Shown piece after piece: positions 1-64,000 of a DNA stretch of 64,000 bases. The notes under the pieces are model-generated. The model did not search any database. It had not been told where the DNA came from and was given only the letters and a program-made list of their open reading frames with translations. Both the position numbers and the translations under genes were made by a program. The DNA comes from Streptacidiphilus albus JL83 (GTDB lineage Bacteria; Actinomycetota; Actinomycetes; Streptomycetales; Streptomycetaceae), in the NCBI RefSeq assembly GCF_000744705.1, contig NZ_JQML01000001.1:2604001-2668000 (forward strand), in the 5' to 3' direction. Each line of letters starts with the position of its first letter. Positions within the stretch are counted from its first letter, which is position 1.

Positions 1-425
1 AACATCTGGATCAGCCGGCGGTAGGAGTCCCAGGCGAAGCGCTCGTTGCCGGCCTGGGTGGCGAGGCCGCCCACCGAGGCGTCGGACAGGCCGATGTTGA
101 GGACGGTGTCCATCATCCCCGGCATGGAGAACTTGGCTCCGGAGCGGACCGACACCAGCAGCGGGTCGGCGGCGTCGCCGAGCTGCTTGCCCATCTGCTG
201 CTCCAGCGCGACCAGGTGCGCACTCACCTCGTCGCGGAGCGGAGCGGGCTCGGTGCCCGTCTCCAGGTAGACCTTGCAGGCCTCGGTGGTGATCGTGAAT
301 CCGGGAGGGACCGGAAGCCCGAGGTTGGTCATCTCGGCGAGGTTTGCGCCTTTGCCGCCGAGCAGATCCTTCAGGTCTTTGTTGCCCTCGGTGAAGTCGT
401 AAACGTATTTCTGCTCTGCCGACAC
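1..425 (-). CDS. ppdK: pyruvate, phosphate dikinase (N-terminal part, cut by window edge)
   Basis: Cytoplasmic enzyme that interconverts pyruvate, ATP and phosphate with phosphoenolpyruvate, AMP and pyrophosphate. Only the first ~141 residues are present, from the N-terminal nucleotide-binding domain. Visible family signatures are KYVYDFTEGNKDLKDLLGGK, GANLAEMTNLGLPVPPGFTI and the RSGAKFSMPGMMDTVLNIGL segment. I chose the GTG at 425 because AGGAG lies about 8 bases upstream; an in-frame ATG at 470 would add 15 residues. The C-terminal phosphohistidine and PEP domains lie outside the window. Confidence 0.93.
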   Translation of the reverse strand, partial: MSAEQKYVYDFTEGNKDLKDLLGGKGANLAEMTNLGLPVPPGFTITTEACKVYLETGTEPAPLRDEVSAHLVALEQQMGKQLGDAADPLLVSVRSGAKFSMPGMMDTVLNIGLSDASVGGLATQAGNERFAWDSYRRLIQM

Positions 426-470
426 GGTTTCGGTCTCCTGCCGCACGGTTGCCCTGACGCCGGAGAACAT

Positions 471-917
471 ACCCAGATCGAAGGCCGTTCAGCTCCCCCA
501 TTGGGTCGACAGTGCCTTCTACCCGGGGGTAACCCGATAGATCGAAAGCACCGGATCAGCCTTCGCCTGCGAAAGTAAAATCGTCGGGGTGACGCTAGGC
601 TGCGTTCGACTAGTGAACGCATGGACACCACAAGATCACACGATCATGACCTACCGCACCCGCTGGATGGCGAACGGGTTACCTTGGCTTGATCCCCTGT
701 ACGCAATCCCCCGTTCATGACACGTGCACGTTCGAAAGCCGATCCGCCCCCCGCGCCACCTGCTGTTTTACGTCCAACTGACGCAAAGTGAGCGCCGATG
801 TGGCCAGAGTCACGTCCTCCGGCGGGGCCCGCCTCAGCCCGCGTGCGTAGGGTTCCTCACCCTGGGAGTCCGGCCGCGTACCGTCCGCCGTGATCATTTG
901 CCGAAGACAGGGCGCGC
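471..917. other. intergenic region between dusB and ppdK
   Basis: A 447-base gap with no convincing gene. It should hold the ppdK promoter on the minus strand. The only structure I see is an imperfect inverted repeat, GCGTTCgactagtGAACGC, at 602-620. A 23-codon plus-strand frame (621-692) has no ribosome binding site and is not called. Confidence 0.5.
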
Positions 918-2081
918 TCAGCCGCCGGAGCTGTCCAGCTCGGCGTCGGCGCCGGGGACCGCACAGTCGTAGGGGTCGTCCAGCCAGCCCTCGGGCAGCA
1001 CCACCCGGTTCGCGCCGGAGGTACGGCCGCGCGGGCCGTCCGCGCTCTCCGGCCAGCTCTGCTCCTGGTCGACCTGGGCCAGCAGCTCCGCCAGCTCGTC
1101 CAGCGAGGAGGCCAGGCCGAGGCCCCGGCGCAGGTCGGAGCCGACCGAGAAGCCCTTGGTGTACCAGGCGACGTGCTTGCGGAAGTCCACCACGCCGTGC
1201 CGCTCGTCGCCGATCCACTCGCCCAGCAGCTGGGCGTGCCGGTGCATCACCTTGGCGACGTAGGTGAAGTCGGGGCGCGCATACTGCGTCTCGCCCTCGA
1301 AGACCGAGACCAGCTCCTTGAACAGCCACGGGCGGCCCAGGCAGCCGCGGCCCACCACCACGCCGTCGCAGCCGGTCTCGCGGACCATCCGCACCGCGTC
1401 GTCGGCCGACCAGATGTCGCCGTTGCCCAGCACCGGGACGTGCGCGGGCACCGCCTCGCGCAGCCGGGCGATCGAGGACCAGTCGGCGACGCCGCTGTAG
1501 TGCTGGATCGCGGTCCGGCCGTGCAGCGCGATCGCGGCCACGCCCTCCTCCGCGCCGATCCGGCCGGCGTCCAGGTAGGTCATGTGGTCGTCGTCGATGC
1601 CCTTGCGCATCTTCATGGTGACCGGCAGGCGCCCGGCCCCGGCGACCGCCTCGCGGAGGATCTGCCGCATCAGGTTGCGCTTGTACGGCAGCGCCGAGCC
1701 GCCGCCGCGGCGGGTGACCTTGGGCACCGGGCAGCCGAAGTTGAGGTCGATGTGGTCGGCCAGGTCCTCCTCGGCGATCATCCGGGCCGCGCGGCCGACG
1801 ATGGCCGGGTCCACCCCGTAGAGCTGGATGGAGCGGGGCTGCTCGGAGGCGTCGAAACGGATCAGCCGCATGGTCTTCTGGTCCCGCTCGACCAGCGCCC
1901 GGGTGGTGATCATCTCCGAGACGAACAGGCCCTTGCCGCCGCTCTGCTCCCGGCACAGGCTGCGGAACGGGGCGTTGGTGATGCCCGCCATCGGCGCGAG
2001 CACGACCGGCGGCCACACCTCGATCCGCTCGCCCAGCCGCAGCGGGGCGGTGGCGACGGGGGCCTCGACGGTCGTGGTCAT
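918..2081 (-). CDS. dusB: tRNA-dihydrouridine synthase, DusB-type
   Basis: FMN- and NADPH-dependent enzyme that reduces uridines in the tRNA D-loop to dihydrouridine. The TIM-barrel start LAPMAGITNAPFR (about residues 28-40) binds FMN. NFGCPVPKVTRRGGGSAL carries the catalytic Cys (about C117), and MKMRKGIDDDH and ALHGRTAIQHYSG are further Dus signatures. The 387-residue length fits actinobacterial members. The ATG at 2081 follows TTGGAGCAGCACG, a good ribosome binding site. The reading frame stays open far upstream of this start, but that part resembles no Dus protein. Confidence 0.95.
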   Translation of the reverse strand: MTTTVEAPVATAPLRLGERIEVWPPVVLAPMAGITNAPFRSLCREQSGGKGLFVSEMITTRALVERDQKTMRLIRFDASEQPRSIQLYGVDPAIVGRAARMIAEEDLADHIDLNFGCPVPKVTRRGGGSALPYKRNLMRQILREAVAGAGRLPVTMKMRKGIDDDHMTYLDAGRIGAEEGVAAIALHGRTAIQHYSGVADWSSIARLREAVPAHVPVLGNGDIWSADDAVRMVRETGCDGVVVGRGCLGRPWLFKELVSVFEGETQYARPDFTYVAKVMHRHAQLLGEWIGDERHGVVDFRKHVAWYTKGFSVGSDLRRGLGLASSLDELAELLAQVDQEQSWPESADGPRGRTSGANRVVLPEGWLDDPYDCAVPGADAELDSSGG

Positions 2082-2143
2082 CGTGCTGCTCCAATTTCCC
2101 GGGGGTGCGGTGCGGCCCCGAGCGCTGGGCCGGGGCGGACCCC

Positions 2144-3049
2144 CTATTGTCCCACCGCCGCCTGCTCCTTGGAGACGGCGTAGGCGTGCAGCCGTTCGAT
2201 CCGCTCCCGGGTCTCGTCGTCGGCCGGGCTGTAGGTCACCAGCCGGGTGCTCTGCCGCGGGCCCAGCCACAGGTTGGTGAACTCGAAGTGCAGCAGGCCC
2301 ACGTGCGGGTTGCGGAAGCGCTTCTCGCCGTGGCCCACCATGCCCACCTCGTGCCGCTCCCACTGGGCCTCGAACTCCGGCGAGGCCAGTCGCAGCCGCT
2401 TGAGCAGCGACTTCCAGGCCGGCTCGGCCACATGGTCGGCCATCGCCCCGCGGAACTTGGCGACCATCGAGGCGGTCGCCCCCTCGTAGTCGACCAGCAC
2501 CTTCTTCCACTCGGGGTGGGTGAAGGCCAGCCAGAGGAAGTTGCGGTCCTCCGGCGCGACCGCGTCCAGGTCGGTGATCAGGTGCCGGTAGGTGCGGTTG
2601 ACCGCCATGATGTCGCAGCGGGAGTTGGTCACCACCACCGGCATCGGCTCCAGCTGCTCCATGATCGCCCGGACGGCCGGGGTGACCGTCGGGCACATCG
2701 CCGGGGGCGCCGGATCGGTGGCGTCGGCCAGGGTGAAGAGGTGCGCCCGCTCGTTCGGGTCCAGCAGCAGGCCCCGCGCGATGGCGTCCAGGACCTGGGT
2801 GGAGACCTGGATGTCCCGGGCCTGCTCCAGCCAGGTGTACCAGGTGACGCCGACGGCGGCGAGCTGCGCCACCTCCTCGCGGCGCAGTCCCGGCGTGCGG
2901 CGGCGGCCGAGCGCCGGCAGCCCGACCTGCTCCGGCGACAGCCGCTCGCGGCGGCTGCGGAGGAAGGCGGCGAGCTCGCGTCGACGGATTTCCTCGGGCT
3001 TGGCGGAGGTGGAGTGCACAAGGGCGAGCGGGGCGGCTACGGTGCTCAT
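2144..3049 (-). CDS. HTH transcriptional regulator, XRE/MmyB-like
   Basis: DNA-binding regulator of about 301 residues. The N-terminal helix-turn-helix contains RRRTPGLRREEVAQLAAVGV and TWYTWLEQARDIQVSTQVLD, the hallmark of actinobacterial XRE proteins with a C-terminal MmyB-like ligand-binding domain (here NRTYRHLITDL to GLLHFEFTNLWLGPRQST). It is divergent from an MFS transporter across 108 bases containing palindromic CTGGTACCAG-type elements, so it probably controls that transporter and itself. I chose the ATG at 3049; a start at 3115 would place the N-terminus inside the shared operator region. The ligand is unknown. Two further paralogs occur in the window, each next to an MFS gene. Confidence 0.88.
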   Translation of the reverse strand: MSTVAAPLALVHSTSAKPEEIRRRELAAFLRSRRERLSPEQVGLPALGRRRTPGLRREEVAQLAAVGVTWYTWLEQARDIQVSTQVLDAIARGLLLDPNERAHLFTLADATDPAPPAMCPTVTPAVRAIMEQLEPMPVVVTNSRCDIMAVNRTYRHLITDLDAVAPEDRNFLWLAFTHPEWKKVLVDYEGATASMVAKFRGAMADHVAEPAWKSLLKRLRLASPEFEAQWERHEVGMVGHGEKRFRNPHVGLLHFEFTNLWLGPRQSTRLVTYSPADDETRERIERLHAYAVSKEQAAVGQ

Positions 3050-3079
3050 GGGTTCCAGGATGCCGGACTCCGCATCCCT

Positions 3080-3126
3080 GTGCCAGGTACTTTCAATACC
3101 AGGATAACTGGACACTGGTACCAGGC
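3080..3126. promoter_or_regulatory. putative operator/promoter of the HTH-MFS divergon
   Basis: Short shared intergenic region rich in CCAGG/CCTGG half-sites: CCAGGTA at 3083, TACCAGGATAACTGG at 3097-3111 and the perfect palindrome CTGGTACCAG at 3115-3124. A related string, TACCAACAGGATAA, occurs in the second HTH/MFS divergon near 42182. Operator function is inferred from position and symmetry only. Confidence 0.5.
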
Positions 3127-3157
3127 TGACGCGGAGCGGATCGTAGAGCCCGTGACC

Positions 3158-4636
3158 ATGACCCGACCCTCCTCCGCAGCAAGCGTCCTGCCGCGCGTCA
3201 CCCGCCTCGGCAGGACGGAAGCCCCCGGCTCCTCACCCACCGGCACCGGCGCCACTCCCCGGCTCAGCACCCTGGGCCTGATCACCGTCCTGCTCGGCGC
3301 CTTCCTGCCGATGCTGGACTTCTTCATCGTCAATGTCGCGCTGCCCACCATCGACCGGGACCTGACCGCGGGCCCGGCCACCCTGGAGCTGTTCGTCGCC
3401 GGCTACGGCATCGCCTACGCGGTGCTGCTGGTCCTCGGCGGCCGCCTCGGCGACCTCTTCGGACGCCGCCGGCTGTTCATCGCCGGCTCGATCGCCTTCG
3501 GCCTCACCTCGCTGGCCTGCGGCATCGCCCCGACCGCCCTGGCGCTGGTGGCCGCCCGGGTCGCTCAGGGCGCGGCCTCGGCGCTGATGCTGCCGCAGGC
3601 GCTCGCCACCATCCAGTCCGCCACCCAGGGCGAGCGCAAGGCGCGGGCCATGGGCATCTACGGCGCGGTCGGCGGCATCTCCGTGGTCATCGGCCAGGTG
3701 CTCGGCGGCGTGCTGCTCTCGGCCGACCTGTTCGGGACCGGCTGGCGGCTGATCTTCCTGGTCAACGTGCCGGTCGCGGCGGCCGCCGCGCTGCTGGCGC
3801 TGCGCTCGGTGCCCGAGACCCGCTCGGCCGACCCGGCCCGGGTGGACCTGCCCGGCACCGCGCTGCTGGCCGCCACCCTGCTGGCGCTGCTGGTCCCGCT
3901 GATGGAGGGCCGCGCGCTCGGCTGGCCCTGGTGGACCTGGGCGCTGCTGGCAGCCTTCCCCTTCCTGGTCGCCGCCTTCGTGACCGTGGAGCGCCGCGCG
4001 GAGCGGGCCGGCGCGGTCCCGCTGCTGCCCTTCTCGCTGCTGCGGATCCACGGCCTGCGCACCGGGCTCACCATGGCCGTCCCCTTCTTCGCCGGCTTCG
4101 GCGGATTCATGCTGGTGATGGCCGTCGCGCTGCAGCAGGGCCTGTACGAGGGGCCGATCGCCTCGGGCCTGGCGATGGTGCCGATGGCGGTGGGCTTCTT
4201 CACCGCCTCGCTGGCCGGACCCCGGCTGCTCAACCGCTTCGGCAGCAAGGTCATCACCACCGGCGCGGTCGTCCAGCTGGTCGGCCTGGCCGTGCTGGCG
4301 CTGACGGTCGGCCTGGACTGGTCCGGGCTGAGCCCGCTGGTGCTGCTGCCCGGCATGGCGATCGCCGGCACCGGTCAGGGCCTGGTGATGCCGCCGATGA
4401 TCCGGCTGATCCTCTCGGAGATCCCGGCCGCGCGGGCCGGCGTCGGCGGCGGGATGTTCGCCACCACCCAGCAGTCCAGCCTGGCCCTCGGCATCGCCAC
4501 CCTGGGCACGCTCTTCCTGACCCTGGCCCCGAGCGAGGGCATGCACCACGCGCTGACCCTGGTGCTGGTCCTCCAGGCAGTGCTCACCGTGGTGGTGATC
4601 GCCCTCTCCACCCGGCTCCCCCGCCACGTCGGGTGA
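3158..4636 (+). CDS. MFS transporter, DHA2 (14-TMS) family drug exporter
   Basis: Inner-membrane proton-driven exporter of about 492 residues. LDFFIVNVALPTIDRDL in TM1 is the DHA2 motif, GGRLGDLFGRRRLFIAG is the loop 2-3 motif A, and GAVGGISVVIGQVLGGVLL is motif C of drug:proton antiporters. About 14 hydrophobic segments can be counted. The start may be this ATG or the GTG two codons earlier (3152). It is divergent from the MmyB-type regulator, an arrangement typical of a locally regulated efflux pump. The substrate is unknown. Confidence 0.9.
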   Translation: MTRPSSAASVLPRVTRLGRTEAPGSSPTGTGATPRLSTLGLITVLLGAFLPMLDFFIVNVALPTIDRDLTAGPATLELFVAGYGIAYAVLLVLGGRLGDLFGRRRLFIAGSIAFGLTSLACGIAPTALALVAARVAQGAASALMLPQALATIQSATQGERKARAMGIYGAVGGISVVIGQVLGGVLLSADLFGTGWRLIFLVNVPVAAAAALLALRSVPETRSADPARVDLPGTALLAATLLALLVPLMEGRALGWPWWTWALLAAFPFLVAAFVTVERRAERAGAVPLLPFSLLRIHGLRTGLTMAVPFFAGFGGFMLVMAVALQQGLYEGPIASGLAMVPMAVGFFTASLAGPRLLNRFGSKVITTGAVVQLVGLAVLALTVGLDWSGLSPLVLLPGMAIAGTGQGLVMPPMIRLILSEIPAARAGVGGGMFATTQQSSLALGIATLGTLFLTLAPSEGMHHALTLVLVLQAVLTVVVIALSTRLPRHVG

Positions 4637-4665
4637 CCCCCGCCGTCCCCCCACCGGTCACTCCC

Positions 4666-4704
4666 CCGCAGCCCCTCGTCGCCCCCGGCGACGAGGGGCT
4701 GCGG
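4666..4704. terminator. bidirectional hairpin terminator
   Basis: Perfect 18-bp inverted repeat with a CCC loop (arms 4666-4683 and 4687-4704), placed between the convergent MFS (ends 4636) and monooxygenase (ends 4715) genes. There is no U-tract, as is usual in high-GC actinobacteria. Confidence 0.85.
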
Positions 4705-4714
4705 CCGTGCCCGG

Positions 4715-5788
4715 TCAGCCCCCGGCCGGGCCCAGCCGGGTCAGCGTGTCCAGCAGCCGGGCGCGGCTGACGAAGACCTCCGGCGGCAGCGAGACGTAGA
4801 GCTGGATGGTGGTCACCCCGGGACGGTGGTAGCGGAGGATCCGCTCCCGGCACTCCTCCGGCGAGCCGCTGATGAACAGCCCGTCCACCACCTCGTCCGG
4901 CAGCGCCTTCTGCGAGCGCTCCGGGTCGCCGGCCGCCCACAGGTCGTGCGACTCGCGCAGCAGGTCGCCGTGGCCGAGCCACTCGTGGAACTTCCGGTAG
5001 GGCTCGCGGTTGAGGATCCAGGCCAGGAAGGGACGGGTGGCGCGGCGGGCGTACTCGGTGTCCTCGGTGGGACAGACGAAGACCTTGACCACCAGCTCCT
5101 TGCCGGGCGGCTGCGGGCCGACGGCGTCCAGGATCCTGGGCACGTCCCCGGGGAAGAGCAGGTTGGTGATCGCGCCGTCGCCCTCGTTGAAGCCCAGCCG
5201 GAGCATCCCCGGGCGGAGCGCGCCCAGGATCACCTTGACCGGCTCGGTCGGCGGGTGCGGCAGCCGGTAGCCGCTGATGGAGAAGGTGTCGAAGTCGCCG
5301 GCCACGTGCTCGCCGCGGAGCGCCCGGGTGACGAACCGGAGCACGTCCCTGGTCCGCTTGAAGGGCTCGTCGAAGGGGATCCCGTTGATGTCGGTGACAT
5401 GGGCGGGGACCGAGGCGCCGAGCCCCAGCAGCACCCGCCCGGGCGCGAGCTGGGCCAGGGTGGCGGCGGTCTGGGCGAGCACGGCCGGCCCCCGGGTGTG
5501 CACCGGGACGATGCCGGTGGCGATCCGCAGCGACGGCGACCAGGCCGCCGTCGCCGCGAGCGGGGTGAAGGCGTCGGTGCCGCCGCCCTCGGCGCTCCAG
5601 ACGTCGGTGTAGCCGAGGTCCGGCAGGCGTTCGATGATGAAGCGGTGCCGGTCGATGGTCAGTCCCGGCAGCGGAAGGGTGACCCCCCATCGGGGCGGTG
5701 CCGCCGGGGCAGAACTCGGCTGGTCGTGCTGGAGGGTCATCGCGATGCTCGTTCCGTCGGGTCGGGTCGGTTGGGTCCTGGCGGTCAT
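4715..5788 (-). CDS. LLM-class flavin-dependent oxidoreductase (luciferase-like monooxygenase)
   Basis: Reduced-flavin (FMN or F420)-dependent oxidoreductase of the bacterial luciferase fold, about 357 residues. Seen: the N-terminal strand WGVTLPLPGLTIDRHRFIIE, the TATAAWSPSLRIATGIVPVH region, LAPGRVLLGLGAS, and a C-terminal VVDGLFISGSPEECRERILR segment. It is the last gene of the ABC importer operon, 7 bases after the binding-protein gene. Such monooxygenases beside peptide/nickel-type importers often process the imported compound, for example to release sulfur. That role is inference here. The start is uncertain: the ATG at 5788 has no ribosome binding site, and an internal ATG at 5740 has a weak one (GGAACGA). 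Confidence 0.85.
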   Translation of the reverse strand: MTARTQPTRPDGTSIAMTLQHDQPSSAPAAPPRWGVTLPLPGLTIDRHRFIIERLPDLGYTDVWSAEGGGTDAFTPLAATAAWSPSLRIATGIVPVHTRGPAVLAQTAATLAQLAPGRVLLGLGASVPAHVTDINGIPFDEPFKRTRDVLRFVTRALRGEHVAGDFDTFSISGYRLPHPPTEPVKVILGALRPGMLRLGFNEGDGAITNLLFPGDVPRILDAVGPQPPGKELVVKVFVCPTEDTEYARRATRPFLAWILNREPYRKFHEWLGHGDLLRESHDLWAAGDPERSQKALPDEVVDGLFISGSPEECRERILRYHRPGVTTIQLYVSLPPEVFVSRARLLDTLTRLGPAGG

Positions 5789-5795
5789 CGGGCGG

Positions 5796-7436
5796 CTACT
5801 TGGAGACCCAGACCTTGGTCAGGTCGACGAACCAGGACTGGGGCTGCACGAATCCGTGCACCTTCGGCGAGAGGGCGCGCGGATTGCGGTCGTTGACCAC
5901 GAACAGCCAGGGGGCGTCGGCGGTCACCCGGGCCAGGGCCTGGGTGTAGTCCTGCTGCCGGGTCGCCTGGTCGGTCGAGGCCGAGGCCGCCGCGATCAGC
6001 CGGTCCACCGCCGGGTCCGAGTAGTGCCCGGTCCAGAACGGGCTGTTGCTGCCGAGGAACAGCGGCAGCAGCGACTCGGACTGGAACAGCGTGGTGGACT
6101 GGGCGAGGGCGTCCGAGCCGAGCGCCACCTGTCCCTTGGCCTCCGCCGAGAGCAGGGTCGACCAGTCGATGGTGCGGATCTGCACGGTGATGCCGACGGC
6201 CGCGAGGTCGTGCTGGATCGCCTCGCTGATCGGCACCGGCAGCAGGTTGCCCGAGCCGGCCGTGGGGACGGTGACGGTGGTGGTGAACCCGTGGGCGAGA
6301 CCGGCCTGGGCGAGCAGCGCCTTGGCCTTGGCCGGGTCGTAGGAGTAGACGTTGCCGTTCGGGTCGTAGGCGAAGGTGCCCTTGGGCGCGGCCTGGTAGG
6401 CCGGCGAGGCGGTGCCGTGCAGCAGGTCCTGGGCGATGGCCTCGCGGTTGATCGCGTAGTTGGCGGCCTGGCGGACCAGCGGGTTGTTCCAGGGGGCCTT
6501 GGACTCGTCCAGGATCCAGTACCAGATCTGGTCGTAGCTGTTGGTGTCGATCTGCACGCCGTCGCGCTGGAGGGTCGGGATGTCGTCCGGGTTCGGGTAG
6601 TCGATCATGTTGACGTCGCCGGAGAGCAGCGCGGCGGTGCGGGCGGCCGGGTCGGGCAGGGACTTGATCACCAGCCGGTCCAGCCTGGGCGCCCCGCGCC
6701 AGTAGTGCTTGTTGGCCACCAGGTCGATCTCCTGGCCGGGGGTCTGCGAGACGAAGGCGAACGGGCCGGTGCCGACCGGGTGCTGGGCGAAGCCGGTGGT
6801 GCCGTACTTCCGCACCGCGGTCGGGCTGGCGATCAGGATGTGCGACAGGTCCTCGGGGAAGTGCCCGTTGCGGACGCTGGTGACCAGGACCACGTGGTCG
6901 GCGTCGGTCGCCCGGTACTGGGTGATGTCGCCGGCGTACTCGGTGGCGGCGGCGCCGAGCGCGGCGGTGTAGTAGGGACTGCCCTTCTTCAGGTAGCGGT
7001 CCAGGTTGAAGACCACCGAGGACGCGTCGAAGGCGGTGCCGTCCTGGAAGGTGACGCCCCTGCGGAGGGTGAAGGTCCAGGTCCGGCCGTCCGGGGCGAC
7101 GCTCCAGGAGGTCGCCAGGGCGCTGGTGATCGGGGCGGGCGCATCGGCCCGGGACAGGTCGTAGCGGGTGAGGCCGTCATAGATCTGGAAGCTCACCAGC
7201 GCGGTGCCCTCGTAGCCCGCGCCGCCGATGAGGGTGTCCGGATTGGGCAGGGTCCCGGTCGATCCGATGACCAGGGTCCCGCCGCTGCCGCCGGTGGCGG
7301 AGCTGTCGGCGCTGGTGGTGGCGGCGCCCGCGCTGCAGCCGGCCACGGCCGTCAGCAGCAGGGCGGTCAGCAGGGCCCTGGCCCGGGAGCGGATCCGGCG
7401 GCGTGGTCCGTCCTGGTGCGGCGGTCGGTTCGTCAT
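5796..7436 (-). CDS. ABC transporter substrate-binding lipoprotein, peptide/nickel (SBP_bac_5) family
   Basis: Extracytoplasmic solute receptor of about 546 residues. The N-terminus has an Arg-rich region, a hydrophobic helix and the lipobox VAGC (lipid-anchored Cys about residue 34). Family 5 features include the GRTWTFTLRRGVTFQDGTAF motif, DADHVVLVTS, and the long two-lobe C-terminus ending QSWFVDLTKVW. The ATG at 7436 follows AGGAGAG at good spacing. It lies 52 bases after the ATPase gene and just before the monooxygenase gene, so it is probably the receptor for this importer. The substrate may be an oligopeptide or another small molecule; no residue identifies it. Confidence 0.92.
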   Translation of the reverse strand: MTNRPPHQDGPRRRIRSRARALLTALLLTAVAGCSAGAATTSADSSATGGSGGTLVIGSTGTLPNPDTLIGGAGYEGTALVSFQIYDGLTRYDLSRADAPAPITSALATSWSVAPDGRTWTFTLRRGVTFQDGTAFDASSVVFNLDRYLKKGSPYYTAALGAAATEYAGDITQYRATDADHVVLVTSVRNGHFPEDLSHILIASPTAVRKYGTTGFAQHPVGTGPFAFVSQTPGQEIDLVANKHYWRGAPRLDRLVIKSLPDPAARTAALLSGDVNMIDYPNPDDIPTLQRDGVQIDTNSYDQIWYWILDESKAPWNNPLVRQAANYAINREAIAQDLLHGTASPAYQAAPKGTFAYDPNGNVYSYDPAKAKALLAQAGLAHGFTTTVTVPTAGSGNLLPVPISEAIQHDLAAVGITVQIRTIDWSTLLSAEAKGQVALGSDALAQSTTLFQSESLLPLFLGSNSPFWTGHYSDPAVDRLIAAASASTDQATRQQDYTQALARVTADAPWLFVVNDRNPRALSPKVHGFVQPQSWFVDLTKVWVSK

Positions 7437-7488
7437 GTGCGTTCTCTCCTGGTCGGGTCGGGTGCGGTGGCGCGGAGTCAGCGCTGGG

Positions 7489-8274
7489 TCAGCGCTGGGT
7501 CGGCGCGGCGGGGCGGTCGGCGGTGGCCGCCGCCAGCAGCGCCCGGGTGTAGGGGTGCCGGGGCGCCTCCCAGAGCTCGGCGGTCGGGCCCTGCTCGACG
7601 ACCCGGCCCTGCCGCAGCACGGACACCCGGTCGGCGAGGTGCCTGACCACCGCCAGGTCGTGGGAGATGAAGAGGTAGGCCACACCGGTGGTCGTCTGGA
7701 GCTCCGTCAGCAGGTCGATGATCCGGAGCTGCACGCCCTGGTCCAGGGCGGAGGTCGGTTCGTCGCAGACCACCAGCCGGGGCCGGGTGGCCAGCGCCCT
7801 GGCGATGGCCACCCGCTGCTGCTGGCCGCCGGAGAGCCCGCGCGGAAAGCGCCGCGCCAGCGCCGGGTCGAGTCCGACCTGCTCGAACAGGGCCGCCACC
7901 GCCTCCCGGCGCTCCCGTCGGGGCGTGCCGTTGACGGCGAGGGCGAAGGCCACCGAGGAGCCGGCCCGCAGGCTGGGGTTGAGCGAGCCGCCCGGGTTCT
8001 GCGGGACGAACTGCAGGCCGGAGCGGACCGCCCGGGCCGAGCGCCCGCGCAGCCGGAACGGGTCCCGTCCCTCGAAGCGGACGGTGCCGAGGTCGGGGGC
8101 GAGCAGCCCGAGGGCGATCCGGGCCAGCGTCGACTTGCCCGAGCCCGACTCACCGACCAGGCCCACCGTCTCGCCGGGCGCGACCTCCAGGCCGACGCCG
8201 TCCAGCGCGGTCCGACCGTCCGCGCCGGGGTAGCGCTTGGTCACGTTCTGCAGGGACAGCAGCGGGGCGGTCAC
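7489..8274 (-). CDS. ABC transporter ATP-binding protein (Opp/DppF-like)
   Basis: Cytoplasmic ATPase subunit of the peptide-type importer, 261 residues. Walker A GESGSGKS (about residues 40-47), signature LSGGQQQRVAIARAL, Walker B LVVCDEPTSALD and the H-loop LFISHDL are all intact. The QFVPQNPGGSLNP Q-loop and the C-terminal RHPYTRALLAA segment are typical of OppF/DppF proteins. The GTG start at 8274 overlaps the TGA of the upstream ATPase gene (GTGA), indicating translational coupling. It probably pairs with the upstream ATPase as a heterodimer. Confidence 0.93.
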   Translation of the reverse strand: MTAPLLSLQNVTKRYPGADGRTALDGVGLEVAPGETVGLVGESGSGKSTLARIALGLLAPDLGTVRFEGRDPFRLRGRSARAVRSGLQFVPQNPGGSLNPSLRAGSSVAFALAVNGTPRRERREAVAALFEQVGLDPALARRFPRGLSGGQQQRVAIARALATRPRLVVCDEPTSALDQGVQLRIIDLLTELQTTTGVAYLFISHDLAVVRHLADRVSVLRQGRVVEQGPTAELWEAPRHPYTRALLAAATADRPAAPTQR

Positions 8275-9122
8275 GGGCGGGCTCCCGGTCGGGCGGCGAC
8301 GAGTTCGGCGGTGAGGGCGTGTTCCGGCCGGTCGAGCACCTGCTCGGCCGGGCCGGTCTCGACGATCCGTCCGGCCTGCATCACGGCCACCCGGCCGCCG
8401 ATCCGGCGGGCCGCCCCGAGGTCGTGGGTGACCAGCAGCAGCGCGGTGCCGCGCTCCGCCCGCAGCCGGGCGAAGAGGTCCAGCACATGGGCCCGGACCA
8501 GGGCGTCCAGCGCGGTGGTGGGCTCGTCGGCGATCAGCAGCTCGGGCCCGCAGCAGATGGCGAGGGCGACCGCGGCGCGCTGCCGCAGACCGCCGGAGAG
8601 CTGGTGCGGAAAGCTGCGGGCGACCCGCTCGGGCTCGGTGATGCCGGCCGTGTCGAGCAGCCCGGGCACGGCCGCGCGGGCCGCGCGCCGGTCGGCGGCG
8701 ATCCGGTGCCGCAGCAGCACCTCGGCGAGCTGCGCGCCGATCCGGCGCAGCGGGTCCAGCGAGCCGGTCGGGTCCTGCGGGACGTAGCCGATCCGGCGGC
8801 CCCGGATCCGGGCGAGCTCGCGCTCGGGCCGGCCGGTCAGCTCGGTCCCGCCGAGTTCGACCCGTCCGTCGACCCGGGCACCGCGTCCCGGCAGGCCGAG
8901 CACGGTCCGCGCCAGCGTGGTCTTGCCGCTGCCGGAGCGGCCCAGCAGCACCAGCGCCTCGCCCGGGGCGACGGTCAGCGAGACCTCGTCCACGGCGAGC
9001 ACCGGACCCTCGGGGTGCGGGTGACGGACGCTCAGTCCGTGCACCGCCAGCGCCGGCGGAGGCGGGCCACTGCTCACCGGGGCGCCGCTCACCGGGCCGC
9101 CGCTCATCGGGCCACTGCTCAT
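8271..9122 (-). CDS. ABC transporter ATP-binding protein (Opp/DppD-like)
   Basis: Second ATPase subunit, about 283 residues. Walker A is GRSGSGKT, the signature is LSGGLRQRAAVAL, Walker B is LLIADEPTTALD and the switch His is in LLLVTHDL. The first 20 residues are built of five-residue repeats (MSSGP, MSGGP, VSGAP, VSSGP), encoded by four 15-bp direct repeats that include the start codon. The ATG at 9122 overlaps the permease stop as ATGA. A start at a later Met or Val in the repeat is possible. Confidence 0.92.
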   Translation of the reverse strand: MSSGPMSGGPVSGAPVSSGPPPPALAVHGLSVRHPHPEGPVLAVDEVSLTVAPGEALVLLGRSGSGKTTLARTVLGLPGRGARVDGRVELGGTELTGRPERELARIRGRRIGYVPQDPTGSLDPLRRIGAQLAEVLLRHRIAADRRAARAAVPGLLDTAGITEPERVARSFPHQLSGGLRQRAAVALAICCGPELLIADEPTTALDALVRAHVLDLFARLRAERGTALLLVTHDLGAARRIGGRVAVMQAGRIVETGPAEQVLDRPEHALTAELVAARPGARP

Positions 9123-9129
9123 CGGGCCA
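9070..9129. repeat. four tandem 15-bp repeats spanning the ATPase start codon
   Basis: Units at 9070-9084, 9085-9099, 9100-9114 and 9115-9129 share the core CTCAYCGGG. They encode the MSSGP-like pentads at the N-terminus of the DppD-like ATPase. Copy-number change would stay in frame. Confidence 0.75.
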
Positions 9130-10048
9130 CCGCCGTGAGCAGGTCGCGGCCCTCGCCGAGGCGGCGGCGCAGGGCCTCGCCGAGGGAGTTGAAGATCACC
9201 GAGACGACCAGGATCCACAGCCCCGGCAGCACCGCGACGGCCGGGTGCGTCAGCAGGCTGGGCCAGAGCTCGTTCAGCATGCTGCCCCACTCCGGGGTCG
9301 GCGGTTCCACACCCAGGCCGAGGAAGGAGAGCCCGGCCGCGTAGACCACGGACAGGCCGATCAGCGAGGAGCAGTAGACCAGCACCACCGGGGCCACCAC
9401 CGGCAGCACCTGACGCAGCGCCACGGCGATCCGTCCGGCGCCGCTGACCTGGGCGGCCTCCAGGTACTCGGCCGTGCGGATCCGCTGGACCTCGGTGAAC
9501 ACCACCCGGGCCACGGCCGGGGTGAGCACCACCGACAGGGAAAGCACCACCGCCTCCAGCCCGGTCCGCAGCACCGTCGCCACGGCCATCGCCAGCAGGA
9601 TCCCGGGGAACGCGTAGAGCACGTCCAGCGAGCGCAGCAGCGCCTGCTCGGTGACCCTGCCGCCGAGCCCGGCGGCGAGCCCGAGCGCGGTGCCGGCCGC
9701 CGCCGCCACCGCGACCGGGGCGAAGCCGCCGATCAGCGAGGGACGGGCGGCCCAGATCAACCGGCTGAGCAGGTCCCGGCCCTGGCCGTCGGTGCCGAGC
9801 AGGTGGCCCGCGGTGCCCGGGTCGAGCAGCCGGTCCTGCAGCGCGCCGGTCTCCGGCCCGTACGGGGCCAGCAGCGGCGCGGCGAGGGCGAGCAGCACCA
9901 GCAGCAGCGCCAGGACGGCGGGCAGCAGCAGTCCGAGGTCGGCGCCCGGGCGTCCGGCGCGGAACCGCAGCCGGCCGGTGCGCCGCGGCGCCGGCACGGT
10001 CCCCGTCGTCCCGCTCGTCGACGATCCCCTCATCGACGACCCCCTCAT
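9119..10048 (-). CDS. ABC transporter permease (Opp/DppC-like)
   Basis: Inner-membrane permease of 309 residues. After a variable N-tail (MRGSSMRGSSTSG) there are about six hydrophobic helices. The TDGQGRDLLSRLIWAARPSL motif is characteristic of OppC/DppC. The EAA loop appears as EYLEAAQVSGAGRIAVALRQ, and the C-terminus reads PGLWILVVSVIFNSLGEALR. The ATG overlaps the upstream permease stop as ATGA. A second ATG five codons on, within a short direct repeat, is an alternative start. Confidence 0.92.
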   Translation of the reverse strand: MRGSSMRGSSTSGTTGTVPAPRRTGRLRFRAGRPGADLGLLLPAVLALLLVLLALAAPLLAPYGPETGALQDRLLDPGTAGHLLGTDGQGRDLLSRLIWAARPSLIGGFAPVAVAAAAGTALGLAAGLGGRVTEQALLRSLDVLYAFPGILLAMAVATVLRTGLEAVVLSLSVVLTPAVARVVFTEVQRIRTAEYLEAAQVSGAGRIAVALRQVLPVVAPVVLVYCSSLIGLSVVYAAGLSFLGLGVEPPTPEWGSMLNELWPSLLTHPAVAVLPGLWILVVSVIFNSLGEALRRRLGEGRDLLTAVAR

Positions 10049-10989
10049 CGACGGACTCGGGGATCGATCAGCGCATGCGCCGTGTCCACCAGGATGTTGA
10101 CGCCGACGAAGGCCACCGCGACCAGCAGCACGCCGCCCTGGACCAGCGGCAGGTCGCGCGCGGACAGCGCGTTGTAGAGCAGTTGGCCGATCCCGGGCCA
10201 GGAGAACAGGGTCTCCACGAACACCACGCCTTCGAGCAGATAGGCCAGTTGCAGGCCGCCGATGGTGAGCAGCGCGGGCGAGGCGTTGTGCAGGCAGTGC
10301 CGCAGCACCGCTGCGCGGCTCAGGCCCCGGGCCCGCAGCGCGTCCGGCAGTTCGCCGGCCAGGACCTGGCCGAGCGCGGCCCGGAAGACCCGGGCGGTGA
10401 GACCGAGCGGCACCAGCGCCGCCGACACCGCCGGCAGCACCAGGTGCCGGAGCTGGTCGAGGGCGCCGCCGTCGCCGAAGACGTCGTGGGTGCCGCCGGC
10501 CGGCAGCACCCGCCAGCGGATCGCGAACAGCGCGATCAGCAGCAGCGCCACCGAGTACTGCGGGGCGGAGACGGACAGCGTGCTCAGCGCGCCCGAGAGC
10601 CGGCCGGCCGGACCGCCGGGCCGGACCGCGCCGAGTGCGCCCAGCAGCGTCCCGCCGACCAGCACCAGCACGAACGCCGCGCCGGTGAGGATCAGGGTCT
10701 CGCCGAAGGCGGGCAGCAGCAGTCGCAGGACCGGGCGCTGGGTCGCGATCGAGGTGCCCAGGTCCCCGTGCAGCGCGTGCCACAGCCAGCTCAGGTACCG
10801 CACCGGCAGCGGCCGGTCGAGGCCGAGGCGCCGGGTCAGCTCCTGCCGGGCCGCCGCGGGCGCGCCGGGTCCGAGGAAGGCGGTCACCGGGTCGCCCGGG
10901 ACCAGCGCCACGGTGGCGAAGACCACCACGGTCACCCCGGTCAGGGTCGGCACCGCCAGCAGCAGCCGGCGCAGCAGGAACCGTCTCAT
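10045..10989 (-). CDS. ABC transporter permease (Opp/DppB-like)
   Basis: Inner-membrane permease of 314 residues and the first gene of the importer operon. The start MRRFLLRRLLLAVPTLTGVT and the following VPGDPVTAFLG, LGLDRPLPVRYLSWL and GDLGTSI segments are classic DppB/OppB. The EAA loop is DALRARGLSRAAVLRHCLHN, and the end reads VETLFSWPGIGQLLYNALSA. The genes permease B, permease C, ATPase D, ATPase F, binding protein and monooxygenase follow on one strand with three 4-base overlaps, so they are probably one transcript. Confidence 0.93.
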   Translation of the reverse strand: MRRFLLRRLLLAVPTLTGVTVVVFATVALVPGDPVTAFLGPGAPAAARQELTRRLGLDRPLPVRYLSWLWHALHGDLGTSIATQRPVLRLLLPAFGETLILTGAAFVLVLVGGTLLGALGAVRPGGPAGRLSGALSTLSVSAPQYSVALLLIALFAIRWRVLPAGGTHDVFGDGGALDQLRHLVLPAVSAALVPLGLTARVFRAALGQVLAGELPDALRARGLSRAAVLRHCLHNASPALLTIGGLQLAYLLEGVVFVETLFSWPGIGQLLYNALSARDLPLVQGGVLLVAVAFVGVNILVDTAHALIDPRVRR

Positions 10990-11394
10990 CGCGGGCGCTC
11001 CACGGGACCGGCGACGGCGGGGCGGGCGGGGGCGGCCATGGCGGAGTCCTCACGGGTGCGGGGCGGTCGGGTGCGCGGGGCGGTCGGGTACGGGCGGCGG
11101 TCGGGTGCGGAAGCGGTCGGCTACGCGGGGCGGTCGGGCCGGGTGTCGGCGGCGGGCGCTGCGGCGCCGGGGCGGGGCCGTCGGTTCCGGCGGCGGGGCG
11201 GGCGGCCCGCCGGGCCTGGTACGGGAGGCGGGCCCGGCGGGCACCGCGGTGTGCTGCGGCCGGCCTCGCGGCTGCTGTGACGGAGTCTGGACGCGCCGCG
11301 ACCGGTCAGCCAGTCAGGTCTTCATGCTGATACCGGAGGTCACAGGCTGCGCCGGAGCCGCCGCGAACCGGCCGCCGGGTGGCCGGAGCCATCC

Positions 11395-11424
11395 TTGACC
11401 TGCTAATGAGCACCCAACTACGCT
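11395..11424 (+). promoter_or_regulatory. putative promoter (-35 TTGACC, -10 TACGCT)
   Basis: TTGACC at 11395-11400 and TACGCT at 11419-11424 are separated by 18 bases. The predicted start point falls at or next to the ATG at 11432, so any transcript would be leaderless for that frame. Sequence match only. Confidence 0.5.
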
Positions 11425-11431
11425 GTGACGC

Positions 11432-11533
11432 ATGGGAATACGACGCTCCGACTTCACGCTGGTCGGCATCGGCGGTTCCTGGCACCGCAGATGCTTCGAC
11501 GAGCTCTGTCGCCCGCGCCCCCTCTCCGGCTGA
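11432..11533 (+). CDS. possible leaderless 33-residue small protein or leader peptide
   Basis: ATG at 11432, TGA at 11531-11533. The product starts MGIRRSDFTLVGIGGSW and ends HRRCFDELCRPRPLSG. It sits exactly where transcription from the 11395-11424 promoter would begin. Leaderless mini-genes with Arg/Cys-rich ends are known in streptomycetes upstream of sulfur or amino-acid genes, but I do not recognise this one. The next plus-strand gene begins 323 bases downstream. Coding status is uncertain. Confidence 0.3.
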   Translation: MGIRRSDFTLVGIGGSWHRRCFDELCRPRPLSG

Positions 11534-11856
11534 CCCGCCCGGCCCTTCCGTGCCGCGGCAGCCGCCTCCGCCGCCTCTCGGCGGGTCCGCCCCGCTCACC
11601 GGGAGCCCTCCCGGTTGATCGTCCGGCGGTCCACGCCCCCGGCCCACCGCCGTCCGCGGGTGGGCCACCCCGTGTCCCAGCGACGCCCGCGGTCGGCGCA
11701 TGCGCCCGGCCCGCGCGGGTCGGCTGGGGACCACCGGGCCCACGGGCCCGGTTCTGCCGCGCTCCGAGGGGACCGTATGCCGAACCACCGCTGTGCCGCC
11801 GTCCACCGTCCCGCACCCGCACCCGTATCCGTACCGGCACCGAACGGCGGTCTGCG

Positions 11857-12690
11857 ATGGGTGCGTTGACCGGGCTGCCCGGGGCCGTCCCCGGGCCGGG
11901 AGCACCCCGGACCGTCCGGCGGGGCGGGCGGGTGCACCCCGCCGCCGCGCGGTCCGGGACGGCCGCCCTGGACGTCGAGATCAACAATCCCTTCGACCTG
12001 GTCGCCGGGCACCAGCTGCTCAGGGACTCCGGGGCCGGGAGCATCCGGGTGTTCCTGGTGGAGCGCCATCCGGTGGCCAGTGCCGGGCTCCGCAGCGTGC
12101 TGGCCGCCGAGCCGGGCATGATCGTGGTCGGCAGCTCCGCCACCACCGAGCGCGCCCTGGAGGCGGTGCGCCGGGTGCGACCGGACGTGTTGCTGCTCGG
12201 ACGCGGCGACTCGCTGGCGGAGGACCTGGCCGCCGTGCTCCGGCTGCGCGGCCCCGAGGGGGCGCCGGAGACCAAGGTGCTGTTGCTGCGGCGGGCCGAG
12301 AGCACCGCCGAGGCGAGCCGGGTGCTGCTCGCCGGGGCCAGCGGCTGCTTCCCGCTGGACCTGGCCGAGGAGCGGATCATCGGCGCCGTGGCGATGGCCG
12401 CGGCCGGCGGCTCGATCTTCCTGCCGGCTCCCCCGGCGGCCCGGGTGCACTGGGCCAGCGTCGCCGGGAACGGAGCCGAACCGCCGCCGCAGCAGTGCGG
12501 GCTGACCGACCGTGAGCGGGACGTGCTCGCCCAGCTCGCCCGGGGTCTGAGCAACGCCGAGATCGCCCGGGAACTGGCGCTGGCGGAGGCCACGGTGAAG
12601 AAGCACCTGACCCAGGCGATGCGCAAGACCGGGCAGTCCGACCGGCTCCGGGCGGCGCTCTACGCGCACCGGCACGGCCTGGCGAGCTGA
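11857..12690 (+). CDS. LuxR-type regulator with degenerate receiver domain (atypical response regulator)
   Basis: DNA-binding regulator of about 277 residues. Residues ~63-175 follow a receiver fold (IRVFLVERHPVASAGLRSVL, then RVRPDVLLLGRGDSL, then LLAGASGCF). The acidic pair is Glu69-Arg70 instead of Asp-Asp, the usual phospho-acceptor Asp is Gly115, and the conserved Lys is absent, so phosphorylation is unlikely. The C-terminal LuxR HTH (LTDRERDVLAQLARGLSNAE to VKKHLTQAMRKTGQSDR) is intact. It sits directly before the five-gene biosynthetic operon and is the best candidate for its pathway-specific regulator, perhaps sensing a small molecule. The start is uncertain because the frame is open upstream. 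Confidence 0.82.
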   Translation: MGALTGLPGAVPGPGAPRTVRRGGRVHPAAARSGTAALDVEINNPFDLVAGHQLLRDSGAGSIRVFLVERHPVASAGLRSVLAAEPGMIVVGSSATTERALEAVRRVRPDVLLLGRGDSLAEDLAAVLRLRGPEGAPETKVLLLRRAESTAEASRVLLAGASGCFPLDLAEERIIGAVAMAAAGGSIFLPAPPAARVHWASVAGNGAEPPPQQCGLTDRERDVLAQLARGLSNAEIARELALAEATVKKHLTQAMRKTGQSDRLRAALYAHRHGLAS

Positions 12691-12695
12691 CCGCT

Positions 12696-12729
12696 CTCCC
12701 CGCGCCGCGCCCGGCGGCGGCGCGGGGAG
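12696..12729 (+). terminator. hairpin after the LuxR-type gene
   Basis: Perfect 13-bp stem (12696-12708 with 12717-12729) and an 8-base loop, 6 bases after the LuxR stop codon. It separates the regulator from the biosynthetic operon. Confidence 0.75.
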
Positions 12730-12730
12730 G

Positions 12731-12829
12731 GGCGACCTTTGGAGCATCCGCGGTCGCCCATGGTCGCCGCAATCGGCTCCGTTGGGCGCTACTGACGCCC
12801 GGGCGGCGACCCTAGCGTTGCTGGCGACC
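12731..12829 (+). promoter_or_regulatory. promoter region of the biosynthetic operon with five GGCGACC/GGTCGCC heptamers
   Basis: The heptamer occurs at 12731-12737 (GGCGACC), 12752-12758 and 12762-12768 (GGTCGCC), and 12805-12811 and 12823-12829 (GGCGACC). A streptomycete-like -10, TAGCGT, is at 12813-12818, giving a start point near 12825. The clustered symmetric heptamers are candidate binding sites for the upstream LuxR-type regulator. Inference from pattern only. Confidence 0.45.
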
Positions 12830-12854
12830 GGGGCCGGGAGGGCCGGCCCCGGTC
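12826..12854 (+). promoter_or_regulatory. 5' UTR stem-loop before the operon ribosome binding site
   Basis: Perfect 12-bp stem (12826-12837 with 12843-12854) and a GAGGG loop. It begins at the predicted transcription start and ends 11 bases before AAGGAG. It could stabilise the mRNA 5' end or act as a regulatory hairpin. Confidence 0.5.
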
Positions 12855-12876
12855 CCATCCGCCGAAGGAGATCACG

Positions 12877-13638
12877 ATGAGCGATGCTCCCGACCGGGCC
12901 GTCGCACGCACAGTCGCCGCACCCGCGGCCGCGGCGCCCACGGCCGCCGTCCCCGCCACCGTCGGCCCCCGCTACCGGTCGATGCCAGAGGCCGAGCGCT
13001 CGGCGCTGTGGCGCCAGCGCCTGCACGAGGCGGAGGCCGGGCTGACCAGGCTGCTGGTCCAACGCGGAGACGACACACCCCATCTGACCGACTGGTTCGC
13101 CCTGCAGTCCGCCCTGTTCGCCGACCTGCCCGACCCGTTGACCGCACCCGCCGCCGACTGGCAGCGGATCTTCTTCCGGGACCAGGCCCTGATGGAACGC
13201 TTCCTGGTGACCCGCTACGGCGAGGAGATCCTCGCCGACTGGGCCCGGGCCAACGCCGAGGTGTACCGGGAGGTCGAGCCCGACCACGGCCGGGGCGCGG
13301 CCGACCCGATCCACCGCATCGCCCGCCAGGCCGAGCTCTACGGCTCGGACTACGAGTTCGACGAGGACGAGGGGCCGGCGCTCACCATCACCCACTGCTC
13401 GATCTGGGACTACCGGGAGCGGGCCCGGCGCAGCGGGGTCCGGCTGACCCTCGCCTCCCCGTGCACCTACTGCACCGAGGCGCTCACCGCCAACATCGAG
13501 GTCAAGGGCTACCGGGCGAGCCACCGGCTGCGCACCGGGCCCACCGGGCACGGCTGCCGCTGGGAGGCCGCAGACCCGGGCGACCCGGCCGACGACACCG
13601 AGCGCGCACCCGCGCCCGACGACGCCCGGGAGGCGTGA
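12877..13638 (+). CDS. unknown protein, first gene of the biosynthetic operon; Cys-rich C-terminal domain
   Basis: 253 residues; I do not recognise the family. An Ala-rich N-tail (about 1-30) precedes a helical region with many Trp/Phe/Arg (about 36-160). The C-terminal part has HC174, C196-T-Y-C199 and G-H-G-C227-R-W. That spacing recalls V4R or ATC-hydrolase-type small-molecule domains, but the resemblance is weak; the cysteines could instead bind a metal. The acidic tail looks disordered. It has the strongest ribosome binding site of the operon (AAGGAG, 6 bases before ATG). Its TGA overlaps the next ATG (TGATG), so it is coupled to the AsnB-type gene and probably belongs to the same pathway. 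Confidence 0.8.
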   Translation: MSDAPDRAVARTVAAPAAAAPTAAVPATVGPRYRSMPEAERSALWRQRLHEAEAGLTRLLVQRGDDTPHLTDWFALQSALFADLPDPLTAPAADWQRIFFRDQALMERFLVTRYGEEILADWARANAEVYREVEPDHGRGAADPIHRIARQAELYGSDYEFDEDEGPALTITHCSIWDYRERARRSGVRLTLASPCTYCTEALTANIEVKGYRASHRLRTGPTGHGCRWEAADPGDPADDTERAPAPDDAREA

Positions 13639-15485
13639 TGTGCGGAGTCACCGGCTGGGTCGACTGGGAGGTCGACCTGCGGACCCGGGCGCGGACCGTC
13701 CACGCCATGACCGACACCCTCGGCTGCCGGGGCCCGGACGCCGACGGCGTCTGGCTGTCCCGGCACGCGGCCCTGGGCCACCGGCGGCTCGCGGTGATCG
13801 ACCCGGCCGGCGGCCGGCAGCCGCTGGCCGCCGAGCGGGGCGCCGCGGCCGAGGAGTCGCCGCGGGCGGTGCTCAGCTACAACGGCGAGCTCTACAACCA
13901 CCGGGAGCTGCGGCGGGAGCTGGAGGCCCTGGGCCACGTCTTCCGGAGCCGCTCCGACACCGAGGTGGTGCTCCGGGCCCACCTCCAGTGGGGCGCCGAG
14001 GCCCCGGCCCGGTTCAACGGCATCTTCGCCTACGCCCTGTGGGACCCGGCGCGCGAGGAGCTGCTGCTGGTCCGCGACCACCTCGGCATCAAACCGCTGT
14101 ACTGGCACCGGCACCCCAGCGGCGTGCTGTTCGGCTCCGAACCCAAGGCGGTGCTGGCCAACCCGCTGTTCACCGCCGAGCTGGACGGCGAGGGCATCGC
14201 CGAGCTGTTCGCGCTCCCGGCCGCCCCCAGCGCCGGCCACGGCCTGTTCCGGGGACTGCACGAGGTGCGCCCCGGCCATCTGGTCCGCTTCGGCCGCGGC
14301 GGCGCCCGGGAGACCCGCTACTGGGCCCTGGTCTCCCGTACGCACACCGACGACGCGGCGACCACCGGGGCGACCGTCCGGGCGCTGCTCGCCGACTCCG
14401 TGGAACGCCAGCTGCTCAGCGATGTGCCGCTGTGCACCCTGCTGTCCGGCGGCGTGGACTCCAGCGCGATCACCGCACTCGCCGCCTCGGCCCGGGAGCG
14501 GAACGGCCTCGGCAAGGTCACCAGCTTCTCGGTGGACTTCCCCGGCAGCGCCGACCGCGTCCCCGACGCCTGGCGCACCAGCCAGGACGCGCCCTACGTC
14601 CGGGCCGCGGTCGAGCACATCGGCACCCTGCACACCTCGGTCGTGGTCCCCGACGACGACCTGCTCGACGCCCGCGACCAGGTGCTGCGCGCCCGCGACC
14701 GGCCCGGCTGGGGCGAGATGGACGCCTCGCTGCACCTGCTCTTCCGGGAGGTCCGGCGGCACTCCACGGTGGCGCTCTCCGGCGAGGTCGCGGACGAGGT
14801 CTTCGGCGGCTACCCGTACTTCCACGACGCCGCCGCGCTCGCCGCCGACACCTTCCCCTGGCTGCACGGCCGGACCACGCCGGCCGCGCTGCTGCGCCCC
14901 GAGGCCGCCGCCGAGGCCCGGCCGGAGGAGTACACCGCCGAGGCGTACCGCGGCTCGCTGGCCGAGGTGGACCGGCTGGAGGGCGAGCAGGGCGCCGACC
15001 GGCGCCTGCGCGAGGTCTCCCACCTGGCGCTGACCCGGTGGCTGCCGCCGCTGCTGGACCGGGTGGACCGGGTCAGCATGTCCGTCGGCCTGGAGGTCCG
15101 GGTGCCCTTCGCCGACCACCGGCTGGTGGAGTACCTCTGGAACGTCCCCTGGGCGCTCAAGGCGCCCGAGGGACGGTCCAAGGGGCTGCTCCGGGACGCG
15201 GTCCGGGACCTGCTGCCGCCGATGGTGACCGACCGGCCGAAGAGCGGCTACCCGTCGACGCCGGCGGTCCGCTACACCGAGGTCCTCACCGCCCGCGCCC
15301 AGGAGCTGCTGGCCGACCCGAACGCCCCGGTCTTCCAGCTGGTCGACCGGGCGACGGTGCGGCGGCTGCTGGCCGACGGCGAACCGCTGCCGAGCCCGCG
15401 CACCGCGCCCAATCCGGTCGGCGGCCTGGACCACCTGGTCCAGGTGGACGAATGGCTCCGGGCCTACCGGGTGGGGCTGCGATGA
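13638..15485 (+). CDS. asparagine synthase (glutamine-hydrolysing), AsnB-type amidotransferase
   Basis: 615 residues, full length for AsnB. The N-terminus MCGVTGWVDW keeps the catalytic Cys2 of the class II glutaminase domain, with SYNGELYNHRELRRELE and LLLVRDHLGIKPLYW following. The synthetase domain has the ATP pyrophosphatase loop LLSGGVDSSAITAL (about residue 268) and LSGEVADEVFGGYPYF. The intact Cys2 argues for glutamine-dependent amide formation and against a lasso cyclase or beta-lactam synthetase, which usually lack it. Placed between an unknown gene and oxidative genes, it probably amidates a carboxylate intermediate rather than only making asparagine. ATG follows GGGAGGCG. Confidence 0.92.
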   Translation: MCGVTGWVDWEVDLRTRARTVHAMTDTLGCRGPDADGVWLSRHAALGHRRLAVIDPAGGRQPLAAERGAAAEESPRAVLSYNGELYNHRELRRELEALGHVFRSRSDTEVVLRAHLQWGAEAPARFNGIFAYALWDPAREELLLVRDHLGIKPLYWHRHPSGVLFGSEPKAVLANPLFTAELDGEGIAELFALPAAPSAGHGLFRGLHEVRPGHLVRFGRGGARETRYWALVSRTHTDDAATTGATVRALLADSVERQLLSDVPLCTLLSGGVDSSAITALAASARERNGLGKVTSFSVDFPGSADRVPDAWRTSQDAPYVRAAVEHIGTLHTSVVVPDDDLLDARDQVLRARDRPGWGEMDASLHLLFREVRRHSTVALSGEVADEVFGGYPYFHDAAALAADTFPWLHGRTTPAALLRPEAAAEARPEEYTAEAYRGSLAEVDRLEGEQGADRRLREVSHLALTRWLPPLLDRVDRVSMSVGLEVRVPFADHRLVEYLWNVPWALKAPEGRSKGLLRDAVRDLLPPMVTDRPKSGYPSTPAVRYTEVLTARAQELLADPNAPVFQLVDRATVRRLLADGEPLPSPRTAPNPVGGLDHLVQVDEWLRAYRVGLR

Positions 15486-16018
15486 GCAGCGCCGTGCAGG
15501 GCGGCCGGACGGCGGAGGCCGAGGCACTCCGCGGGGCCGCACGGCAGTGGTCCACCGGGGTCGCCCTGGTCACCGTCCAGGACGGCGAGGAGCTCTTCGC
15601 CAAGACCGTCTCCTCCTTCTGCGTCCTCTCCCTGGAACCGCCCCTGGTCAGTGTCGCGATCGACCGGCGCAGTCCGCTGGTGCGGGCCGCGCGCGGCAGC
15701 GGCAGCTACGCCGTGTCGATCCTGAACAGCCGTCAGGAACAGGTCGCCCGGCGCTTCGCCACCCCGGGTGCGGGCCGCGCGCTCGGCCCGTTCACCGGGG
15801 TGCCGATGCGCGCCGCCGAGTCCGGCGCACCGGTGCTGGAGCACTGCCTGGCCTGGTTCGACTGCCGGTTGGACGGCGTCCTGCCCGGCGGCGACCACGC
15901 CGTCCTGGTCGGCCGGGTGCTCTCGGCCGACCCGGGCGGCGGCGAGCCGCTGCTCTACCACGACGGCGGCTACCGCCTCCTCGACCATTCCCCGCACGCC
16001 CCGACGGGAGCTCCCTGA
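15482..16018 (+). CDS. flavin reductase (HpaC-like, FMN-binding split barrel)
   Basis: NAD(P)H:flavin oxidoreductase of 178 residues that would supply reduced FAD to the HpaB-type oxygenase encoded by the next gene. The split-barrel signatures STGVALVTVQDGEE, SFCVLSLEPPLVSVAIDRRS and SYAVSILNSRQEQVARRFA are clear. Its ATG overlaps the AsnB stop (ATGA) and its stop overlaps the next start (TGATG). The adjacent reductase and oxygenase genes form a standard two-component monooxygenase. Confidence 0.93.
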   Translation: MSSAVQGGRTAEAEALRGAARQWSTGVALVTVQDGEELFAKTVSSFCVLSLEPPLVSVAIDRRSPLVRAARGSGSYAVSILNSRQEQVARRFATPGAGRALGPFTGVPMRAAESGAPVLEHCLAWFDCRLDGVLPGGDHAVLVGRVLSADPGGGEPLLYHDGGYRLLDHSPHAPTGAP

Positions 16019-17571
16019 TGACCCGCACGACCACCCCCGGCACCGCCCGGGGCCTGCTCACCGGCGACCGCTACCGGGACGAGCTCGACGACGGCCGCGA
16101 GCTCTACCTCGACGGCCGGCGGATCACCGACCCGGCCGACCACCCGGCGTTCAAGCCGGCCGTCGACGAACTCGCCCGGCTGCTCGACTTCCAGCACGAC
16201 CCCGAGCACCGTTCGCTGCTCACCTGGAAGGACCCGGAGTCCGGCCACCGCCTCGCCCGGGGCTACCAGCCGCCGCGCACCCTGGAGGAGTTGCGGACCC
16301 AGCGGCGCAGCGCCGAGTTCTGGCACGCGGAGGCGCTGGGCCAGCACGGGCGCTCCCCGGCCTTCATGGCCTCGATCGCGGTCGGCGTCTACGACTTCCG
16401 GCACCGGCTGGAAGCCGCGCACCCCGGCTTCGGCGCCAACGCCGAGGCCTGGTACCGGCACTGCGCCGAGAACGACCTGGTGCTCTCGCACGCCCTCGGC
16501 GACCCGCAGATCGACCGCTCCGCCAACCCGCTGGACGATCCCGACCTGGCGCTGCGGGTGCTGTCCGAGAACGAGCAGGGCATCGTGGTGCGCGGGGCCA
16601 AGCAGCTGACCACGCTGGCCCCGCTGGCGCACGAGGTGCTGGTCTACCTGTCGGCCTCGTTCGCCGAACGGCAGGGCGAGCAGTTCGTGGTCTGGTTCGC
16701 GCTGCCGCTGAACACCCCCGGGCTGGTGACGCTCTGCCGGGAGCCGCTGGGCAGCGCGCCCTGGGGCCACTCCCACCCGATCGGCGCCCGCTACGACGAG
16801 CAGGACGCCATGCTCTTCTTCGACGACGTGCTGGTGCCCTGGGACCGGGTGTTCCTGCTGCGCGACAGCTCCCTGGCCCGGACCGGCCTGGGCCGGATCA
16901 ACGCCTGGAGCGCCTACATCGGCCACGTCCGCTACCGCGAGCGGCTGCGCACCCTGCTGGCGACGGCGACGCTGGTGGCCGAGAGCATCGGGGTGGACGG
17001 GTTCCGCAACATCCAGGAGGACCTGGGCCGGCTGGCCGGCTACGCCGAGCTCACCGAGTACTTCCTGGACGCCGCCGAGGCCCGGGCCACGGTCACCGAC
17101 AGCGGGCTGCTGGCCCCCGGGGACACCTCGGCCGCCCGGGTCTGGTCGGCCGAGGTGGCGGGCAGTGCGGTGTCGGTGCTGCGCTCCATCGGCGCCTCCG
17201 GCCTGTTGATGCAGCCCACCGCCAACGACCTGGCCAACCCCCGGCTCCGGCCGCACCTGGACCGCTACATGCGCGGGCGGGGGATCGGGGCCGAGGAGAA
17301 GTCCCGGCTCTTCCGGCTCGCCTGGGAGCTCACCGGGGACGGCTTCGGCCAGCGCCAGGACCTGTACGAGTACGTCCACCGGGGCGACCTGGCCCGCAAC
17401 CGGATCAACCTGTTCAAGCGCTACGACCAGAGCGGCGCCCGCGAGCGGGTGCGGCAGCTGGTCACCGCGCCCGCAGCACCCGAACCCGCGGCGCCCGCGT
17501 CCGCGGCACCCGCACCTGCACCCGCACCCGCACCTGCACCCGCACCCGTCGCCACGGAGGTCCAGCAGTGA
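16018..17571 (+). CDS. 4-hydroxyphenylacetate 3-monooxygenase-type (HpaB family) flavin-dependent hydroxylase
   Basis: FADH2-dependent aromatic ortho-hydroxylase family, 517 residues. Typical features: RTGLLTGDRYR-like start, YLDGRRITDPADHPAF, LTWKDPESGHRLARGYQPPR, GIVVRGAKQLTTLAP, FFDDVLVPWDRVFL and the C-terminal YMRGRGIGAEEKSRLFRLAW, followed by DGFGQRQDLYEYVHRGD. In biosynthetic pathways relatives hydroxylate tyrosine-derived or carrier-bound phenols, so the substrate here is probably phenolic or another aromatic. The last ~35 residues are an Ala-Pro repeat tail. The gene overlaps both neighbours by 1-4 bases. Confidence 0.9.
   Translation: MTRTTTPGTARGLLTGDRYRDELDDGRELYLDGRRITDPADHPAFKPAVDELARLLDFQHDPEHRSLLTWKDPESGHRLARGYQPPRTLEELRTQRRSAEFWHAEALGQHGRSPAFMASIAVGVYDFRHRLEAAHPGFGANAEAWYRHCAENDLVLSHALGDPQIDRSANPLDDPDLALRVLSENEQGIVVRGAKQLTTLAPLAHEVLVYLSASFAERQGEQFVVWFALPLNTPGLVTLCREPLGSAPWGHSHPIGARYDEQDAMLFFDDVLVPWDRVFLLRDSSLARTGLGRINAWSAYIGHVRYRERLRTLLATATLVAESIGVDGFRNIQEDLGRLAGYAELTEYFLDAAEARATVTDSGLLAPGDTSAARVWSAEVAGSAVSVLRSIGASGLLMQPTANDLANPRLRPHLDRYMRGRGIGAEEKSRLFRLAWELTGDGFGQRQDLYEYVHRGDLARNRINLFKRYDQSGARERVRQLVTAPAAPEPAAPASAAPAPAPAPAPAPAPVATEVQQ
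17508..17550 (+). repeat. CACCYG hexanucleotide repeat encoding an Ala-Pro tail
   Basis: Tandem CACCCG/CACCTG units near the 3' end of the HpaB-type gene encode alternating Pro-Ala. Such tracts vary in length between strains and probably form a flexible tail. Confidence 0.7.
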
Positions 17572-18413
17572 GCACGTCCGCCGTCGAGATACAGGCCAGC
17601 ACCCTGGCCGGCTACGCCGAGGCCAGCCGGCTCCGCCAGGTGCAGGACCGGGACTGGGTGCTCGACCAGGTCACCGGGGCGCCCGAGGTCCTGGTCGACC
17701 TGGGCAGCGGGATCGGCCAGCTGCTGGAGAGCGCGCTGGACCGGCTGCCCTCGCTGCGGCTGGCCGTCGGCCTGGAGCGCTCCGAGCACCGGATCGCCGA
17801 GGCCGGGGAGCGGCTGCGGCGGCACGGCGACCGGGTCGCCCTGCACCGGGCCGACCTCACCTCGCCCCCGCCGCTGGAGCTCGGCGCGGACGTGGTGACC
17901 ATGACCTCGGTCCTGCACTGGCTCCACCCGGTGGAGGACCGGATCGCGGACTGGGTCGCCGACCGGCTGAACCCGGACGGCCGGTTCCTGCTGACGACCT
18001 ATCACCCGGCCGCCGACGAGCACGGGCTCGGCGGCGAGGACGACATCGTCCGCGACGCGCTGACCGCTCTGGGCGTCGAACGGGACGCCGTGCCAGGGCT
18101 GTTCGCCCAGCGGCGGATCGTCCCGATCGCCACCCGCACCCGGAGCACCGACGGCCTCGACGAGCTGCTCGGCCGCCGGCTGCGGACCGCCGCCGTGCTG
18201 GAGCGGGAGGCGGTGGTCACCGTCGGCAGCGCGGCCCAGTACGAGCACTTCCATGCCGCCACCTTCGGGGACTACTACAGTCGACTGGTCGAACCCGCGC
18301 TGGGCGCCGCGTTCTTCCGCGCGGTGGGCGAGGCCGCCTGGCGTCGGCAGCAGGAGCTCGGCCGGGTGAGCAGCATGCCCGTCCGCTTGTGGACGCTCGC
18401 CCCGCTGGGGTGA
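17568..18413 (+). CDS. SAM-dependent methyltransferase (class I)
   Basis: 281 residues, last gene of the operon. Motif I is VLVDLGSGIGQLLE; the acidic residue ending strand 2 lies in VGLERSEHRIAEAGERL; VVTMTSVLHWLHPVEDRIAD is motif II and LNPDGRFLLTTYHP is motif III. The GTG start overlaps the oxygenase TGA (GTGA). A perfect terminator hairpin follows 6 bases after the stop. In this context it probably O- or N-methylates the hydroxylated product. The acceptor atom cannot be read from sequence. Confidence 0.88.
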   Translation: MSTSAVEIQASTLAGYAEASRLRQVQDRDWVLDQVTGAPEVLVDLGSGIGQLLESALDRLPSLRLAVGLERSEHRIAEAGERLRRHGDRVALHRADLTSPPPLELGADVVTMTSVLHWLHPVEDRIADWVADRLNPDGRFLLTTYHPAADEHGLGGEDDIVRDALTALGVERDAVPGLFAQRRIVPIATRTRSTDGLDELLGRRLRTAAVLEREAVVTVGSAAQYEHFHAATFGDYYSRLVEPALGAAFFRAVGEAAWRRQQELGRVSSMPVRLWTLAPLG

Positions 18414-18418
18414 GCGTC

Positions 18419-18453
18419 GGCCCGGGACCGCTCCCCCACCCCGGTCCCGGGCC
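18419..18453 (+). terminator. terminator of the biosynthetic operon
   Basis: Perfect 12-bp stem (18419-18430 with 18442-18453), 11-base loop, just after the methyltransferase stop and before the ribosome binding site of the next gene. Confidence 0.75.
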
Positions 18454-18493
18454 TTCCCCGTCGCCGTCACGCCGTACCCAGGAGGCGAGCACC

Positions 18494-19372
18494 ATGCCAG
18501 GTCCCCTTGTCAGTCAGGAGTTGGGGTCCTTTCTCCGGGCCCACCGGGAGCGGCTGCAGCCGTCCGACGTCGGGCTGAGCGCGACCGAGCGCCGACGCAC
18601 CCCCGGGCTGCGCCGGGAGGAGGTGGCCTCGCTCTCCGGCGTCGGACTGGCCTGGTACACCTGGCTGGAGCAGGGCCGGGTGACCGCCTCCCGGCAGGTG
18701 CTGGAGGCGGTCGCGCGGGCGCTGCGGCTGGACCCGGCCGGGCTCCGCCACGCCATGCGGCTGGCCGGGCACCACGAGCCGGTCGGCCTGGCCGACGAGG
18801 CCTGCGCCGACGAGCTGGCCGCCTCGGTGCAGCCGGTGCTCGACGCCTGGCCGGCCACCCCGGCCGTACTGGTGGACCGGCACTTCGACCTGCTCGGCTG
18901 GAACGCCCCCTGGAGCGCGCTCTGGGGGGCGCCGGACGTGCTGCCCGCGGACCGCCGCAACCTGCTCTGGATCATGGCGGCGGACCGGCGGCTGCGCCGG
19001 GTGCTGCCGGACTGGCAGCCGCTGGCCATGAACGTCTTCCAGTACTTCCGGGCCCAGGCCGGGCTCTCCCGCGCCGACACCCGGACCGAGGAGGTCTACC
19101 GCCGGCTGGACGAGGACGCCCCTGAGCTCAGCCACTGGTGGGGCTGCCACTCGGTGGCGGAGCTGACCGCCCGCCGGGTCACCGTCGACCCGGTGGGCGG
19201 CCCGGGCCCGATCCGGCTGACGCTCTCCTCGTTCCGCCCAGTCGACGACCCCTCGGCGCTGGTCCTGCTGTTCACCCCGCTCGCCGAGGAGGACCGGCGC
19301 CGACTGGCCGACCTCACCCAGCACCCGCTGCGCGCGGTCGGACCGTGCGACGCCGACCGGCAGGCCGGCTGA
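18494..19372 (+). CDS. HTH transcriptional regulator, XRE/MmyB-like
   Basis: About 292 residues. HTH signature RRRTPGLRREEVASLSGVGL and AWYTWLEQGRVTASRQVLE, followed by the MmyB-like domain with the conserved WNAPWSALWG, RRNLLWIMAADRRLRRVLPDW and HPVGPGPIRLTLSSF-like strands. The ATG follows GGAGGCGAGC. It lies immediately downstream of the biosynthetic operon and tail to tail with an MFS exporter gene, so it may control export or the pathway. It is one of three paralogs in the window (others near 2.1 and 41.3 kb), all beside MFS genes. Confidence 0.88.
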   Translation: MPGPLVSQELGSFLRAHRERLQPSDVGLSATERRRTPGLRREEVASLSGVGLAWYTWLEQGRVTASRQVLEAVARALRLDPAGLRHAMRLAGHHEPVGLADEACADELAASVQPVLDAWPATPAVLVDRHFDLLGWNAPWSALWGAPDVLPADRRNLLWIMAADRRLRRVLPDWQPLAMNVFQYFRAQAGLSRADTRTEEVYRRLDEDAPELSHWWGCHSVAELTARRVTVDPVGGPGPIRLTLSSFRPVDDPSALVLLFTPLAEEDRRRLADLTQHPLRAVGPCDADRQAG

Positions 19373-19397
19373 CCCGGCCGGGCCGGCGCCCGCCCAG

Positions 19398-19445
19398 CTC
19401 GGCACCGGCTCAGCCGGCTCGGCACCGGCTCAGCTCGGCACCGGC
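19398..19445. repeat. three copies of CTCGGCACCGGC
   Basis: Copies at 19398-19409, 19418-19429 and 19434-19445, with CTCA/CAG spacers, lie around the 3' end of the MFS gene in the convergent gap. They may form part of a terminator-like structure; no clear stem was seen. Confidence 0.6.
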
Positions 19446-20725
19446 CCGGCCGCCTCGGCGCGCCGCAGGCCGCGACCGGTCAGCAGGGAGCCGGCCGCGG
19501 CGAGGAGGCCGAAGGCCAGGCCGATCGTCAGCACCCCGGTCGAGACGTCGGTGAAGGAGCCCACCACCCAGGCCCCGAGGCCGGTTCCGGCGTACATGGT
19601 GGAGGTCAGCCAGGCGTTGGAGGTGGCCCGCAGCTCGGGCGCGACGCTGCCGGTGAGCAGCTGCTGGTCGATCACGAAGCCGCCGCTGGCCAGGAACCAG
19701 ACCGCCACCCCGACCAGGGCGAGGACCAGCCACGGGCTCTCCGCGGTCAGCGCGATGCCGGCCGCCAGCAGCACGCCCCAGCGCAGCGGCAGCCCCGGCC
19801 GCTCCCGGCCGGCCGCCCGCGCCCGGTCGCCCAGCCGTCCGCCGGCCATCGAGCCGACCACGCTGCCCGCCCCGACCAGGATGCCGACCAGGCCGAGCTC
19901 GGTCACCGTCAGCCGGAACCGCTGGGCCAGCAGCACCCCGAGGAAGGTGTACGCCCCCAGGTTGGCGGTGTGGAAGACCAGGTTGACCAGCAGCGCCCGG
20001 CGCAGCGCGGGATCGGCCCAGCCGGCCACGATCGCGCGCACCGCCCCGGTCCGCGCGGGCCGCGACCCCGGGTCCGTGCCCGGCTCCGTCCCCGGCTCCG
20101 GGGCGGCGGCCGGGGGCCGCGCCGCCACCTGGCGGAACAGCAGCGGCAGGGTGGCGGCGGTGCCGATCGCCAGCGCCAGGAAGGCCGAGCGCCAGCCGGC
20201 CAGCCCGGCCAGGAAACCCCCGAGCGGTACGCCGATCACCTGGCCGCAGGAGAACAGCGCCATACCGAATCCGAGCGCCCGGCCGCGCACCCGGTCCGGC
20301 ACGGTCTCCGCGATATGGGCCCAGATGGCCGGTCCGGCGGCCGCGGCGGCCAGACCGGCCACGGCCCGCGCGGCCACCAGCAGCAGCAGCCCGGAGGCGA
20401 GCGCCGCCGCCGCGTTGGACAGCACGAACAGCGCGGCCCCGGCGAGCAGCGTCCGACGGCGGCCGAACCGGTCGCTGAGCAGCCCCAGGAAGGGCGCGCT
20501 GAAGGCGTAGACCAGGACGTACGCGGTGACGCTGGTGGCGGCGGCGGCCTTGCTGACATGGATGCTGGCGGCGATCGTCGGCAGCAGCGGCGACACCAGG
20601 AAGGTCTCCGTCCCGAAGAGGAAGAGCAGGACGAAGACCCCCGCGTAGCGGAGCCGGTCGTAGCTGTCGGCCTCGGCGGCGACCGGTTCGACCGGTGCCT
20701 CGGAGATGCTGCTCAAGCGAATCAC
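19430..20725 (-). CDS. MFS transporter, DHA1-like (12-TMS) exporter
   Basis: About 431 residues from the GTG chosen here. Motif A is LGLLSDRFGRRRTLLAGAAL, motif C is GQVIGVPLGGFLAGLAGWR, and about 12 hydrophobic helices are visible. A Pro/Glu/Thr-rich cytoplasmic loop (PAAAPEPGTEPGTDPGS) divides the halves. Start choice is weak: the GTG at 20725 has AGAGG too close, a TTG at 20716 is better spaced, and the frame is open to 20836. It sits beside the biosynthetic operon and may export its product. A 19-bp palindrome lies upstream at 20842-20860. Confidence 0.85.
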   Translation of the reverse strand: MIRLSSISEAPVEPVAAEADSYDRLRYAGVFVLLFLFGTETFLVSPLLPTIAASIHVSKAAAATSVTAYVLVYAFSAPFLGLLSDRFGRRRTLLAGAALFVLSNAAAALASGLLLLVAARAVAGLAAAAAGPAIWAHIAETVPDRVRGRALGFGMALFSCGQVIGVPLGGFLAGLAGWRSAFLALAIGTAATLPLLFRQVAARPPAAAPEPGTEPGTDPGSRPARTGAVRAIVAGWADPALRRALLVNLVFHTANLGAYTFLGVLLAQRFRLTVTELGLVGILVGAGSVVGSMAGGRLGDRARAAGRERPGLPLRWGVLLAAGIALTAESPWLVLALVGVAVWFLASGGFVIDQQLLTGSVAPELRATSNAWLTSTMYAGTGLGAWVVGSFTDVSTGVLTIGLAFGLLAAAGSLLTGRGLRRAEAAGPVPS

Positions 20726-20841
20726 AACCTCTGGAGCGCGGCGGGGGCCGGCCCCGCAGGGCACGGCGCCGGCGGGATCGGACCCGCCCGGTGCCGCCAT
20801 CCTGGGCCGGTCCCGGCCGGCCAACCAGGCAGGCATTCATC

Positions 20842-20860
20842 CTGTGACCGCTAGTCACAG
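20842..20860. promoter_or_regulatory. 19-bp inverted repeat, putative operator upstream of the MFS gene
   Basis: CTGTGACcgctaGTCACAG: two perfect 7-bp arms around a 5-base centre. It is located in the intergenic region where the minus-strand MFS promoter should be. Dimeric repressors commonly use such sites; the regulator is unknown. Confidence 0.55.
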
Positions 20861-20894
20861 CCCCGGCGGTGGCCACCCCTGGGCCGCGCCCGCG

Positions 20895-21266
20895 CTAGCC
20901 GCGTTCGGCGGCGCTGCGTTCGACGCAGAACTCGTTGCCCTCGATGTCAGCGAGGACCGCCCAGCCGGTGCCGTCGGGTCGCCGCTGGTCGTCCACCAGC
21001 ACCGCGCCGAGCGCCAGCAGCCGGACGACCTCCTCGTCCCGGCTCCGGTCCTCCGGCTGGAGGTCGAGGTGGAGCCGGTTCTTCACCGCCTTGGCCTCGG
21101 GCACCGCGATGAAGAGCAGCGACGCGCCGGGCGCGTCGACCAGGGCCTCGGGGTCGCCGGGCTCGTCCTCCTCGCCCAGCGGGACCTCCAGGACCTGGGC
21201 CCAGAAGCTGCCGAGGGTGTAGGGGTCGGCGCAGTCGATCGTCACATGCCGTACGCGGGTAGCCAT
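20895..21266 (-). CDS. VOC-family (glyoxalase/dioxygenase-like) protein
   Basis: 123 residues: TRVRHVTIDCADPYTLGSFW, QVLEVPLGEED, KNRLHLDLQPEDRSRDEEV and WAVLADIEGNEFCVERS match the two beta-alpha-beta-beta-beta halves of the vicinal oxygen chelate fold. H8 and the HLDLQ His are candidate metal ligands. Members of this small actinobacterial subgroup have no firmly assigned substrate. The ATG at 21266 starts MATRVRHV; no other start in the frame gives a better N-terminus. Confidence 0.85.
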   Translation of the reverse strand: MATRVRHVTIDCADPYTLGSFWAQVLEVPLGEEDEPGDPEALVDAPGASLLFIAVPEAKAVKNRLHLDLQPEDRSRDEEVVRLLALGAVLVDDQRRPDGTGWAVLADIEGNEFCVERSAAERG

Positions 21267-21413
21267 GACCGTCACTATGGCGCAGGCCCGCACCGCTGCG
21301 CAGGGTGATGGGCTTGCCCAAACCCGACAAAAGGCACACGCTGGAGGAAATCCGTGGTCGCCTCGGATTGGACCGAGACGACGGGAAGCACTCCGCAGGG
21401 ATGGGAGTCCTCC

Positions 21414-21653
21414 ATGTTCCTCCTCGCCGCAAACATTTCGAGCACCGGAGCGACCGTGATCGGCGCCGTGGTCGGCCTGGTCATCGTCGCGGCCCTGATC
21501 GGCGCGTTCGTCCTCGGGTCGCGCCGGAAGGAGAAGGAGCCGGTTCCCGACCTCGACCCGATGAACCCGGTGCGCGACTCCTGGGCCACTCCCAGGTTCA
21601 CCCCCGGACACGAGCACCACGGCGACCCGCTGTCGCCGGTGCACCACACCTGA
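21414..21653 (+). CDS. small single-pass membrane protein (DUF6479-like)
   Basis: 79 residues. A short N-terminus leads into one transmembrane helix (GATVIGAVVGLVIVAALIGA, about residues 12-31) with the stop-transfer SRRKEKEP, then a polar cytoplasmic tail ending HEHHGDPLSPVHHT. Small streptomycete membrane proteins of this form are annotated DUF6479; my assignment is from general resemblance. ATG follows GGGAGTCCTCC. Function unknown. A strong terminator follows directly. Confidence 0.75.
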   Translation: MFLLAANISSTGATVIGAVVGLVIVAALIGAFVLGSRRKEKEPVPDLDPMNPVRDSWATPRFTPGHEHHGDPLSPVHHT

Positions 21654-21664
21654 CACTGCCCGGC

Positions 21665-21704
21665 CCGAGGGCCCGGTCCCCCGGCCGGGGGACCGGGCCC
21701 TCGG
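21665..21704 (+). terminator. terminator after the small membrane protein gene
   Basis: Perfect 18-bp stem (21665-21682 with 21687-21704) and GGCC loop, 12 bases after the stop codon. Confidence 0.85.
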
Positions 21705-21760
21705 CGCGCGCCGGCGAAATCCGCTGGTCCGCTGTCAGTGACGGCTGCCAGGATCGGCCC

Positions 21761-22369
21761 ATGACCGAGATCCCGAACCCACGTCCGCACCCGGCCCGGA
21801 CCCGCAGCCGGGAGGAGCTGGCGGCGCTGACCGCCGCCGGGGCCACCCCGAAGTGGCTGATGTTCTGGGGCCACCAGCCGCAGCGGGACGGCAGCATCGG
21901 CCCGGGCTCGCTCAGCCAGTGGTGGCCCTCGCCGTTCACCGTGGACGGGGTCGGCTACCCGACCGCCGAGCACTGGATGATGGCCGGCAAGGCCCGGCTG
22001 TTCGGCGACGAGGCCGCGGTGGAGCCGATACTCGCCGCCCGGACGCCCGCCCAGGCCAAGAACCTGGGCCGGCTGGTACGCGGCTTCGACGAGGCCGGCT
22101 GGGACGCCGCCCGCTCCGAGCTGGTGGTGCGCGGCAACGTGGCCAAGTTCGGCCAGGACCCGGCCCTGCGGGCCTACCTGCTGGGCACCGGCAACCGGGT
22201 GCTGGTCGAGGCCAGCCCGCGCGACCGGGTCTGGGGCATCGGCCTGGGCGCGGCCGACGAGCGCGCCACCGACCCGGCCCGGTGGCGCGGCCGCAACCTG
22301 CTGGGCTTCGCCCTGATGGAGGCCCGCGCCCGGCTGGCCGCAGCGGCGGCGGGAACGGACGTCAGGTGA
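21761..22369 (+). CDS. NADAR-family protein (YbiA-like N-glycosidase)
   Basis: 202 residues. The family signatures PKWLMFWGHQPQRDGSIGPG, SQWWPSPFTVDGVGYPTAEH, WMMAGKARLFGD and DRVWGIGLGAADERATDP are clear. Known relatives act as N-glycosidases: YbiA on riboflavin-pathway intermediates, and other NADAR proteins in removing ADP-ribose from guanine in nucleic acids. Which activity applies here is not evident. No DarT-like partner gene is adjacent. The gene ends in an 8-bp overlap with the convergent DUF4097 gene. Confidence 0.9.
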   Translation: MTEIPNPRPHPARTRSREELAALTAAGATPKWLMFWGHQPQRDGSIGPGSLSQWWPSPFTVDGVGYPTAEHWMMAGKARLFGDEAAVEPILAARTPAQAKNLGRLVRGFDEAGWDAARSELVVRGNVAKFGQDPALRAYLLGTGNRVLVEASPRDRVWGIGLGAADERATDPARWRGRNLLGFALMEARARLAAAAAGTDVR

Positions 22370-23126
22370 TGTCGACCGGGCCCGAGGTGCTGTCGGCCCT
22401 GACGGAGCCGGGCGCCGAGGGGTCGGCCAGCCCGTTCTGGACGTCGCGCGGGCCGGAGGTGGAGCCGCCGCTGACCCGGTAGTGGCTGCCCGGCGGCAGG
22501 TCCAGCTCGATCGGGCCCGAGGTGGTCTTCGCCCGCACCCGCAGCGGCGCCCCGGCGAAGCCCAGGTCGATCGGGCCCGAGCTGCTCTCCGCGTCGACGT
22601 CGGTGCTCAGCAGCCGGTTGCCGTTGATCGGGCCCGAGGTGGTCAGCACCTGCACCCGGCCGCTGACCCCGTCGAGTTCGATGTCGCCGGAGTCGGACTG
22701 GAGGTTGAGCGGTCCGGTCAGCTGCCGGGCGGTGAGCTGCCCGGAGTCCGAGTTCGCGGTCACCGAGGCCGTCGGCGGCACCTCGATCCGCAGCTGGACC
22801 CCGCAGCCGAAGGAGGAGATCGGGCCGTAGTCGTTGCACTGGACGACGATCCGCATGCTGCCGGGGGCGTGGTCGATCTCCACCGTGGGCCGGGTGGTGG
22901 TCCAGGTCAGCTGCTGGTCCACGGTGACCTGGCCGACCGGTCCCTGGTCGATCTCGATCTCGGCGGAGGTCGCGTCGACGGTCAGTGCGGTCAGCTGCTG
23001 CCGGTAGACGGCGGTGTGGTCGTACTGCTGCTGCACCACGCCGCGCAGCCACAGCAGGCTGCTGGCCAGCGCCACCACCAGGCCGGTGGTCAGCGCCAGC
23101 GCCTGCCAGCCCCGCCGCCGGTTCAC
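22362..23126 (-). CDS. DUF4097-family membrane-anchored beta-helix protein
   Basis: 254 residues: a cytoplasmic NRRRGW start, one N-terminal membrane helix (about residues 9-28), then an extracytoplasmic domain of repeated turns such as SDSGQLTARQLTG, SDSGDIELDGVSG, TTSGPINGN, SSSGPIDLGFAG and TTSGPIELDLPP, typical of DUF4097 right-handed beta-helices. The GTG start overlaps the response-regulator stop (GTGA), so it is co-transcribed with the two-component system and may be part of its envelope-stress output or sensing. This is inferred from context. Confidence 0.88.
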   Translation of the reverse strand: MNRRRGWQALALTTGLVVALASSLLWLRGVVQQQYDHTAVYRQQLTALTVDATSAEIEIDQGPVGQVTVDQQLTWTTTRPTVEIDHAPGSMRIVVQCNDYGPISSFGCGVQLRIEVPPTASVTANSDSGQLTARQLTGPLNLQSDSGDIELDGVSGRVQVLTTSGPINGNRLLSTDVDAESSSGPIDLGFAGAPLRVRAKTTSGPIELDLPPGSHYRVSGGSTSGPRDVQNGLADPSAPGSVRADSTSGPVDIT

Positions 23127-23767
23127 GTGTTGTCCAGGAAGCGCAGCACGGCCATCACCCGACGGTGCTCGCCCTCGGTCGGGGAGAGCCGGAGCTTGGT
23201 GAAGATGCTGTTGATGTGCTTCGCCACCGCGCTCTCGCTGACCACCAGCGCCTGGGCTATCGCCACATTGGACAGCCCCTCGGCCATCCGCCCCAGCACC
23301 TCGCGCTCACGCGGGGTGAGCGAGTCCAGCGGGCCGCTCTGCCGCCGCAGCAGCAGCTGGGAGACCACCTCCGGGTCCAGCGCGGTGCCGCCGCCGGCGA
23401 CCCGCTCCAGGGCGTCGAGGAAGTCGTCGACATTGGCGACCCGCTCCTTGAGCAGGTAGCCCACGCCCCGGGTGTTGCCGGACAGCAGGTCGACCGCGTA
23501 GCGCTCCTCGACGTACTGGGAGAGCAGCAGCACCGCCGTGTCCGGCCACTGACGGCGGATCATCAGGGCGGCGCGGACGCCCTCGTCGGTGAAGCTGGGC
23601 GGCATCCGGACGTCCGTCACCACCACGTCCGGCCGCAGCCCGGCGACGACCGTCAGCAGCTCCTCGGCCTCGCCGACCGCGGCCACGACCTCGTAGCCGA
23701 CCGCCTCCAGGACCTTGACCAGTCCGACCCGCAGCAGGACCGAGTCCTCGGCGATCACAGCTCGCAT
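23123..23767 (-). CDS. two-component response regulator, NarL/LuxR family
   Basis: 214 residues. The receiver domain has the acidic pair in AEDSVLLRVGL, phospho-acceptor Asp52 in VVVTDVRMPPSF, and Lys in GYLLKERV. The C-terminal LuxR HTH is LTPREREVLGRMAEGLSNVA to VAKHINSIFTKLRL. All phosphorylation residues are intact, in contrast to the regulator at 11.9 kb. The kinase gene overlaps it by 13 bases upstream and the DUF4097 gene overlaps downstream. Confidence 0.94.
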   Translation of the reverse strand: MRAVIAEDSVLLRVGLVKVLEAVGYEVVAAVGEAEELLTVVAGLRPDVVVTDVRMPPSFTDEGVRAALMIRRQWPDTAVLLLSQYVEERYAVDLLSGNTRGVGYLLKERVANVDDFLDALERVAGGGTALDPEVVSQLLLRRQSGPLDSLTPREREVLGRMAEGLSNVAIAQALVVSESAVAKHINSIFTKLRLSPTEGEHRRVMAVLRFLDNT

Positions 23768-25113
23768 GGCAACTCCACAGTCAGAACGGTCGGGCCCCCG
23801 GAGGGGCTGGTGATGGTCAGGGTGCCGTCCACGGAGGCGGCGCGCTGCCGGAGGCCTTCGAGCCCGCTGCCCCGGCTCGCGTCCGCGCCGCCGATGCCGT
23901 CGTCCCGGACGGTGATCAGCAGCCGGGCGCCGCCCAGCCTTTGGTCGGTCCGCCGTTGGTCGGTCCGCCGTGGGCGAGTCTGCCGTACGGTGACCTCGGC
24001 CCGCGAGGCGCGGGCGTGCTTGGCGATGTTGGTCAGCGCCTCCGAGACCACGAAGTAGGCGACCGCCTCGACCGCCGGCGCGGCCCGCTGCGGCAGTTCC
24101 ACGGTGAGCCGGACCGGCAGCGGTGCGCGGGCGGCGATGCCGGACAGTGCCGCGTCCAGGCCCCGGTCCTCCAGTACCGCCGGGTGCAGCCCGCGGACCA
24201 GGTCGCGCAGTTCGACGATGGCGGCCTGGGCCTCCAGGTGCGCCTCGTCGATCACCGCCATGGCTCGCGCCGCCTGCTCCTCGGCCGAGAGGTTCTTCAG
24301 CATCCGCTTGGCCAGGCCCAGGTTCATCGCCAGCGACACCAGCCGCTGCTGGGCGCCGTCGTGGAGGTCGCGCTCGATCCGCCGCCGCTCGGCGTCGGCG
24401 GCGTCCACCACCTCGCTCCGGCTCTCGGCCAGCGATTCCACCCTGCGCTGCAGCTCCCGGGCCCGGTTGGGGCCGAGCAGCGCGGCGGCGGCCCGCTTGT
24501 CGACCGCGACCACCAGCGCGGCCACCCAGGGCGTCAGCCACAGCAGCAGCAGCCCGGACACGGTCAGCCAGTACTGCGGCCGTCCGTTCGACTGGTTGAC
24601 CAGGCTGCCCTCCGGCGCCAACCAGGCCCAGCCGTAGACGGTCGTGTAGACCAGCCCGCCGGTCCAGCCGGCGAGGACGCCCACCGCGCCTGCGGAGACC
24701 AGCGGTCCGGCCACCAGGTGGTAGCCGAACTGCCGCCAGGTGGTGTCGGAGCGCAGCCAGCGCAGCGTTCCCGGGCCGAGCCACCGGCCCTCGCGGTCGG
24801 CGGTGGCGGGTATCTCCAGGTCCAGCAGGGAGCGGAACCGGTCCCGCTGCAGCCCGGTCAGCAGCGGCAGCGCCAGCAGCAGCCCGACGCAGACCGCGAG
24901 CAGCTCCCAGCCGATGACGTCGACCGAGAGCAGCGTGACCACGCCCGCCACCGGCAGCGCCAGCGGCACTCCGGCGGCGAGGAAGCCCGTGTCCCGCCAG
25001 GCACGCCGGCTGAAGGGGGCGTAGGTCACCCGCAGGGCGGTGCGCCAGGGGGATCCGCGGCCGGGCCGGGCCGCGGTGGTGGTGGTTGCCATGCCGGAAA
25101 GCCTAGGACTCAT
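23755..25113 (-). CDS. sensor histidine kinase (HisKA_3, NarX-like)
   Basis: About 452 residues. An N-terminal membrane region has four to five helices. The dimerisation/phosphoacceptor domain is AERRRIERDLHDGAQQRLVS with the His in the LHDGAQQR box, and the HATPase domain has VSEALTNIAKHA, DDGIGGADASRGSGLEGLRQ. A short Arg-Thr-Asp-Gln duplication (RRTDQRRTDQR) interrupts the ATPase domain and is encoded by a direct DNA repeat. I chose the ATG at 25113 because GGGGAAAGATC precedes it; the ATG at 25092 has no ribosome binding site. Confidence 0.92.
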   Translation of the reverse strand: MSPRLSGMATTTTAARPGRGSPWRTALRVTYAPFSRRAWRDTGFLAAGVPLALPVAGVVTLLSVDVIGWELLAVCVGLLLALPLLTGLQRDRFRSLLDLEIPATADREGRWLGPGTLRWLRSDTTWRQFGYHLVAGPLVSAGAVGVLAGWTGGLVYTTVYGWAWLAPEGSLVNQSNGRPQYWLTVSGLLLLWLTPWVAALVVAVDKRAAAALLGPNRARELQRRVESLAESRSEVVDAADAERRRIERDLHDGAQQRLVSLAMNLGLAKRMLKNLSAEEQAARAMAVIDEAHLEAQAAIVELRDLVRGLHPAVLEDRGLDAALSGIAARAPLPVRLTVELPQRAAPAVEAVAYFVVSEALTNIAKHARASRAEVTVRQTRPRRTDQRRTDQRLGGARLLITVRDDGIGGADASRGSGLEGLRQRAASVDGTLTITSPSGGPTVLTVELPCEL

Positions 25114-25265
25114 GATCTTTCCCCACCATGGCCCCTGGTTCCCCTTAGGGGTGGAGCTGGCACCACCCCCGATTCGGTTTCCGGCACTACTGATTCGGCC
25201 GGGCGGTTGGGCCAGGCTGATGCACGGGCCCGGCAAGCGGGTCCATCACTGTGGGGGGAACCTCT

Positions 25266-25700
25266 ATGAACAACCGTCAGTCGAATGCGAACCTGGTGCT
25301 GGACCTGGACCAGCGGGGGCTGCACCTGCTGGACTCGCCGTGGTCGGTGCGGTTCGCCCGGGGCACCCGGGACCGGGTCGCGCTGGAGGTCTACAACGGC
25401 GGGCTGTTGCTGGACGTCCTGGTCGCCCGGCCGTTGGCGGCGGACGTGCTCCGCGGGGCGCGGCGCGGCGAACGCGACGGCCGGCCCTCGGTCCTCGCCT
25501 GGGGGCACCTGCCACCGGACGGGGCGCCACCGGACGTGTCCTTCGAACGGAAGCACGCCGGCTCCTGGCCGGCCGAGGCCGTCGCCACCGCCGGGGCGTT
25601 CTGGATCGCGCTGACCGACGGCTGCTGGGACCGGGTCTCGGCGACCCGCCCGGACGGGATCACCGAGCAGCTGCGGGTGCGCGCGGGGTGGTCGCGATGA
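25266..25700 (+). CDS. hypothetical protein, soluble, 144 residues
   Basis: Not recognised. Predicted soluble and beta-rich: LVLDLDQRGLHLLDSPWSVR, RVALEVYNGGLLLDVLVARP, then TAGAFWIALTDGCWDRVSAT. No signal peptide or catalytic motif is seen. The ATG follows GGGGGGAACCTCT. Its TGA overlaps the next ATG (ATGA), so it is coupled to a small membrane-protein gene. Codon use is normal for the genome. Confidence 0.7.
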   Translation: MNNRQSNANLVLDLDQRGLHLLDSPWSVRFARGTRDRVALEVYNGGLLLDVLVARPLAADVLRGARRGERDGRPSVLAWGHLPPDGAPPDVSFERKHAGSWPAEAVATAGAFWIALTDGCWDRVSATRPDGITEQLRVRAGWSR

Positions 25701-26188
25701 CGATGACCCTCCCCCTGGCCCGCCCGCAGGCCCGGCCCCGGCCGGCGGCCACGGCTCCCGCCCCGGCCCCGGCCCCGCTCGCAGTTCCGGTTCCGGTTCC
25801 GGTTCCCGCTGCCGCCGCCCGGCCGAACCGGGCGGCCCGACTGCTGGTCGGCCTGGGCCTGGCGCTGCTGCCCTGGCTGGTGGTGCTGGCGACCACCCTG
25901 CCCGCCACCACGACCGTCTCGCACTGGTCGCTGGCCTGGGTCGGGCTCGACTGCCTGGAGGCGGTCGGGCTGATCAGCACCGGCGTCCTGCTGCGCCGGG
26001 GCGACCCGCGCCGCTGCCTCACCGCCATGGCGACCTCGGTCCTGCTGGTCTGCGACGCCTGGTTCGACGTCACCACCTCCGCCCCCGGCGCGGAGGTCGC
26101 CTCGGCCCTCGCGATGGCGCTGCTGGTGGAGCTGCCGCTGGCGCTGTTCTGCGCCCGGCTGGCGGTGCGCGCCCTGCCGCGCGGCTGA
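25697..26188 (+). CDS. hypothetical membrane protein, 163 residues
   Basis: Not recognised. A Pro/Ala/Val-rich N-terminus (APAPAPAPLAVPVPVPVPAA, encoded by GGTTCC repeats near 25784-25806) precedes about four hydrophobic helices (LLVGLGLALLPWLVVLATTL, LDCLEAVGLISTGVLL, AMATSVLLVCDAWF, ALAMALLVELPLALFC). It overlaps the preceding gene by four bases. A second ATG two codons later is an equally good start. It ends just before a strong bidirectional terminator. Confidence 0.72.
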   Translation: MTMTLPLARPQARPRPAATAPAPAPAPLAVPVPVPVPAAAARPNRAARLLVGLGLALLPWLVVLATTLPATTTVSHWSLAWVGLDCLEAVGLISTGVLLRRGDPRRCLTAMATSVLLVCDAWFDVTTSAPGAEVASALAMALLVELPLALFCARLAVRALPRG

Positions 26189-26197
26189 ACGACGAAC

Positions 26198-26240
26198 GCC
26201 ACGGCCGCCCGGCGCGCAGAGCGCGTCGGGCGGCCGTGGC
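26198..26240. terminator. bidirectional terminator before glyS
   Basis: 14-bp perfect stem (26198-26211 with 26227-26240), extended inward by a further CGCGC/GCGCG pairing, between convergent genes ending at 26188 and 26259. Confidence 0.85.
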
Positions 26241-26258
26241 ATTCTCGGTCGTGCCTGG

Positions 26259-27647
26259 TCAGCAGCCCAGCAGCTTGCCGGCCAGGAAGCCCTCGACCTG
26301 GTCCAGCGAGATCCGCTGCTGCTCCATGGTGTCGCGCTCGCGCACGGTCACCGCGTTGTCGTCCAGGGTCTCGAAGTCGACCGTGATGCAGAACGGCGTG
26401 CCGATCTCGTCCTGGCGACGGTAGCGGCGGCCGATCGCACCGGCGTCGTCGAACTCGACGTTCCAGTGCTTGCGCAGGTCCGCCGCCAGGCCGCGGGCCT
26501 TGGGCGAGAGCGCGGCGTTGCGCGACAGCGGCAGCACCGCGACCTTGACCGGCGCCAGCCGCGGGTCGAGCCGCATCACGACGCGCTTCTCCATGACGCC
26601 CTTGGCGTTCGGCGCCTCGTCCTCACGGTAGGCGTCGAGCATGAACGCCAGCATGGCGCGGTTGACACCGGCCGCCGGCTCGATGACGTACGGGAACCAG
26701 CGCTCGTTGGACTCCTGGTCGAAGTACTTGAGGTCCTGGCCGGAGTGCTCCGAGTGCTGGGTCAGGTCGTAGTCGGTGCGGTTGGCGATGCCCTCCAGCT
26801 CACCGAACTCGTTGCCGCCGAACTGGAAGCGGTACTCGATGTCCACGGTGGCCTTGGAGTAGTGCGAGAGCTTCTCCTTGGCGTGCTCGTAGAAGCGCAT
26901 GTTCTCCTCGCGCAGCCCGAGGTCCGTGTACCAGTTCCAGCGCTCCTGCTTCCAGTACTCGAACCACTGGTCGTCCTCGCCGGGCTTGACGAAGAACTCC
27001 ATCTCCATCTGCTCGAACTCGCGGGTGCGGAAGATGAAGTTGCCGGGCGTGATCTCGTTGCGGAAGCTCTTGCCGGTCTGGGCGATGCCGAACGGCGGCT
27101 TCTTGCGCGAGGTCTGCTGCACCGCGGCGAAGTTGACGAAGATGCCCTGGGCCGTCTCCGGGCGCAGGTAGGCGCGGCCGGCCGGGTCGCCGGCGTTGAA
27201 CGCGCCGAGGTGGGTCTCCAGCATCCCGGACATCGGCTTGGGGTCGGTGAAGCCGCCCTTGTTGCCGCAGTTCGGGCAGTTGATGTCGGCCAGCCCGTTG
27301 GCGGGGACGTGGCCGTGCTTGGCCTCGTACGCCTCCTCCAGGTGGTCCGCGCGGTAGCGCTTGTGACAGGAGGTGCACTCGGTGAGCGGGTCGCTGAAGG
27401 TCGCGACGTGGCCGCTGGCCTCCCAGACCTCGCGGGCCAGGATCACGGACGAGTCGAGGCCGACCACGTCCTCACGGCCGGTGACCATGTTGCGCCACCA
27501 CTGCCGCTTGATGTTCTCCTTCAGCTCGACACCCAGCGGACCGTAGTCCCAGGCGGCCTTCTGGCCGCCGTAGATCTCGCTGCAGGGATAGACGAAGCCA
27601 CGGCGCTTGCTCAGGCTGACGATGGTGTCGATCTTGTCGGCGGCCAC
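26259..27647 (-). CDS. glyS: glycine--tRNA ligase (homodimeric class II type)
   Basis: Charges tRNA-Gly with glycine; 462 residues. The N-terminus [20 protein letters not shown] is the standard actinobacterial start. Motif 2 region [20 protein letters not shown] and motif 3 region are intact. A zinc-binding insertion shows CTSCHKRY and [15 protein letters not shown]. The GTG at 27647 is preferred: it gives the usual N-terminus and has GAGAG about 5 bases upstream, although the frame is open to 27719. It is divergent from the Zur-type regulator. Confidence 0.95.
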
Positions 27648-27938
27648 AGTGCTCTCTTCAGTACGACGAATGCGGTCAGTGATGGATTTCATTGCACGCG
27701 GGACGCACACCGGAACCATGCCGATGTCACGACCGAATACCCAAGGTTACCGGGCAGCACGCCCGAGGTTTCAACTCGCTGGGCTCGGGGATACGGCGAC
27801 CGAGCCCCCGACCGGGCCCCGGCACGGCCCGGCGCCCGGCGCGGCCGCACCGGCCTTGCCGACGTTGGTCGTACTTCTGGCCCCGGCTGGCACAATGGCG
27901 ACGAAGGCCACCCCTGTTCGAGAGCATGAGGAGACCCG

Positions 27939-28376
27939 GTGACGTCCCCCGCGAACCAGTCGTCCCCCGCACGGTCGACCCGGCAGCGCACGGCCGTCGC
28001 GTCGCTGCTCGCCGAGGTGGACGACTTCCGCAGCGCCCAGGAGCTGCACGACCTGCTCAAGCACCGGGGCGACTCGGTCGGGCTGACCACGGTCTACCGC
28101 ACCCTCCAGTCGCTCGCCGACGCCGGTGAGATCGACGTCCTGCGCACCGACGAGGGCGAGGCGGTCTACCGCCGCTGCAGCAGCGGGCACCACCACCACC
28201 TGGTGTGCCGGCGCTGCGGGCGCACGGTGGAGGTGGAGGGCCCGGCCGTGGAGCGCTGGGCCGAGGGCGTGGCCGGCGAGCACGGCTTCGTGGACATCGC
28301 CCACACCCTGGAGATCTTCGGCACCTGCGCCGACTGCGCGGCGGCCGCCGCCGAGGCCGGCCGGGACCGGCCCTGA
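27939..28376 (+). CDS. zur: Fur-family regulator, probably zinc-uptake repressor Zur
   Basis: 145 residues. Winged helix with TRQRTAVASLLAEVDDFRSA and GLTTVYRTLQSLADAGEID, dimerisation part with CSSGHHHHLVCRRCGRTVEV and a C-terminal FGTCADC. The two CxxC pairs form the structural zinc site, and HHHH with the later His/Glu/Asp supply the regulatory site. In Streptomyces the Fur-family gene between glyS and uppS encodes Zur and usually lies beside a znu zinc ABC transporter. That transporter is absent here. The GTG follows GAGGAGACCCG. Confidence 0.85.
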   Translation: MTSPANQSSPARSTRQRTAVASLLAEVDDFRSAQELHDLLKHRGDSVGLTTVYRTLQSLADAGEIDVLRTDEGEAVYRRCSSGHHHHLVCRRCGRTVEVEGPAVERWAEGVAGEHGFVDIAHTLEIFGTCADCAAAAAEAGRDRP

Positions 28377-28398
28377 GACCGGTCCGACCGCCCGGCGC

Positions 28399-29247
28399 TC
28401 AGCGAACCGGCTGCTCCGGCAGCACCGCGGCCGAACCGGTCTCGTTGGGCAGCGCCCCGCCGTACCGGCGGTCGCGGGAGGCGAACTCCTCGCAGGCCCG
28501 CCACAGGTCCCGGCGGTCGAAGTCGGGCCAGAGCACGTCCTGGAACACCAGCTCCGCGTAGGCCGACTGCCAGAGCAGGAAGTTCGAGGTCCGCTGCTCG
28601 CCGCTGGGGCGGATGAACAGGTCCACGTCCGGCATGTCGTGGTGGTACATGTACTTGGCGAGGGTCTTCTCGTTGACCTTCTTCGGGTCCAGCCGACCGG
28701 CCGCCACATCGGCCGCCAGCGCCGCCGCCGCGTCCGCGATCTCGGCCCGGCCGCCGTAGTTGACGCACATGTACAGCGTCATCGCGTCGTTGTCGCGGGT
28801 CATCTCCTCGGCGACCTGGAGCTCCTGGACGACGCTCTTCCACAGCTTGGGCATCCGTCCGGCCCAGCGGACCCGGATGCCCATCGCGTGCATCTCGTCC
28901 CGGCGGCGGTGGATCACGTCCCGGTTGAAGTTCATCAGGAAGCGCACCTCCTCCGGCGAGCGCTTCCAGTTCTCGGTGGAGAAGGCGTAGAGCGAGAGGT
29001 TCTTGACCCCCAGCTCCAGGCAGCCCTTGAGCACGTCGAGGACGACCCCCTCGCCGACCTTGTGCCCCTCGGTGCGCGGCAGACCGCGCTCCTTCGCCCA
29101 GCGGCCGTTGCCGTCCATCACGATCGCGACGTGCTCGGGGACCAGCTCGCCCAGGAGCTTCGGCGGCTGGGCGCCACTGGGGTGGGGCGGCGGGGGCAGG
29201 TACTCGCGCTGCTTGCCGCCGAACAGTCCGCGTCGTGCAGTTGCCAT
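28399..29247 (-). CDS. uppS: isoprenyl transferase (undecaprenyl/polyprenyl diphosphate synthase)
   Basis: Cis-prenyltransferase making the polyprenyl-diphosphate carrier for cell-wall synthesis; 282 residues. Region 1 is [20 protein letters not shown] with the catalytic Asp in [27 protein letters not shown] and the C-terminal [20 protein letters not shown] and LWPDF are the other conserved regions. The start [15 protein letters not shown] at 29247 matches the family better than the frame extension to 29346. It lies downstream of recO on the same strand. Confidence 0.95.
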
Positions 29248-29264
29248 GGGCCTTCGGTTCTCCA

Positions 29265-30044
29265 CTAGCTCCGGCCGGCCCGGCTCACCGGGCCGGGCAG
29301 ACGGTCGACGTACTTCAGGGACCGCAGTCCCCGCTCCAGATGCCATTGGACGTACGCGGCGACGAGCCCGCTGCCCTCGCGGCAGTGGCGTTCCTCGCAG
29401 GCGTCCGCCGTCTCCCAGTCGCCGGAGAGCAGCGCCCCCAGCAGTTCCATTGTCTCAGGGGAGGGTACGACACTGCCGGGTACCCGGCAGTCGTGGCAGA
29501 GTACCCCGCCGGTCTGGATCGAGAAGAAACGGTTGGGTCCGGGCAGTCCGCACTTGGCGCAGTCGTCGAAGCTCGGCGCGTAGCCGTTCACCGACAGCGA
29601 GCGCAGCAGGAAGGCGTCCAGGACCAGCGAGGGGGCGTGCTCGCCGGCGGCGAGCGTGCGCAGCGCGCCGATCAGCAGCAGGTACTGCTGGACCGCCGGC
29701 TCCCCCTCGTTCTCGGTGAACCGCTCGGCGGTCTCCAGCATCGCGGTGGCGGCGGTGTAGCTGGGGTAGTCCGCCACTATCCGCCCGCCGTACGGCGAGA
29801 TCGTCTCGACCTGGGTGCAGAGCGCCAGATGGCGGCCGACGATCTCCTCGCCGCGCGAGAAGAACTGGACGTCGACATGGGAGAAGGGCTCCAGCCGGGC
29901 GCCGAACTTGGACTTGGTGCGGCGCACTCCGCGGGCGACCGCGCGCACCCGGCCGTGCTGGCGGGTGAGCAGGGTGATGATGCGGTCCGCCTCACCCAGC
30001 TTCTGGGTCCGGAGCACCACGCCGTCGTCGCGGATGAGGGTCAT
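29265..30044 (-). CDS. recO: DNA repair protein RecO
   Basis: RecFOR-pathway mediator that loads RecA and anneals ssDNA; about 259 residues. The OB-fold start is [20 protein letters not shown], then [20 protein letters not shown]. The C-terminal zinc finger is [13 protein letters not shown] and CHDC. The ATG at 30044 is preferred by comparison with the family; an ATG three codons earlier (30053) has GAGGG very close. It ends 18 bases before uppS. Confidence 0.94.
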
Positions 30045-30083
30045 GCGGCCCATTGTCCCTCAGCCGACCGCCCCTCGGGGCGG

Positions 30084-30749
30084 TCACGAGTGCGGCTGCC
30101 TCGTCGCGGCGGTCAGCGTGGCGTCGATCCGGTCGGCGCTCAGACCCAGGCAGCGGCCGGTCGCGCGGAGTGCCTCGCGCTCGGTCGGCCGGTAGGGGCC
30201 GTCGGCCAGGGCGATCCAGGCGCCCTGCAGCAGCAGGTGCTCCAGGCCGGGGCCGGCCAGGTGCGGGATCAGCGGTTCCAGCGCGGTGTGCAGCTCCACC
30301 GCCAGGCCGCTGCCGCAGCCGTAGAGTTCGGACAGCTCCTCGTCGCCCTCGCGCAGCGCCGCGAGCGCGGCCAGCACCTGCGGCTCGTCCAGCTCCGCGT
30401 AGCCGGCCTCGTGGATCACCCCGACCGCGGCCTCGCGGGCCGCGCGGACGCCGGTGCCGCCGGCCGCGAGGATCGCCAGCGCGATGGTGTACTGCGCGGT
30501 CCTCAGCATGGCCAGCAGGTTGCCCGAGGTCGGCCGCTCCAACGCGTCCAGCTCGTAGCGGGTGGCGCAGGCGGTGCACTGGAGGCTCGCACCGGCCTCG
30601 CCCAGCGGCAGCACCGGCAGCCCGAGCAGCCGGACCCATCTGCGTCCGTGCTGACGGCGGTAGTTGCGGTCGCCGCCGCAGCCGGGGCAGAAGAACTCCC
30701 CCAGTGCGTCGGTGCGCCACCGGGCGCTGACACCCACGAGCTGCGTCAT
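30084..30749 (-). CDS. TerB-family protein with zinc ribbon
   Basis: 221 residues. An N-terminal zinc ribbon (FFCPGCGGDRNYR and CTACATRYELD) is followed by a helical TerB-like domain (LLAMLRTAQYTIALAILAAG, then LLLQGAWIALADGPYRPTER). TerB domains are known from tellurite-resistance loci but occur widely as helical acidic-residue modules, so a tellurite role is not implied. The ATG at 30749 is chosen because the upstream frame lacks conserved character. It lies between recO and leuA. Confidence 0.8.
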   Translation of the reverse strand: MTQLVGVSARWRTDALGEFFCPGCGGDRNYRRQHGRRWVRLLGLPVLPLGEAGASLQCTACATRYELDALERPTSGNLLAMLRTAQYTIALAILAAGGTGVRAAREAAVGVIHEAGYAELDEPQVLAALAALREGDEELSELYGCGSGLAVELHTALEPLIPHLAGPGLEHLLLQGAWIALADGPYRPTEREALRATGRCLGLSADRIDATLTAATRQPHS

Positions 30750-30869
30750 GGCGCGACTCCCCTGCCTGCCACACCGACTGCGCTGCCGGTTGCACCGATG
30801 CTGCCACGACCTTGACGCCCTGTCAGTACCCCGAACGGCCGGTGGATCAGAAAATTGTGGCGGACGACA

Positions 30870-30903
30870 CACAGGCTCCCCGCCGATCGGCGGGGAGCCT
30901 GTG
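30870..30903 (-). terminator. leuA terminator, 34-bp perfect palindrome
   Basis: Self-complementary stretch centred on CCGATCGG, 68 bases after the leuA stop on the minus strand, followed on that strand by an AT-rich CAATTTTCTG stretch. It also insulates the downstream TerB gene. Confidence 0.85.
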
Positions 30904-30971
30904 CACTACCCAGGTTTCGGGGGTTCAACCGCCGTCCCCCGGGCCGGGAAGCAGTGGATGAACTGCTGGTG

Positions 30972-32876
<1,905 letters not shown>

Positions 32877-32880
<4 letters not shown>

Positions 32881-32924
32881 AGGCCCTCGCCGCGGCAGCT
32901 AAGAAGAAGCAGCCCGATGCGCAT
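32877..32924 (-). CDS. leuL: leucine leader peptide of leuA
   Basis: 15-residue peptide MRIGLLLLSCRGEGL with four consecutive Leu codons (CTG CTT CTT CTT), then a TAG. Runs of the regulated amino acid are diagnostic of attenuation leaders. The predicted transcription start (about 32927) falls three bases before the ATG, so the leader would be translated from a nearly leaderless mRNA. Its distal codons form one arm of the attenuator stem. Confidence 0.85.
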
Positions 32925-32933
32925 GATGTGGCC

Positions 32934-32962
32934 ACCATAGCCCAGCCCCCCGGCCGGTCACA
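32934..32962 (-). promoter_or_regulatory. leuA promoter (-35 TGTGAC, -10 TATGGT)
   Basis: On the minus strand TGTGAC (32962-32957) and TATGGT (32939-32934) are 17 bases apart, a good match for the vegetative sigma factor, and correctly placed for the leader peptide. Confidence 0.7.
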
Positions 32963-33093
32963 GCGAAACCGGGGTTGTCCCGCCCAGTGAGACGGCCTGT
33001 CCGGCGCCCGTGTCACCACCTGCGGTGACACCCGCGATGACACCCCGTCAGCGGTGGCCTGGATCACGAGTGACATCTGACACATTGGGTGAT

Positions 33094-34239
33094 ATGCCGA
33101 CAATTCACCCACAGCCTTCACCCCATTTCTGCGGAATCATCCCGCCGCACATGTTGGAGCACCTGGCCCGCTCACCCGAGGAGGACCTCCGCGAGGCGGC
33201 CCGGAGATCACTCGCACTGGACGCGCACAACCGGGAGCAGCGCGCCCTCACCGCGCTCCGCACGCTCGCCCCCGCGCCGCCACCGGCCGCCCCGCCGACC
33301 GCGCCCGGGTCCGCCCCCTCGCCGCAGCGCACCATCCACGACGCCGGGCACCACGCCCGGCTGCCGGGCCCCGCCGTCCGCGCCGAGGGCTCCGCCCCGA
33401 TCGCGGACGAGTCGGCCGACCGGGCCTACGAGGGACTCGGCGCCACCTTCGACTTCTTCCTCGGCGCCTACGGCCGCCGCTCCGTCGACGGCCTCGGCCT
33501 GCCGCTGGTCGCCACCGTCCACTACGGCGTGCGCTACGACAACGCCTTCTGGAACGGCTCGCAGATGGTCTTCGGCGACGGCGACGGCCGGGTCTTCAAC
33601 GACTTCACCGCCTCGCTGGACGTCATCGCCCACGAACTGGCGCACGGCGTCACCCAGTACACCGCCAACCTCGACTACCGGGGCCAGTCCGGGGCGCTCA
33701 ACGAGTCGCTGTCGGACGTCTTCGGCTCGCTGGTCAAGCAGTACGCCCTCGGCCAGACCGCCGAGCAGGCCGACTGGCTGATCGGCGCCGAGTTGCTGGC
33801 ACCGGGCGTGCACGGGATCGCGCTGCGCTCGCTGAAGGCCCCGGGAACCGCCTACGACGACCCGGACCTGGGCCGGGACCCGCAGCCGGCCACCATGGCC
33901 GGCTATGTCCGCACGGCCGCCGACAACGGCGGGGTCCACCTCAACTCCGGCATCCCCAACCGCGCCTTCCAGCTGGCCGCGACCGCCCTCGGCGGCCACG
34001 CCTGGGAACGCGCCGGGCAGATCTGGTACGACGTGCTGACCGGCGGCGCACTCGCCGCCACCGCCGACTTCGCGGCCTTCGCCGCCGCCACCGCCGGCGC
34101 CGCGCGCGAGCGCTACGGCGAGGGACCGGAGTTCCGGGCGGTGCGCGAGGCCTGGGCCGAGGTCGGGGTCAGGGCCGAGGTGGAAGTGACCAGTGTGACG
34201 GATCTTGCGGGCGCCGCACCCCCGGCCACCTGGAATTAA
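33094..34239 (+). CDS. M4-family metallopeptidase, protealysin-like
   Basis: Thermolysin-fold zinc protease of 381 residues without signal peptide. The N-terminal CGIIPPHMLEHLA (residues 13-25) is the short protealysin-type propeptide motif; its Cys13 may ligate the zinc. The catalytic domain has H180-E-L-A-H184, the third ligand in NESLSDVFG (E204), and the proton-donor region DNGGVHLNSGIPNRAF. A Pro-rich linker (about 59-78) joins propeptide and catalytic domain. The next gene encodes an emfourin-like inhibitor, the known partner of protealysins. It is divergent from leuA. Confidence 0.92.
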   Translation: MPTIHPQPSPHFCGIIPPHMLEHLARSPEEDLREAARRSLALDAHNREQRALTALRTLAPAPPPAAPPTAPGSAPSPQRTIHDAGHHARLPGPAVRAEGSAPIADESADRAYEGLGATFDFFLGAYGRRSVDGLGLPLVATVHYGVRYDNAFWNGSQMVFGDGDGRVFNDFTASLDVIAHELAHGVTQYTANLDYRGQSGALNESLSDVFGSLVKQYALGQTAEQADWLIGAELLAPGVHGIALRSLKAPGTAYDDPDLGRDPQPATMAGYVRTAADNGGVHLNSGIPNRAFQLAATALGGHAWERAGQIWYDVLTGGALAATADFAAFAAATAGAARERYGEGPEFRAVREAWAEVGVRAEVEVTSVTDLAGAAPPATWN

Positions 34240-34309
34240 CGCCTGGCTGAGAGACCGACAAGGTTTCGGCCCTGTCGCCGCGCGCACCCAACGGAGCACA
34301 CTGGACACT

Positions 34310-34597
34310 ATGCGTATCCAGGTCACCCGCGACGGCGGCGTCACCGGTGTCGAGCGCCAGGCCGCGCTCGACACCGAGGGGCGCCCCGATGCCCCTCACA
34401 TCCACGCCCTGGCCAGGGAGGTCCTCGGCTCCGGCACCCGGTCGCCCAGCTTCGGCGTACCGGACGGCTTCCACTACGCCATCACCGTGGACGGGCGTGC
34501 CACCGTGCACTGCACCGAGCCGCAGTTGACGGACGGCCAGCGCGACCTGGTCGGGCTGGTGCTGAGCCAGGGGACCCCGGTGTCCGTGGACAGCTGA
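34310..34597 (+). CDS. emfourin-like protealysin inhibitor
   Basis: 95 residues. The pattern MRIQVTRDGGVTGVERQAAL, a central helix, PDGFHYAITVDGRATVHCTE and LTDGQRDLVGLVLSQ matches emfourin, a small intracellular protein inhibitor of protealysin-like M4 proteases. It lies 70 bases after the protease gene on the same strand, as in known protealysin operons. Assignment is from pattern memory and context. Confidence 0.78.
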   Translation: MRIQVTRDGGVTGVERQAALDTEGRPDAPHIHALAREVLGSGTRSPSFGVPDGFHYAITVDGRATVHCTEPQLTDGQRDLVGLVLSQGTPVSVDS

Positions 34598-34628
34598 CCG
34601 GGGCGGGGCCGGAGCGGCTCGCGGTCGG

Positions 34629-35612
34629 TCAGAACCCCAGCTTGCGCAGCTGCTTCGGGTCCCGCTGCCAGTCCTTGGCGACCTTCACGTGCAGGTCCAG
34701 GTAGACCGGGGTGCCGAGCAGCGCCTCGATCTGCTGGCGGGCGACCGTGCCCACGTGCTTGAGCCGGGCGCCCTTGGAGCCGATCACGATGGCCTTCTGG
34801 CTCTGCCGCTCGATGTAGACATTGGCGTGGATGTCCAGCAGCGGCTTGCCCTCCGGGCGGCCCTCGCGCAGCAGCATCTCCTCGACCACGACGGCCAGGG
34901 AGTGCGGGAGCTCGTCCCGGACGCCCTCCAGCGCGGCCTCACGGATCAGCTCGGCGACCATGATCTGCTCGGGCTCGTCGGTGAGGTCGCCCTCCGGGTA
35001 CCACTTCGGGCCCTCGGGCAGCATCGGCACCAGCAGGTCGGCCAGCAGCTCGACCTGGTCGCCGCTGACGGCCGAGACCGGGATGATCTCCGCCCACTCG
35101 AAGCCGAGCTCCGCCCCCAGCTGGGAGATCGCGATCAGCTGCTCGGCGAGCTGCTTGGACTCGACCAGGTCGGTCTTGGTGACGATGGCGACCTTGGGCG
35201 TCCGCTTCATCGCCGCGAGCTCCTTGGCGATGAACTTGTCGCCCGGGCCCAGCTTCTGGTCGGCGGGCAGGCAGAAGCCGATCACGTCGACCTCGGCCCA
35301 GGTGGAGCGGACCACGTCGTTCAGCCGCTCGCCGAGCAGGGTGCGCGGCTTGTGCAGCCCGGGGGTGTCCACCAGGATCAGCTGGGCCTCGGGCCGGTGC
35401 ACGATCCCGCGCACCGTGTGCCGGGTGGTCTGCGGGCGGTCCGAGGTGATCGCGACCTTGGTCCCGACCAGGGCGTTGGTCAGGGTGGACTTGCCCGCGT
35501 TGGGCCGCCCGACGAAGCAGGCGAAGCCCGACCGGTGCGGCAGGCCCCCCTGCGGGGCGGCGGCGTCATCGGTGGCGGGCTTGGCGGACTGCTGGGTGGG
35601 GCGAGAGCTCAT
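34629..35612 (-). CDS. era: GTPase Era
   Basis: Essential GTPase that binds 16S rRNA and assists 30S subunit maturation; 327 residues. G1 is GRPNAGKS, G2 SDRPQTTRHTVRG, G3 DTPGLHKP, G4 TKTDLV and G5 VSAVSGDQ. The C-terminal KH domain shows YIERQSQKAIVIGSKGARLK. The MSSRPTQ start at 35612 is chosen; an ATG three codons earlier has GGGGAGA very close. Confidence 0.95.
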   Translation of the reverse strand: MSSRPTQQSAKPATDDAAAPQGGLPHRSGFACFVGRPNAGKSTLTNALVGTKVAITSDRPQTTRHTVRGIVHRPEAQLILVDTPGLHKPRTLLGERLNDVVRSTWAEVDVIGFCLPADQKLGPGDKFIAKELAAMKRTPKVAIVTKTDLVESKQLAEQLIAISQLGAELGFEWAEIIPVSAVSGDQVELLADLLVPMLPEGPKWYPEGDLTDEPEQIMVAELIREAALEGVRDELPHSLAVVVEEMLLREGRPEGKPLLDIHANVYIERQSQKAIVIGSKGARLKHVGTVARQQIEALLGTPVYLDLHVKVAKDWQRDPKQLRKLGF

Positions 35613-35687
35613 GGGGACCATTCTCCCCTATCGCGGGCGCCGCACGGTTCGTCGGTGCGGTCGGACGCACCGCGGCGCGGGCCGCGG

Positions 35688-35846
35688 TCACTTCTTGCGG
35701 TTGAAGAGCGCACCGAGGCCGCCGAAGACGGTGAAGATCGCGACGATGATCGAGGCCGCGAGCCAGCCCTGGTTGTGGTCCTCCTGCCAGTGCCCCATCC
35801 CCATGAGCACGAACAGGACGCCCGCGACAAACGCTACGCCCCCCAA
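35688..35846 (-). CDS. small two-helix membrane protein
   Basis: 52 residues from a TTG start: GGVAFVAGVLFVLMGMGHWQ, a short EDHNQG turn, LAASIIVAIFTVFGGLGALF, then NRKK. Two transmembrane helices with a Lys/Arg-rich end. GGGGAG lies 7 bases before the TTG, and a stop codon lies 14 codons upstream, leaving no ATG or GTG alternative before the first helix. It lies between cdd and era on the same strand. Function unknown. Confidence 0.68.
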   Translation of the reverse strand: MGGVAFVAGVLFVLMGMGHWQEDHNQGWLAASIIVAIFTVFGGLGALFNRKK

Positions 35847-35937
35847 GGCTCCGCTCCCCCGGTCGTCGTGGTCCCTGCCCCGACCCTAACCGGGCCGGCC
35901 CGGAAAACAAGGGCCGCGACGGTGTTCGCGGCCGGGC

Positions 35938-36297
35938 TCAGCCGGTCTCGGTGGAGAGCCGGAGGGTGCCGTCCGGCCTCGCCAGCAGCACCGGGGTGCC
36001 CGCGCCGCCGAGGTCGCGGACGGCGGCGAGGTCCGCCGCCGCCGGCTCCTCGGCCGCGCTGACCACGGCCGCCGCCTCCAGGCCCTTGGCACCGCTGGCC
36101 ACCGCCATGGCGACCGCCGTCTGCAGTGCGCTGAGCTTCAGCGACTCCAGGTCGACCGTCCCGGCCACGTAGGTGCGCCCGGTCTCGTCGCGCACCGCCG
36201 CGCCCTCGGCCACGCCGTTGCGGGCGCGGGCCGACCGCGCCAGCGTGATGATCTTCTTGTCCTCCGGGTCCAGCACCGGTCCCACAACCTCGCTCAT
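35938..36297 (-). CDS. cytidine-deaminase-like protein lacking the zinc site
   Basis: 119 residues. The overall course (KKIITLARSARARNGVAEGA, VRDETGRTYVAGTVDLESLK, LSALQTAVAMAVASGAKGLE) follows a cytidine deaminase. The Cys-Ala-Glu motif is replaced by LSALQTA and there is no PCxxC, so the catalytic zinc site is absent and activity is unlikely. It lies upstream of the small membrane gene and era in the same direction. ATG at 36297; the ribosome binding site is weak. Confidence 0.8.
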   Translation of the reverse strand: MSEVVGPVLDPEDKKIITLARSARARNGVAEGAAVRDETGRTYVAGTVDLESLKLSALQTAVAMAVASGAKGLEAAAVVSAAEEPAAADLAAVRDLGGAGTPVLLARPDGTLRLSTETG

Positions 36298-36357
36298 GCG
36301 TCCGAGGATACGGGCAGGCCATTGATCCAACGGGTCGGACCTGCCTAGCGTGGCCGC

Positions 36358-37254
36358 ATGACGACGCATCGGATCGCTGTGATGTACGACCGCGGCTGGG
36401 AGCCCGAGGGGCTGACCGGGTTCGCCCGGGCCGTGGAGGAGCTCGGGGTGGAGGAGCTCTGGGTCGTCGAGGACCTGGGCTGGGCCGGGGCCATGTCCTC
36501 GGTCGGCGCGGCCCTCGCGGCGACCGGGCGGCTGCGGCTGGGCATCGGGATCGCTCCCGCGCCGCTGCGCAATCCCGTGCTGCTGGCGATGGAGCTGGCG
36601 GCGCTGGCCCGGATGTTCCCCGGCCGGGTCACCGCCGGGATCGGGCACGGCGTGGCCGAGTGGATGGCGCAGGTCGGCTCCGCGCCGACCAGCACCATGG
36701 CCAGGCTGGAGGAGACCGTCACCGCCGTGCGCGGACTGCTGCGCGGCGAGGAGGTCACCCTCCACGGCCGGGAGGTGCGGCTGGACGCGGTGCGGCTGGT
36801 GCACCCGCCGCGCGTGGTGCCGCCGGTCGTGGTCGGCGCCGTCGGCCCGCGCACCCTGGCCCTGTCCGGCCGGATCGCCGACGGCACGGTGATGGACGAG
36901 GGCCACGGCCCGGACGAGGTCGCCGCCGCCCTCGCCCACATCGGGAAGGGCCGGGCCGACCGCACCGACGCCGACCGGGCCGACGCCGACCGGGCGTCCT
37001 CCGGGCTGAACGTGCTCACCTTCCTCTGCGTGGACGAGGACCCGGCCGCCCTGCCGCGCGCCCTCGCCGTCCAGGCGCCCTGGCTGACCGGGCCCCTGGA
37101 CGCCGTCCACGCGGCCGCCGGCACGGCCGCGCAGGCCGCCGCCACCGTGCGCGAGCTGTGGGCGGCGGGCGTCGACACCGTGGTGCTGCGCCCGCTCGGC
37201 CCGGAGCCGCTGGCGCAGCTCGCCGCCGTGCACGAGCAGCTCGCCGGGGGCTGA
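36358..37254 (+). CDS. LLM-class flavin/F420-dependent oxidoreductase
   Basis: 298 residues of the luciferase-like fold: MYDRGWEPEGLTGFARAVEE, LRLGIGIAPAPLRNPVLLAM, ELAALARMFPGRVTAGIGHG and VVPPVVVGAVGPRTLALSGR are typical of actinobacterial F420-dependent members. A short DRTDADRADADRA repeat sits in a loop near residue 203. It is divergent from the cdd gene and stands at one edge of the accessory block; no partner identifies its substrate. Confidence 0.87.
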   Translation: MTTHRIAVMYDRGWEPEGLTGFARAVEELGVEELWVVEDLGWAGAMSSVGAALAATGRLRLGIGIAPAPLRNPVLLAMELAALARMFPGRVTAGIGHGVAEWMAQVGSAPTSTMARLEETVTAVRGLLRGEEVTLHGREVRLDAVRLVHPPRVVPPVVVGAVGPRTLALSGRIADGTVMDEGHGPDEVAAALAHIGKGRADRTDADRADADRASSGLNVLTFLCVDEDPAALPRALAVQAPWLTGPLDAVHAAAGTAAQAAATVRELWAAGVDTVVLRPLGPEPLAQLAAVHEQLAGG

Positions 37255-37312
37255 GCCCGCCGGCTGCTCGGCCGCCCACCGCTGAGCCGGCCCACCGCTG
37301 CCCGCCCACCGC

Positions 37313-38752
37313 TCAGCCGGCCGCCGCCCCGACCGGCTGCGGGGCGGTAGCCGACCGCTCCGGGCCGGTTCCGCGCAGCGCCAGCGCGACCGGCACGCCC
37401 AGCGCGCACAGCGCCGCGCAGCCCAGCCAGACGGACACGTAGCCGCCCTCGGTCGGGACCGCGGCGCGCAGCAGCCAGTGGTCGAGCACCGCGGCCGCCG
37501 CCGCTCCGGCGACCGCACCGGCCAGGGACTTGAGGGTGTTGTAGATGCCGGTGCCGATCCCGGTCTGGTCGGCCGGCAGCCGGCGCAGCAGCAGCGCCGG
37601 CAGCAGGCTGAGGCCGATGCCCGCGCCGTAGCCGGAGACCGCCGCCGGGACCGCGACCTGCCAGTCCTGGCTGTGGGCGACGCCGATCGCGGCGTAGCCG
37701 AGGGTGCACAGGCCGAAGGCGCCGGCCAGCACCGTCCGGGCGCCGAAGCGGCGGCCCAGCCGGTCGGCGGTGACCGCGCCGAACAGGGCGCCCAGCGTCG
37801 GCGGCAGCGCCAGCAGACCCAGGCCGAGAGTGGTGACGCCGAGGCCGTAGCCGTCCCGGGCCGGGTCGGCGGCCTCGAAGGTCAGCATCGGGCCCTGGGC
37901 GCCGTAGAGGGCGCAGCCCAGCAGGAAGCTCAGCGCGAAGACCGGGGCGGTGGCCCGGCGGGCCAGCATCCGGACGTCGACCATCGGCTCGGCGCCGCGC
38001 AGCTCCTGCCGGACGAACAGGGTCAGGAACACGCCGCCGGCCGCCAGCAGCGCCAGGGTCAGCGTGAACGGTTCGGCGGCGGCCTCGCCCAAGGCGGCCA
38101 GCACCAGGGTCAGGCCGAGCGAGAGCAGGGCCGCGCCGGTCCAGTCGATCCGGCCGCCGGCCCGGGTGGCGGATTCCGGCACCCAGCGCCAGGCCACCAG
38201 CATCGCCAGCGCGGGCAGCACCGCCAGCCCCCGGAGCAGCGGCTGCGGGCCGAGCCCGGCCGCGCTCAGCCCGCCGACCACCAGTGCGCCGAGGGTGCTG
38301 CCCAGGGTGAGCGAGCCGACCAGCAGCCCGATCGCCCGGCCGCCCCGGTCGGCGCCGATCGTGTCCCGGACGATGGCGAACTCCAGCGGCAGCCAGCAGG
38401 CCAGGAAGCCGGACAGCACCCGCGCGAGCAGCAGCACCGGCAGGCTCCCGGCGAGCGCGGTGAGCAGGTAGCCGAGCAGGGTGAGCAGCACCGTGGCGCG
38501 GAGCAGCCGCCGGTGCCCGTAGAGGTCGCCGAGCCTGGAGCCGAGCGGCACGGCCACGCCCGCGACCAGGAACTCCACGCCCAGGGCCAGGCTGACGTCG
38601 CCGGCGCCGAGGTGGAGCCCGGACACGTCGTCCGGCAGCAGGATCGGGAAGCCGCCCTGGAGCACGCCGCTGCAGAATTCGACCAGGACCAGCAGGCCGA
38701 CCACCGGGACCGCTCTCGGCCGGGGAACCTCTGGGACTGCGGGCTGGGGCAT
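37313..38752 (-). CDS. MFS transporter, DHA2-like exporter
   Basis: 479 residues with about 14 hydrophobic helices. Motif A region is GSRLGDLYGHRRLLRATVLL, motif C region GSLTLGSTLGALVVGGLSAA, and GRIDWTGAALLSLGLTLVLA is a common DHA2 mid-segment. The ATG follows GAGGACGTGTCTC. It is divergent from an Lrp/AsnC-type regulator across a gap containing three 15-bp repeats, so regulation by that protein is likely. Substrate unknown. Confidence 0.88.
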   Translation of the reverse strand: MPQPAVPEVPRPRAVPVVGLLVLVEFCSGVLQGGFPILLPDDVSGLHLGAGDVSLALGVEFLVAGVAVPLGSRLGDLYGHRRLLRATVLLTLLGYLLTALAGSLPVLLLARVLSGFLACWLPLEFAIVRDTIGADRGGRAIGLLVGSLTLGSTLGALVVGGLSAAGLGPQPLLRGLAVLPALAMLVAWRWVPESATRAGGRIDWTGAALLSLGLTLVLAALGEAAAEPFTLTLALLAAGGVFLTLFVRQELRGAEPMVDVRMLARRATAPVFALSFLLGCALYGAQGPMLTFEAADPARDGYGLGVTTLGLGLLALPPTLGALFGAVTADRLGRRFGARTVLAGAFGLCTLGYAAIGVAHSQDWQVAVPAAVSGYGAGIGLSLLPALLLRRLPADQTGIGTGIYNTLKSLAGAVAGAAAAAVLDHWLLRAAVPTEGGYVSVWLGCAALCALGVPVALALRGTGPERSATAPQPVGAAAG

Positions 38753-38788
38753 GAGACACGTCCTCGGGTCCGGCGAACAGGGGTGCTG

Positions 38789-38834
38789 GTGCGGGGCCTG
38801 GCGGTGCGGGGCCCGGCCTTGCGGGGCCCGGCGT
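38789..38834. repeat. three tandem 15-bp repeats
   Basis: GCGGGGCCYGGC recurs at 38791, 38806 and 38821 with a 15-base period in the MFS/Lrp divergent intergenic region. It may bind a regulator or simply be slippage-derived. Confidence 0.65.
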
Positions 38835-38919
38835 GGGCGAAAGGATCGCTAACCTGGGCCGTGATGAGTCCGCACCGCACGAATCCGCTGTCGCAGCCGT
38901 TCGCATGCATGGATCAGCC

Positions 38920-39948
38920 ATGATCGACGAGCTGGACCTCGCCCTGGTCGACGCGCTGCGGGTGGACCCGCGCGCGCCGTGGTCGCGGCTGGCCGCGCCG
39001 CTGGGCGTGGATCCGGCGACGCTGTCCCGGCGCTGGGCACGGCTGGCCACCGGCGGCGACGCCTGGGTGACCTCCTACCCCTCGACCGACCGGCTCGGCT
39101 ACGGGCTGACCGCGCTGATCGAGGTGGAGTGCCGGGCGGACCGGGTCACCGCCGTGGCCGAGCGGCTGTCGGGCGACCCGCAGGCGGCGACCATCGAGAT
39201 CGTGACCGGCGGCGCGGACCTGCGGCTGACCGTCGGCGCGGTCGATCCGGCGATGCTGACCCGCTACGTCCTGGACCGGGTGGCAATCGTGCCCGGGGTG
39301 CTGCGGACCCGGACCTCGTTGGTGGAGCGGACGGTCCGGGAGGGCAGCCGTTGGCGGGAGGGCGCGCTGGACCCGGTGCAGCGGGAGGCCATCGCGCTCC
39401 CCGCCGCAGCCGCGTCCCAGGGACGGGCGCCCACCCGCAGCCCTGGCCACCGGATCGTGGCGGACCGCTCGCTGCTGGCCGCCCTCGGCGAGGACGGCCG
39501 GATGCCCTACGCCGAGCTGTCGGAGCGGACCGGACTGCCGGCCTCCACCGTCCGGCGGCGGCTGGCGGAGCTGCGGGACAGCGGCCGACTGGTGCTCCGC
39601 TGCGACGCCTCGCCCCGGCTGACGGGCCACCCGATCGGCACCATGCTCTGGCTGGAGGTGCCGGCCGACCGGCTGGAGCCGGTCTCGGCCTGGTTCGCCT
39701 CGGTGCCGCAGGTCCGGATGTGCGCGGTCACCCTGGGCGCGGCCAACCTCGCCGTCTATGTGATGGTGCGCCATGTCGCCGAGCTGCGGCGGCTGGAGGA
39801 GCAGCTGGGCCGCCGCTTCCCGGAGGCCCGGGTCCGGGAGCGGCAGCTCACGCTGCGGACGGTGAAGCTGGTCGGCCGGCTGCTCGACGCCGAGGGCCGG
39901 GCCTGCGGCTACGTGCCGCTGGACCCGTGGGCGCCCTGGCCCGGCTGA
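38920..39948 (+). CDS. Lrp/AsnC-family regulator, tandem-domain type
   Basis: About 342 residues with two Lrp units. The first HTH is IDELDLALVDALRVDPRAPW with VDPATLSRRWARLA; the second is DRSLLAALGEDGRMPYAELS with LPASTVRRRLAELR. Each is followed by an AsnC-type sensor segment. Double-unit Lrp proteins are common in actinobacteria near amino-acid or peptide metabolism genes. It lies between a divergent MFS gene and a convergent M20 hydrolase gene, both candidate targets. The start could instead be the ATG at 38905. Confidence 0.87.
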   Translation: MIDELDLALVDALRVDPRAPWSRLAAPLGVDPATLSRRWARLATGGDAWVTSYPSTDRLGYGLTALIEVECRADRVTAVAERLSGDPQAATIEIVTGGADLRLTVGAVDPAMLTRYVLDRVAIVPGVLRTRTSLVERTVREGSRWREGALDPVQREAIALPAAAASQGRAPTRSPGHRIVADRSLLAALGEDGRMPYAELSERTGLPASTVRRRLAELRDSGRLVLRCDASPRLTGHPIGTMLWLEVPADRLEPVSAWFASVPQVRMCAVTLGAANLAVYVMVRHVAELRRLEEQLGRRFPEARVRERQLTLRTVKLVGRLLDAEGRACGYVPLDPWAPWPG

Positions 39949-39958
39949 GCGGGACCGG

Positions 39959-41161
39959 TCACCGCGCCAGCCGCCCCAGGGCCAGCCCGGCCAGCAGCGC
40001 CGCCGCGTCGGCGAGGACGGAGTCGTCGAAGGCGGCCTCGGGCGAGTGGTTGTAGGGCGCGGTGAACAGGTCCCGCCCGGGCGGGCAGGCGCCCAGCATC
40101 AGGTAGGCGGACGGCACCAGCTCGCCGACCACGGCGAAGTCCTCGGAGCCGGCCACGGCGTGCGGCATCTCGATGTAGCGGTCCGCGCCCAGCACCCGGC
40201 GGGCCGTCTCGGCGGCGAACCCGGCCTCGCCGGCGTCGTTGACGGTGACCGGGTAGCCCTCCTCGATGACGGCGTCCACGGCCAGTCCGTGCGCCTCGGC
40301 GATCCCGCGCACCACCCGCACCGCCTCGGTGTGGACCAGCGCCCGCGACTGCGGCGAGAAGGAGCGGATGGTGGCGCTGAAGACCGCGTCGTCGGGGATC
40401 ACGTTGTTCGCGGTCCCGGCGTGGAAGGTGCCGACGGTGACCACGACCGGGTCGAAGGCGTCGAAACGGCGGGTGACCATGGTCTGCAGCGCGATGACCG
40501 CCTCGCAGGCGGCCGGGACCGGGTCCAGCGCCAGGTGCGGGCTGGAGCCGTGGCCGCCGCGTCCGTGCATGGTCACCCGCAGGACGTCGGCCGCCGCCAT
40601 CACCGGTCCGGGCCGGGTCGCGGCCCAGCCGTTCGGCAGCACCGACGCCGCGACGTGCAGGGCGTAGCCGGCGACCACCCGCTCGCCGGCGGCGTCCAGC
40701 ACGCCCTCCTCGACCATGACCCGGGCGCCGCCCTCGCCCTCCTCGGCGGGCTGGAACATGAAGACCACGCTGCCGGCCAGTTCCTCGCGCAGCCCGCAGA
40801 GCAGCCGGGCCGCGCCGACCAGCCCGGCGGTGTGCAGGTCGTGGCCGCAGGCGTGCATGGCGCCGGGGATCCGCGAGGCGTACTCGAGCCCCTCGGCCTC
40901 CTGCACCGGCAGCGCGTCCATGTCGCCGCGCAGCAGTACCGCCGGGCCCGGCTTCGCGCCGTGCAGCACCGCCGTGACCGAGCTGAGCTGCTTGCCCAGG
41001 GTGATCGTCAACGGCAGCCCCTCCAGCGCCGCCAGCACCTTGGCCTGGGTCAGCGGCAGCTCCATGCCGATCTCGGGCTCCTGGTGCAGGGCCCGGCGCA
41101 GCGCCACCAGCTCGGGCTGGAGCGCGGCGGCGGACTCACGAAGGCGTGCGACATCGGTCAT
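39959..41161 (-). CDS. M20-family amidohydrolase/aminoacylase
   Basis: 400 residues. Dinuclear metal peptidase fold of the amidohydrolase (hippurate hydrolase-like) group: LLRGDMDALPVQE, MHACGHDLHTAGLVGAARLL, FQPAEEGEGGARVMVEEGVL, and the C-terminal MPHAVAGSEDF and NHSPEAAFDD. It would cleave an N-acyl amino acid or similar amide in the cytoplasm. The ATG follows AGAGGAGAAGCC. Its 3' end is 10 bases from the convergent Lrp-type gene. Confidence 0.92.
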   Translation of the reverse strand: MTDVARLRESAAALQPELVALRRALHQEPEIGMELPLTQAKVLAALEGLPLTITLGKQLSSVTAVLHGAKPGPAVLLRGDMDALPVQEAEGLEYASRIPGAMHACGHDLHTAGLVGAARLLCGLREELAGSVVFMFQPAEEGEGGARVMVEEGVLDAAGERVVAGYALHVAASVLPNGWAATRPGPVMAAADVLRVTMHGRGGHGSSPHLALDPVPAACEAVIALQTMVTRRFDAFDPVVVTVGTFHAGTANNVIPDDAVFSATIRSFSPQSRALVHTEAVRVVRGIAEAHGLAVDAVIEEGYPVTVNDAGEAGFAAETARRVLGADRYIEMPHAVAGSEDFAVVGELVPSAYLMLGACPPGRDLFTAPYNHSPEAAFDDSVLADAAALLAGLALGRLAR

Positions 41162-41277
41162 GGCTTCTCCTCTGAGGGTGTCCCTTGGGCACATCCTCAC
41201 CCCGGCCGCGCCGCCCGGCCGGTTCGCTGCACGCATCCGCCGTCACGCCCGGCGGCGCCGCAAGGATGCGCCGTCAG

Positions 41278-42158
41278 CCAGCGACCCGTCGCAGCGATCC
41301 GCGCCGCGCCTCGGGCGAGGCCAGCCACTCCAGCTTCTCGGCGGTGCCGGTGTCCGGCGCCGGATTGTGCAGCACCACGATCAGGTCGGGCCGCTCGGGC
41401 ACCTTCAGCTGGGTGCTCTCGAAGGCCAGCGCACCGACCAGTGGATGGTCGATGTGCTTGCAGCGGGTGCCGAGCGGCTGGACGTCGCCCCTGGCCCAGA
41501 TCTCGGCGAAGAGCGGGCTGGCCGCCCGCAGCTCCTCCACGATGGCCCGGAATCCCTCGTCCTCGGGGAAGTCGGTGGCCGCCGCCCGGTACTCGGCCAC
41601 GACCCGGGCCGCGTCCTGCTCCCAGCCCACGTGCCGGGCCTGGTAGACCGGGCTGGTGAAGAAGTTGACGAAGCAGTTCCGGCAGTCGGCGTCGATGCCG
41701 AAGACCTCCTGGAGCGCCTCGTTGCCGGCCACGTTGTTCCAGTAGCGGTCGATGATCTGCGCCGGGTACGGCATCCAGGCCTCGATCAGCCGGGTCAGCC
41801 CGGCGGAGGCGGGGCGCTGCTCGCCGACGACCCGCACCAGCGGCGGGTTGAGCCCGGCCAGCACATAGAGGTGGCGGCGCTCGGCCTCGGCCAGCCGCAG
41901 CACCCGCGAGACCGAGTCCAGCACCTGTCCGGAGACGGTGATGTCGCGGCCCTGCTCCAGCCACTGGTACCAGGAGACGCCGACCCCGGCGAGGACCGCG
42001 ACCTCCTCCCGCCGCAGTCCGGGAGTACGCCGGCGGGCGCCGCCGTCCGGCAGTCCGGCCTCGGTCGGGCTGACCCGGGCCCGGCGGCTCATCAGGAACT
42101 GGCGCAGGTCCGCGCGTCGGCGCTCGTCGGCGGTGGTGGTCTTCGCGGTGGCGTCCAC
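41278..42158 (-). CDS. HTH transcriptional regulator, XRE/MmyB-like
   Basis: About 293 residues. HTH signature RRRTPGLRREEVAVLAGVGV and SWYQWLEQGRDITVSGQVLD, then the MmyB-like domain with YWNNVAGNEALQEVFG, NCFVNFFTSPVYQARH and the C-terminal LAFESTQLKVPERPDLIVVL. The GTG at 42158 follows GGGGAGCCAC. It is divergent from a DHA2-type MFS gene across 81 bases, repeating the arrangement at 2.1-4.6 kb, and probably represses that exporter until its ligand appears. Confidence 0.88.
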
Positions 42159-42239
42159 GTGGCTCCCCTACCTGGTGGCTGTACCAACAGGATAAGCGCA
42201 CTCTCTCCACCCCCAGGAAGATCACAGAACCATGGAGCC

Positions 42240-43703
42240 ATGACAACGGACACCGCCGCACGGACCGCCCCGACCACCGCCACCGGCACCCCGCCCGATC
42301 CGGCAGCCGGTCTCCCGCTCCGGGCCCGACTGGTCCTCTTCCTGCTCTGCGCCGCCCAGTTCGCGGTGGCGCTGGACTTCTCCATCCTCAACATCGCCCT
42401 GCCGACGCTGGGCCACGACCTGCACATGACCCAGGCCAACCTCCAGTGGGGGATGACCGCCTTCGCCCTGCCCTCCGGCGGCTTCCTGCTGCTCTTCGGC
42501 CGGATCGCCGACCAGGTCGGACGGCGCCGGATCTTCGTCACCGGTCTTTCGGTGTTCACCGCCGCCTCGGTGCTGGCCACCCTCGCCTGGTCGCCGGCCG
42601 TGTTCCTGGCCGCCCGCGCCCTCCAGGGCCTCGGCGCGGCGGCGATCGTCCCCTCCGGGATGGCGCTGCTGACCACGACCTTCCACGAGGGGCCGCAGCG
42701 CGACCGGGCGCTGGGCGTGATGGGCAGCCTGATGGCGCTGGGCTTCACCGTCGGCATGGTCCTCGGCGGCGTCCTCACCGAGACCCTGACCTGGCGCTCC
42801 ACCATGGGCCTGAACGTGGTGATGGGCGTGGTGGTGCTGGTCGGCGCCCCGCTGCTGCTCACCGAGAGCCGCAACGAGCACCGCTCGCGGATCGACGTCC
42901 CCGGGGCGATCACCGTCACCGGCGGGCTGCTGGCACTGATCTACGGCCTGTCCACCGCCGCCCGGACCGGCTTCGGCGACCCGGCGGTCCTCGGCTCGCT
43001 GGCCGCGGCCGTGCTGCTGCTGACCGGGTTCGTGGTGATCGAGGCCCGCACCGCCGAACCGCTGGTCTCGCTGCGGGTGCTCCGCCGCCCGACCGTGGCC
43101 TTCGGCAACCTGGGCGGACTGGGCACCTTCGCCATGATGAGCGCCGTGGTCTTCCTGGGGACGCTCTACCTCCAGCAGGTCAACGGCCTGTCACCGGTGA
43201 CCACCGGACTGGTCTTCGGGGTGATGGGCGTCTCCTGCGCGATCAGCGGCGCCGTCGCACCGAAGGTCGTCGCCCGGATCGGCTCGGCCCGCACCCTGGT
43301 CCTCGGCCTGCTGGTGCAGGCCGTGCTGACGACACTGCTGGTCACCGCGGGCCCCGGCTCGCTCGGCACCTGGATCTTCATGCTGGCCGGCGCGGCCGCC
43401 GCCTTCGGCCACCTGGCGGCCATCGTCTCCTACAGCGTCACCGCGACCTCCGGCCTGCCCGACGACGAGCAGGGCCTGGCCACCGGCCTGGTCACCACCA
43501 CCCAGCAGGTCGGCATGACCATCGGCATCCCGCTGCTCAGCGCGGTGGCCTCGGCCCGCTCGGACGCCCTCCGCTCGGCCGGCCGCACCCTGGCCCGGGC
43601 CACCATGGGCGGCGTCCGGCTCGGCCTCGGCGTGGACGCGGCCCTGGTCGCCCTGCTGGCCCTGACCGTCGCCCTCGGCCTCCGTGTCCTCCGCCGCCGC
43701 TGA
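42240..43703 (+). CDS. MFS transporter, DHA2 (14-TMS) family exporter
   Basis: 487 residues. LDFSILNIALPTLGHDLHMT in TM1, GGFLLLFGRIADQVGRRRIF as motif A, GSLMALGFTVGMVLGGVLTE as motif C, and about 14 helices. It ends LRVLRRR. It is paired divergently with an MmyB-type regulator, as in the first divergon of the window. The ATG at 42240 has only GGAG at close spacing. A terminator follows at 43731. Substrate unknown. Confidence 0.9.
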   Translation: MTTDTAARTAPTTATGTPPDPAAGLPLRARLVLFLLCAAQFAVALDFSILNIALPTLGHDLHMTQANLQWGMTAFALPSGGFLLLFGRIADQVGRRRIFVTGLSVFTAASVLATLAWSPAVFLAARALQGLGAAAIVPSGMALLTTTFHEGPQRDRALGVMGSLMALGFTVGMVLGGVLTETLTWRSTMGLNVVMGVVVLVGAPLLLTESRNEHRSRIDVPGAITVTGGLLALIYGLSTAARTGFGDPAVLGSLAAAVLLLTGFVVIEARTAEPLVSLRVLRRPTVAFGNLGGLGTFAMMSAVVFLGTLYLQQVNGLSPVTTGLVFGVMGVSCAISGAVAPKVVARIGSARTLVLGLLVQAVLTTLLVTAGPGSLGTWIFMLAGAAAAFGHLAAIVSYSVTATSGLPDDEQGLATGLVTTTQQVGMTIGIPLLSAVASARSDALRSAGRTLARATMGGVRLGLGVDAALVALLALTVALGLRVLRRR

Positions 43704-43730
43704 CGCCCGCTCAGTCCCTGTGTCCCACAA

Positions 43731-43769
43731 GCCGTCGGCCGATCCCCGCACCGGGGGTCGGCCGACGGC
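43731..43769 (+). terminator. terminator after the MFS gene
   Basis: 17-bp stem with one G-U pair (43731-43747 with 43753-43769) and a 5-base loop, between the MFS stop and the toxin cassette. Confidence 0.8.
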
Positions 43770-43848
43770 AGCTCAGCAGGAGCATCCGCACCGACCGCCA
43801 ATTGTCTTATCATCAGGTACTTCTGATGCGGCGGGGGGCGGCGCGACC

Positions 43849-43923
43849 ATGGACAGTACGGCGGCGGTGACGACGCCTCCCCAGGTCGTCGTCGCCCGGC
43901 GGGGCCGGGTGACGCTCGGATGA
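43849..43923 (+). CDS. possible 24-residue upstream peptide coupled to the toxin gene
   Basis: ATG at 43849 to a TGA that overlaps the toxin ATG (ATGA). The product is MDSTAAVTTPPQVVVARRGR followed by VTLG. It may be a translational-coupling leader, or the remnant of a lost N-terminal trafficking module. The ribosome binding site (GGGGGGCGGCGCG) is G-rich but poor. Low confidence that it is a functional gene. Confidence 0.3.
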   Translation: MDSTAAVTTPPQVVVARRGRVTLG

Positions 43924-44771
43924 GCGGCAAGATAGCCGAGGCCCTCGACGGCGCCTCGAAGAAGCTCGGCAAAGGCTTGGCCGAGGACTTCGCCGATGCC
44001 TACCACGGCATCCTCAAGGACACCGAGAGCAAGACCGGCCAGGTCGCCGACAATGCCGCCGAGAACGAAGCGGAGCACGCCGCCCGGTTGGCGGCGATCA
44101 ACAAGGCCCGGCAGGATCTGCACGGGCAGATCGGGGAGACTCCGGTCTACCGGCTCAACGACGACCTGTCAGTGGACCGGCTCACCCCGGACGGGGCGGT
44201 GCCGCTGACCGACGCCGAACGCGCCAAGCTTCCGCTGGGGTTGGACGGCGAGGACAAGGTCCCGATGCGTCCGACCGGGGAGGACAGTCCCTACAACAAT
44301 CCCAAGATCAAAAAGAGAGAAGCCCGTCCGCGGGTGGCGTCGACAGAGGTCCCGGCCGGTAGTACGGACCTGGCCGCAGCCACCCAGCTCGCCAGGCATG
44401 AGGCGGGCGACTACGGCACCCTTCGCGGATCGAATTTCACGAGCAAGAACTACGCAGCCGTGAGATACGGCGAGTCCGGTGATCCGGACAGCTTCATCCT
44501 GGTCGGACGCAGCAAATACCCCACCCACTCCGAACGCGTTCTAGGAATACCCTTCCTTCAAGACGGTTCGTCATCAGGCATGAGTGAGCTCTACACCGAA
44601 CGAGAACCATGCACGAACAGCGTCAACTGCAGTGCTTGGATGAGCGAGTACCTGCCCTCGCACGTCAAGGTTTCGCACAGCATCGAGTACGGCAGCACCG
44701 CTGCCTCGCGCAAGGCAGGCAACGAGGCCATGCGCAAGTACCTCGACGGGTTGGTTCCCGGTGGACGGTGA
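43920..44771 (+). CDS. putative nucleic-acid deaminase polymorphic toxin
   Basis: 283 residues. The N-terminal third is a charged helical region (MSGKIAEALDGASKKLGKGL to about residue 70). The C-terminal domain (about 150-283) carries deaminase zinc-site motifs: H203-S-E205, and TEREP-C231 with C237 (PC-x5-C), followed by VSHSIEYG. This resembles the bacterial toxin deaminases acting on nucleic acid or nucleotides (XOO_2897-like group), by pattern. Codons in the C-terminal part are less GC-biased (for example AAGATCAAAAAGAGAGAAGC), suggesting recent acquisition. No secretion signal is visible. The following SUKH-4-like gene is the likely immunity gene. Confidence 0.72.
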   Translation: MSGKIAEALDGASKKLGKGLAEDFADAYHGILKDTESKTGQVADNAAENEAEHAARLAAINKARQDLHGQIGETPVYRLNDDLSVDRLTPDGAVPLTDAERAKLPLGLDGEDKVPMRPTGEDSPYNNPKIKKREARPRVASTEVPAGSTDLAAATQLARHEAGDYGTLRGSNFTSKNYAAVRYGESGDPDSFILVGRSKYPTHSERVLGIPFLQDGSSSGMSELYTEREPCTNSVNCSAWMSEYLPSHVKVSHSIEYGSTAASRKAGNEAMRKYLDGLVPGGR

Positions 44772-44841
44772 ATCCCGCACCACCGACCGGCGGTACGGTG
44801 AGCGCAACGGATCGGACGCCGTAGTAGATAGGATTTGAGGT

Positions 44842-45423
44842 ATGCCGCAGACAGTCGACCGGGCGCTGATGGAGTCGGTCTTTCCGTCCAGCGACCTGGT
44901 TACCGTGCCGGAGAGCGCACTCGGCCCGATCTCTCACGCGCGCACCCGTGAACTCCTGCGCGACGTCGGCCTGCCCGACCAGAACACGGGGTGGTTCCAG
45001 ACCGCCACGGATCTTCCAGCGAGGATCGCCAACAAGGGCTGGGCACGCGAACGCGATCTCCTTCCTCCCCAGCAGTCCGACCCCGGTGAGTGGTTCACGA
45101 TCGGTGGAATCCCCTACGACGACATGGTGGTCGACGGGGCGAGTGGCGCCGTCTACTGCCTCCCGGGGAACAGCGAGGATCCCTACCTGCTCAACAGCAG
45201 CCTGGACTGCTTCCTCTACTTCCTCTACCGCGTCGAGGCCGAACGTCCGAACTACGACGCCGAATTCGCCGAGGAGAACGGCTACGAGGACGACGGGAGC
45301 TTCGGCGAGGGAGTGGACGAGCGGCTGATCGCCGTCATGCGGGAGACCGACCCGGTCGCCCTGGAGAATCCGGAATCGACCTGGTACACGGTCCTGGAGT
45401 ACGTAAGGACCTTCGGCGAATGA
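44842..45423 (+). CDS. SUKH-4-like immunity protein
   Basis: 193 residues. The pattern ALMESVFPSSDLVTVPESAL, RELLRDVGLPDQNTGWF, WFTIGGIPYDDMVVDGASGA, VYCLPGNSEDPYLLNSSLDC and FLYFLYRVEAERP matches the SUKH-4 (SMI1/KNR4-related) immunity family that protects against polymorphic toxins. It lies 70 bases after the deaminase toxin gene and overlaps the next gene by four bases (ATGA). A TAGGAT element at 44828-44833 could be its own -10. Confidence 0.8.
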   Translation: MPQTVDRALMESVFPSSDLVTVPESALGPISHARTRELLRDVGLPDQNTGWFQTATDLPARIANKGWARERDLLPPQQSDPGEWFTIGGIPYDDMVVDGASGAVYCLPGNSEDPYLLNSSLDCFLYFLYRVEAERPNYDAEFAEENGYEDDGSFGEGVDERLIAVMRETDPVALENPESTWYTVLEYVRTFGE

Positions 45424-46313
45424 GCGGGCCCGGCGCGATTCCGCCCGACGACGCGGTCGTGACCCGCTTCGGTGGCGAGGGCGTACGACACTTCGGCACG
45501 GATGCGGCGAGCGCAGACCCGGCTGCGCCGGAGGCCGCCGCGCTGGACCGGATCGCCGCACTGACCCTGCCGCTCCAGGTCGGGCCGTACTTCCGCACCG
45601 CCGAGGGCGAACCCGCCTCACTGCGCGGCTACGCCGTGGCAGCATCGCAGTCGTTGACCTCGGCGGACTACCTGACCTGGTCCCGCCTCGGGTCCGACAG
45701 CGCATTCGAGATCGTCGCCGGCCCCGAGGGCCGGGTCCACGCGATGCTCCTGGGCTACAGCGAGCCGCTGCGGTTCGTCAGCTCCGGCCCCGAGGAGTTC
45801 GCAGCAGCGCTGCTCGGCCTGGACGTCCTCCTGGAGGAGCTGGGCGCGACCGAGAGCCAGGAGCACGCGCAGACCGCGTTCGACCAATTCCGCCGGCAAC
45901 TGCAGGACGCCGACCCGCAGGCCTTCGCGGACCGGGAGAGCTGGTGGCCGCTGGTACTGGACGACCTGCGCGACACCGGGGGTGTCGAGAATTTCGCCGC
46001 GTTCGAGGTCGTCGACGCCACCGGCCAGAAGAAGATCTTCACCAGCCCCGGTGCGATCGCGCTCCACCCGGAAGAGCGGCTGTGGGCCTCGCTGCAGAGC
46101 GCCGGGATCGGCGCAGAGCAGGTGACGGGCATTCACACCGACCTGGCCCCCTGCTTCCTGCCGGGGCACTACTGCTCGATGTGGCTCGCCTCGGCCTTCC
46201 CGACGGCCCGGCTCACGCACAGCTTCCCCTACGGGGAGACCGCCGAGTCCCGCGCCGAGGGGATCGACCGGCTGCGCGCCGAGGCGGCCCGACCGGCCCA
46301 GGGGTCCGCGTGA
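45420..46313 (+). CDS. SUKH-4-like / deaminase-like fusion protein
   Basis: 297 residues with two parts. Residues ~1-150 resemble SUKH-4 (DDAVVTRFGGEGVRHF, LQVGPYFRTAEGEPASLRGY, SRLGSDSAFEIVAGPEGRVH, FAAALLGLDVLLEE). Residues ~190-275 show deaminase-type zinc motifs: H216-P-E218, then P244-C245-x6-C252 in DLAPCFLPGHYCSMWLASAF, then LTHSFPYG, parallel to the toxin motifs at 43.9 kb. It overlaps both neighbours (ATGA, GTGA). It may be a domesticated deaminase, a toxin with built-in immunity, or an inactive decoy. Domain calls are by pattern. Confidence 0.68.
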   Translation: MSGPGAIPPDDAVVTRFGGEGVRHFGTDAASADPAAPEAAALDRIAALTLPLQVGPYFRTAEGEPASLRGYAVAASQSLTSADYLTWSRLGSDSAFEIVAGPEGRVHAMLLGYSEPLRFVSSGPEEFAAALLGLDVLLEELGATESQEHAQTAFDQFRRQLQDADPQAFADRESWWPLVLDDLRDTGGVENFAAFEVVDATGQKKIFTSPGAIALHPEERLWASLQSAGIGAEQVTGIHTDLAPCFLPGHYCSMWLASAFPTARLTHSFPYGETAESRAEGIDRLRAEAARPAQGSA

Positions 46314-48025
46314 CGCTGCCGCCACAGCCCGCCGACTGGCCGCCACTCACCGGGGCTGCGGCCACGCTCGCCCCGGCGCTGTTGGACTGGGCCGCCCGGG
46401 ACGACCGGGCCTGCCCACGGGTCTGCCTGGTCACCGGTGGGCGCGCCACCGGCAAGAGTCACCTGCTGGCCTGGCTGGTGGCCGGCTCCGACAGTCATCC
46501 AGCCACCACCGTGCACGCGACCGTTCCGGCCAGGGGACACATCGCGCAGACCCTGTCCTGGGAGCTGGGACGGCAGCTCGGCTACGGTCCCATCGACCCC
46601 GGCCGGCTGCTGGAGCGGGTCGCTGCCGACCCCCGGCCGCTCCGGATCGTCATCCCCGACCTGCACCTGGCCGGCCGGGGCACCGATGACCCGCCGTCAG
46701 CCGCGCCCCAGCGGATCGTCGCCGAGCTGTTGGCCCCGTTGCTGGCCCTGCCCCGGGTCCGGGCTGCCGTCGAACTCGATCGGCCCGAACTGCTGCAGGC
46801 CGTCGAACCGCTGTTGCTGGCCCTGCCGGCGGACGCCCCCGCCCAGCCGCGACCTGCGCCGGAAGCAATCGAGCCGCCCGAGCCCGGCGCGCCCGGGCCG
46901 GGCTGGCGAGCAGCCACGGCCGCGACCCGCGAGGGGGCGCTCGACCTCGCCGTGGGTGCGGGCACCGCATCGCGGTTGCTCGCCGACCCCGACCACCTCG
47001 TCCACGGGTCGGCCCTCGCCATCACGGCAGCCCTCGCCGACCGCCGGATCGCCGCCCCCCGGGGGCTGCGGGCCACCTGGGCCGCCGCAGGCCCGATCCT
47101 CAGCTCCGGCGAACTCTCCGACCCCGAGCGGGCGGCCGTCCTCCACTCCGCTGCCCTGGCCACGGATCCGCGGCTCGCGGAGTACCTGCGCCCGCTCGCC
47201 GAGCAGCATGTCTGGACCGCCCAGTGGTCCAGAGCGGATCTCCGCACGACGGGACTCGCACCGGCCGAGCGCGGCTTGCTGATCATCGACGGCGCCGGGC
47301 GGCTCGGTCTGTACGAGCCCACGGACGGCACGATCATCGCCCGCATCACCGGCAATCCGCGTCAACGGCCCACCGGTCTCGCTGTCATCGGCTCCGGCCA
47401 AGCGCTCGGCGTCGACCCCGACGGCCGCATCCACCTCTTCGCCGTCCCCTCCGCAGGAACGGACGAGGCTCCCGGCGAAGGCGCTCTCCACCAGGCCCTG
47501 GGGCGTCATGCCGCCGCCGTCCTGACCGGAGCGGCCGCCCGGGTCACCGCAGTCGCCTCGGGCAACGGGTCCGTCGCCGTCGGTGACGCCGAGGGATGGT
47601 TCCGGCTCTGGCCCGCCGGCCACCCGTCCTTCGGCGCGCAGCGCCCGCACCAGGTTCCCATCACCGCGATCGCCTGCCTCGGGTGGCCCGAGGCCCGCAA
47701 CGGTCTGCGGCTGGTGTTCACCGGTGGAGCGGACGGCACGGTCCGGCTCTGGGACTCCGAGACCGGCCGGTCCATGCCTGGCGCCGTCGAACGGCGCAAC
47801 GCGCTGCCGACCGCGCTGGCCGCGGCACACACCGCGGTGGGACCAGTGCTCGCCGTCGCCTGGTCGGACCGTCGGCTGCACCTCTGGCGGCCGGCCGACG
47901 GGCGCTCGACAGCCGTGCCGTCCGTCCGGGACATCGACAGTCTCGCGCTGTCCCCGGAGGGCCTGCTCGTCTGTGGCGGCCCGCAGGGGACCGGTGCTCT
48001 CAGGATCGACCTGGCAGCTCTCTGA
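46310..48025 (+). CDS. P-loop NTPase with C-terminal WD40-like propeller
   Basis: 571 residues. Walker A is GGRATGKS (43-50); a probable Walker B is LRIVIPDLHLAGRG. A Pro-rich linker follows (about 175-200). From about residue 320 to the end there are WD/propeller-like strands, best seen in VFTGGADGTVRLWDSETGRS and AVAWSDRRLHLWRPADGRS. The layout recalls STAND-type signalling ATPases, though no clear helical sensor region is seen. The GTG overlaps the previous TGA. Its role in the cassette is unknown; regulation or delivery of the deaminase proteins is one possibility. Confidence 0.75.
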   Translation: MTLPPQPADWPPLTGAAATLAPALLDWAARDDRACPRVCLVTGGRATGKSHLLAWLVAGSDSHPATTVHATVPARGHIAQTLSWELGRQLGYGPIDPGRLLERVAADPRPLRIVIPDLHLAGRGTDDPPSAAPQRIVAELLAPLLALPRVRAAVELDRPELLQAVEPLLLALPADAPAQPRPAPEAIEPPEPGAPGPGWRAATAATREGALDLAVGAGTASRLLADPDHLVHGSALAITAALADRRIAAPRGLRATWAAAGPILSSGELSDPERAAVLHSAALATDPRLAEYLRPLAEQHVWTAQWSRADLRTTGLAPAERGLLIIDGAGRLGLYEPTDGTIIARITGNPRQRPTGLAVIGSGQALGVDPDGRIHLFAVPSAGTDEAPGEGALHQALGRHAAAVLTGAAARVTAVASGNGSVAVGDAEGWFRLWPAGHPSFGAQRPHQVPITAIACLGWPEARNGLRLVFTGGADGTVRLWDSETGRSMPGAVERRNALPTALAAAHTAVGPVLAVAWSDRRLHLWRPADGRSTAVPSVRDIDSLALSPEGLLVCGGPQGTGALRIDLAAL

Positions 48026-48049
48026 CCCGCACCGGCCCCTGCGAGGCGC

Positions 48050-49465
48050 TCAGTCGTCCGGGTGGTCCCGGCCCCGGTCGGGGTGGCGGTCGGGGTGGCG
48101 GTCGGCGGCGGGCTGCTCGTCCTCGTCGCGGTCGTCCTCGCGGTCGCGGCGGCCGCCGCGGCGGACCCGCTCCTTGGGGACCGGTTCGGCGAGCAGGGTG
48201 CCGATCCGGTTGCGGCGTCCGGCCGTGCTCTCGGCGGTGATCCGGATCGCCGCGATGGACGCGTCCTCGCCCTCCGGCACCGGGACCTCGACCCCGGAGC
48301 CGGGGATCGGCACCCGGCCGAGGGCCTTGGCCAGCAGGCCGCCGACGGTGTCCACGTCCTCGTCGTCCAGTTCGATGCCGAAGAGCTCGCCCAGCTCCTC
48401 GACCGGCAGCCGGGCGGTGATCCGGAACGCGCCGTCCGCCAGCGCCTCCACCGGCGGGGCCTCCCGGTCGTACTCGTCGGTGATCTCGCCGACGATCTCC
48501 TCCAGGATGTCCTCGATGGTGACCAGTCCCGCGGTGCCGCCGTACTCGTCGATGACCACCGCGACGTGGATCCGGTCCCGCTGCATCTCCCGCAGCAGGT
48601 CCGCCACCGGCTTGCTGTCCGGGACGTAGGTGGCCTGCCGCATCACCGCGCCGACCGACTCGGACTCGGCCGCGCGGTCCACATGGGTCCGGCGGACCAG
48701 GTCCTTGAGGTAGACGATGCCGACGACGTCGTCCTCGTTCTCGCCGACCACCGGCATCCGGGAGAAGCCGCTGCGCAATGCGAGCGTCAGCGCCTGCCGG
48801 ACGGTCTTGCCGCGCTCGATCATCACCAGGTCGGTGCGGGGCACCATGACCTCGCGGACGATGGTGTCGCCGAGCTCGAAGACCGAGTGCACCATCCGGC
48901 GCTCCTCGTCCTCGATCAGCGAGTCCTGCTCGGCCAGGTCGACCAGTGCCCGCAGCTCGGCCTCGGAGGCGAACGGCCCCTCGCGGAAGCCCTTGCCCGG
49001 GGTGAGCGCGTTGCCCAGCAGGATCAGCAGCCGCGGGATCGGGCCGAGGATCCGGTTCAGCGGCAGCAGCACCACCGAGGCGGCGGTGGCCACGTTCATC
49101 GGGTGCTGCCGGCCGATGGTGCGCGGCGAGACGCCGACCGCGACGTAGGAGACCAGCACCATGGCGCCGATCGCGACCAGCGCCGCCTGCCAGGTGACGT
49201 GGAACGAGCGGACGCAGACCACGGTCACCAGCACCGCCGCCGCCATCTCGCAGGTGACCCGGATCAGGGTCGCCAGATTGAGGAAGCGGATGGGGTCGGC
49301 GGCCAGGGCCAGCATCCGCTCGGCCCCCCGCCGACCGTTCCTGACGGCCTCCTCGGCGCGGAAGCGGGACACCCGGGAGATGCCCGCCTCCGCACAGGCC
49401 GCCAGCCACGCGAAGATCACGAGGACGACGGCCACCACGAGGAAGCCGGTACTACTGCCACTCAT
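48050..49465 (-). CDS. CNNM/CorC-family membrane protein with CBS domains
   Basis: 471 residues. The N-terminal DUF21/CNNM domain has about four helices (FLVVAVVLVIFAWLAACAEA, AALVAIGAMVLVSYVAVG). It is followed by two CBS domains (VREVMVPRTDLVMIERGK to YLKDLVRRTH, and RQATYVPDSKPVADLLREMQ with VVIDEYGGTAGLVTIEDILE) and a C-terminal CorC/HlyC domain. Related proteins act in magnesium/cobalt efflux. The tail (DRHPDRHPDRGRDHPDD) is a short repeat of unknown role. It is downstream of ybeY with a 7-base gap. Confidence 0.93.
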   Translation of the reverse strand: MSGSSTGFLVVAVVLVIFAWLAACAEAGISRVSRFRAEEAVRNGRRGAERMLALAADPIRFLNLATLIRVTCEMAAAVLVTVVCVRSFHVTWQAALVAIGAMVLVSYVAVGVSPRTIGRQHPMNVATAASVVLLPLNRILGPIPRLLILLGNALTPGKGFREGPFASEAELRALVDLAEQDSLIEDEERRMVHSVFELGDTIVREVMVPRTDLVMIERGKTVRQALTLALRSGFSRMPVVGENEDDVVGIVYLKDLVRRTHVDRAAESESVGAVMRQATYVPDSKPVADLLREMQRDRIHVAVVIDEYGGTAGLVTIEDILEEIVGEITDEYDREAPPVEALADGAFRITARLPVEELGELFGIELDDEDVDTVGGLLAKALGRVPIPGSGVEVPVPEGEDASIAAIRITAESTAGRRNRIGTLLAEPVPKERVRRGGRRDREDDRDEDEQPAADRHPDRHPDRGRDHPDD

Positions 49466-49472
49466 CTCGCAC

Positions 49473-49961
49473 TCACGTCGTCGTCGGGGCGGGGGAGGGA
49501 CCGGTCTCGCCGCGCTCGGCCCGCCAGTCGTCCAGGATGCGCTTCTGCAGCCCGAACATCTCCCGCTCCTCGTCCGGGTCCTCGTGGTCGTAGCCGAGGA
49601 CGTGGAGCACCCCGTGGACGGTGAGCAGCTGGAGCTCGGCGTCCATGGAGTGGCCGTTGGTCGCGCCCTGCTGGGTGGCGACCTCGGGGCAGAGCACGAT
49701 GTCGCCGAGCAGGCCCTGCGGCAGCTCCTCGTCCTCCTTGCCCGGACGGAGCTCGTCCATCGGGAACGACATCACGTCGGTGGGGCCCGGCAGGTCCATC
49801 CACTGGACGTGCAGCGCCTCCATCGCCTCCGCGTCGACGACGATCACGGACAGCTCGGAGAGCGGGTGGATGCGCATCCGGTCCAGGGCGAAGCGGGCGA
49901 CGTCCAGGATGGCCTGCTCGTCCACCTCCGTACCGGACTCGTTGTTGATGTCGATCGACAT
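49473..49961 (-). CDS. ybeY: rRNA maturation endoribonuclease YbeY
   Basis: 162 residues. The metal-binding signature [20 protein letters not shown] (H-x3-H-x5-H) and [17 protein letters not shown] are diagnostic. YbeY processes the 16S rRNA 3' end and takes part in ribosome quality control. It lies 14 bases after phoH and 7 bases before the CorC-type gene; the phoH-ybeY-corC order is widely conserved. Confidence 0.95.
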
Positions 49962-49975
49962 GGGGTGCGGGGTTC

Positions 49976-51040
49976 TCAGCTTTCGTTGCGTCGGGGTGTG
50001 CGCGGCGCGCGTGCGGCGCCGTCGTGCTGGGCCTGCTGCTTGGCGTCGTAGTGCCCGTAGGCGTCCACGATCTTGCCGACCAGCTTGTGCCGGACGACGT
50101 CCTGGCTGGTGAGCCGGGAGAAGTGGATGTCCTCCACGTCCTCCAGGATCTCCTGGACGACCTTGAGTCCGCTCTTCGTGCCGCTCGGCAGGTCGATCTG
50201 GGTGACGTCGCCGGTGACCACGATCTTGGAGTTGAAGCCGAGCCGGGTCAGGAACATCTTCATCTGCTCGGCGCTGGTGTTCTGCGCCTCGTCCAGGATG
50301 ATAAAAGCATCATTCAAGGTACGGCCCCGCATGTAGGCCAGCGGGGCGACCTCGATGGTGCCGGCCGCCATCAGGCGGGGGATCGAGTCCGGGTCGATCA
50401 TGTCGTGCAGGGCGTCGTAGAGCGGGCGCAGGTAGGGGTCGATCTTGTCGTAGAGGGTGCCGGGCAGGAAGCCCAGCCGCTCCCCCGCCTCGACCGCCGG
50501 ACGGGTCAGGATGATCCGGGTGACCTGCTTGGCCTGGAGCGCCTGCACGGCCTTGGCCATCGCCAGGTAGGTCTTGCCGGTACCGGCCGGGCCGATGCCG
50601 AAGACGATGGTGTGCCGGTCGATGGCGTCGACGTAGGTCTGCTGGTTCAGCGTCTTCGGCCGGATCGAGCGGCCCCGGTTGGACAGGATGTTCATGGTGA
50701 ACACCGACGAGGGGCTGGTGGAGCCCTCGGCGCTGCCCGGGTCCTGCTCGGCCTTGCGCAGCATCGCGATGGAACGCTCCACCGAGTCCTCCGTCAGGGG
50801 CTGGCCGGTGCGCAGCACCAGCATCATCTCGTCGAACAGTCGCTGGACCAGTCGGACCTCGGCGCGGTCGCCGGTGACGGTGACCCTGTTGCCCCGGGCG
50901 TGGATGTCGAGGTCCGGATAGGCCGTCTCGATCACCTTCAGCAGCGAGTCCCCGGTGCCGAGCACGGTCACCATCAGGAACTGCTCCGGAATGACGATCT
51001 TCGCCTGGGCAGTGCGCACATCTGGGTTCGTGGAAGTCAT
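49976..51040 (-). CDS. phoH: PhoH-like ATPase
   Basis: 354 residues. Walker [32 protein letters not shown], Walker [21 protein letters not shown] and [19 protein letters not shown] are intact. The N-terminal part ([20 protein letters not shown], then [20 protein letters not shown]) resembles a KH-type RNA-binding fold. PhoH/YbeZ proteins work with YbeY in RNA processing. It is the first gene of phoH-ybeY-corC. Confidence 0.95.
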
Positions 51041-51192
51041 GGGTCGGCGCTGAGGCCTGCCTCATCCCATCTCGGTAGGGTCCGCCAGCCTCTCGGGCGT
51101 GGTGCGTCCAGGGTACGACGGACGGAAGGGCCATCGGGAACGATGGTCCGCCTGTTCACGGGGGTGACGCCAGCGGTTTAAGCGACACCGCC

Positions 51193-52113
51193 TCACAGCC
51201 GGCGCGGGACCGGCACCCGCATCAGGTCCTCGGCCAGCACCAGCTCGCCGTCGAAGTGGCGCCGGGCCTCGACCAGGTGGCCGGTCAGGTCCGGGTAGCG
51301 CTGGGAGAAGTGGGTCAGCACCAGCGTCCGCACGCCGGCCTCGGCGGCGACCCGGGCGGCCTGGGCGGCGGTCAGGTGGCCGTGCTCCTCGGCCAGTCGC
51401 CGGTCGGCCTCCAGGAAGGTCGCCTCGATCACCAGCAGGTCGGCCCCGGCCGCGAGTTCGGCGACCCCGGCGCAGAGCCCGGTGTCCATCACGAAGGCCG
51501 CTCGCTGGCCCCGCCGCTCCTCGCTGACCTGCTCCAACGCCACCGTGGCCCCGTCCGGGGCGGTCACCGTGCCGCGCCGCTGGAGCTCGCCCACCAGCGG
51601 CCCGGTCAGGCCGAGCGCGGCCAGCTTCGCGGGCAGCAGCCGCCGTCCGTCCGGCTCGGTGAGCCGGTAGCCGAAGGACTCCACCGGATGGGACAGCCGG
51701 ACTGCCTCCAGCGCGAAGGGCGCGCCGGGCGCCTTCAGCTCACCCGATCCGGTGACCGGCTCCGGCAGCAGCGTCACCGTCTCGTGGAAGGCGCTGGCAT
51801 GGTGCAGCCGCTCGAAGAACTGCTGCCCGGACGCCGGGTAGTAGGCGCTGACGGCGTGCGGTACCCGGTCCAGGTTGATCCGCTGGATGATGCCGGGCAG
51901 GCCCAGGCAGTGGTCGCCGTGGAAGTGGGTGACGCAGATCCGGGTGATCGCATGGGCACTCACCCCGGCGTGCAGCAGCTGCCGCTGGGTGCCCTCGCCG
52001 GGGTCGAACAGCAGCCCCTCGCCGTCCCAGAGCAGCAGGTAGCCGTTGTGGTTGCGGTGCCGGGTCGGGACCTGACTGGCCGTCCCCAGCACCACCAGCT
52101 CGCGTGGCGACAC
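51193..52113 (-). CDS. rnz: ribonuclease Z (tRNA 3' endonuclease)
   Basis: 306 residues. Metallo-beta-lactamase fold with the zinc motif [46 protein letters not shown] (the RNase Z exosite/phosphate region), VMDTGLC and [10 protein letters not shown]. It removes 3' trailers from tRNA precursors. The start codon is GTG at 52113. It is 5 bases after the HIT gene stop, in the same direction. Confidence 0.93.
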
Positions 52114-52117
52114 CCGG

Positions 52118-52492
52118 TCAGATCAGCTTCTCGCGCAGGCCGTCCCCGCCGCCCAGCACGTGGACATGGGCGTGGAACACGGTCTGGCCGGCGCCGCTGC
52201 CGGTGTTGAAGATCAGCCGGTAGCCCGCGCCGCCGGCCTGGACCGCGACCTTCTCGTCCTCGGCGACCCGGCCGGCCTCGGCCAGCAGTGCCCCGGCCAG
52301 CGCCGGGTCGGCGTCGGCGAGCGAGGCGGCGTCCGGGTAGTGGGCCCGGGGGACCACCAGCACATGGGTGGGGGCCTGCGGGTTGATGTCACGGAAGGCG
52401 AGGGTCTCCCCGGTCTCCCGAACCACCGTCGCCGGAATCTCCCCGGCCACGATCCTGCAGAACAGGCAGTCCGCCTGCGGCTCTCCCGACAC
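52118..52492 (-). CDS. HIT-family (HINT-like) nucleotide hydrolase
   Basis: 124 residues. It begins with [20 protein letters not shown] and ends with the histidine triad in [22 protein letters not shown] proteins hydrolyse purine nucleoside phosphoramidates. The GTG at 52492 follows AGGAGA; the neighbouring ATG at 52500 is in another frame. It sits between the TPR gene and rnz. Confidence 0.94.
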
Positions 52493-52575
52493 GTCGTCAT
52501 CTCCTGCTGGTTGAGGGCTTGCTCGGGCGGTAACGGCTGTCCGCCGCATCGTACCCGCGGCAGTGGTCGGCACGG

Positions 52576-53649
52576 TCACCCGCGCAGCGCGGCCTTGTCC
52601 TGCTCCACCGAGCGCCGGGCGGCCTGCAGCGCCAGCGCCTGGGCGACGATCCCGGCGACCAGCACCACGGTGGCCACCCCGGCCAGGGCCGGCACCGACA
52701 GCAGCGCCAGCGCGGCTATGGTCAGCGCCGAGACCCCGAGCAGGCTGTAGCCGACGTAGCGGCTGCGCCTGGCCGACAGCAGCAGCGGACGGCGCAGCTG
52801 CGCCGGGACCTGGCGGACCGCCCACAGCAGCCAGCCGCCCCAGGCCAGGACCACGACCCCGAGGCAGATGCCGCGTGCGGTCCAGTCGGTCTGCCCCTGG
52901 GCCTGCACCATCACGTTGACCAGCAGGAAGCAGGCGATCGAGATCCACCGGGCGGGCGCGATCAGCCGGACGGTGACCACCCGGAGGTTGTGCACGCCCA
53001 GGCCCGAGGTCGACTGGTCGGCCGCGGCGACGGCGGCGAAGCCCTGGGCCGCGCCGTAGTTGTCGCCGCGCTGCATCTGCAGCAGCGCCAGCTGGTTGCG
53101 GGCGGCCCGGTGCTCGGGGTCCAGCCGCAGCGCCTCGCGGTAGCACTCCTCCGCCTCGGGGCGGTGCCCGGAGCGCTCGGCGACCCGCCCGAGGATGAAG
53201 TGGGTGTCCGGCTCGTGGGGGGCGAGCTCCCTGGCCCGGAACGCCGCCTGCTGGGCGACGGCGGAGTGGAAGTAGCCGGCCGTGTTGGCCAGCAGCACCT
53301 TGGCCACCAGCATGTGCCCGTACCAGTGGTGCGGGTCCAGCCGGACCGACTCCCCGGCCGCCGCCCAGGCCGGCTCCCACTGCTCCAGCTCGATCAGCGC
53401 CAGCGTCCGGAAGCGCCAGGCCACGACCTGGTCGGGCTTGTGCGCCAGCGCCTGGTCGGCGGCGTGCAGGGCCTCCCGGTAGTCGTGCTGGGCGTAGTGG
53501 CAGCGGGCCATCACGCACCAGGCGTCGACGTTGCCGGGCTGCTCGGCCAGGGCCTCGGCCAGCAGCGGCAGGGCCTGCTCGGGGCGGCCGAGGTCCATCA
53601 GCGCCCGGGCCCGCTGGAGCCGCCCGAGGGCGGCGTCGTCGTCGCTCAC
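52576..53649 (-). CDS. TPR-repeat membrane protein
   Basis: 357 residues. The first ~200 hold about five tetratricopeptide repeats (ALMDLGRPEQALPLLAEALA, CHYAQHDYREALHAADQALA, ALIELEQWEPAWAAAGESVR, GRVAERSGHRPEAEECYREA). The C-terminal part has about four helices (WISIACFLLVNVMVQAQ, GICLGVVVLAWGGWLLWAV, VGYSLLGVSALTIAALALL, VATVVLVAGIVAQALAL). The start overlaps the stop of the AAA ATPase gene by four bases, so they probably act together, with the TPR region as a scaffold. Confidence 0.87.
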   Translation of the reverse strand: MSDDDAALGRLQRARALMDLGRPEQALPLLAEALAEQPGNVDAWCVMARCHYAQHDYREALHAADQALAHKPDQVVAWRFRTLALIELEQWEPAWAAAGESVRLDPHHWYGHMLVAKVLLANTAGYFHSAVAQQAAFRARELAPHEPDTHFILGRVAERSGHRPEAEECYREALRLDPEHRAARNQLALLQMQRGDNYGAAQGFAAVAAADQSTSGLGVHNLRVVTVRLIAPARWISIACFLLVNVMVQAQGQTDWTARGICLGVVVLAWGGWLLWAVRQVPAQLRRPLLLSARRSRYVGYSLLGVSALTIAALALLSVPALAGVATVVLVAGIVAQALALQAARRSVEQDKAALRG

Positions 53650-55018
53650 AGCTTCCTGTTCTTCTTCAGGTAGGCCACCAGGTCGTCGTACATGCCGCCC
53701 TCGTTGGCGAACATGGCGACGTTGCGGGCGGCGGAGAACCAGGCCTCGACCGAGGGCTTCACCTGCTCGGCGGCGTCCAGCAGGTCGCGCATCCCGATCA
53801 TCCGGACCTGGCCGCTGGCGGCGGAGTCCAGCAGCGCCGTCTCGGCCGCCGACTCGCAGACGTGGGCCAGGTCGGCGCCGGAGTAGCCGTCGGTCTTCTT
53901 GGCCAGCTTGCCCAGGTCCACGCCCTCGATCGGGCGGTCCCGCAGGTGGTAGCGGAGCACCGCCTCGCGGGCGGGCTGGTCCGGCGGCAGCACCAGCAGC
54001 GTCCGGTCCAGCCGCCCGGGGCGGCGTAGCGCGGTGTCGACGTCCCAGGGGTGGTTGGTGGCGGCGAGGACGAAGACGCCCTCGTTGTCGGACTGGGCGC
54101 CGTCCAGCTCGGTCAGCAGCTGGTTGACGGTGCCGCGCATGGCGTTGTGGCGCAGGCTGCTGCGCTTGCCGCCGAGGGCGTCGATCTCGTCCAGGAAGAT
54201 CACACAGGGGGCGTTGCGGCGGGCCGCCGCGAAGACCTCGTGCAGGTTCCGCTCGGACTGGCCGATGTACATGTCCAGCACGTCGCTGAGGCTGACCGAG
54301 ATGAACTTGGCGCCCAGCTCGCCGGCGACGGCGCGGGCGATGAAGGTCTTGCCGCAGCCGGGGGACCGTAGAGCAGCAGCCCGCCGCGGAGCGACTTGCC
54401 GTAGAGGCGGCGCAGTTCGGGGTTGCGCATCGGGGCCAGGAAGGCGGCCTGGAGCCGCTTCTTGACCTCGGTCATGCCGCCCACGTCGGCGAGGCCGACC
54501 CGGCTGGTCTCGACGTCCCAGTCGAACTGGTCGCCCGGGGCGTCCTCGCCCTCGGCGGCCATCCGCTCGGGCTCCGGGTCCGGGTCGACGAAGCGCGGCT
54601 GGACCACGTCGCTGAGCTGCTGCTCGGCGGTGCTCCAGTCGAAGACCGGGGGCTCGGACGGCGGCAGCGGCTGCGACTGCGCAGGCTGGACGGGCGGCAC
54701 CGGTTGGGCGAGCTCGGCCGACTCGGGCATCGACTCGGGCATCGGGTCCGGCAGCCCCTCCGGCACCGGTTCGGCAGCGGGGGCAGGGGCGGGGGCAGGG
54801 GCGGGCGCGGCCGGCAGGCCCATCGCGCGCAGCATCAGCTCCCGGGCCTCGGGGTTCCCCGGCTCGTACTGCAGCGCCACCGCGACCTGGGACACGGCCT
54901 CCTGGGGCGCGCCGGCGTCCAGCAGCAGCGCGGCCAGGTGCAGGCGCAGGGGGACGTCCGCCGGAGCCGCCTCGACGGCGGCGCGCAGACTGCGGATCAA
55001 CGGGGAGTCTTCAGCCAT
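53646..55018 (-). pseudogene. AAA+ ATPase with N-terminal helical repeat, interrupted by a 1-base deletion in Walker A
   Basis: Two frames make one protein of about 457 residues. The first (from 55018) has an N-terminal TPR-like segment (LRLHLAALLLDAGAPQEAVS), an APAPAPAPAP linker and the AAA domain start (VGGMTEVKKRLQAAFLAPM, GGLLLYGPP). At the G-run 54360-54364 (five G on the plus strand, six expected) the frame shifts inside Walker A, where GPPGCGKT is expected. The second frame continues MLDMYIGQSERNLHEVF, Walker B CVIFLDEIDALGGKR, sensor 1 VFVLAATNHPWD and arginine finger LRRPGRLDRTL to the end at 53646. All other parts are intact, so a sequencing error is more likely than true decay. 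Confidence 0.85.
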
Positions 55019-55114
55019 ACGGCTGACCCTACGGGGTGGTGATCTGCGGGTTCCACAGGGTCGGGGCTATTGCCCCGGTCCTGTCCTGCTTCTCACATTC
55101 GCCCGCCGCCCGCG

Positions 55115-58100
55115 CTACAGCCGCGGCACCTCCGGCGGGGTGGCCGCCGGGTGCTCCGCGAGCGCCTCCAGCGCGATCCGCACCGCCGTGTCCAGCTGCG
55201 GGTCGCGGCCGGCCACCCAGTCCTGCGGGGTGCAGACCACCTCCACGTCCGGGTCCACCCCGTGGTTCTCCAACCCCCAGCCGTAGCCCTCCATCCAGGT
55301 CGAGTAGCGCGGCTGGGTCACCCCGGTGCCGTCCACCAGCTCGTAGCGCGAGTCGATCCCGATGACGCCGCCCCAGGTGCGGACGCCGACCACCGGACCC
55401 AGCCGCAGGGCCTGGAAGGCGGCGTTGACGATGTCGCCGTCCGAGCCGCAGAACTCGTCGGCGACGGCGACCAGCGGGCCGCGCGGCGCGTACTCGGGGT
55501 AGGTGTACGGCGTGCGGTCCCGCGTCCGGCTCCAGCCGATGACCCGGCGGTTCAGCTTCTCCACCACCAGCTGCGAGGTGTGCCCGCCCCGGTTCTCCCG
55601 GACGTCGACCACCAGGCCGTCCCTGGCCATCTCCCGCTGGAGGTCGCGGTGCAGCTGCGCCCAGCCGCTGGCGACCATGTCCGGGACGTGGAGGTAGCCC
55701 AGCCGGCCCTCGGACAGCGCGTGGACCCGGGCCCGCCGGCCCGCCACCCAGGCGTGGTAACGCAGCGGCTCCTCGTCGCCGATCGGTACCACCACGACCG
55801 CGCGCTCGGCCCCGTCGACCCCGGCCACGGTCAGCTCCACCGGCTTGCCGACCGTCCCGGCCAGCAGCGGCGCGGGGCCGGTGACCGGGTCGACCGGACG
55901 GCCGTCCACCGCCAGCAGCGCCTCCCCGGCGCGGACGTTGACTCCGGGGGCGGCCAGCGGGGAGCGGGCGGCCGGGTCCGAGGACTCGCCGGCCAGCACC
56001 CGGACCACCCGCCAGCGGCCGTCGCCGTCCCGGGCCAGGTCCGCGCCGAGCAGGCCCTGTCGGCGCCCGGGCGGCGCGCCGTGCCCGAAGTCGCGGACGT
56101 AGGCGTGCGAGGTGCCCAGCTCGCCCTGGAGCTCCCAGAGCAGGTCGACCAGGTCGTGGTGGCTGCCGACCCGCTCCACCAGCGGACGGTAGCGGCGCTG
56201 CACCGCGTCCCAGTCCAGGCCGCCCAGGTCGATCCGCCAGAAGTTGTCCCGGGCCAGCCGGGCGGTCTCGTCGAACATCTGCCGCCACTCGGCGGCGGGG
56301 TCGACGGTGACCCGCACCCGGGCGAGGTCGACCTGGACGGACTCGTCCGGGTCCTCCCGGCCGACCTTGCGGTCGGCCGGCACGATCCGCAGCTCCTCGT
56401 GGTCGACCACGGCCAGTCGGCTGCCGTCGCCGGAGACGCGGAACCAGCTGAGGGCGTCGACCAGGGTCTCCGCCCGGCGGCCGGCGAAGTCGAAGCGCTC
56501 CAGCGCCGCCCGCTCGGGCTTGGCCTCCGGGGTGGCCCTGGCCGTGCCCAGCTGGCCGGCCAGCGGCCGGCTCAGCCAGGCCACCCCGCCGTTGACCGCC
56601 TGCAGCGCCGAGTAGCGCCCGGCCGGGACCGGGAAGGGCACGATCCGGTCGGCCAGGCCCGCCAGGTCGACCCGGGTCGGGGCGGGCCGGTCCCGCTGCT
56701 CGGCCGGCGCAGCCGGGTCGTCGGCCGCGACCGGGTCATCCGCCCCGGCGCCGTCGACGGGACCGGCCGCGGCGGCAGGGGCCGCGACCGGGGCCGGGGT
56801 CGGCCCCTCGCCGCCCTTGCCCGGCGGGCGACCCCGGAGCTCCGGGCCGAAGGGCGACAGGGTGTCCGCCGCCAGCGTCAGCAGATAGGGGCGGCAGGCC
56901 AGCGGGAAGGACAGGTCGAAGACATGGGCGTCGTAGACCGGGTCGAAGTCGCGGACCGACAGGAAGGCCAGGTGCTTGCCGTCGGTGGTGAAGGCCGGGG
57001 AGAAGTCGGTGAAGCGCGGCTCGGTCAGCTCGGTCACCGAGCCGTCCGCGAGTCGGGCGATCCGCAGCTGCCGCGGGGACTCCAGCTGGTCGACCCGCTG
57101 CGACCAGACCAGCCACTGCGAGTCCGGCGAGAACACCGGGCCGGTCGCCTCGCCCCCGGCGCTCCGGCCCAGCTCGGTGACGGCGGGGTCGCCGTCCGGG
57201 GCCGCCGCGTCGAGCAGCAGCACCCGGCCGTCGCGGTCGGCGACAGCCAGCCGGGCGCCGTCCGGGGAGACGGCCAGGGCCTCGACCCGGCCGATCCGCC
57301 CGGCCGCGATGCGCCGGCCGTCGGCGAACTCCAGCGCGTCGTCGCCCTCGGCGTCGGTCACCCAGACCGCGCCGCCGTCCGGGAGCACCCGGGGCAGCCG
57401 GTGGCGGACGCCCGGCGCGTCGGCCAGCACCCGCGCCGGGCCGTCCCGGTGGGTCACCCGGTGGATCGTGCCGCGCACCTCGACCAGGCTGGACCGGCCC
57501 TCGGCGTCCGGCTGGACGGCGCCCAGGTAGCGGCCGGCCTGGACCGGGTAGGGCAGCCGCCCGGTCGACGGGCCGCCGAGGCGGATCTCCAGCCGGCGCG
57601 GCCGGGCCTGCTCCAGGTCGTCGACCAGCCAGAGGTCGCCGCCGCTGTGGTGGACGACCCGGACGCCGTCGGTCGAGGCGTTGCGGGCGTAGAAGTCGTG
57701 TTCGCCGTGGCTGCGCAGGTCGGAGCCGTCCGGCAGGCTGGACCAGAGCCGGCCCTGGCCGTCGTGGTCGCTGAGGAAGGCGATCCGCTCCCCCACCCAC
57801 ATCGGCGAGTCGATGTTGCCGTCGAGGTCGGCGTGGATCCTGGCGAAGTCCCCCTCGGCGCCGTCCGTGCCGGGCGTGCCCAGCCAGAGCTTGCCGGCCG
57901 TGCCGCCCCGGTAGCGCTTCCAGCGCGCCGGCTCCACGCCCATCCCGGCGCTGCCGAGCAGCACCCGCGCGCCGCCGGGCTCGGCGGCGACCGCGCTCAC
58001 CCGCCCGTACGGCAGTTCCCGGGCCGGGCCGCCGTCCAGCGGCACCGCGAAGGCCCAGACATGCACCCCGGACATCCGGCCGACCGAGCTGAGCGCCAGC

Positions 58101-58405
58101 ACCTCGCCCTCGGCGGTCCAGCCGGCCACCGCGGTCTTCGCGCTGCCCCAGTGGGTCAGCCGCCGCGCCGGGCCGCCCTCGACCGGGGCGACGTGCACCT
58201 CCGGCGCCCCGTCCCGGCTGGAGGTCCAGGCCAGCAGCGTGCCGTCCGGGGAGAACCGGGGACGGCTCACCGGCGCCCGGTCCGCGCTCACCCGCCAGGC
58301 CCGGCCGCCCTCGACCGGGGCCAGCCAGACGTCGTCCTCGGCCACGAAGGCGACCAGTCCGTCATGCAGATGGGGATACCGGAACCAACCCGCGGGTGGA
58401 GTCAC
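55115..58405 (-). CDS. tricorn protease homolog (S41 family)
   Basis: 1096 residues, the usual size. An N-terminal beta-propeller half (many WxxEG/DG strands, for example ISADRAPVSRPRFSPDGTLL-like repeats) is followed by a Pro-rich linker, a second propeller part, a PDZ-like domain (APGVNVRAGEALLAVDGRPV) and the S41 core: VDVRENRGGHTSQLVVEKLN and FCGSDGDIVNAAFQ with the nucleophile Ser near residue 985. It degrades oligopeptides from the proteasome or other proteases in the cytosol. The start is GTG at 58405. Confidence 0.92.
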   Translation of the reverse strand: MTPPAGWFRYPHLHDGLVAFVAEDDVWLAPVEGGRAWRVSADRAPVSRPRFSPDGTLLAWTSSRDGAPEVHVAPVEGGPARRLTHWGSAKTAVAGWTAEGEVLALSSVGRMSGVHVWAFAVPLDGGPARELPYGRVSAVAAEPGGARVLLGSAGMGVEPARWKRYRGGTAGKLWLGTPGTDGAEGDFARIHADLDGNIDSPMWVGERIAFLSDHDGQGRLWSSLPDGSDLRSHGEHDFYARNASTDGVRVVHHSGGDLWLVDDLEQARPRRLEIRLGGPSTGRLPYPVQAGRYLGAVQPDAEGRSSLVEVRGTIHRVTHRDGPARVLADAPGVRHRLPRVLPDGGAVWVTDAEGDDALEFADGRRIAAGRIGRVEALAVSPDGARLAVADRDGRVLLLDAAAPDGDPAVTELGRSAGGEATGPVFSPDSQWLVWSQRVDQLESPRQLRIARLADGSVTELTEPRFTDFSPAFTTDGKHLAFLSVRDFDPVYDAHVFDLSFPLACRPYLLTLAADTLSPFGPELRGRPPGKGGEGPTPAPVAAPAAAAGPVDGAGADDPVAADDPAAPAEQRDRPAPTRVDLAGLADRIVPFPVPAGRYSALQAVNGGVAWLSRPLAGQLGTARATPEAKPERAALERFDFAGRRAETLVDALSWFRVSGDGSRLAVVDHEELRIVPADRKVGREDPDESVQVDLARVRVTVDPAAEWRQMFDETARLARDNFWRIDLGGLDWDAVQRRYRPLVERVGSHHDLVDLLWELQGELGTSHAYVRDFGHGAPPGRRQGLLGADLARDGDGRWRVVRVLAGESSDPAARSPLAAPGVNVRAGEALLAVDGRPVDPVTGPAPLLAGTVGKPVELTVAGVDGAERAVVVVPIGDEEPLRYHAWVAGRRARVHALSEGRLGYLHVPDMVASGWAQLHRDLQREMARDGLVVDVRENRGGHTSQLVVEKLNRRVIGWSRTRDRTPYTYPEYAPRGPLVAVADEFCGSDGDIVNAAFQALRLGPVVGVRTWGGVIGIDSRYELVDGTGVTQPRYSTWMEGYGWGLENHGVDPDVEVVCTPQDWVAGRDPQLDTAVRIALEALAEHPAATPPEVPRL

Positions 58406-58463
58406 CCGGCCACAGTAACCGCGCCGCTGACCGTTCGACAGGGTGCGTTCCGCGGCTCCGGGC

Positions 58464-59207
58464 TCAGCTCCAGCGCCCGCTGCGGCCGAGCAGCAGCGCC
58501 CCGGCGGCCACGCCGGCGGTGGAGGTCCGCAGCACCGAGCGGCCCAGCCGGACCGGGGCCGCGCCGGCCTCGGCGAAACGCGCCAGCTCGTCCGGGGAGA
58601 CCCCGCCCTCCGGGCCGACGACCAGCACCACGTCGCCGGAGGCCGGCAGGGTGGCGTCCGCCAGCGGCTGGGCGCCCTCCTCGTGCAGCACCGCGCCCAG
58701 CGCCGCGCCGGCCAGCAGTTCGGCGACCTGCCGGGTGCTCATCGGTTCCGCGACGGTCGGGAAGCGGAGCCGGCGGGACTGCTTGCCGGCCTCGCGGGCG
58801 GTGGCCCGCCACTTCGCCAGCGCCTTCGCCCCGCGCTCGCCCTTCCACTGGGTGATGCAGCGGGAGGCCGCCCAGGGCACCACCTCGTCCACGCCGACCT
58901 CGGTCATCAGCTCGACCGCCAGCTCGCCCCGGTCGCCCTTGGGCAGTGCCTGGACCACGACCAGCCGGAGCTCGGGAGCGGGCTCGGCCAGCAGCCCGCC
59001 GACCCGGACCTCCAGCACGTCCTTGCCCTCGACGCCGCAGACCTCGCCGGACACCCCGGCTCCGGCGCCGTCGGTGAGCACCACCTGCTCGCCGACGGTC
59101 AGCCGGCGCACGGCGACGGCATGCCGGCCCTCCGCCCCGTCGAGGCGGACCACCCCCCCGACGGGGGCGAGCCGGGCGGTGTCCACGACGAACACGGGGG
59201 CGGTCAC
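58464..59207 (-). CDS. rsmE: 16S rRNA (uracil(1498)-N(3))-methyltransferase
   Basis: 247 residues. N-terminal PUA-like domain (GVVRLDGAEGRHAVAVRRL), then the SPOUT fold: ALPKGDRGELAVELMTEVGV, the SRCITQWKGERGAKALAKWR region, and the SAM-binding knot LVVGPEGGVSPDELARFAEA with LGRSVLRTSTAG. It methylates U1498 of 16S rRNA. The start is GTG at 59207. Downstream of dnaJ, as in many actinobacteria. Confidence 0.95.
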   Translation of the reverse strand: MTAPVFVVDTARLAPVGGVVRLDGAEGRHAVAVRRLTVGEQVVLTDGAGAGVSGEVCGVEGKDVLEVRVGGLLAEPAPELRLVVVQALPKGDRGELAVELMTEVGVDEVVPWAASRCITQWKGERGAKALAKWRATAREAGKQSRRLRFPTVAEPMSTRQVAELLAGAALGAVLHEEGAQPLADATLPASGDVVLVVGPEGGVSPDELARFAEAGAAPVRLGRSVLRTSTAGVAAGALLLGRSGRWS

Positions 59208-59229
59208 ATGGTCTCCAAGCGGGGAGAGC

Positions 59230-59265
59230 CCGAGGGGGCGGGCCGTCAGCGGCCCGCCCCCTCGG
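59230..59265 (-). terminator. hairpin between dnaJ and rsmE
   Basis: Perfect 15-bp stem (59230-59244 with 59251-59265) and a 6-base loop, 23 bases after the dnaJ stop on the minus strand. It would end or weaken dnaJ read-through into rsmE. Confidence 0.75.
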
Positions 59266-59288
59266 TGGTCGGTTCTGTGCGGACGGGC

Positions 59289-60433
59289 TCAGCGCCCGTT
59301 GAACGCGTCCTTCAGCCGGGAGAAGAGTCCCTGCTGGCCGGGGGCGAAGGTGCCCGAGGGGCGCTCCTCGCCGCGCAGCTTGGCGAGCCGGCGGAGCAGG
59401 TCCTCCTGCTCGGCGTCGAGCTTGCTCGGGGTCTGCACCTCGACATGCACTATCAGGTCGCCCCGGCCGCCGCCGCGCAGGTGGGTGATGCCCCGCCCGT
59501 GCAGCGGGATCGACTGGCCGGACTGGGTGCCGGGACGGACGTCGATCTCGACGCCGCCGTCCAGGGTCTCCAGCGGGACCTTGGTGCCCAGCGAGGCCGC
59601 CGTCATCGGCAGGGTGACCGTGCAGTGCAGGTCGTCCCCGCGCCGTTGGAAGGTCGAGTGGGCGTTCTCGCTGATCTCGACGTAGAGGTCGCCGGCCGGG
59701 CCGCCGCCGGGGCCGACCTCGCCCTCGCCGGCCAGCTGGATCCGGGTGCCGTTGTCGACACCGGCCGGGATCTTCACGGTCAGGGTGCGCCGGGCGCGGA
59801 CCCGGCCGTCGCCGGCGCACTCGGGGCAGGGGGTCGGCACGACCGTGCCGAAGCCCTGGCACTGCGGGCACGGGCGCGAGGTCATGACCTGGCCCAGGAA
59901 GGACCGGGTGACCTGCGACACCTCGCCGCGACCGCGACACATGTCACAGGTCTGGGCGGAGGTACCGGGGGCCGCGCCCTCGCCGTTGCAGGTGGTGCAG
60001 ACGACGGCGGTGTCCACCTGGATGTCCTTGGTGGTGCCGAACGCCGCCTCTTCGAGGTCGATGTCGATCCGGATCATCGCGTCCTGGCCGCGCCGGGTGC
60101 GCGAGCGCGGGCCGCGCTGGCCGCCGGCCGCGCCGCCGAAGAAGGCGTCCATGATGTCGCTGAAGCCGAAGCCGGCCCCGGCGCCGAAGCCGCCGGGCCC
60201 GCACCGCCGCCGTTGGCGGAGAGCGGGTCACCGCCCAGGTCGTAGATCTGCCGCTTGTTGGGGTCCGAGAGGACCTCGTAGGCGGCGTTGATCTCCTTGA
60301 ACCGCTCCTGGGTCTTCGGGTCCGGGTTGACATCCGGATGGAGTTCTCTCGCCAGACGGCGGAACGCCTTCTTGATCTCGTCCTGACCCGCGTCACGCCG
60401 GACGCCGAGTACCGCGTAGTAGTCCGTGGCCAC
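59289..60433 (-). pseudogene. dnaJ: chaperone DnaJ, interrupted by a 1-base deletion in the Gly-rich linker
   Basis: Hsp40 co-chaperone. The J domain ([23 protein letters not shown] in [20 protein letters not shown]) reads to [13 protein letters not shown], then the frame is lost near 60198-60203 in a GGGCCCGG run. The other frame resumes at about [18 protein letters not shown] and holds all four zinc-finger repeats (CTTCNGEG, CDMCRGRG, CPQCQGFG, CPECAGDG) and the C-terminal substrate domain to LFSRLKDAFNGR. With one base restored the protein would be about 381 residues. A sequencing or assembly indel is likely. GTG start with GGAG upstream. Confidence 0.88.
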
Positions 60434-60494
60434 CAAAATGCTCCGCTTGTTTCCGTTCGCGCCGACGATCCAGTATCCAGCTCAGGCAAGGACG

Positions 60495-61526
60495 CTAGGA
60501 CGCCGCCAGGATCTGGCCGACGTACCGCGCCACTGCCCGGACGGCGCCCATGGTGCCCGGGTAGTCCATCCGCGTCGGCCCGACCACGCCCAGTTTGGCG
60601 ACGGTCTCGTCGCCCGAACCGTAGCCCACCGACACGACCGACGTGGAATTCAGCCCCTCGTAGGCGTTCTCCCGGCCGATCCGCACCATCATGCCCGCGT
60701 CCGCGGTCTCTCCGAGCAACTTCAGCAGGACCACCTGCTCCTCCAGGGCCTCCAGCACGGGGGCGATGGTGAGCGGGAAGTCGTGCGGGAAGCGGGTGAG
60801 GTTGGCCGAACCGCCGATGACGATCCGCTCCTCGGTCTGCTCCGCCAGCGCCTCGAAGAGGGTCGACAGCACGGCCGTGACCACGCCCCGGTCCTCGTGC
60901 TCGAAGCCCTCGGGGAGGTCCTGCAGCAGGGTCGGCACCTCGGCGAAGCGCTGGCCCCCGGCACTGCTGTTCAACCGCGCCCGCAGGTCCGCGAGCAGCG
61001 TCTCGCCGACCGCCGAGGGGCAGTCGATCAGCCGCTGCTCGACCCGGCCGGTGTCGGTGATCAGCACCAGCATCACCCGGGTCGGGGTGAGCGAGACCAG
61101 TTCGACGTGGCGCACGGCCGAACGCGAGAGCGAGGGGTACTGGACCACCGCGACCTGCCGGGTCAGCTGCGCCAGCAGCCGCACCGTCCGGGCCACCACG
61201 TCGTCCAGGTCCAGCGCGTGGTCCAGGAAGTTGCCGATGGCTCGGCGCTCCGCCCCGGACAGTGGCTTGACCTCGGTCAACCGGTCGACGAAGAGCCGGT
61301 AGCCCTTGTCGGTCGGCACCCGTCCGGCGCTGGTGTGCGGCTGGTGGATGTAGCCCTCGTCCTCCAGTGCGGCCATGTCGTTACGCACGGTGGCCGGGGA
61401 CACGCCGAGATTGTGCCGTTCGACCAGGGCCTTCGAGCCCACCGGCTCCTCGGTCCCGACATAGTCCTGGACGATGGCACGCAGCACCGCGAGCTTGCGG
61501 TCGTCGAGCTTGCGCTCCTCAAGCAC
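60495..61526 (-). CDS. hrcA: heat-inducible transcription repressor HrcA
   Basis: 343 residues. Winged-helix start [40 protein letters not shown] and [20 protein letters not shown]; the dimerisation domains include [20 protein letters not shown] and [20 protein letters not shown]. HrcA binds CIRCE operators of hrcA/dnaJ and groE genes. The GTG at 61526 follows GCAGGAGG. A CIRCE-like repeat lies 32 bases upstream, so the gene is autoregulated and probably drives dnaJ. Confidence 0.96.
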
Positions 61527-61557
61527 GGGGCACGCACCTCCTGCGGTCGGTCGGTTC

Positions 61558-61582
61558 TGGCACTCTGGGGAAAGGAGTGCCA
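61558..61582. promoter_or_regulatory. CIRCE operator
   Basis: TGGCACTC-N9-GAGTGCCA: perfect 8-bp arms at 61558-61565 and 61575-61582 with the canonical 9-base spacer of CIRCE (consensus TTAGCACTC-N9-GAGTGCTAA). It lies between hrcA and the divergent htpX gene. Confidence 0.88.
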
Positions 61583-61709
61583 ATACCCGTCCGGCCAGTG
61601 TAAGGCGGAAGGGTGCGCCACCGGAACGGCCGGGCCGCCCCGGACGTACTTGTGGGTAAGCCCGACAGGGCAGAATTGCATGGAGAAGGCACACTTTGAG
61701 GAGAGAGTC

Positions 61710-62627
61710 ATGGCCAGGACACGCTTTGCCCCCGACCGGGGCTTGACCAACCGCATGGTCCTGACGATGTTCCTGATCGGGCTGCTGTACGTGGTCTTCG
61801 TCGGCGCGCTGATCGTGCTGCTCAAGGGCGCCTGGCCGATCGTGGTCGTGGTCGCCGCCGGGCTGTTCATCGCCCAGTTCTGGTTCAGCGACAAGATCGC
61901 CGCCTTCAGCATGGGCGCCCGCGAGGTCACCCCGCAGGAGTTCCCGGAGCTGCACGGCGCCGTGGACCGGCTCTGCGCGCTGGCCGACATGCAGAAGCCG
62001 CGGGTGGCCGTCGCTCAGAGTGACGTACCGAACGCCTTTGCGACCGGCCGCAACGAGAAGAACGCCGTGGTCTGCGTCACCACCGGGCTGCTCCGCCGGC
62101 TGGAGCCGGAGGAGCTGGAGGGCGTGCTCGCCCACGAGCTCTCCCACGTCGCCCACAAGGACGTGATGGTGATGACCATCGCCGGCTTCCTGGGCGTGCT
62201 GGCCGGTGTGATCACCAGGGTGGGCGTCCAGTTCGGGATGTTCGGCGGCTTCGACCGCCGCGACAACCGGGACGACAACAGCGGGATGATCATGCTCGCG
62301 GTGATCGCGGTCAGCGCGGTCGCCTACGCCATCAGCTTCCTGCTGACCCGGATGCTCTCCCGCTACCGCGAGCTGTCCGCCGACCGCTCGGCCGCCGAGC
62401 TGACCGGCCGCCCCTCGGCGCTGGCCTCGGCGCTGACCAAGGTCACCGGGCAGATGGCCGCCATCCCCACCCAGGACCTGCGCCGCGCGCAGCCGTTCAA
62501 CGCCTTCTACTTCGCCCCGGCGCTGAAGCCGAGCGAGGCGATCAGCAACGCGTTCTCGACCCACCCCTCGCTGGAGAAGCGGCTGGAGCAGCTCGGCAAG
62601 ATCTCCGCCGAGCTCGGCCGCCAGTAG
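61710..62627 (+). CDS. htpX: M48-family zinc metalloprotease HtpX
   Basis: 305 residues. Two N-terminal helices ([36 protein letters not shown]), the active site [20 protein letters not shown] (HEXXH) and the third ligand in [17 protein letters not shown], plus two more helices. HtpX degrades misfolded membrane proteins. The ATG follows GAGGAGAGAGTC. It is divergent from hrcA and upstream of pspAB. Confidence 0.94.
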
Positions 62628-62684
62628 CCCCTTCGGGGCCCGCACCGCCTCCTGCCCGCCCTGCCTACCGAGGAGCTGACCCCC

Positions 62685-63263
62685 ATGGGCTTCCTGGACG
62701 CCCTGCTCGGCCGCACCAAGCCCGTCAAGCCCGACCTGGACCAGCTCTTCGGCCTGCCCTCGGCGGCGATCACGCTGGAGGCCGCCGCCGGGTTCAAGCC
62801 CACCGGCGTCGGCTCGGTCTGCTTCGCCGCAGCCGAGGGCGGCGCCTTCGCCCAGATCCAGCAGGACGTCCAGGCGCTGCTGGACGCCGACACCGGCCGG
62901 GGCGGCACGCCGATCGAGTCCAGCCGGGACTCCTACGGCTACACCTGGCTGACCTCCCGGCACGACCCGGAGGACTTCGTCTCGCTGGTCAACGACATCC
63001 ACGCGGTCAACAGCGCGCTGGAGAGCACCGGCTTCGGGCCGCAGCTGCTCTGCTCGCTGGTCAACTTCACCGACGTCCAGCACCGCCGGCTGGCGCTGGT
63101 CTACCTGTTCAAGCGGGGCAGCTTCTACCCCTTCGCCCCGCTGCCCGGCGAGAAGCGGGACAACCCGCTGGAGATCCAGATCAAGGCGATGATCGGCAAC
63201 GACCTGCGGCTGGAGCAGGACCTCACCCGCTGGTTCCCGGTGTGGGGAGCCCCCGGCCTGTGA
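62685..63263 (+). CDS. pspAB: PspA-associated protein PspAB
   Basis: 192 residues, starting [20 protein letters not shown], with [40 protein letters not shown] and [20 protein letters not shown]. This matches the PspAB family, often next to htpX in actinobacteria and linked by context to envelope stress. Its TGA overlaps the next start (GTGA). Confidence 0.88.
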
Positions 63264-64000
63264 CCCGCCCCGTGGACAGCCGCCGCTACAGCCCCGACCT
63301 GACCCCGCCGTGGAAGCGGTCGGTCCCCGCGCCCGAGGTGCCCGCCGAGCGGGACCTGGTGGTGGAGGAGGTCGTCACCGGCTTCTGCGGGGCCGTGCTG
63401 CGGGTCGAGAAGACCGCCGAGGGCTTCACCGTCACCCTGGAGGACCGGCACCGCAAGGTCCGGGTTTTCCCGATGACGCCGAGCGGCTTCCTGCTCGACG
63501 GCAAGCCGGTGACCCTGGTCCGCCCCGGCACCGCCGCCGGACCGGCCGCGCCCGCGCGGACGGCCTCGGGATCGGTGGCCGTCAAGGGCGTCCGGGCCCG
63601 GGTGGCACTGCCCAGCCGGATCTACGTCGAGGGCAAGCACGACGCCGAGCTGGTCGAGCGGGTCTGGGGCGACGACCTGCGGATCGAGGGCGTGGTGGTG
63701 GAGTACCTGGAGGGGATCGACGACCTCCCGGCGATCGTCGCCTCCTTCCGCCCCGAGCCGGGACGCCGGCTGGGGGTGCTGGTCGACCACCTGGTGCCGG
63801 GCTCCAAGGAGTCCCGGATCGTCCAGCAGGTCGGCGGGGCCGACGTGCTGGTGGTCGGCCACCCCTACATCGACGTCTGGGCCGCGGTGAAGCCGGCCTC
63901 GGTCGGCATCCCGGCCTGGCCGGAGGTGCCGCGCGGCGAGGAGTGGAAGCTCGGCGTCTGCCGTCGCCTCGGCTGGCCGGCCGACACCGGAGACGCCTGG
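63260..64000 (+). CDS. DUF3097-family protein (truncated by window edge)
   Basis: The first 247 residues are present; the C-terminus lies beyond the window. [80 protein letters not shown] and [20 protein letters not shown] are typical. The [12 protein letters not shown] and [11 protein letters not shown] segments recall a Toprim-like fold. Function unknown; conserved next to pspAB in actinobacteria. The GTG start overlaps the pspAB stop. Confidence 0.87.

Follow-up and report, generated by a model that had tools for sequence, protein, structure and literature searches.

A conserved five-gene run in Streptomycetaceae and the importer, regulators, and small open reading frame that accompany it

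Staphylopine (Cnt) metallophore loci combine small-molecule synthesis with MFS export and Opp-type import. Mycobacteria have leaderless regulatory small ORFs, in which the ATG stands at the transcription start, upstream of regulatory genes. In HpaB of Thermus, Arg100, Tyr104, and His142 are active-site residues. Among AsnB-like enzymes, Dip5 of dipyrimicin is proposed to amidate an aromatic acid, and its cluster includes an O-methyltransferase (PMC13122635). The benzohydroxamate cassette, with an enzyme close to trichostatin TsnB9, usually includes a methyltransferase gene (PMC13418202). Here, we compare with these systems a locus in a 64,000-nucleotide stretch of Streptacidiphilus albus JL83 (NZ_JQML01000001.1, positions 2,604,001 to 2,668,000), referred to below as the window.

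Layout and spread of the five genes

Five same-strand genes, A to E, occupy positions 12877–18413 of the window (Table 1), with successive overlaps of 1, 4, 1, and 4 bases; C overlaps D by the second single base. A first-pass annotation had given the coordinates, frames, five families, and 1- to 4-base overlaps correctly, as judged by Pfam, NCBIfam, and ORF positions. It had also called Cys2 of the AsnB-type enzyme intact, which follows from the N-terminus of B, MCGVTGW. Its "perfect terminator" survives as a perfect 12-bp stem but lacks a T-run, and an intrinsic-terminator scan reported nothing for 18419–18453; a stem of at least nine pairs was found at this site, 3′ of E, in 13 of 24 loci. 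No usual core enzyme occurs among A–E, in line with the claimed lack of NRPS, PKS, and terpene synthase, and cluster finders that search for core enzymes could therefore overlook the locus.

The comparison set comprised all loci with a near full-length A orthologue, 24 in total, from 23 of 394 sampled Streptomycetaceae genomes and one named Streptomyces. In every one of them, the window included, A–E were placed by tblastn in the same order and on the same strand, which is the ordered co-occurrence that had been suggested as a test; chance assembly of the five genes is ruled out by these 24 ordered loci. A–E therefore travel together in a minority of Streptomyces-family bacteria. Identities across loci were 75–85% for B and 75–87% for D (tblastn). 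The 4-base B/C overlap was present in 24/24 loci, and the overlap count across loci is confined to this junction, as some D/E values between −127 and −328, and irregular ones for C/D in L044 and L051, are treated as start-picking artefacts. The gene caller did not predict E of L033 or C of L051; both were recovered by tblastn, C of L051 in two pieces. The earlier remark that no described pathway has this set agrees with the literature matches listed, among which no matching pathway was found.

Upstream of A, the LuxR–A intergenic regions of 20 of the 24 loci were aligned. The TAGCGT −10 hexamer was present in all 20, and the GGCGACC arm of the dyad was exact in 13. A–E run from their own conserved predicted promoter.

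Table 1. Features of the locus (positions in the window)
Feature	Position	Strand	Evidence
LLM-class F420-type oxidoreductase	4715..5740	-	TIGR03841 238 bits, cut-off 213.65; family cluster in 20 loci
Opp-type (family 5) solute-binding protein	5796..7436	-	PF00496 2.1e-87; family cluster in 21 loci
Opp/Dpp-type ABC ATPase	7489..8274	-	PF00005; PRK11308 1.7e-70
Second Opp/Dpp-type ABC ATPase	8271..9044	-	NikD/OppD-type matches
Opp-type permease C	9119..9997	-	PF00528, OppC_N; family cluster in 24 loci
Opp-type permease B	10045..10989	-	PF00528, PF19300; family cluster in 25 loci
Conserved non-coding block between importer operon and small ORF, candidate regulatory site	11307..11346	+	Aligned in 23 intergenic regions
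Predicted small-ORF promoter: TTGACC, 18-base spacer, TACGCT; ATG 7 bases on	11395..11424	+	Comparison across loci
Apparently leaderless small ORF, 33 aa (MGIRRSDFTLVGIGGSWHRRCFDELCRPRPLSG), unannotated	11432..11533	+	Codon conservation, 24 loci
LuxR/NarL-type regulator; start tentatively at 11857, may lie downstream	11857..12690	+	GerE 5.3e-15; family cluster in 25 loci
Predicted A–E promoter/operator: GGCGACC...GGTCGCC dyad, TTCGGGGC-like box, TAGCGT −10	12730..12818	+	LuxR–A intergenic alignment
Gene A: protein with four invariant Cys	12877..13638	+	Alignments; no Pfam/NCBIfam match
Gene B: AsnB-type glutamine-dependent amidotransferase, Cys2 intact	13638..15485	+	TIGR01536 464.6 bits, cut-off 267.1; best PDB 7ylz TsnB9
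Gene C: flavin reductase, may pair with D	15482..16018	+	PF01613 8.9e-35 (Flavin_Reduct)
Gene D: HpaB-type flavin-dependent oxygenase	16018..17571	+	PF11794 4e-81 (HpaB_N), PF03241 4.5e-42 (HpaB); best PDB Thermus HpaB 2yyg
Gene E: SAM methyltransferase, GTG start	17568..18413	+	PF08242 8.7e-11 (Methyltransf_12/25)
Stem 3′ of A–E: perfect 12 bp, 11-base loop, no T-run	18419..18453	+	Stem search
MmyB-like regulator (XRE + MLTR_LBD)	18494..19372	+	PF17765 1.1e-29, HTH_31; 24/24 A–E loci
MFS efflux pump; start 20725 downstream possible	19430..20836	-	PF07690 6.8e-48; 23/24 A–E loci

Conserved surroundings, small ORF, and partial loci

The conserved unit is larger than A–E and adds a divergent Opp importer, the LLM oxidoreductase, the LuxR-type and MmyB-like regulators, the MFS pump, and a 33-aa ORF. 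Most A–E loci have the divergent importer and the LLM oxidoreductase nearby, and both importer ATPases fall in one family cluster when genes are clustered across loci. The regulator placed ahead of A–E by the first-pass annotation is borne out as LuxR-type by its GerE match (5.3e-15). The pump it called neighbouring does lie near A–E in 23 of the 24 loci, within the stretch read, but the MmyB-like gene (18494–19372) intervenes. Its "compact five-gene pathway" was thus real as regards A–E and understated as a unit: the importer with the LLM enzyme, the small ORF, and the promoter of A had been missed. Loci without A–E had also escaped it.

Across 24 loci, the small ORF had a pN/pS of 0.27 in frame, whereas the two remaining frames gave 1.9 and 2.1, and its identity was 86% inside versus 34–48% outside. 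TTGACC and a TANNNT hexamer precede its ATG in all 23 loci shown (TAGGNT in 13), and the same predicted promoter was also present in L135–L138. No NCBIfam match was obtained for the peptide. As for an attenuator hairpin 3′ of the ORF, the high GC content of the leader keeps single-sequence folds from discriminating. For studying how a pathway of this kind is turned on or off, the ORF is a small and convenient entry point. We also considered that it could encode a RiPP precursor, which B, D, and E would modify and the peptide-type ABC transporter would carry. Conservation of the peptide extends to individual residues, and an AsnB-like enzyme is known to modify the C-terminus of a RiPP (PMC13060819). 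Against this, the ORF has its own predicted promoter ahead of the LuxR gene, far from A–E; it occurs without D in four genomes; and neither G328/L054, which has A–E, nor G477 yielded a pattern, a promoter-ORF, or a credible tblastn match for it. We consider a RiPP very unlikely, and this reading was demoted on the ORF without D in four genomes and A–E without the ORF in G328/L054.

Several genomes hold only part of the unit. The small ORF was kept without intact A–E in five genomes, four of which kept the importer; together with the MmyB-like gene, it was found without D in 4 of 394 genomes, and three of these also had the importer and the LLM gene. L135, L136, and L138 have the importer without A–E. 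In the relic G107/L003, the fifth of these genomes, only fragments of A and E are left, alongside the importer, LLM, LuxR, MmyB-like, and MFS genes. G328/L054 has A–E and the LLM gene without a close Opp permease. Finally, G477, from another family, has A, D, E, an Opp importer, and an LLM gene; its own Opp genes are too diverged for the cut-off used in the search for close permeases. It has no B orthologue (best match 35%), and neither B nor C was found in the 48 kb read. Amidation and a dedicated reductase therefore appear dispensable, and amidation would not be universal.

Judged by gene content, loci without intact A–E are compatible with a product shared outside the cell, some strains being receivers only. 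Alternatively, the locus could be two neighbors, a small orphan pathway beside an Opp/LLM importer for nutrients that has nothing to do with it, as three genomes keep the importer without A–E, and G328/L054 keeps A–E without a close Opp permease. However, the Opp permease is divergent from the LuxR gene in 22 of 24 A–E loci, in several genera, and Opp genes again adjoin A relatives in L055, L056, and G477; we regard mere proximity as quite improbable. The importer that persists without A–E, and the G477 variant with only importer, LLM, A, HpaB, and methyltransferase genes, would also suit detoxification or catabolism of a foreign compound, which Opp would import, the LLM enzyme and A–E alter, and the MFS pump expel. 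An ATP-spending AsnB and a methyltransferase are better suited to synthesis, however, as are the DAHP-synthase-like neighbors of A relatives (assigned by eye), leaving this explanation rather unlikely.

Predicted chemistry of genes A, B, D, and E

Gene D retains the Arg and His of HpaB in all 24 copies, and Tyr104 of the Thermus enzyme is Phe in each. The conserved Arg and His are compatible with the annotated role of HpaB and reductase, hydroxylation of a phenol, which may be retained as a prediction. Against the 4-hydroxyphenylacetate 3-hydroxylase equivalog TIGR02309, D scored 346.8 bits, below the cut-off of 480.2. No PDB relative of E was found at 1e-5.

Gene B carries GATase_7 (PF13537) and Asn_synthase (PF00733) domains and passes the ordinary asparagine-synthetase cut-off (464.6 versus 267.1 bits). 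Among solved structures, the closest to B by far is that of the hydroxyamidotransferase TsnB9 (7ylz, 501 bits, 4e-149, versus 2.7e-40 for E. coli AsnB), and a close relative of TsnB9 turns benzoic acid into benzohydroxamic acid (PMC13418202). B could thus take its nitrogen from glutamyl hydroxamate, yielding a metal-chelating aryl hydroxamate. This similarity is unspecific, however, since a paralogue in the same genome outscores TsnB9 against B (641 bits, 55% identity), and the sole oxygenase of the operon is HpaB-type. We therefore demoted the hydroxamate as main reading and hold it to be distinctly improbable. With the paralogue scoring above TsnB9, the sequence of B specifically indicates neither an amide nor a hydroxamate. 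The aromatic amide first proposed as product likewise stays a prediction, given the fit of B to the ordinary cut-off, the closer paralogue, and G477 without a B orthologue. What we infer as "aromatic" rests on the HpaB-type enzyme and on neighbors of distant A relatives, because the main locus showed no gene for an aromatic precursor.

The protein family of gene A has no model in Pfam or NCBIfam, and Pfam returned no match to ATC hydrolases (PF14196) for A or three A relatives. Profile–profile comparison with ATC hydrolases, with Cys in register, gave a weak likeness: the best run had P 2.7e-4 and a probability of 18.7%, and the reverse direction P 0.0017 and 6.2%. Default settings gave P 0.0035 and 9.3%; with these settings, P was 0.24–0.91 against 10 unrelated families and never below 0.19 in 40 shuffles. 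Thin profiles gave P 0.21. L061_8 was left out of the A alignment because its reading frame looked wrong. An AlphaFold2 model from two sequences reached a pLDDT of 56.7, too poor for a fold search. The diverged A relatives of L055 and L056, the only ones with AsnB and Opp genes together alongside, lie near apparent DAHP synthases, shikimate-entry families assigned by eye.

Proposed pathway and comparison with known systems

A–E probably make a small molecule by hydroxylating, methylating, and amidating what is likely an aromatic acid, and its export and dedicated re-uptake would be encoded at the locus. D, with reduced flavin from C, would hydroxylate a phenolic ring beside an existing OH, and E would methylate the hydroxylated product. 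B may activate a carboxylate with ATP and transfer glutamine-derived nitrogen, giving an amide, and A may contribute a hydrolase-like or still unknown step. The product would leave through the MFS pump and be recaptured by the Opp importer, after which the LLM enzyme may process it. The locus would be read through the leaderless 33-aa ORF, with both regulators, LuxR and MmyB-like, as its gate. We give about an even chance to this explanation, in which the whole locus is devoted to a single small metabolite that is secreted, one half producing it and the other receiving it. Several observations speak against it: the importer and A–E also occur apart (L135, L136, and L138 on one side, L054 on the other), G477 has no close B, D has Phe in place of Tyr104, and the peptides carried by Opp importers are often unrelated ones.

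A wider version would make the product a new kind of chemical currency that Streptomycetaceae share. It would be a small aromatic, carrying hydroxyl, methyl, and amide groups, whose synthesis needs no NRPS, PKS, or terpene synthase; a dedicated pump would export it, and a dedicated Opp importer would recapture it as a signal or metallophore. Receiver-only strains would keep uptake, LLM enzyme, and regulator; production would be gated by a conserved leaderless 33-aa peptide that senses cell state during its own translation; and gene A would define a family of enzymes, new to science, in shikimate-derived pathways. Taken jointly, these proposals are unlikely. The locus represents a conserved, regulated, orphan multi-gene pathway within a heavily mined bacterial family. 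If export, dedicated re-uptake, and uptake-only strains hold true, public-good or signaling chemistry becomes testable.

Compared with the two-component HpaB/HpaC of Thermus (2yyg), the locus shares both HpaB domains, an adjoining flavin reductase, and the predicted catalytic Arg and His; it differs in the score of D below the NCBIfam equivalog cut-off and in the change of Tyr104 to Phe in 24 copies. TsnB9, B's best solved relative, is likewise of the AsnB type, with an aryl or polyenyl acid as substrate. In contrast to TsnB9 and the benzohydroxamate cassette, no PKS gene was found among A–E, the paralogue is closer to B, and an HpaB-type oxygenase stands where that cassette has an amidooxygenase and accessory subunit. 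The locus shares an AsnB-like enzyme and a methyltransferase with dipyrimicin, whose cluster makes a 2,2′-bipyridine; neither "HpaB" nor "4-hydroxyphenylacetate" is present in the text of the dipyrimicin paper (PMC13122635).

The small ORF resembles mycobacterial leaderless ORFs in having its ATG at a predicted transcription start, upstream of regulator genes, and differs in having no poly-Cys run, a peptide conserved throughout, and no NCBIfam match. Simple patterns for Zur, DmdR, and Nur boxes were absent from 23/23 divergent intergenic regions, and assignment as a metallophore by regulator box was rejected on these patterns. No opine-synthesis family was among the Pfam/NCBIfam-type matches at this locus, in which it differs from the Cnt loci; with them it shares an Opp importer and an MFS exporter at one locus.

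The five-gene operon and its conservation

The five overlapping genes had been correctly placed by the first-pass annotation, as a recheck of their coordinates showed, and they overlap by 1 base (A/B), 4 bases (B/C), 1 base (C/D), and 4 bases (D/E). A search of Pfam and NCBIfam identified B as AsnB-type (TIGR01536, 464.6 bits against a cut-off of 267.1), C as a flavin reductase, D as HpaB-type, and E as a SAM methyltransferase, while A had no family match. The "perfect terminator" reported at the end of the operon has a perfect 12-bp stem but lacks the T-run. Such a stem, of at least nine pairs, ends the operon in 13 of 24 loci, and so is common yet no fixed feature.

Using A as the query, matches were obtained in 31 of 394 sampled Streptomycetaceae genomes. 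Of these, 23, counting the window's own genome, were near full-length orthologues with at least 67% identity; the remainder comprised one relic fragment of 62 residues (G107) and matches that were shorter or more divergent. A different scan yielded two loci: L002 (Streptomyces sp. YS415), which completes the set of 24, and a relic (L003). The first-pass annotation had itself proposed co-occurrence in order as a check, and tblastn recovered A-B-C-D-E in identical order and strand in 24 of 24 loci. The five-gene observation is confirmed. Identities across loci were 75–85% for B and 75–87% for D, and the four-base B/C overlap was retained throughout. In two loci a single gene seems to be disrupted: tblastn matched B of L033 and C of L051 each as two overlapping or adjacent pieces, which appear to reflect a frameshift or sequencing error. 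The distribution of A is patchy: it occurs in only 1 of 14 genomes of the window's own genus and in 3 of 394 in a class-wide sample (its own, G097, and G477).

Coordinates of features in the window and in compared loci
Feature	Stretch	Position	Strand
Second MmyB-like regulator gene (minus) and MFS gene (plus)	window	2144-4636	-/+
Opp-type importer and LLM oxidoreductase genes	window	4715-10989	-
Conserved 40-base non-coding block	window	11307-11346	
Small ORF, unannotated; gap between importer and LuxR; from comparison of loci	window	11432-11533	+
Genes A–E	window	12877-18413	
12-bp stem	window	18419-18453	
B, in two pieces	L033	9620-11442	
C, in two pieces	L051	7777-8234	
Adjoining A and E fragments	L003	10001-10563	

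The larger neighbourhood, a predicted promoter of A–E, and a small ORF

The compact five-gene picture was sound for A–E but overlooked an importer, an F420-type (LLM) oxidoreductase, a small ORF, and loci without A–E, which raise the interest beyond that of a tailoring operon. Clustering of called genes from 32 fetched stretches and the window gave a constant order: an Opp-type importer (solute-binding protein, two ATPases, two permeases) with LLM on the minus strand, then LuxR, A–E, an MmyB-like (XRE + MLTR_LBD) regulator, and a reversed MFS efflux pump. The importer permease diverges from LuxR in 22 of 24 loci, the exceptions being L051, where the stretch ends, and L054, which has a different upstream gene; the list of 23 divergent pairs also includes relic L003. 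The MmyB-like gene is present in all 24 loci and MFS in 23, with none seen in the L049 stretch, and in L047, L048, and L051 intervening genes split the LuxR side from A–E. We give roughly even chances to a locus for a secreted small molecule with dedicated re-uptake. Elsewhere in the window, a second MmyB-like regulator adjoins an MFS gene; this MFS cluster is also represented in L057 and L058, which are distant A loci, and L057 additionally has, next to its MFS gene, a regulator that clusters with the second MmyB-like gene.

Alignment of 20 of the 24 LuxR-A intergenic regions revealed a TAGCGT hexamer in all 20, a box resembling CCGTTCGGGGCT in most, and a GGCGACC arm, exact in 13, opposite GGTCGCC-like sequence. 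These shared elements suggest control by an activator specific to the pathway, for which the LuxR protein is a plausible candidate.

Across 24 loci (including relic L003 and excluding L054), the 33-aa small ORF had a pN/pS of 0.27 over its first 27 codons versus 1.9 and 2.1 in the alternative frames, and 86% identity inside versus 34–48% in flanking stretches. TTGACC and TANNNT hexamers (TAGGNT in 13) lie only a few bases 5′ of the ATG in all 23 loci printed, so the ORF is predicted to be leaderless. A degenerate 30-base pattern located it in 27 of the 394 Streptomycetaceae genomes (reversed control, 0) and in 1 of 197 sampled class-wide, the window's own; it had no match in NCBIfam. The non-coding block between the importer operon and this ORF is conserved over 23 aligned loci.

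Loci with A–E lost or altered

In the relic of K. phosalacinea NRRL B-16230 (L003, also G107/L028), A and E fragments adjoin, B, C, and D were not found by tblastn, and Ser replaces the first conserved Cys of the small ORF. The small ORF and MmyB-like gene persist in four genomes (G174, G092, G192, and G128) that have no D match genome-wide, no A orthologue (a distant relative of A lies elsewhere in G192), and B-like proteins at ≤51% identity; C and E were searched within the fetched stretches only. Importer and LLM are kept in three of the four but not in G192. These loci (L135–L138) would be either receiver-only or remnants. As the small ORF is retained there upstream of the MmyB-like gene, with LuxR, A–E, and a close MFS all absent from the stretches read, its likeliest role would be a regulatory leader peptide.

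G328 (L054) has A–E, LuxR, MmyB, MFS, and LLM, with no small ORF by pattern, promoter-ORF, or tblastn searches and no close Opp permease. G477, from another family, carries A, D, LuxR, MmyB, and Opp genes, with E and LLM further on; neither B nor C lies within the 48 kb read, the best B elsewhere has 35% identity, and the D match runs across one TGA.

Relatives of A and comparison with known enzymes

In L055 and L056, A occurs together with AsnB and Opp genes, with no HpaB, reductase, or methyltransferase matches by tblastn or gene clustering. With families assigned by eye, A there adjoins DAHP-synthase-like proteins, and shorter A relatives lie near Rieske-oxygenase-like and DAHP-synthase-like genes (L057/L058) or 3,4-AHBA-synthesis-like and ligase genes (L059); neighbours across the set include tandem AsnB genes and Rieske oxygenase subunits. 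The common theme would be shikimate-linked aromatic chemistry, to which closer relatives add Opp transport, and the five loci possibly represent several further aromatic pathways.

The four Cys of A are invariant among alignable relatives. Its profile matched ATC hydrolases with P 2.7e-4 (reversed direction, 0.0017), or 0.0035 at default settings; by comparison, ten unrelated families gave 0.24–0.91, and none of 40 shuffles fell below 0.19. This suggests a resemblance beyond chance, which we treat as a lead because profile probabilities are low (6–19%, and 0.3% with thin profiles).

No pathway with this gene set appeared in the open-licence literature among the matches listed, where a description could have gone undetected, and the aromatic amide proposed by the first-pass annotation is a fair but unproven guess. 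E had no solved relative at 1e-5. The best solved relative of B is TsnB9 (501 bits); a paralogue in the same genome scores higher (641 bits, 55% identity), so TsnB9-like chemistry is possible for B but not indicated. D falls below the NCBIfam equivalog cut-off for 4-HPA hydroxylase. Aligned with Thermus HpaB, D retains the equivalents of Arg and His and replaces that of Tyr with Phe in 24 of 24 copies and likewise in G477, at positions that we take to be active-site residues of the Thermus enzyme.
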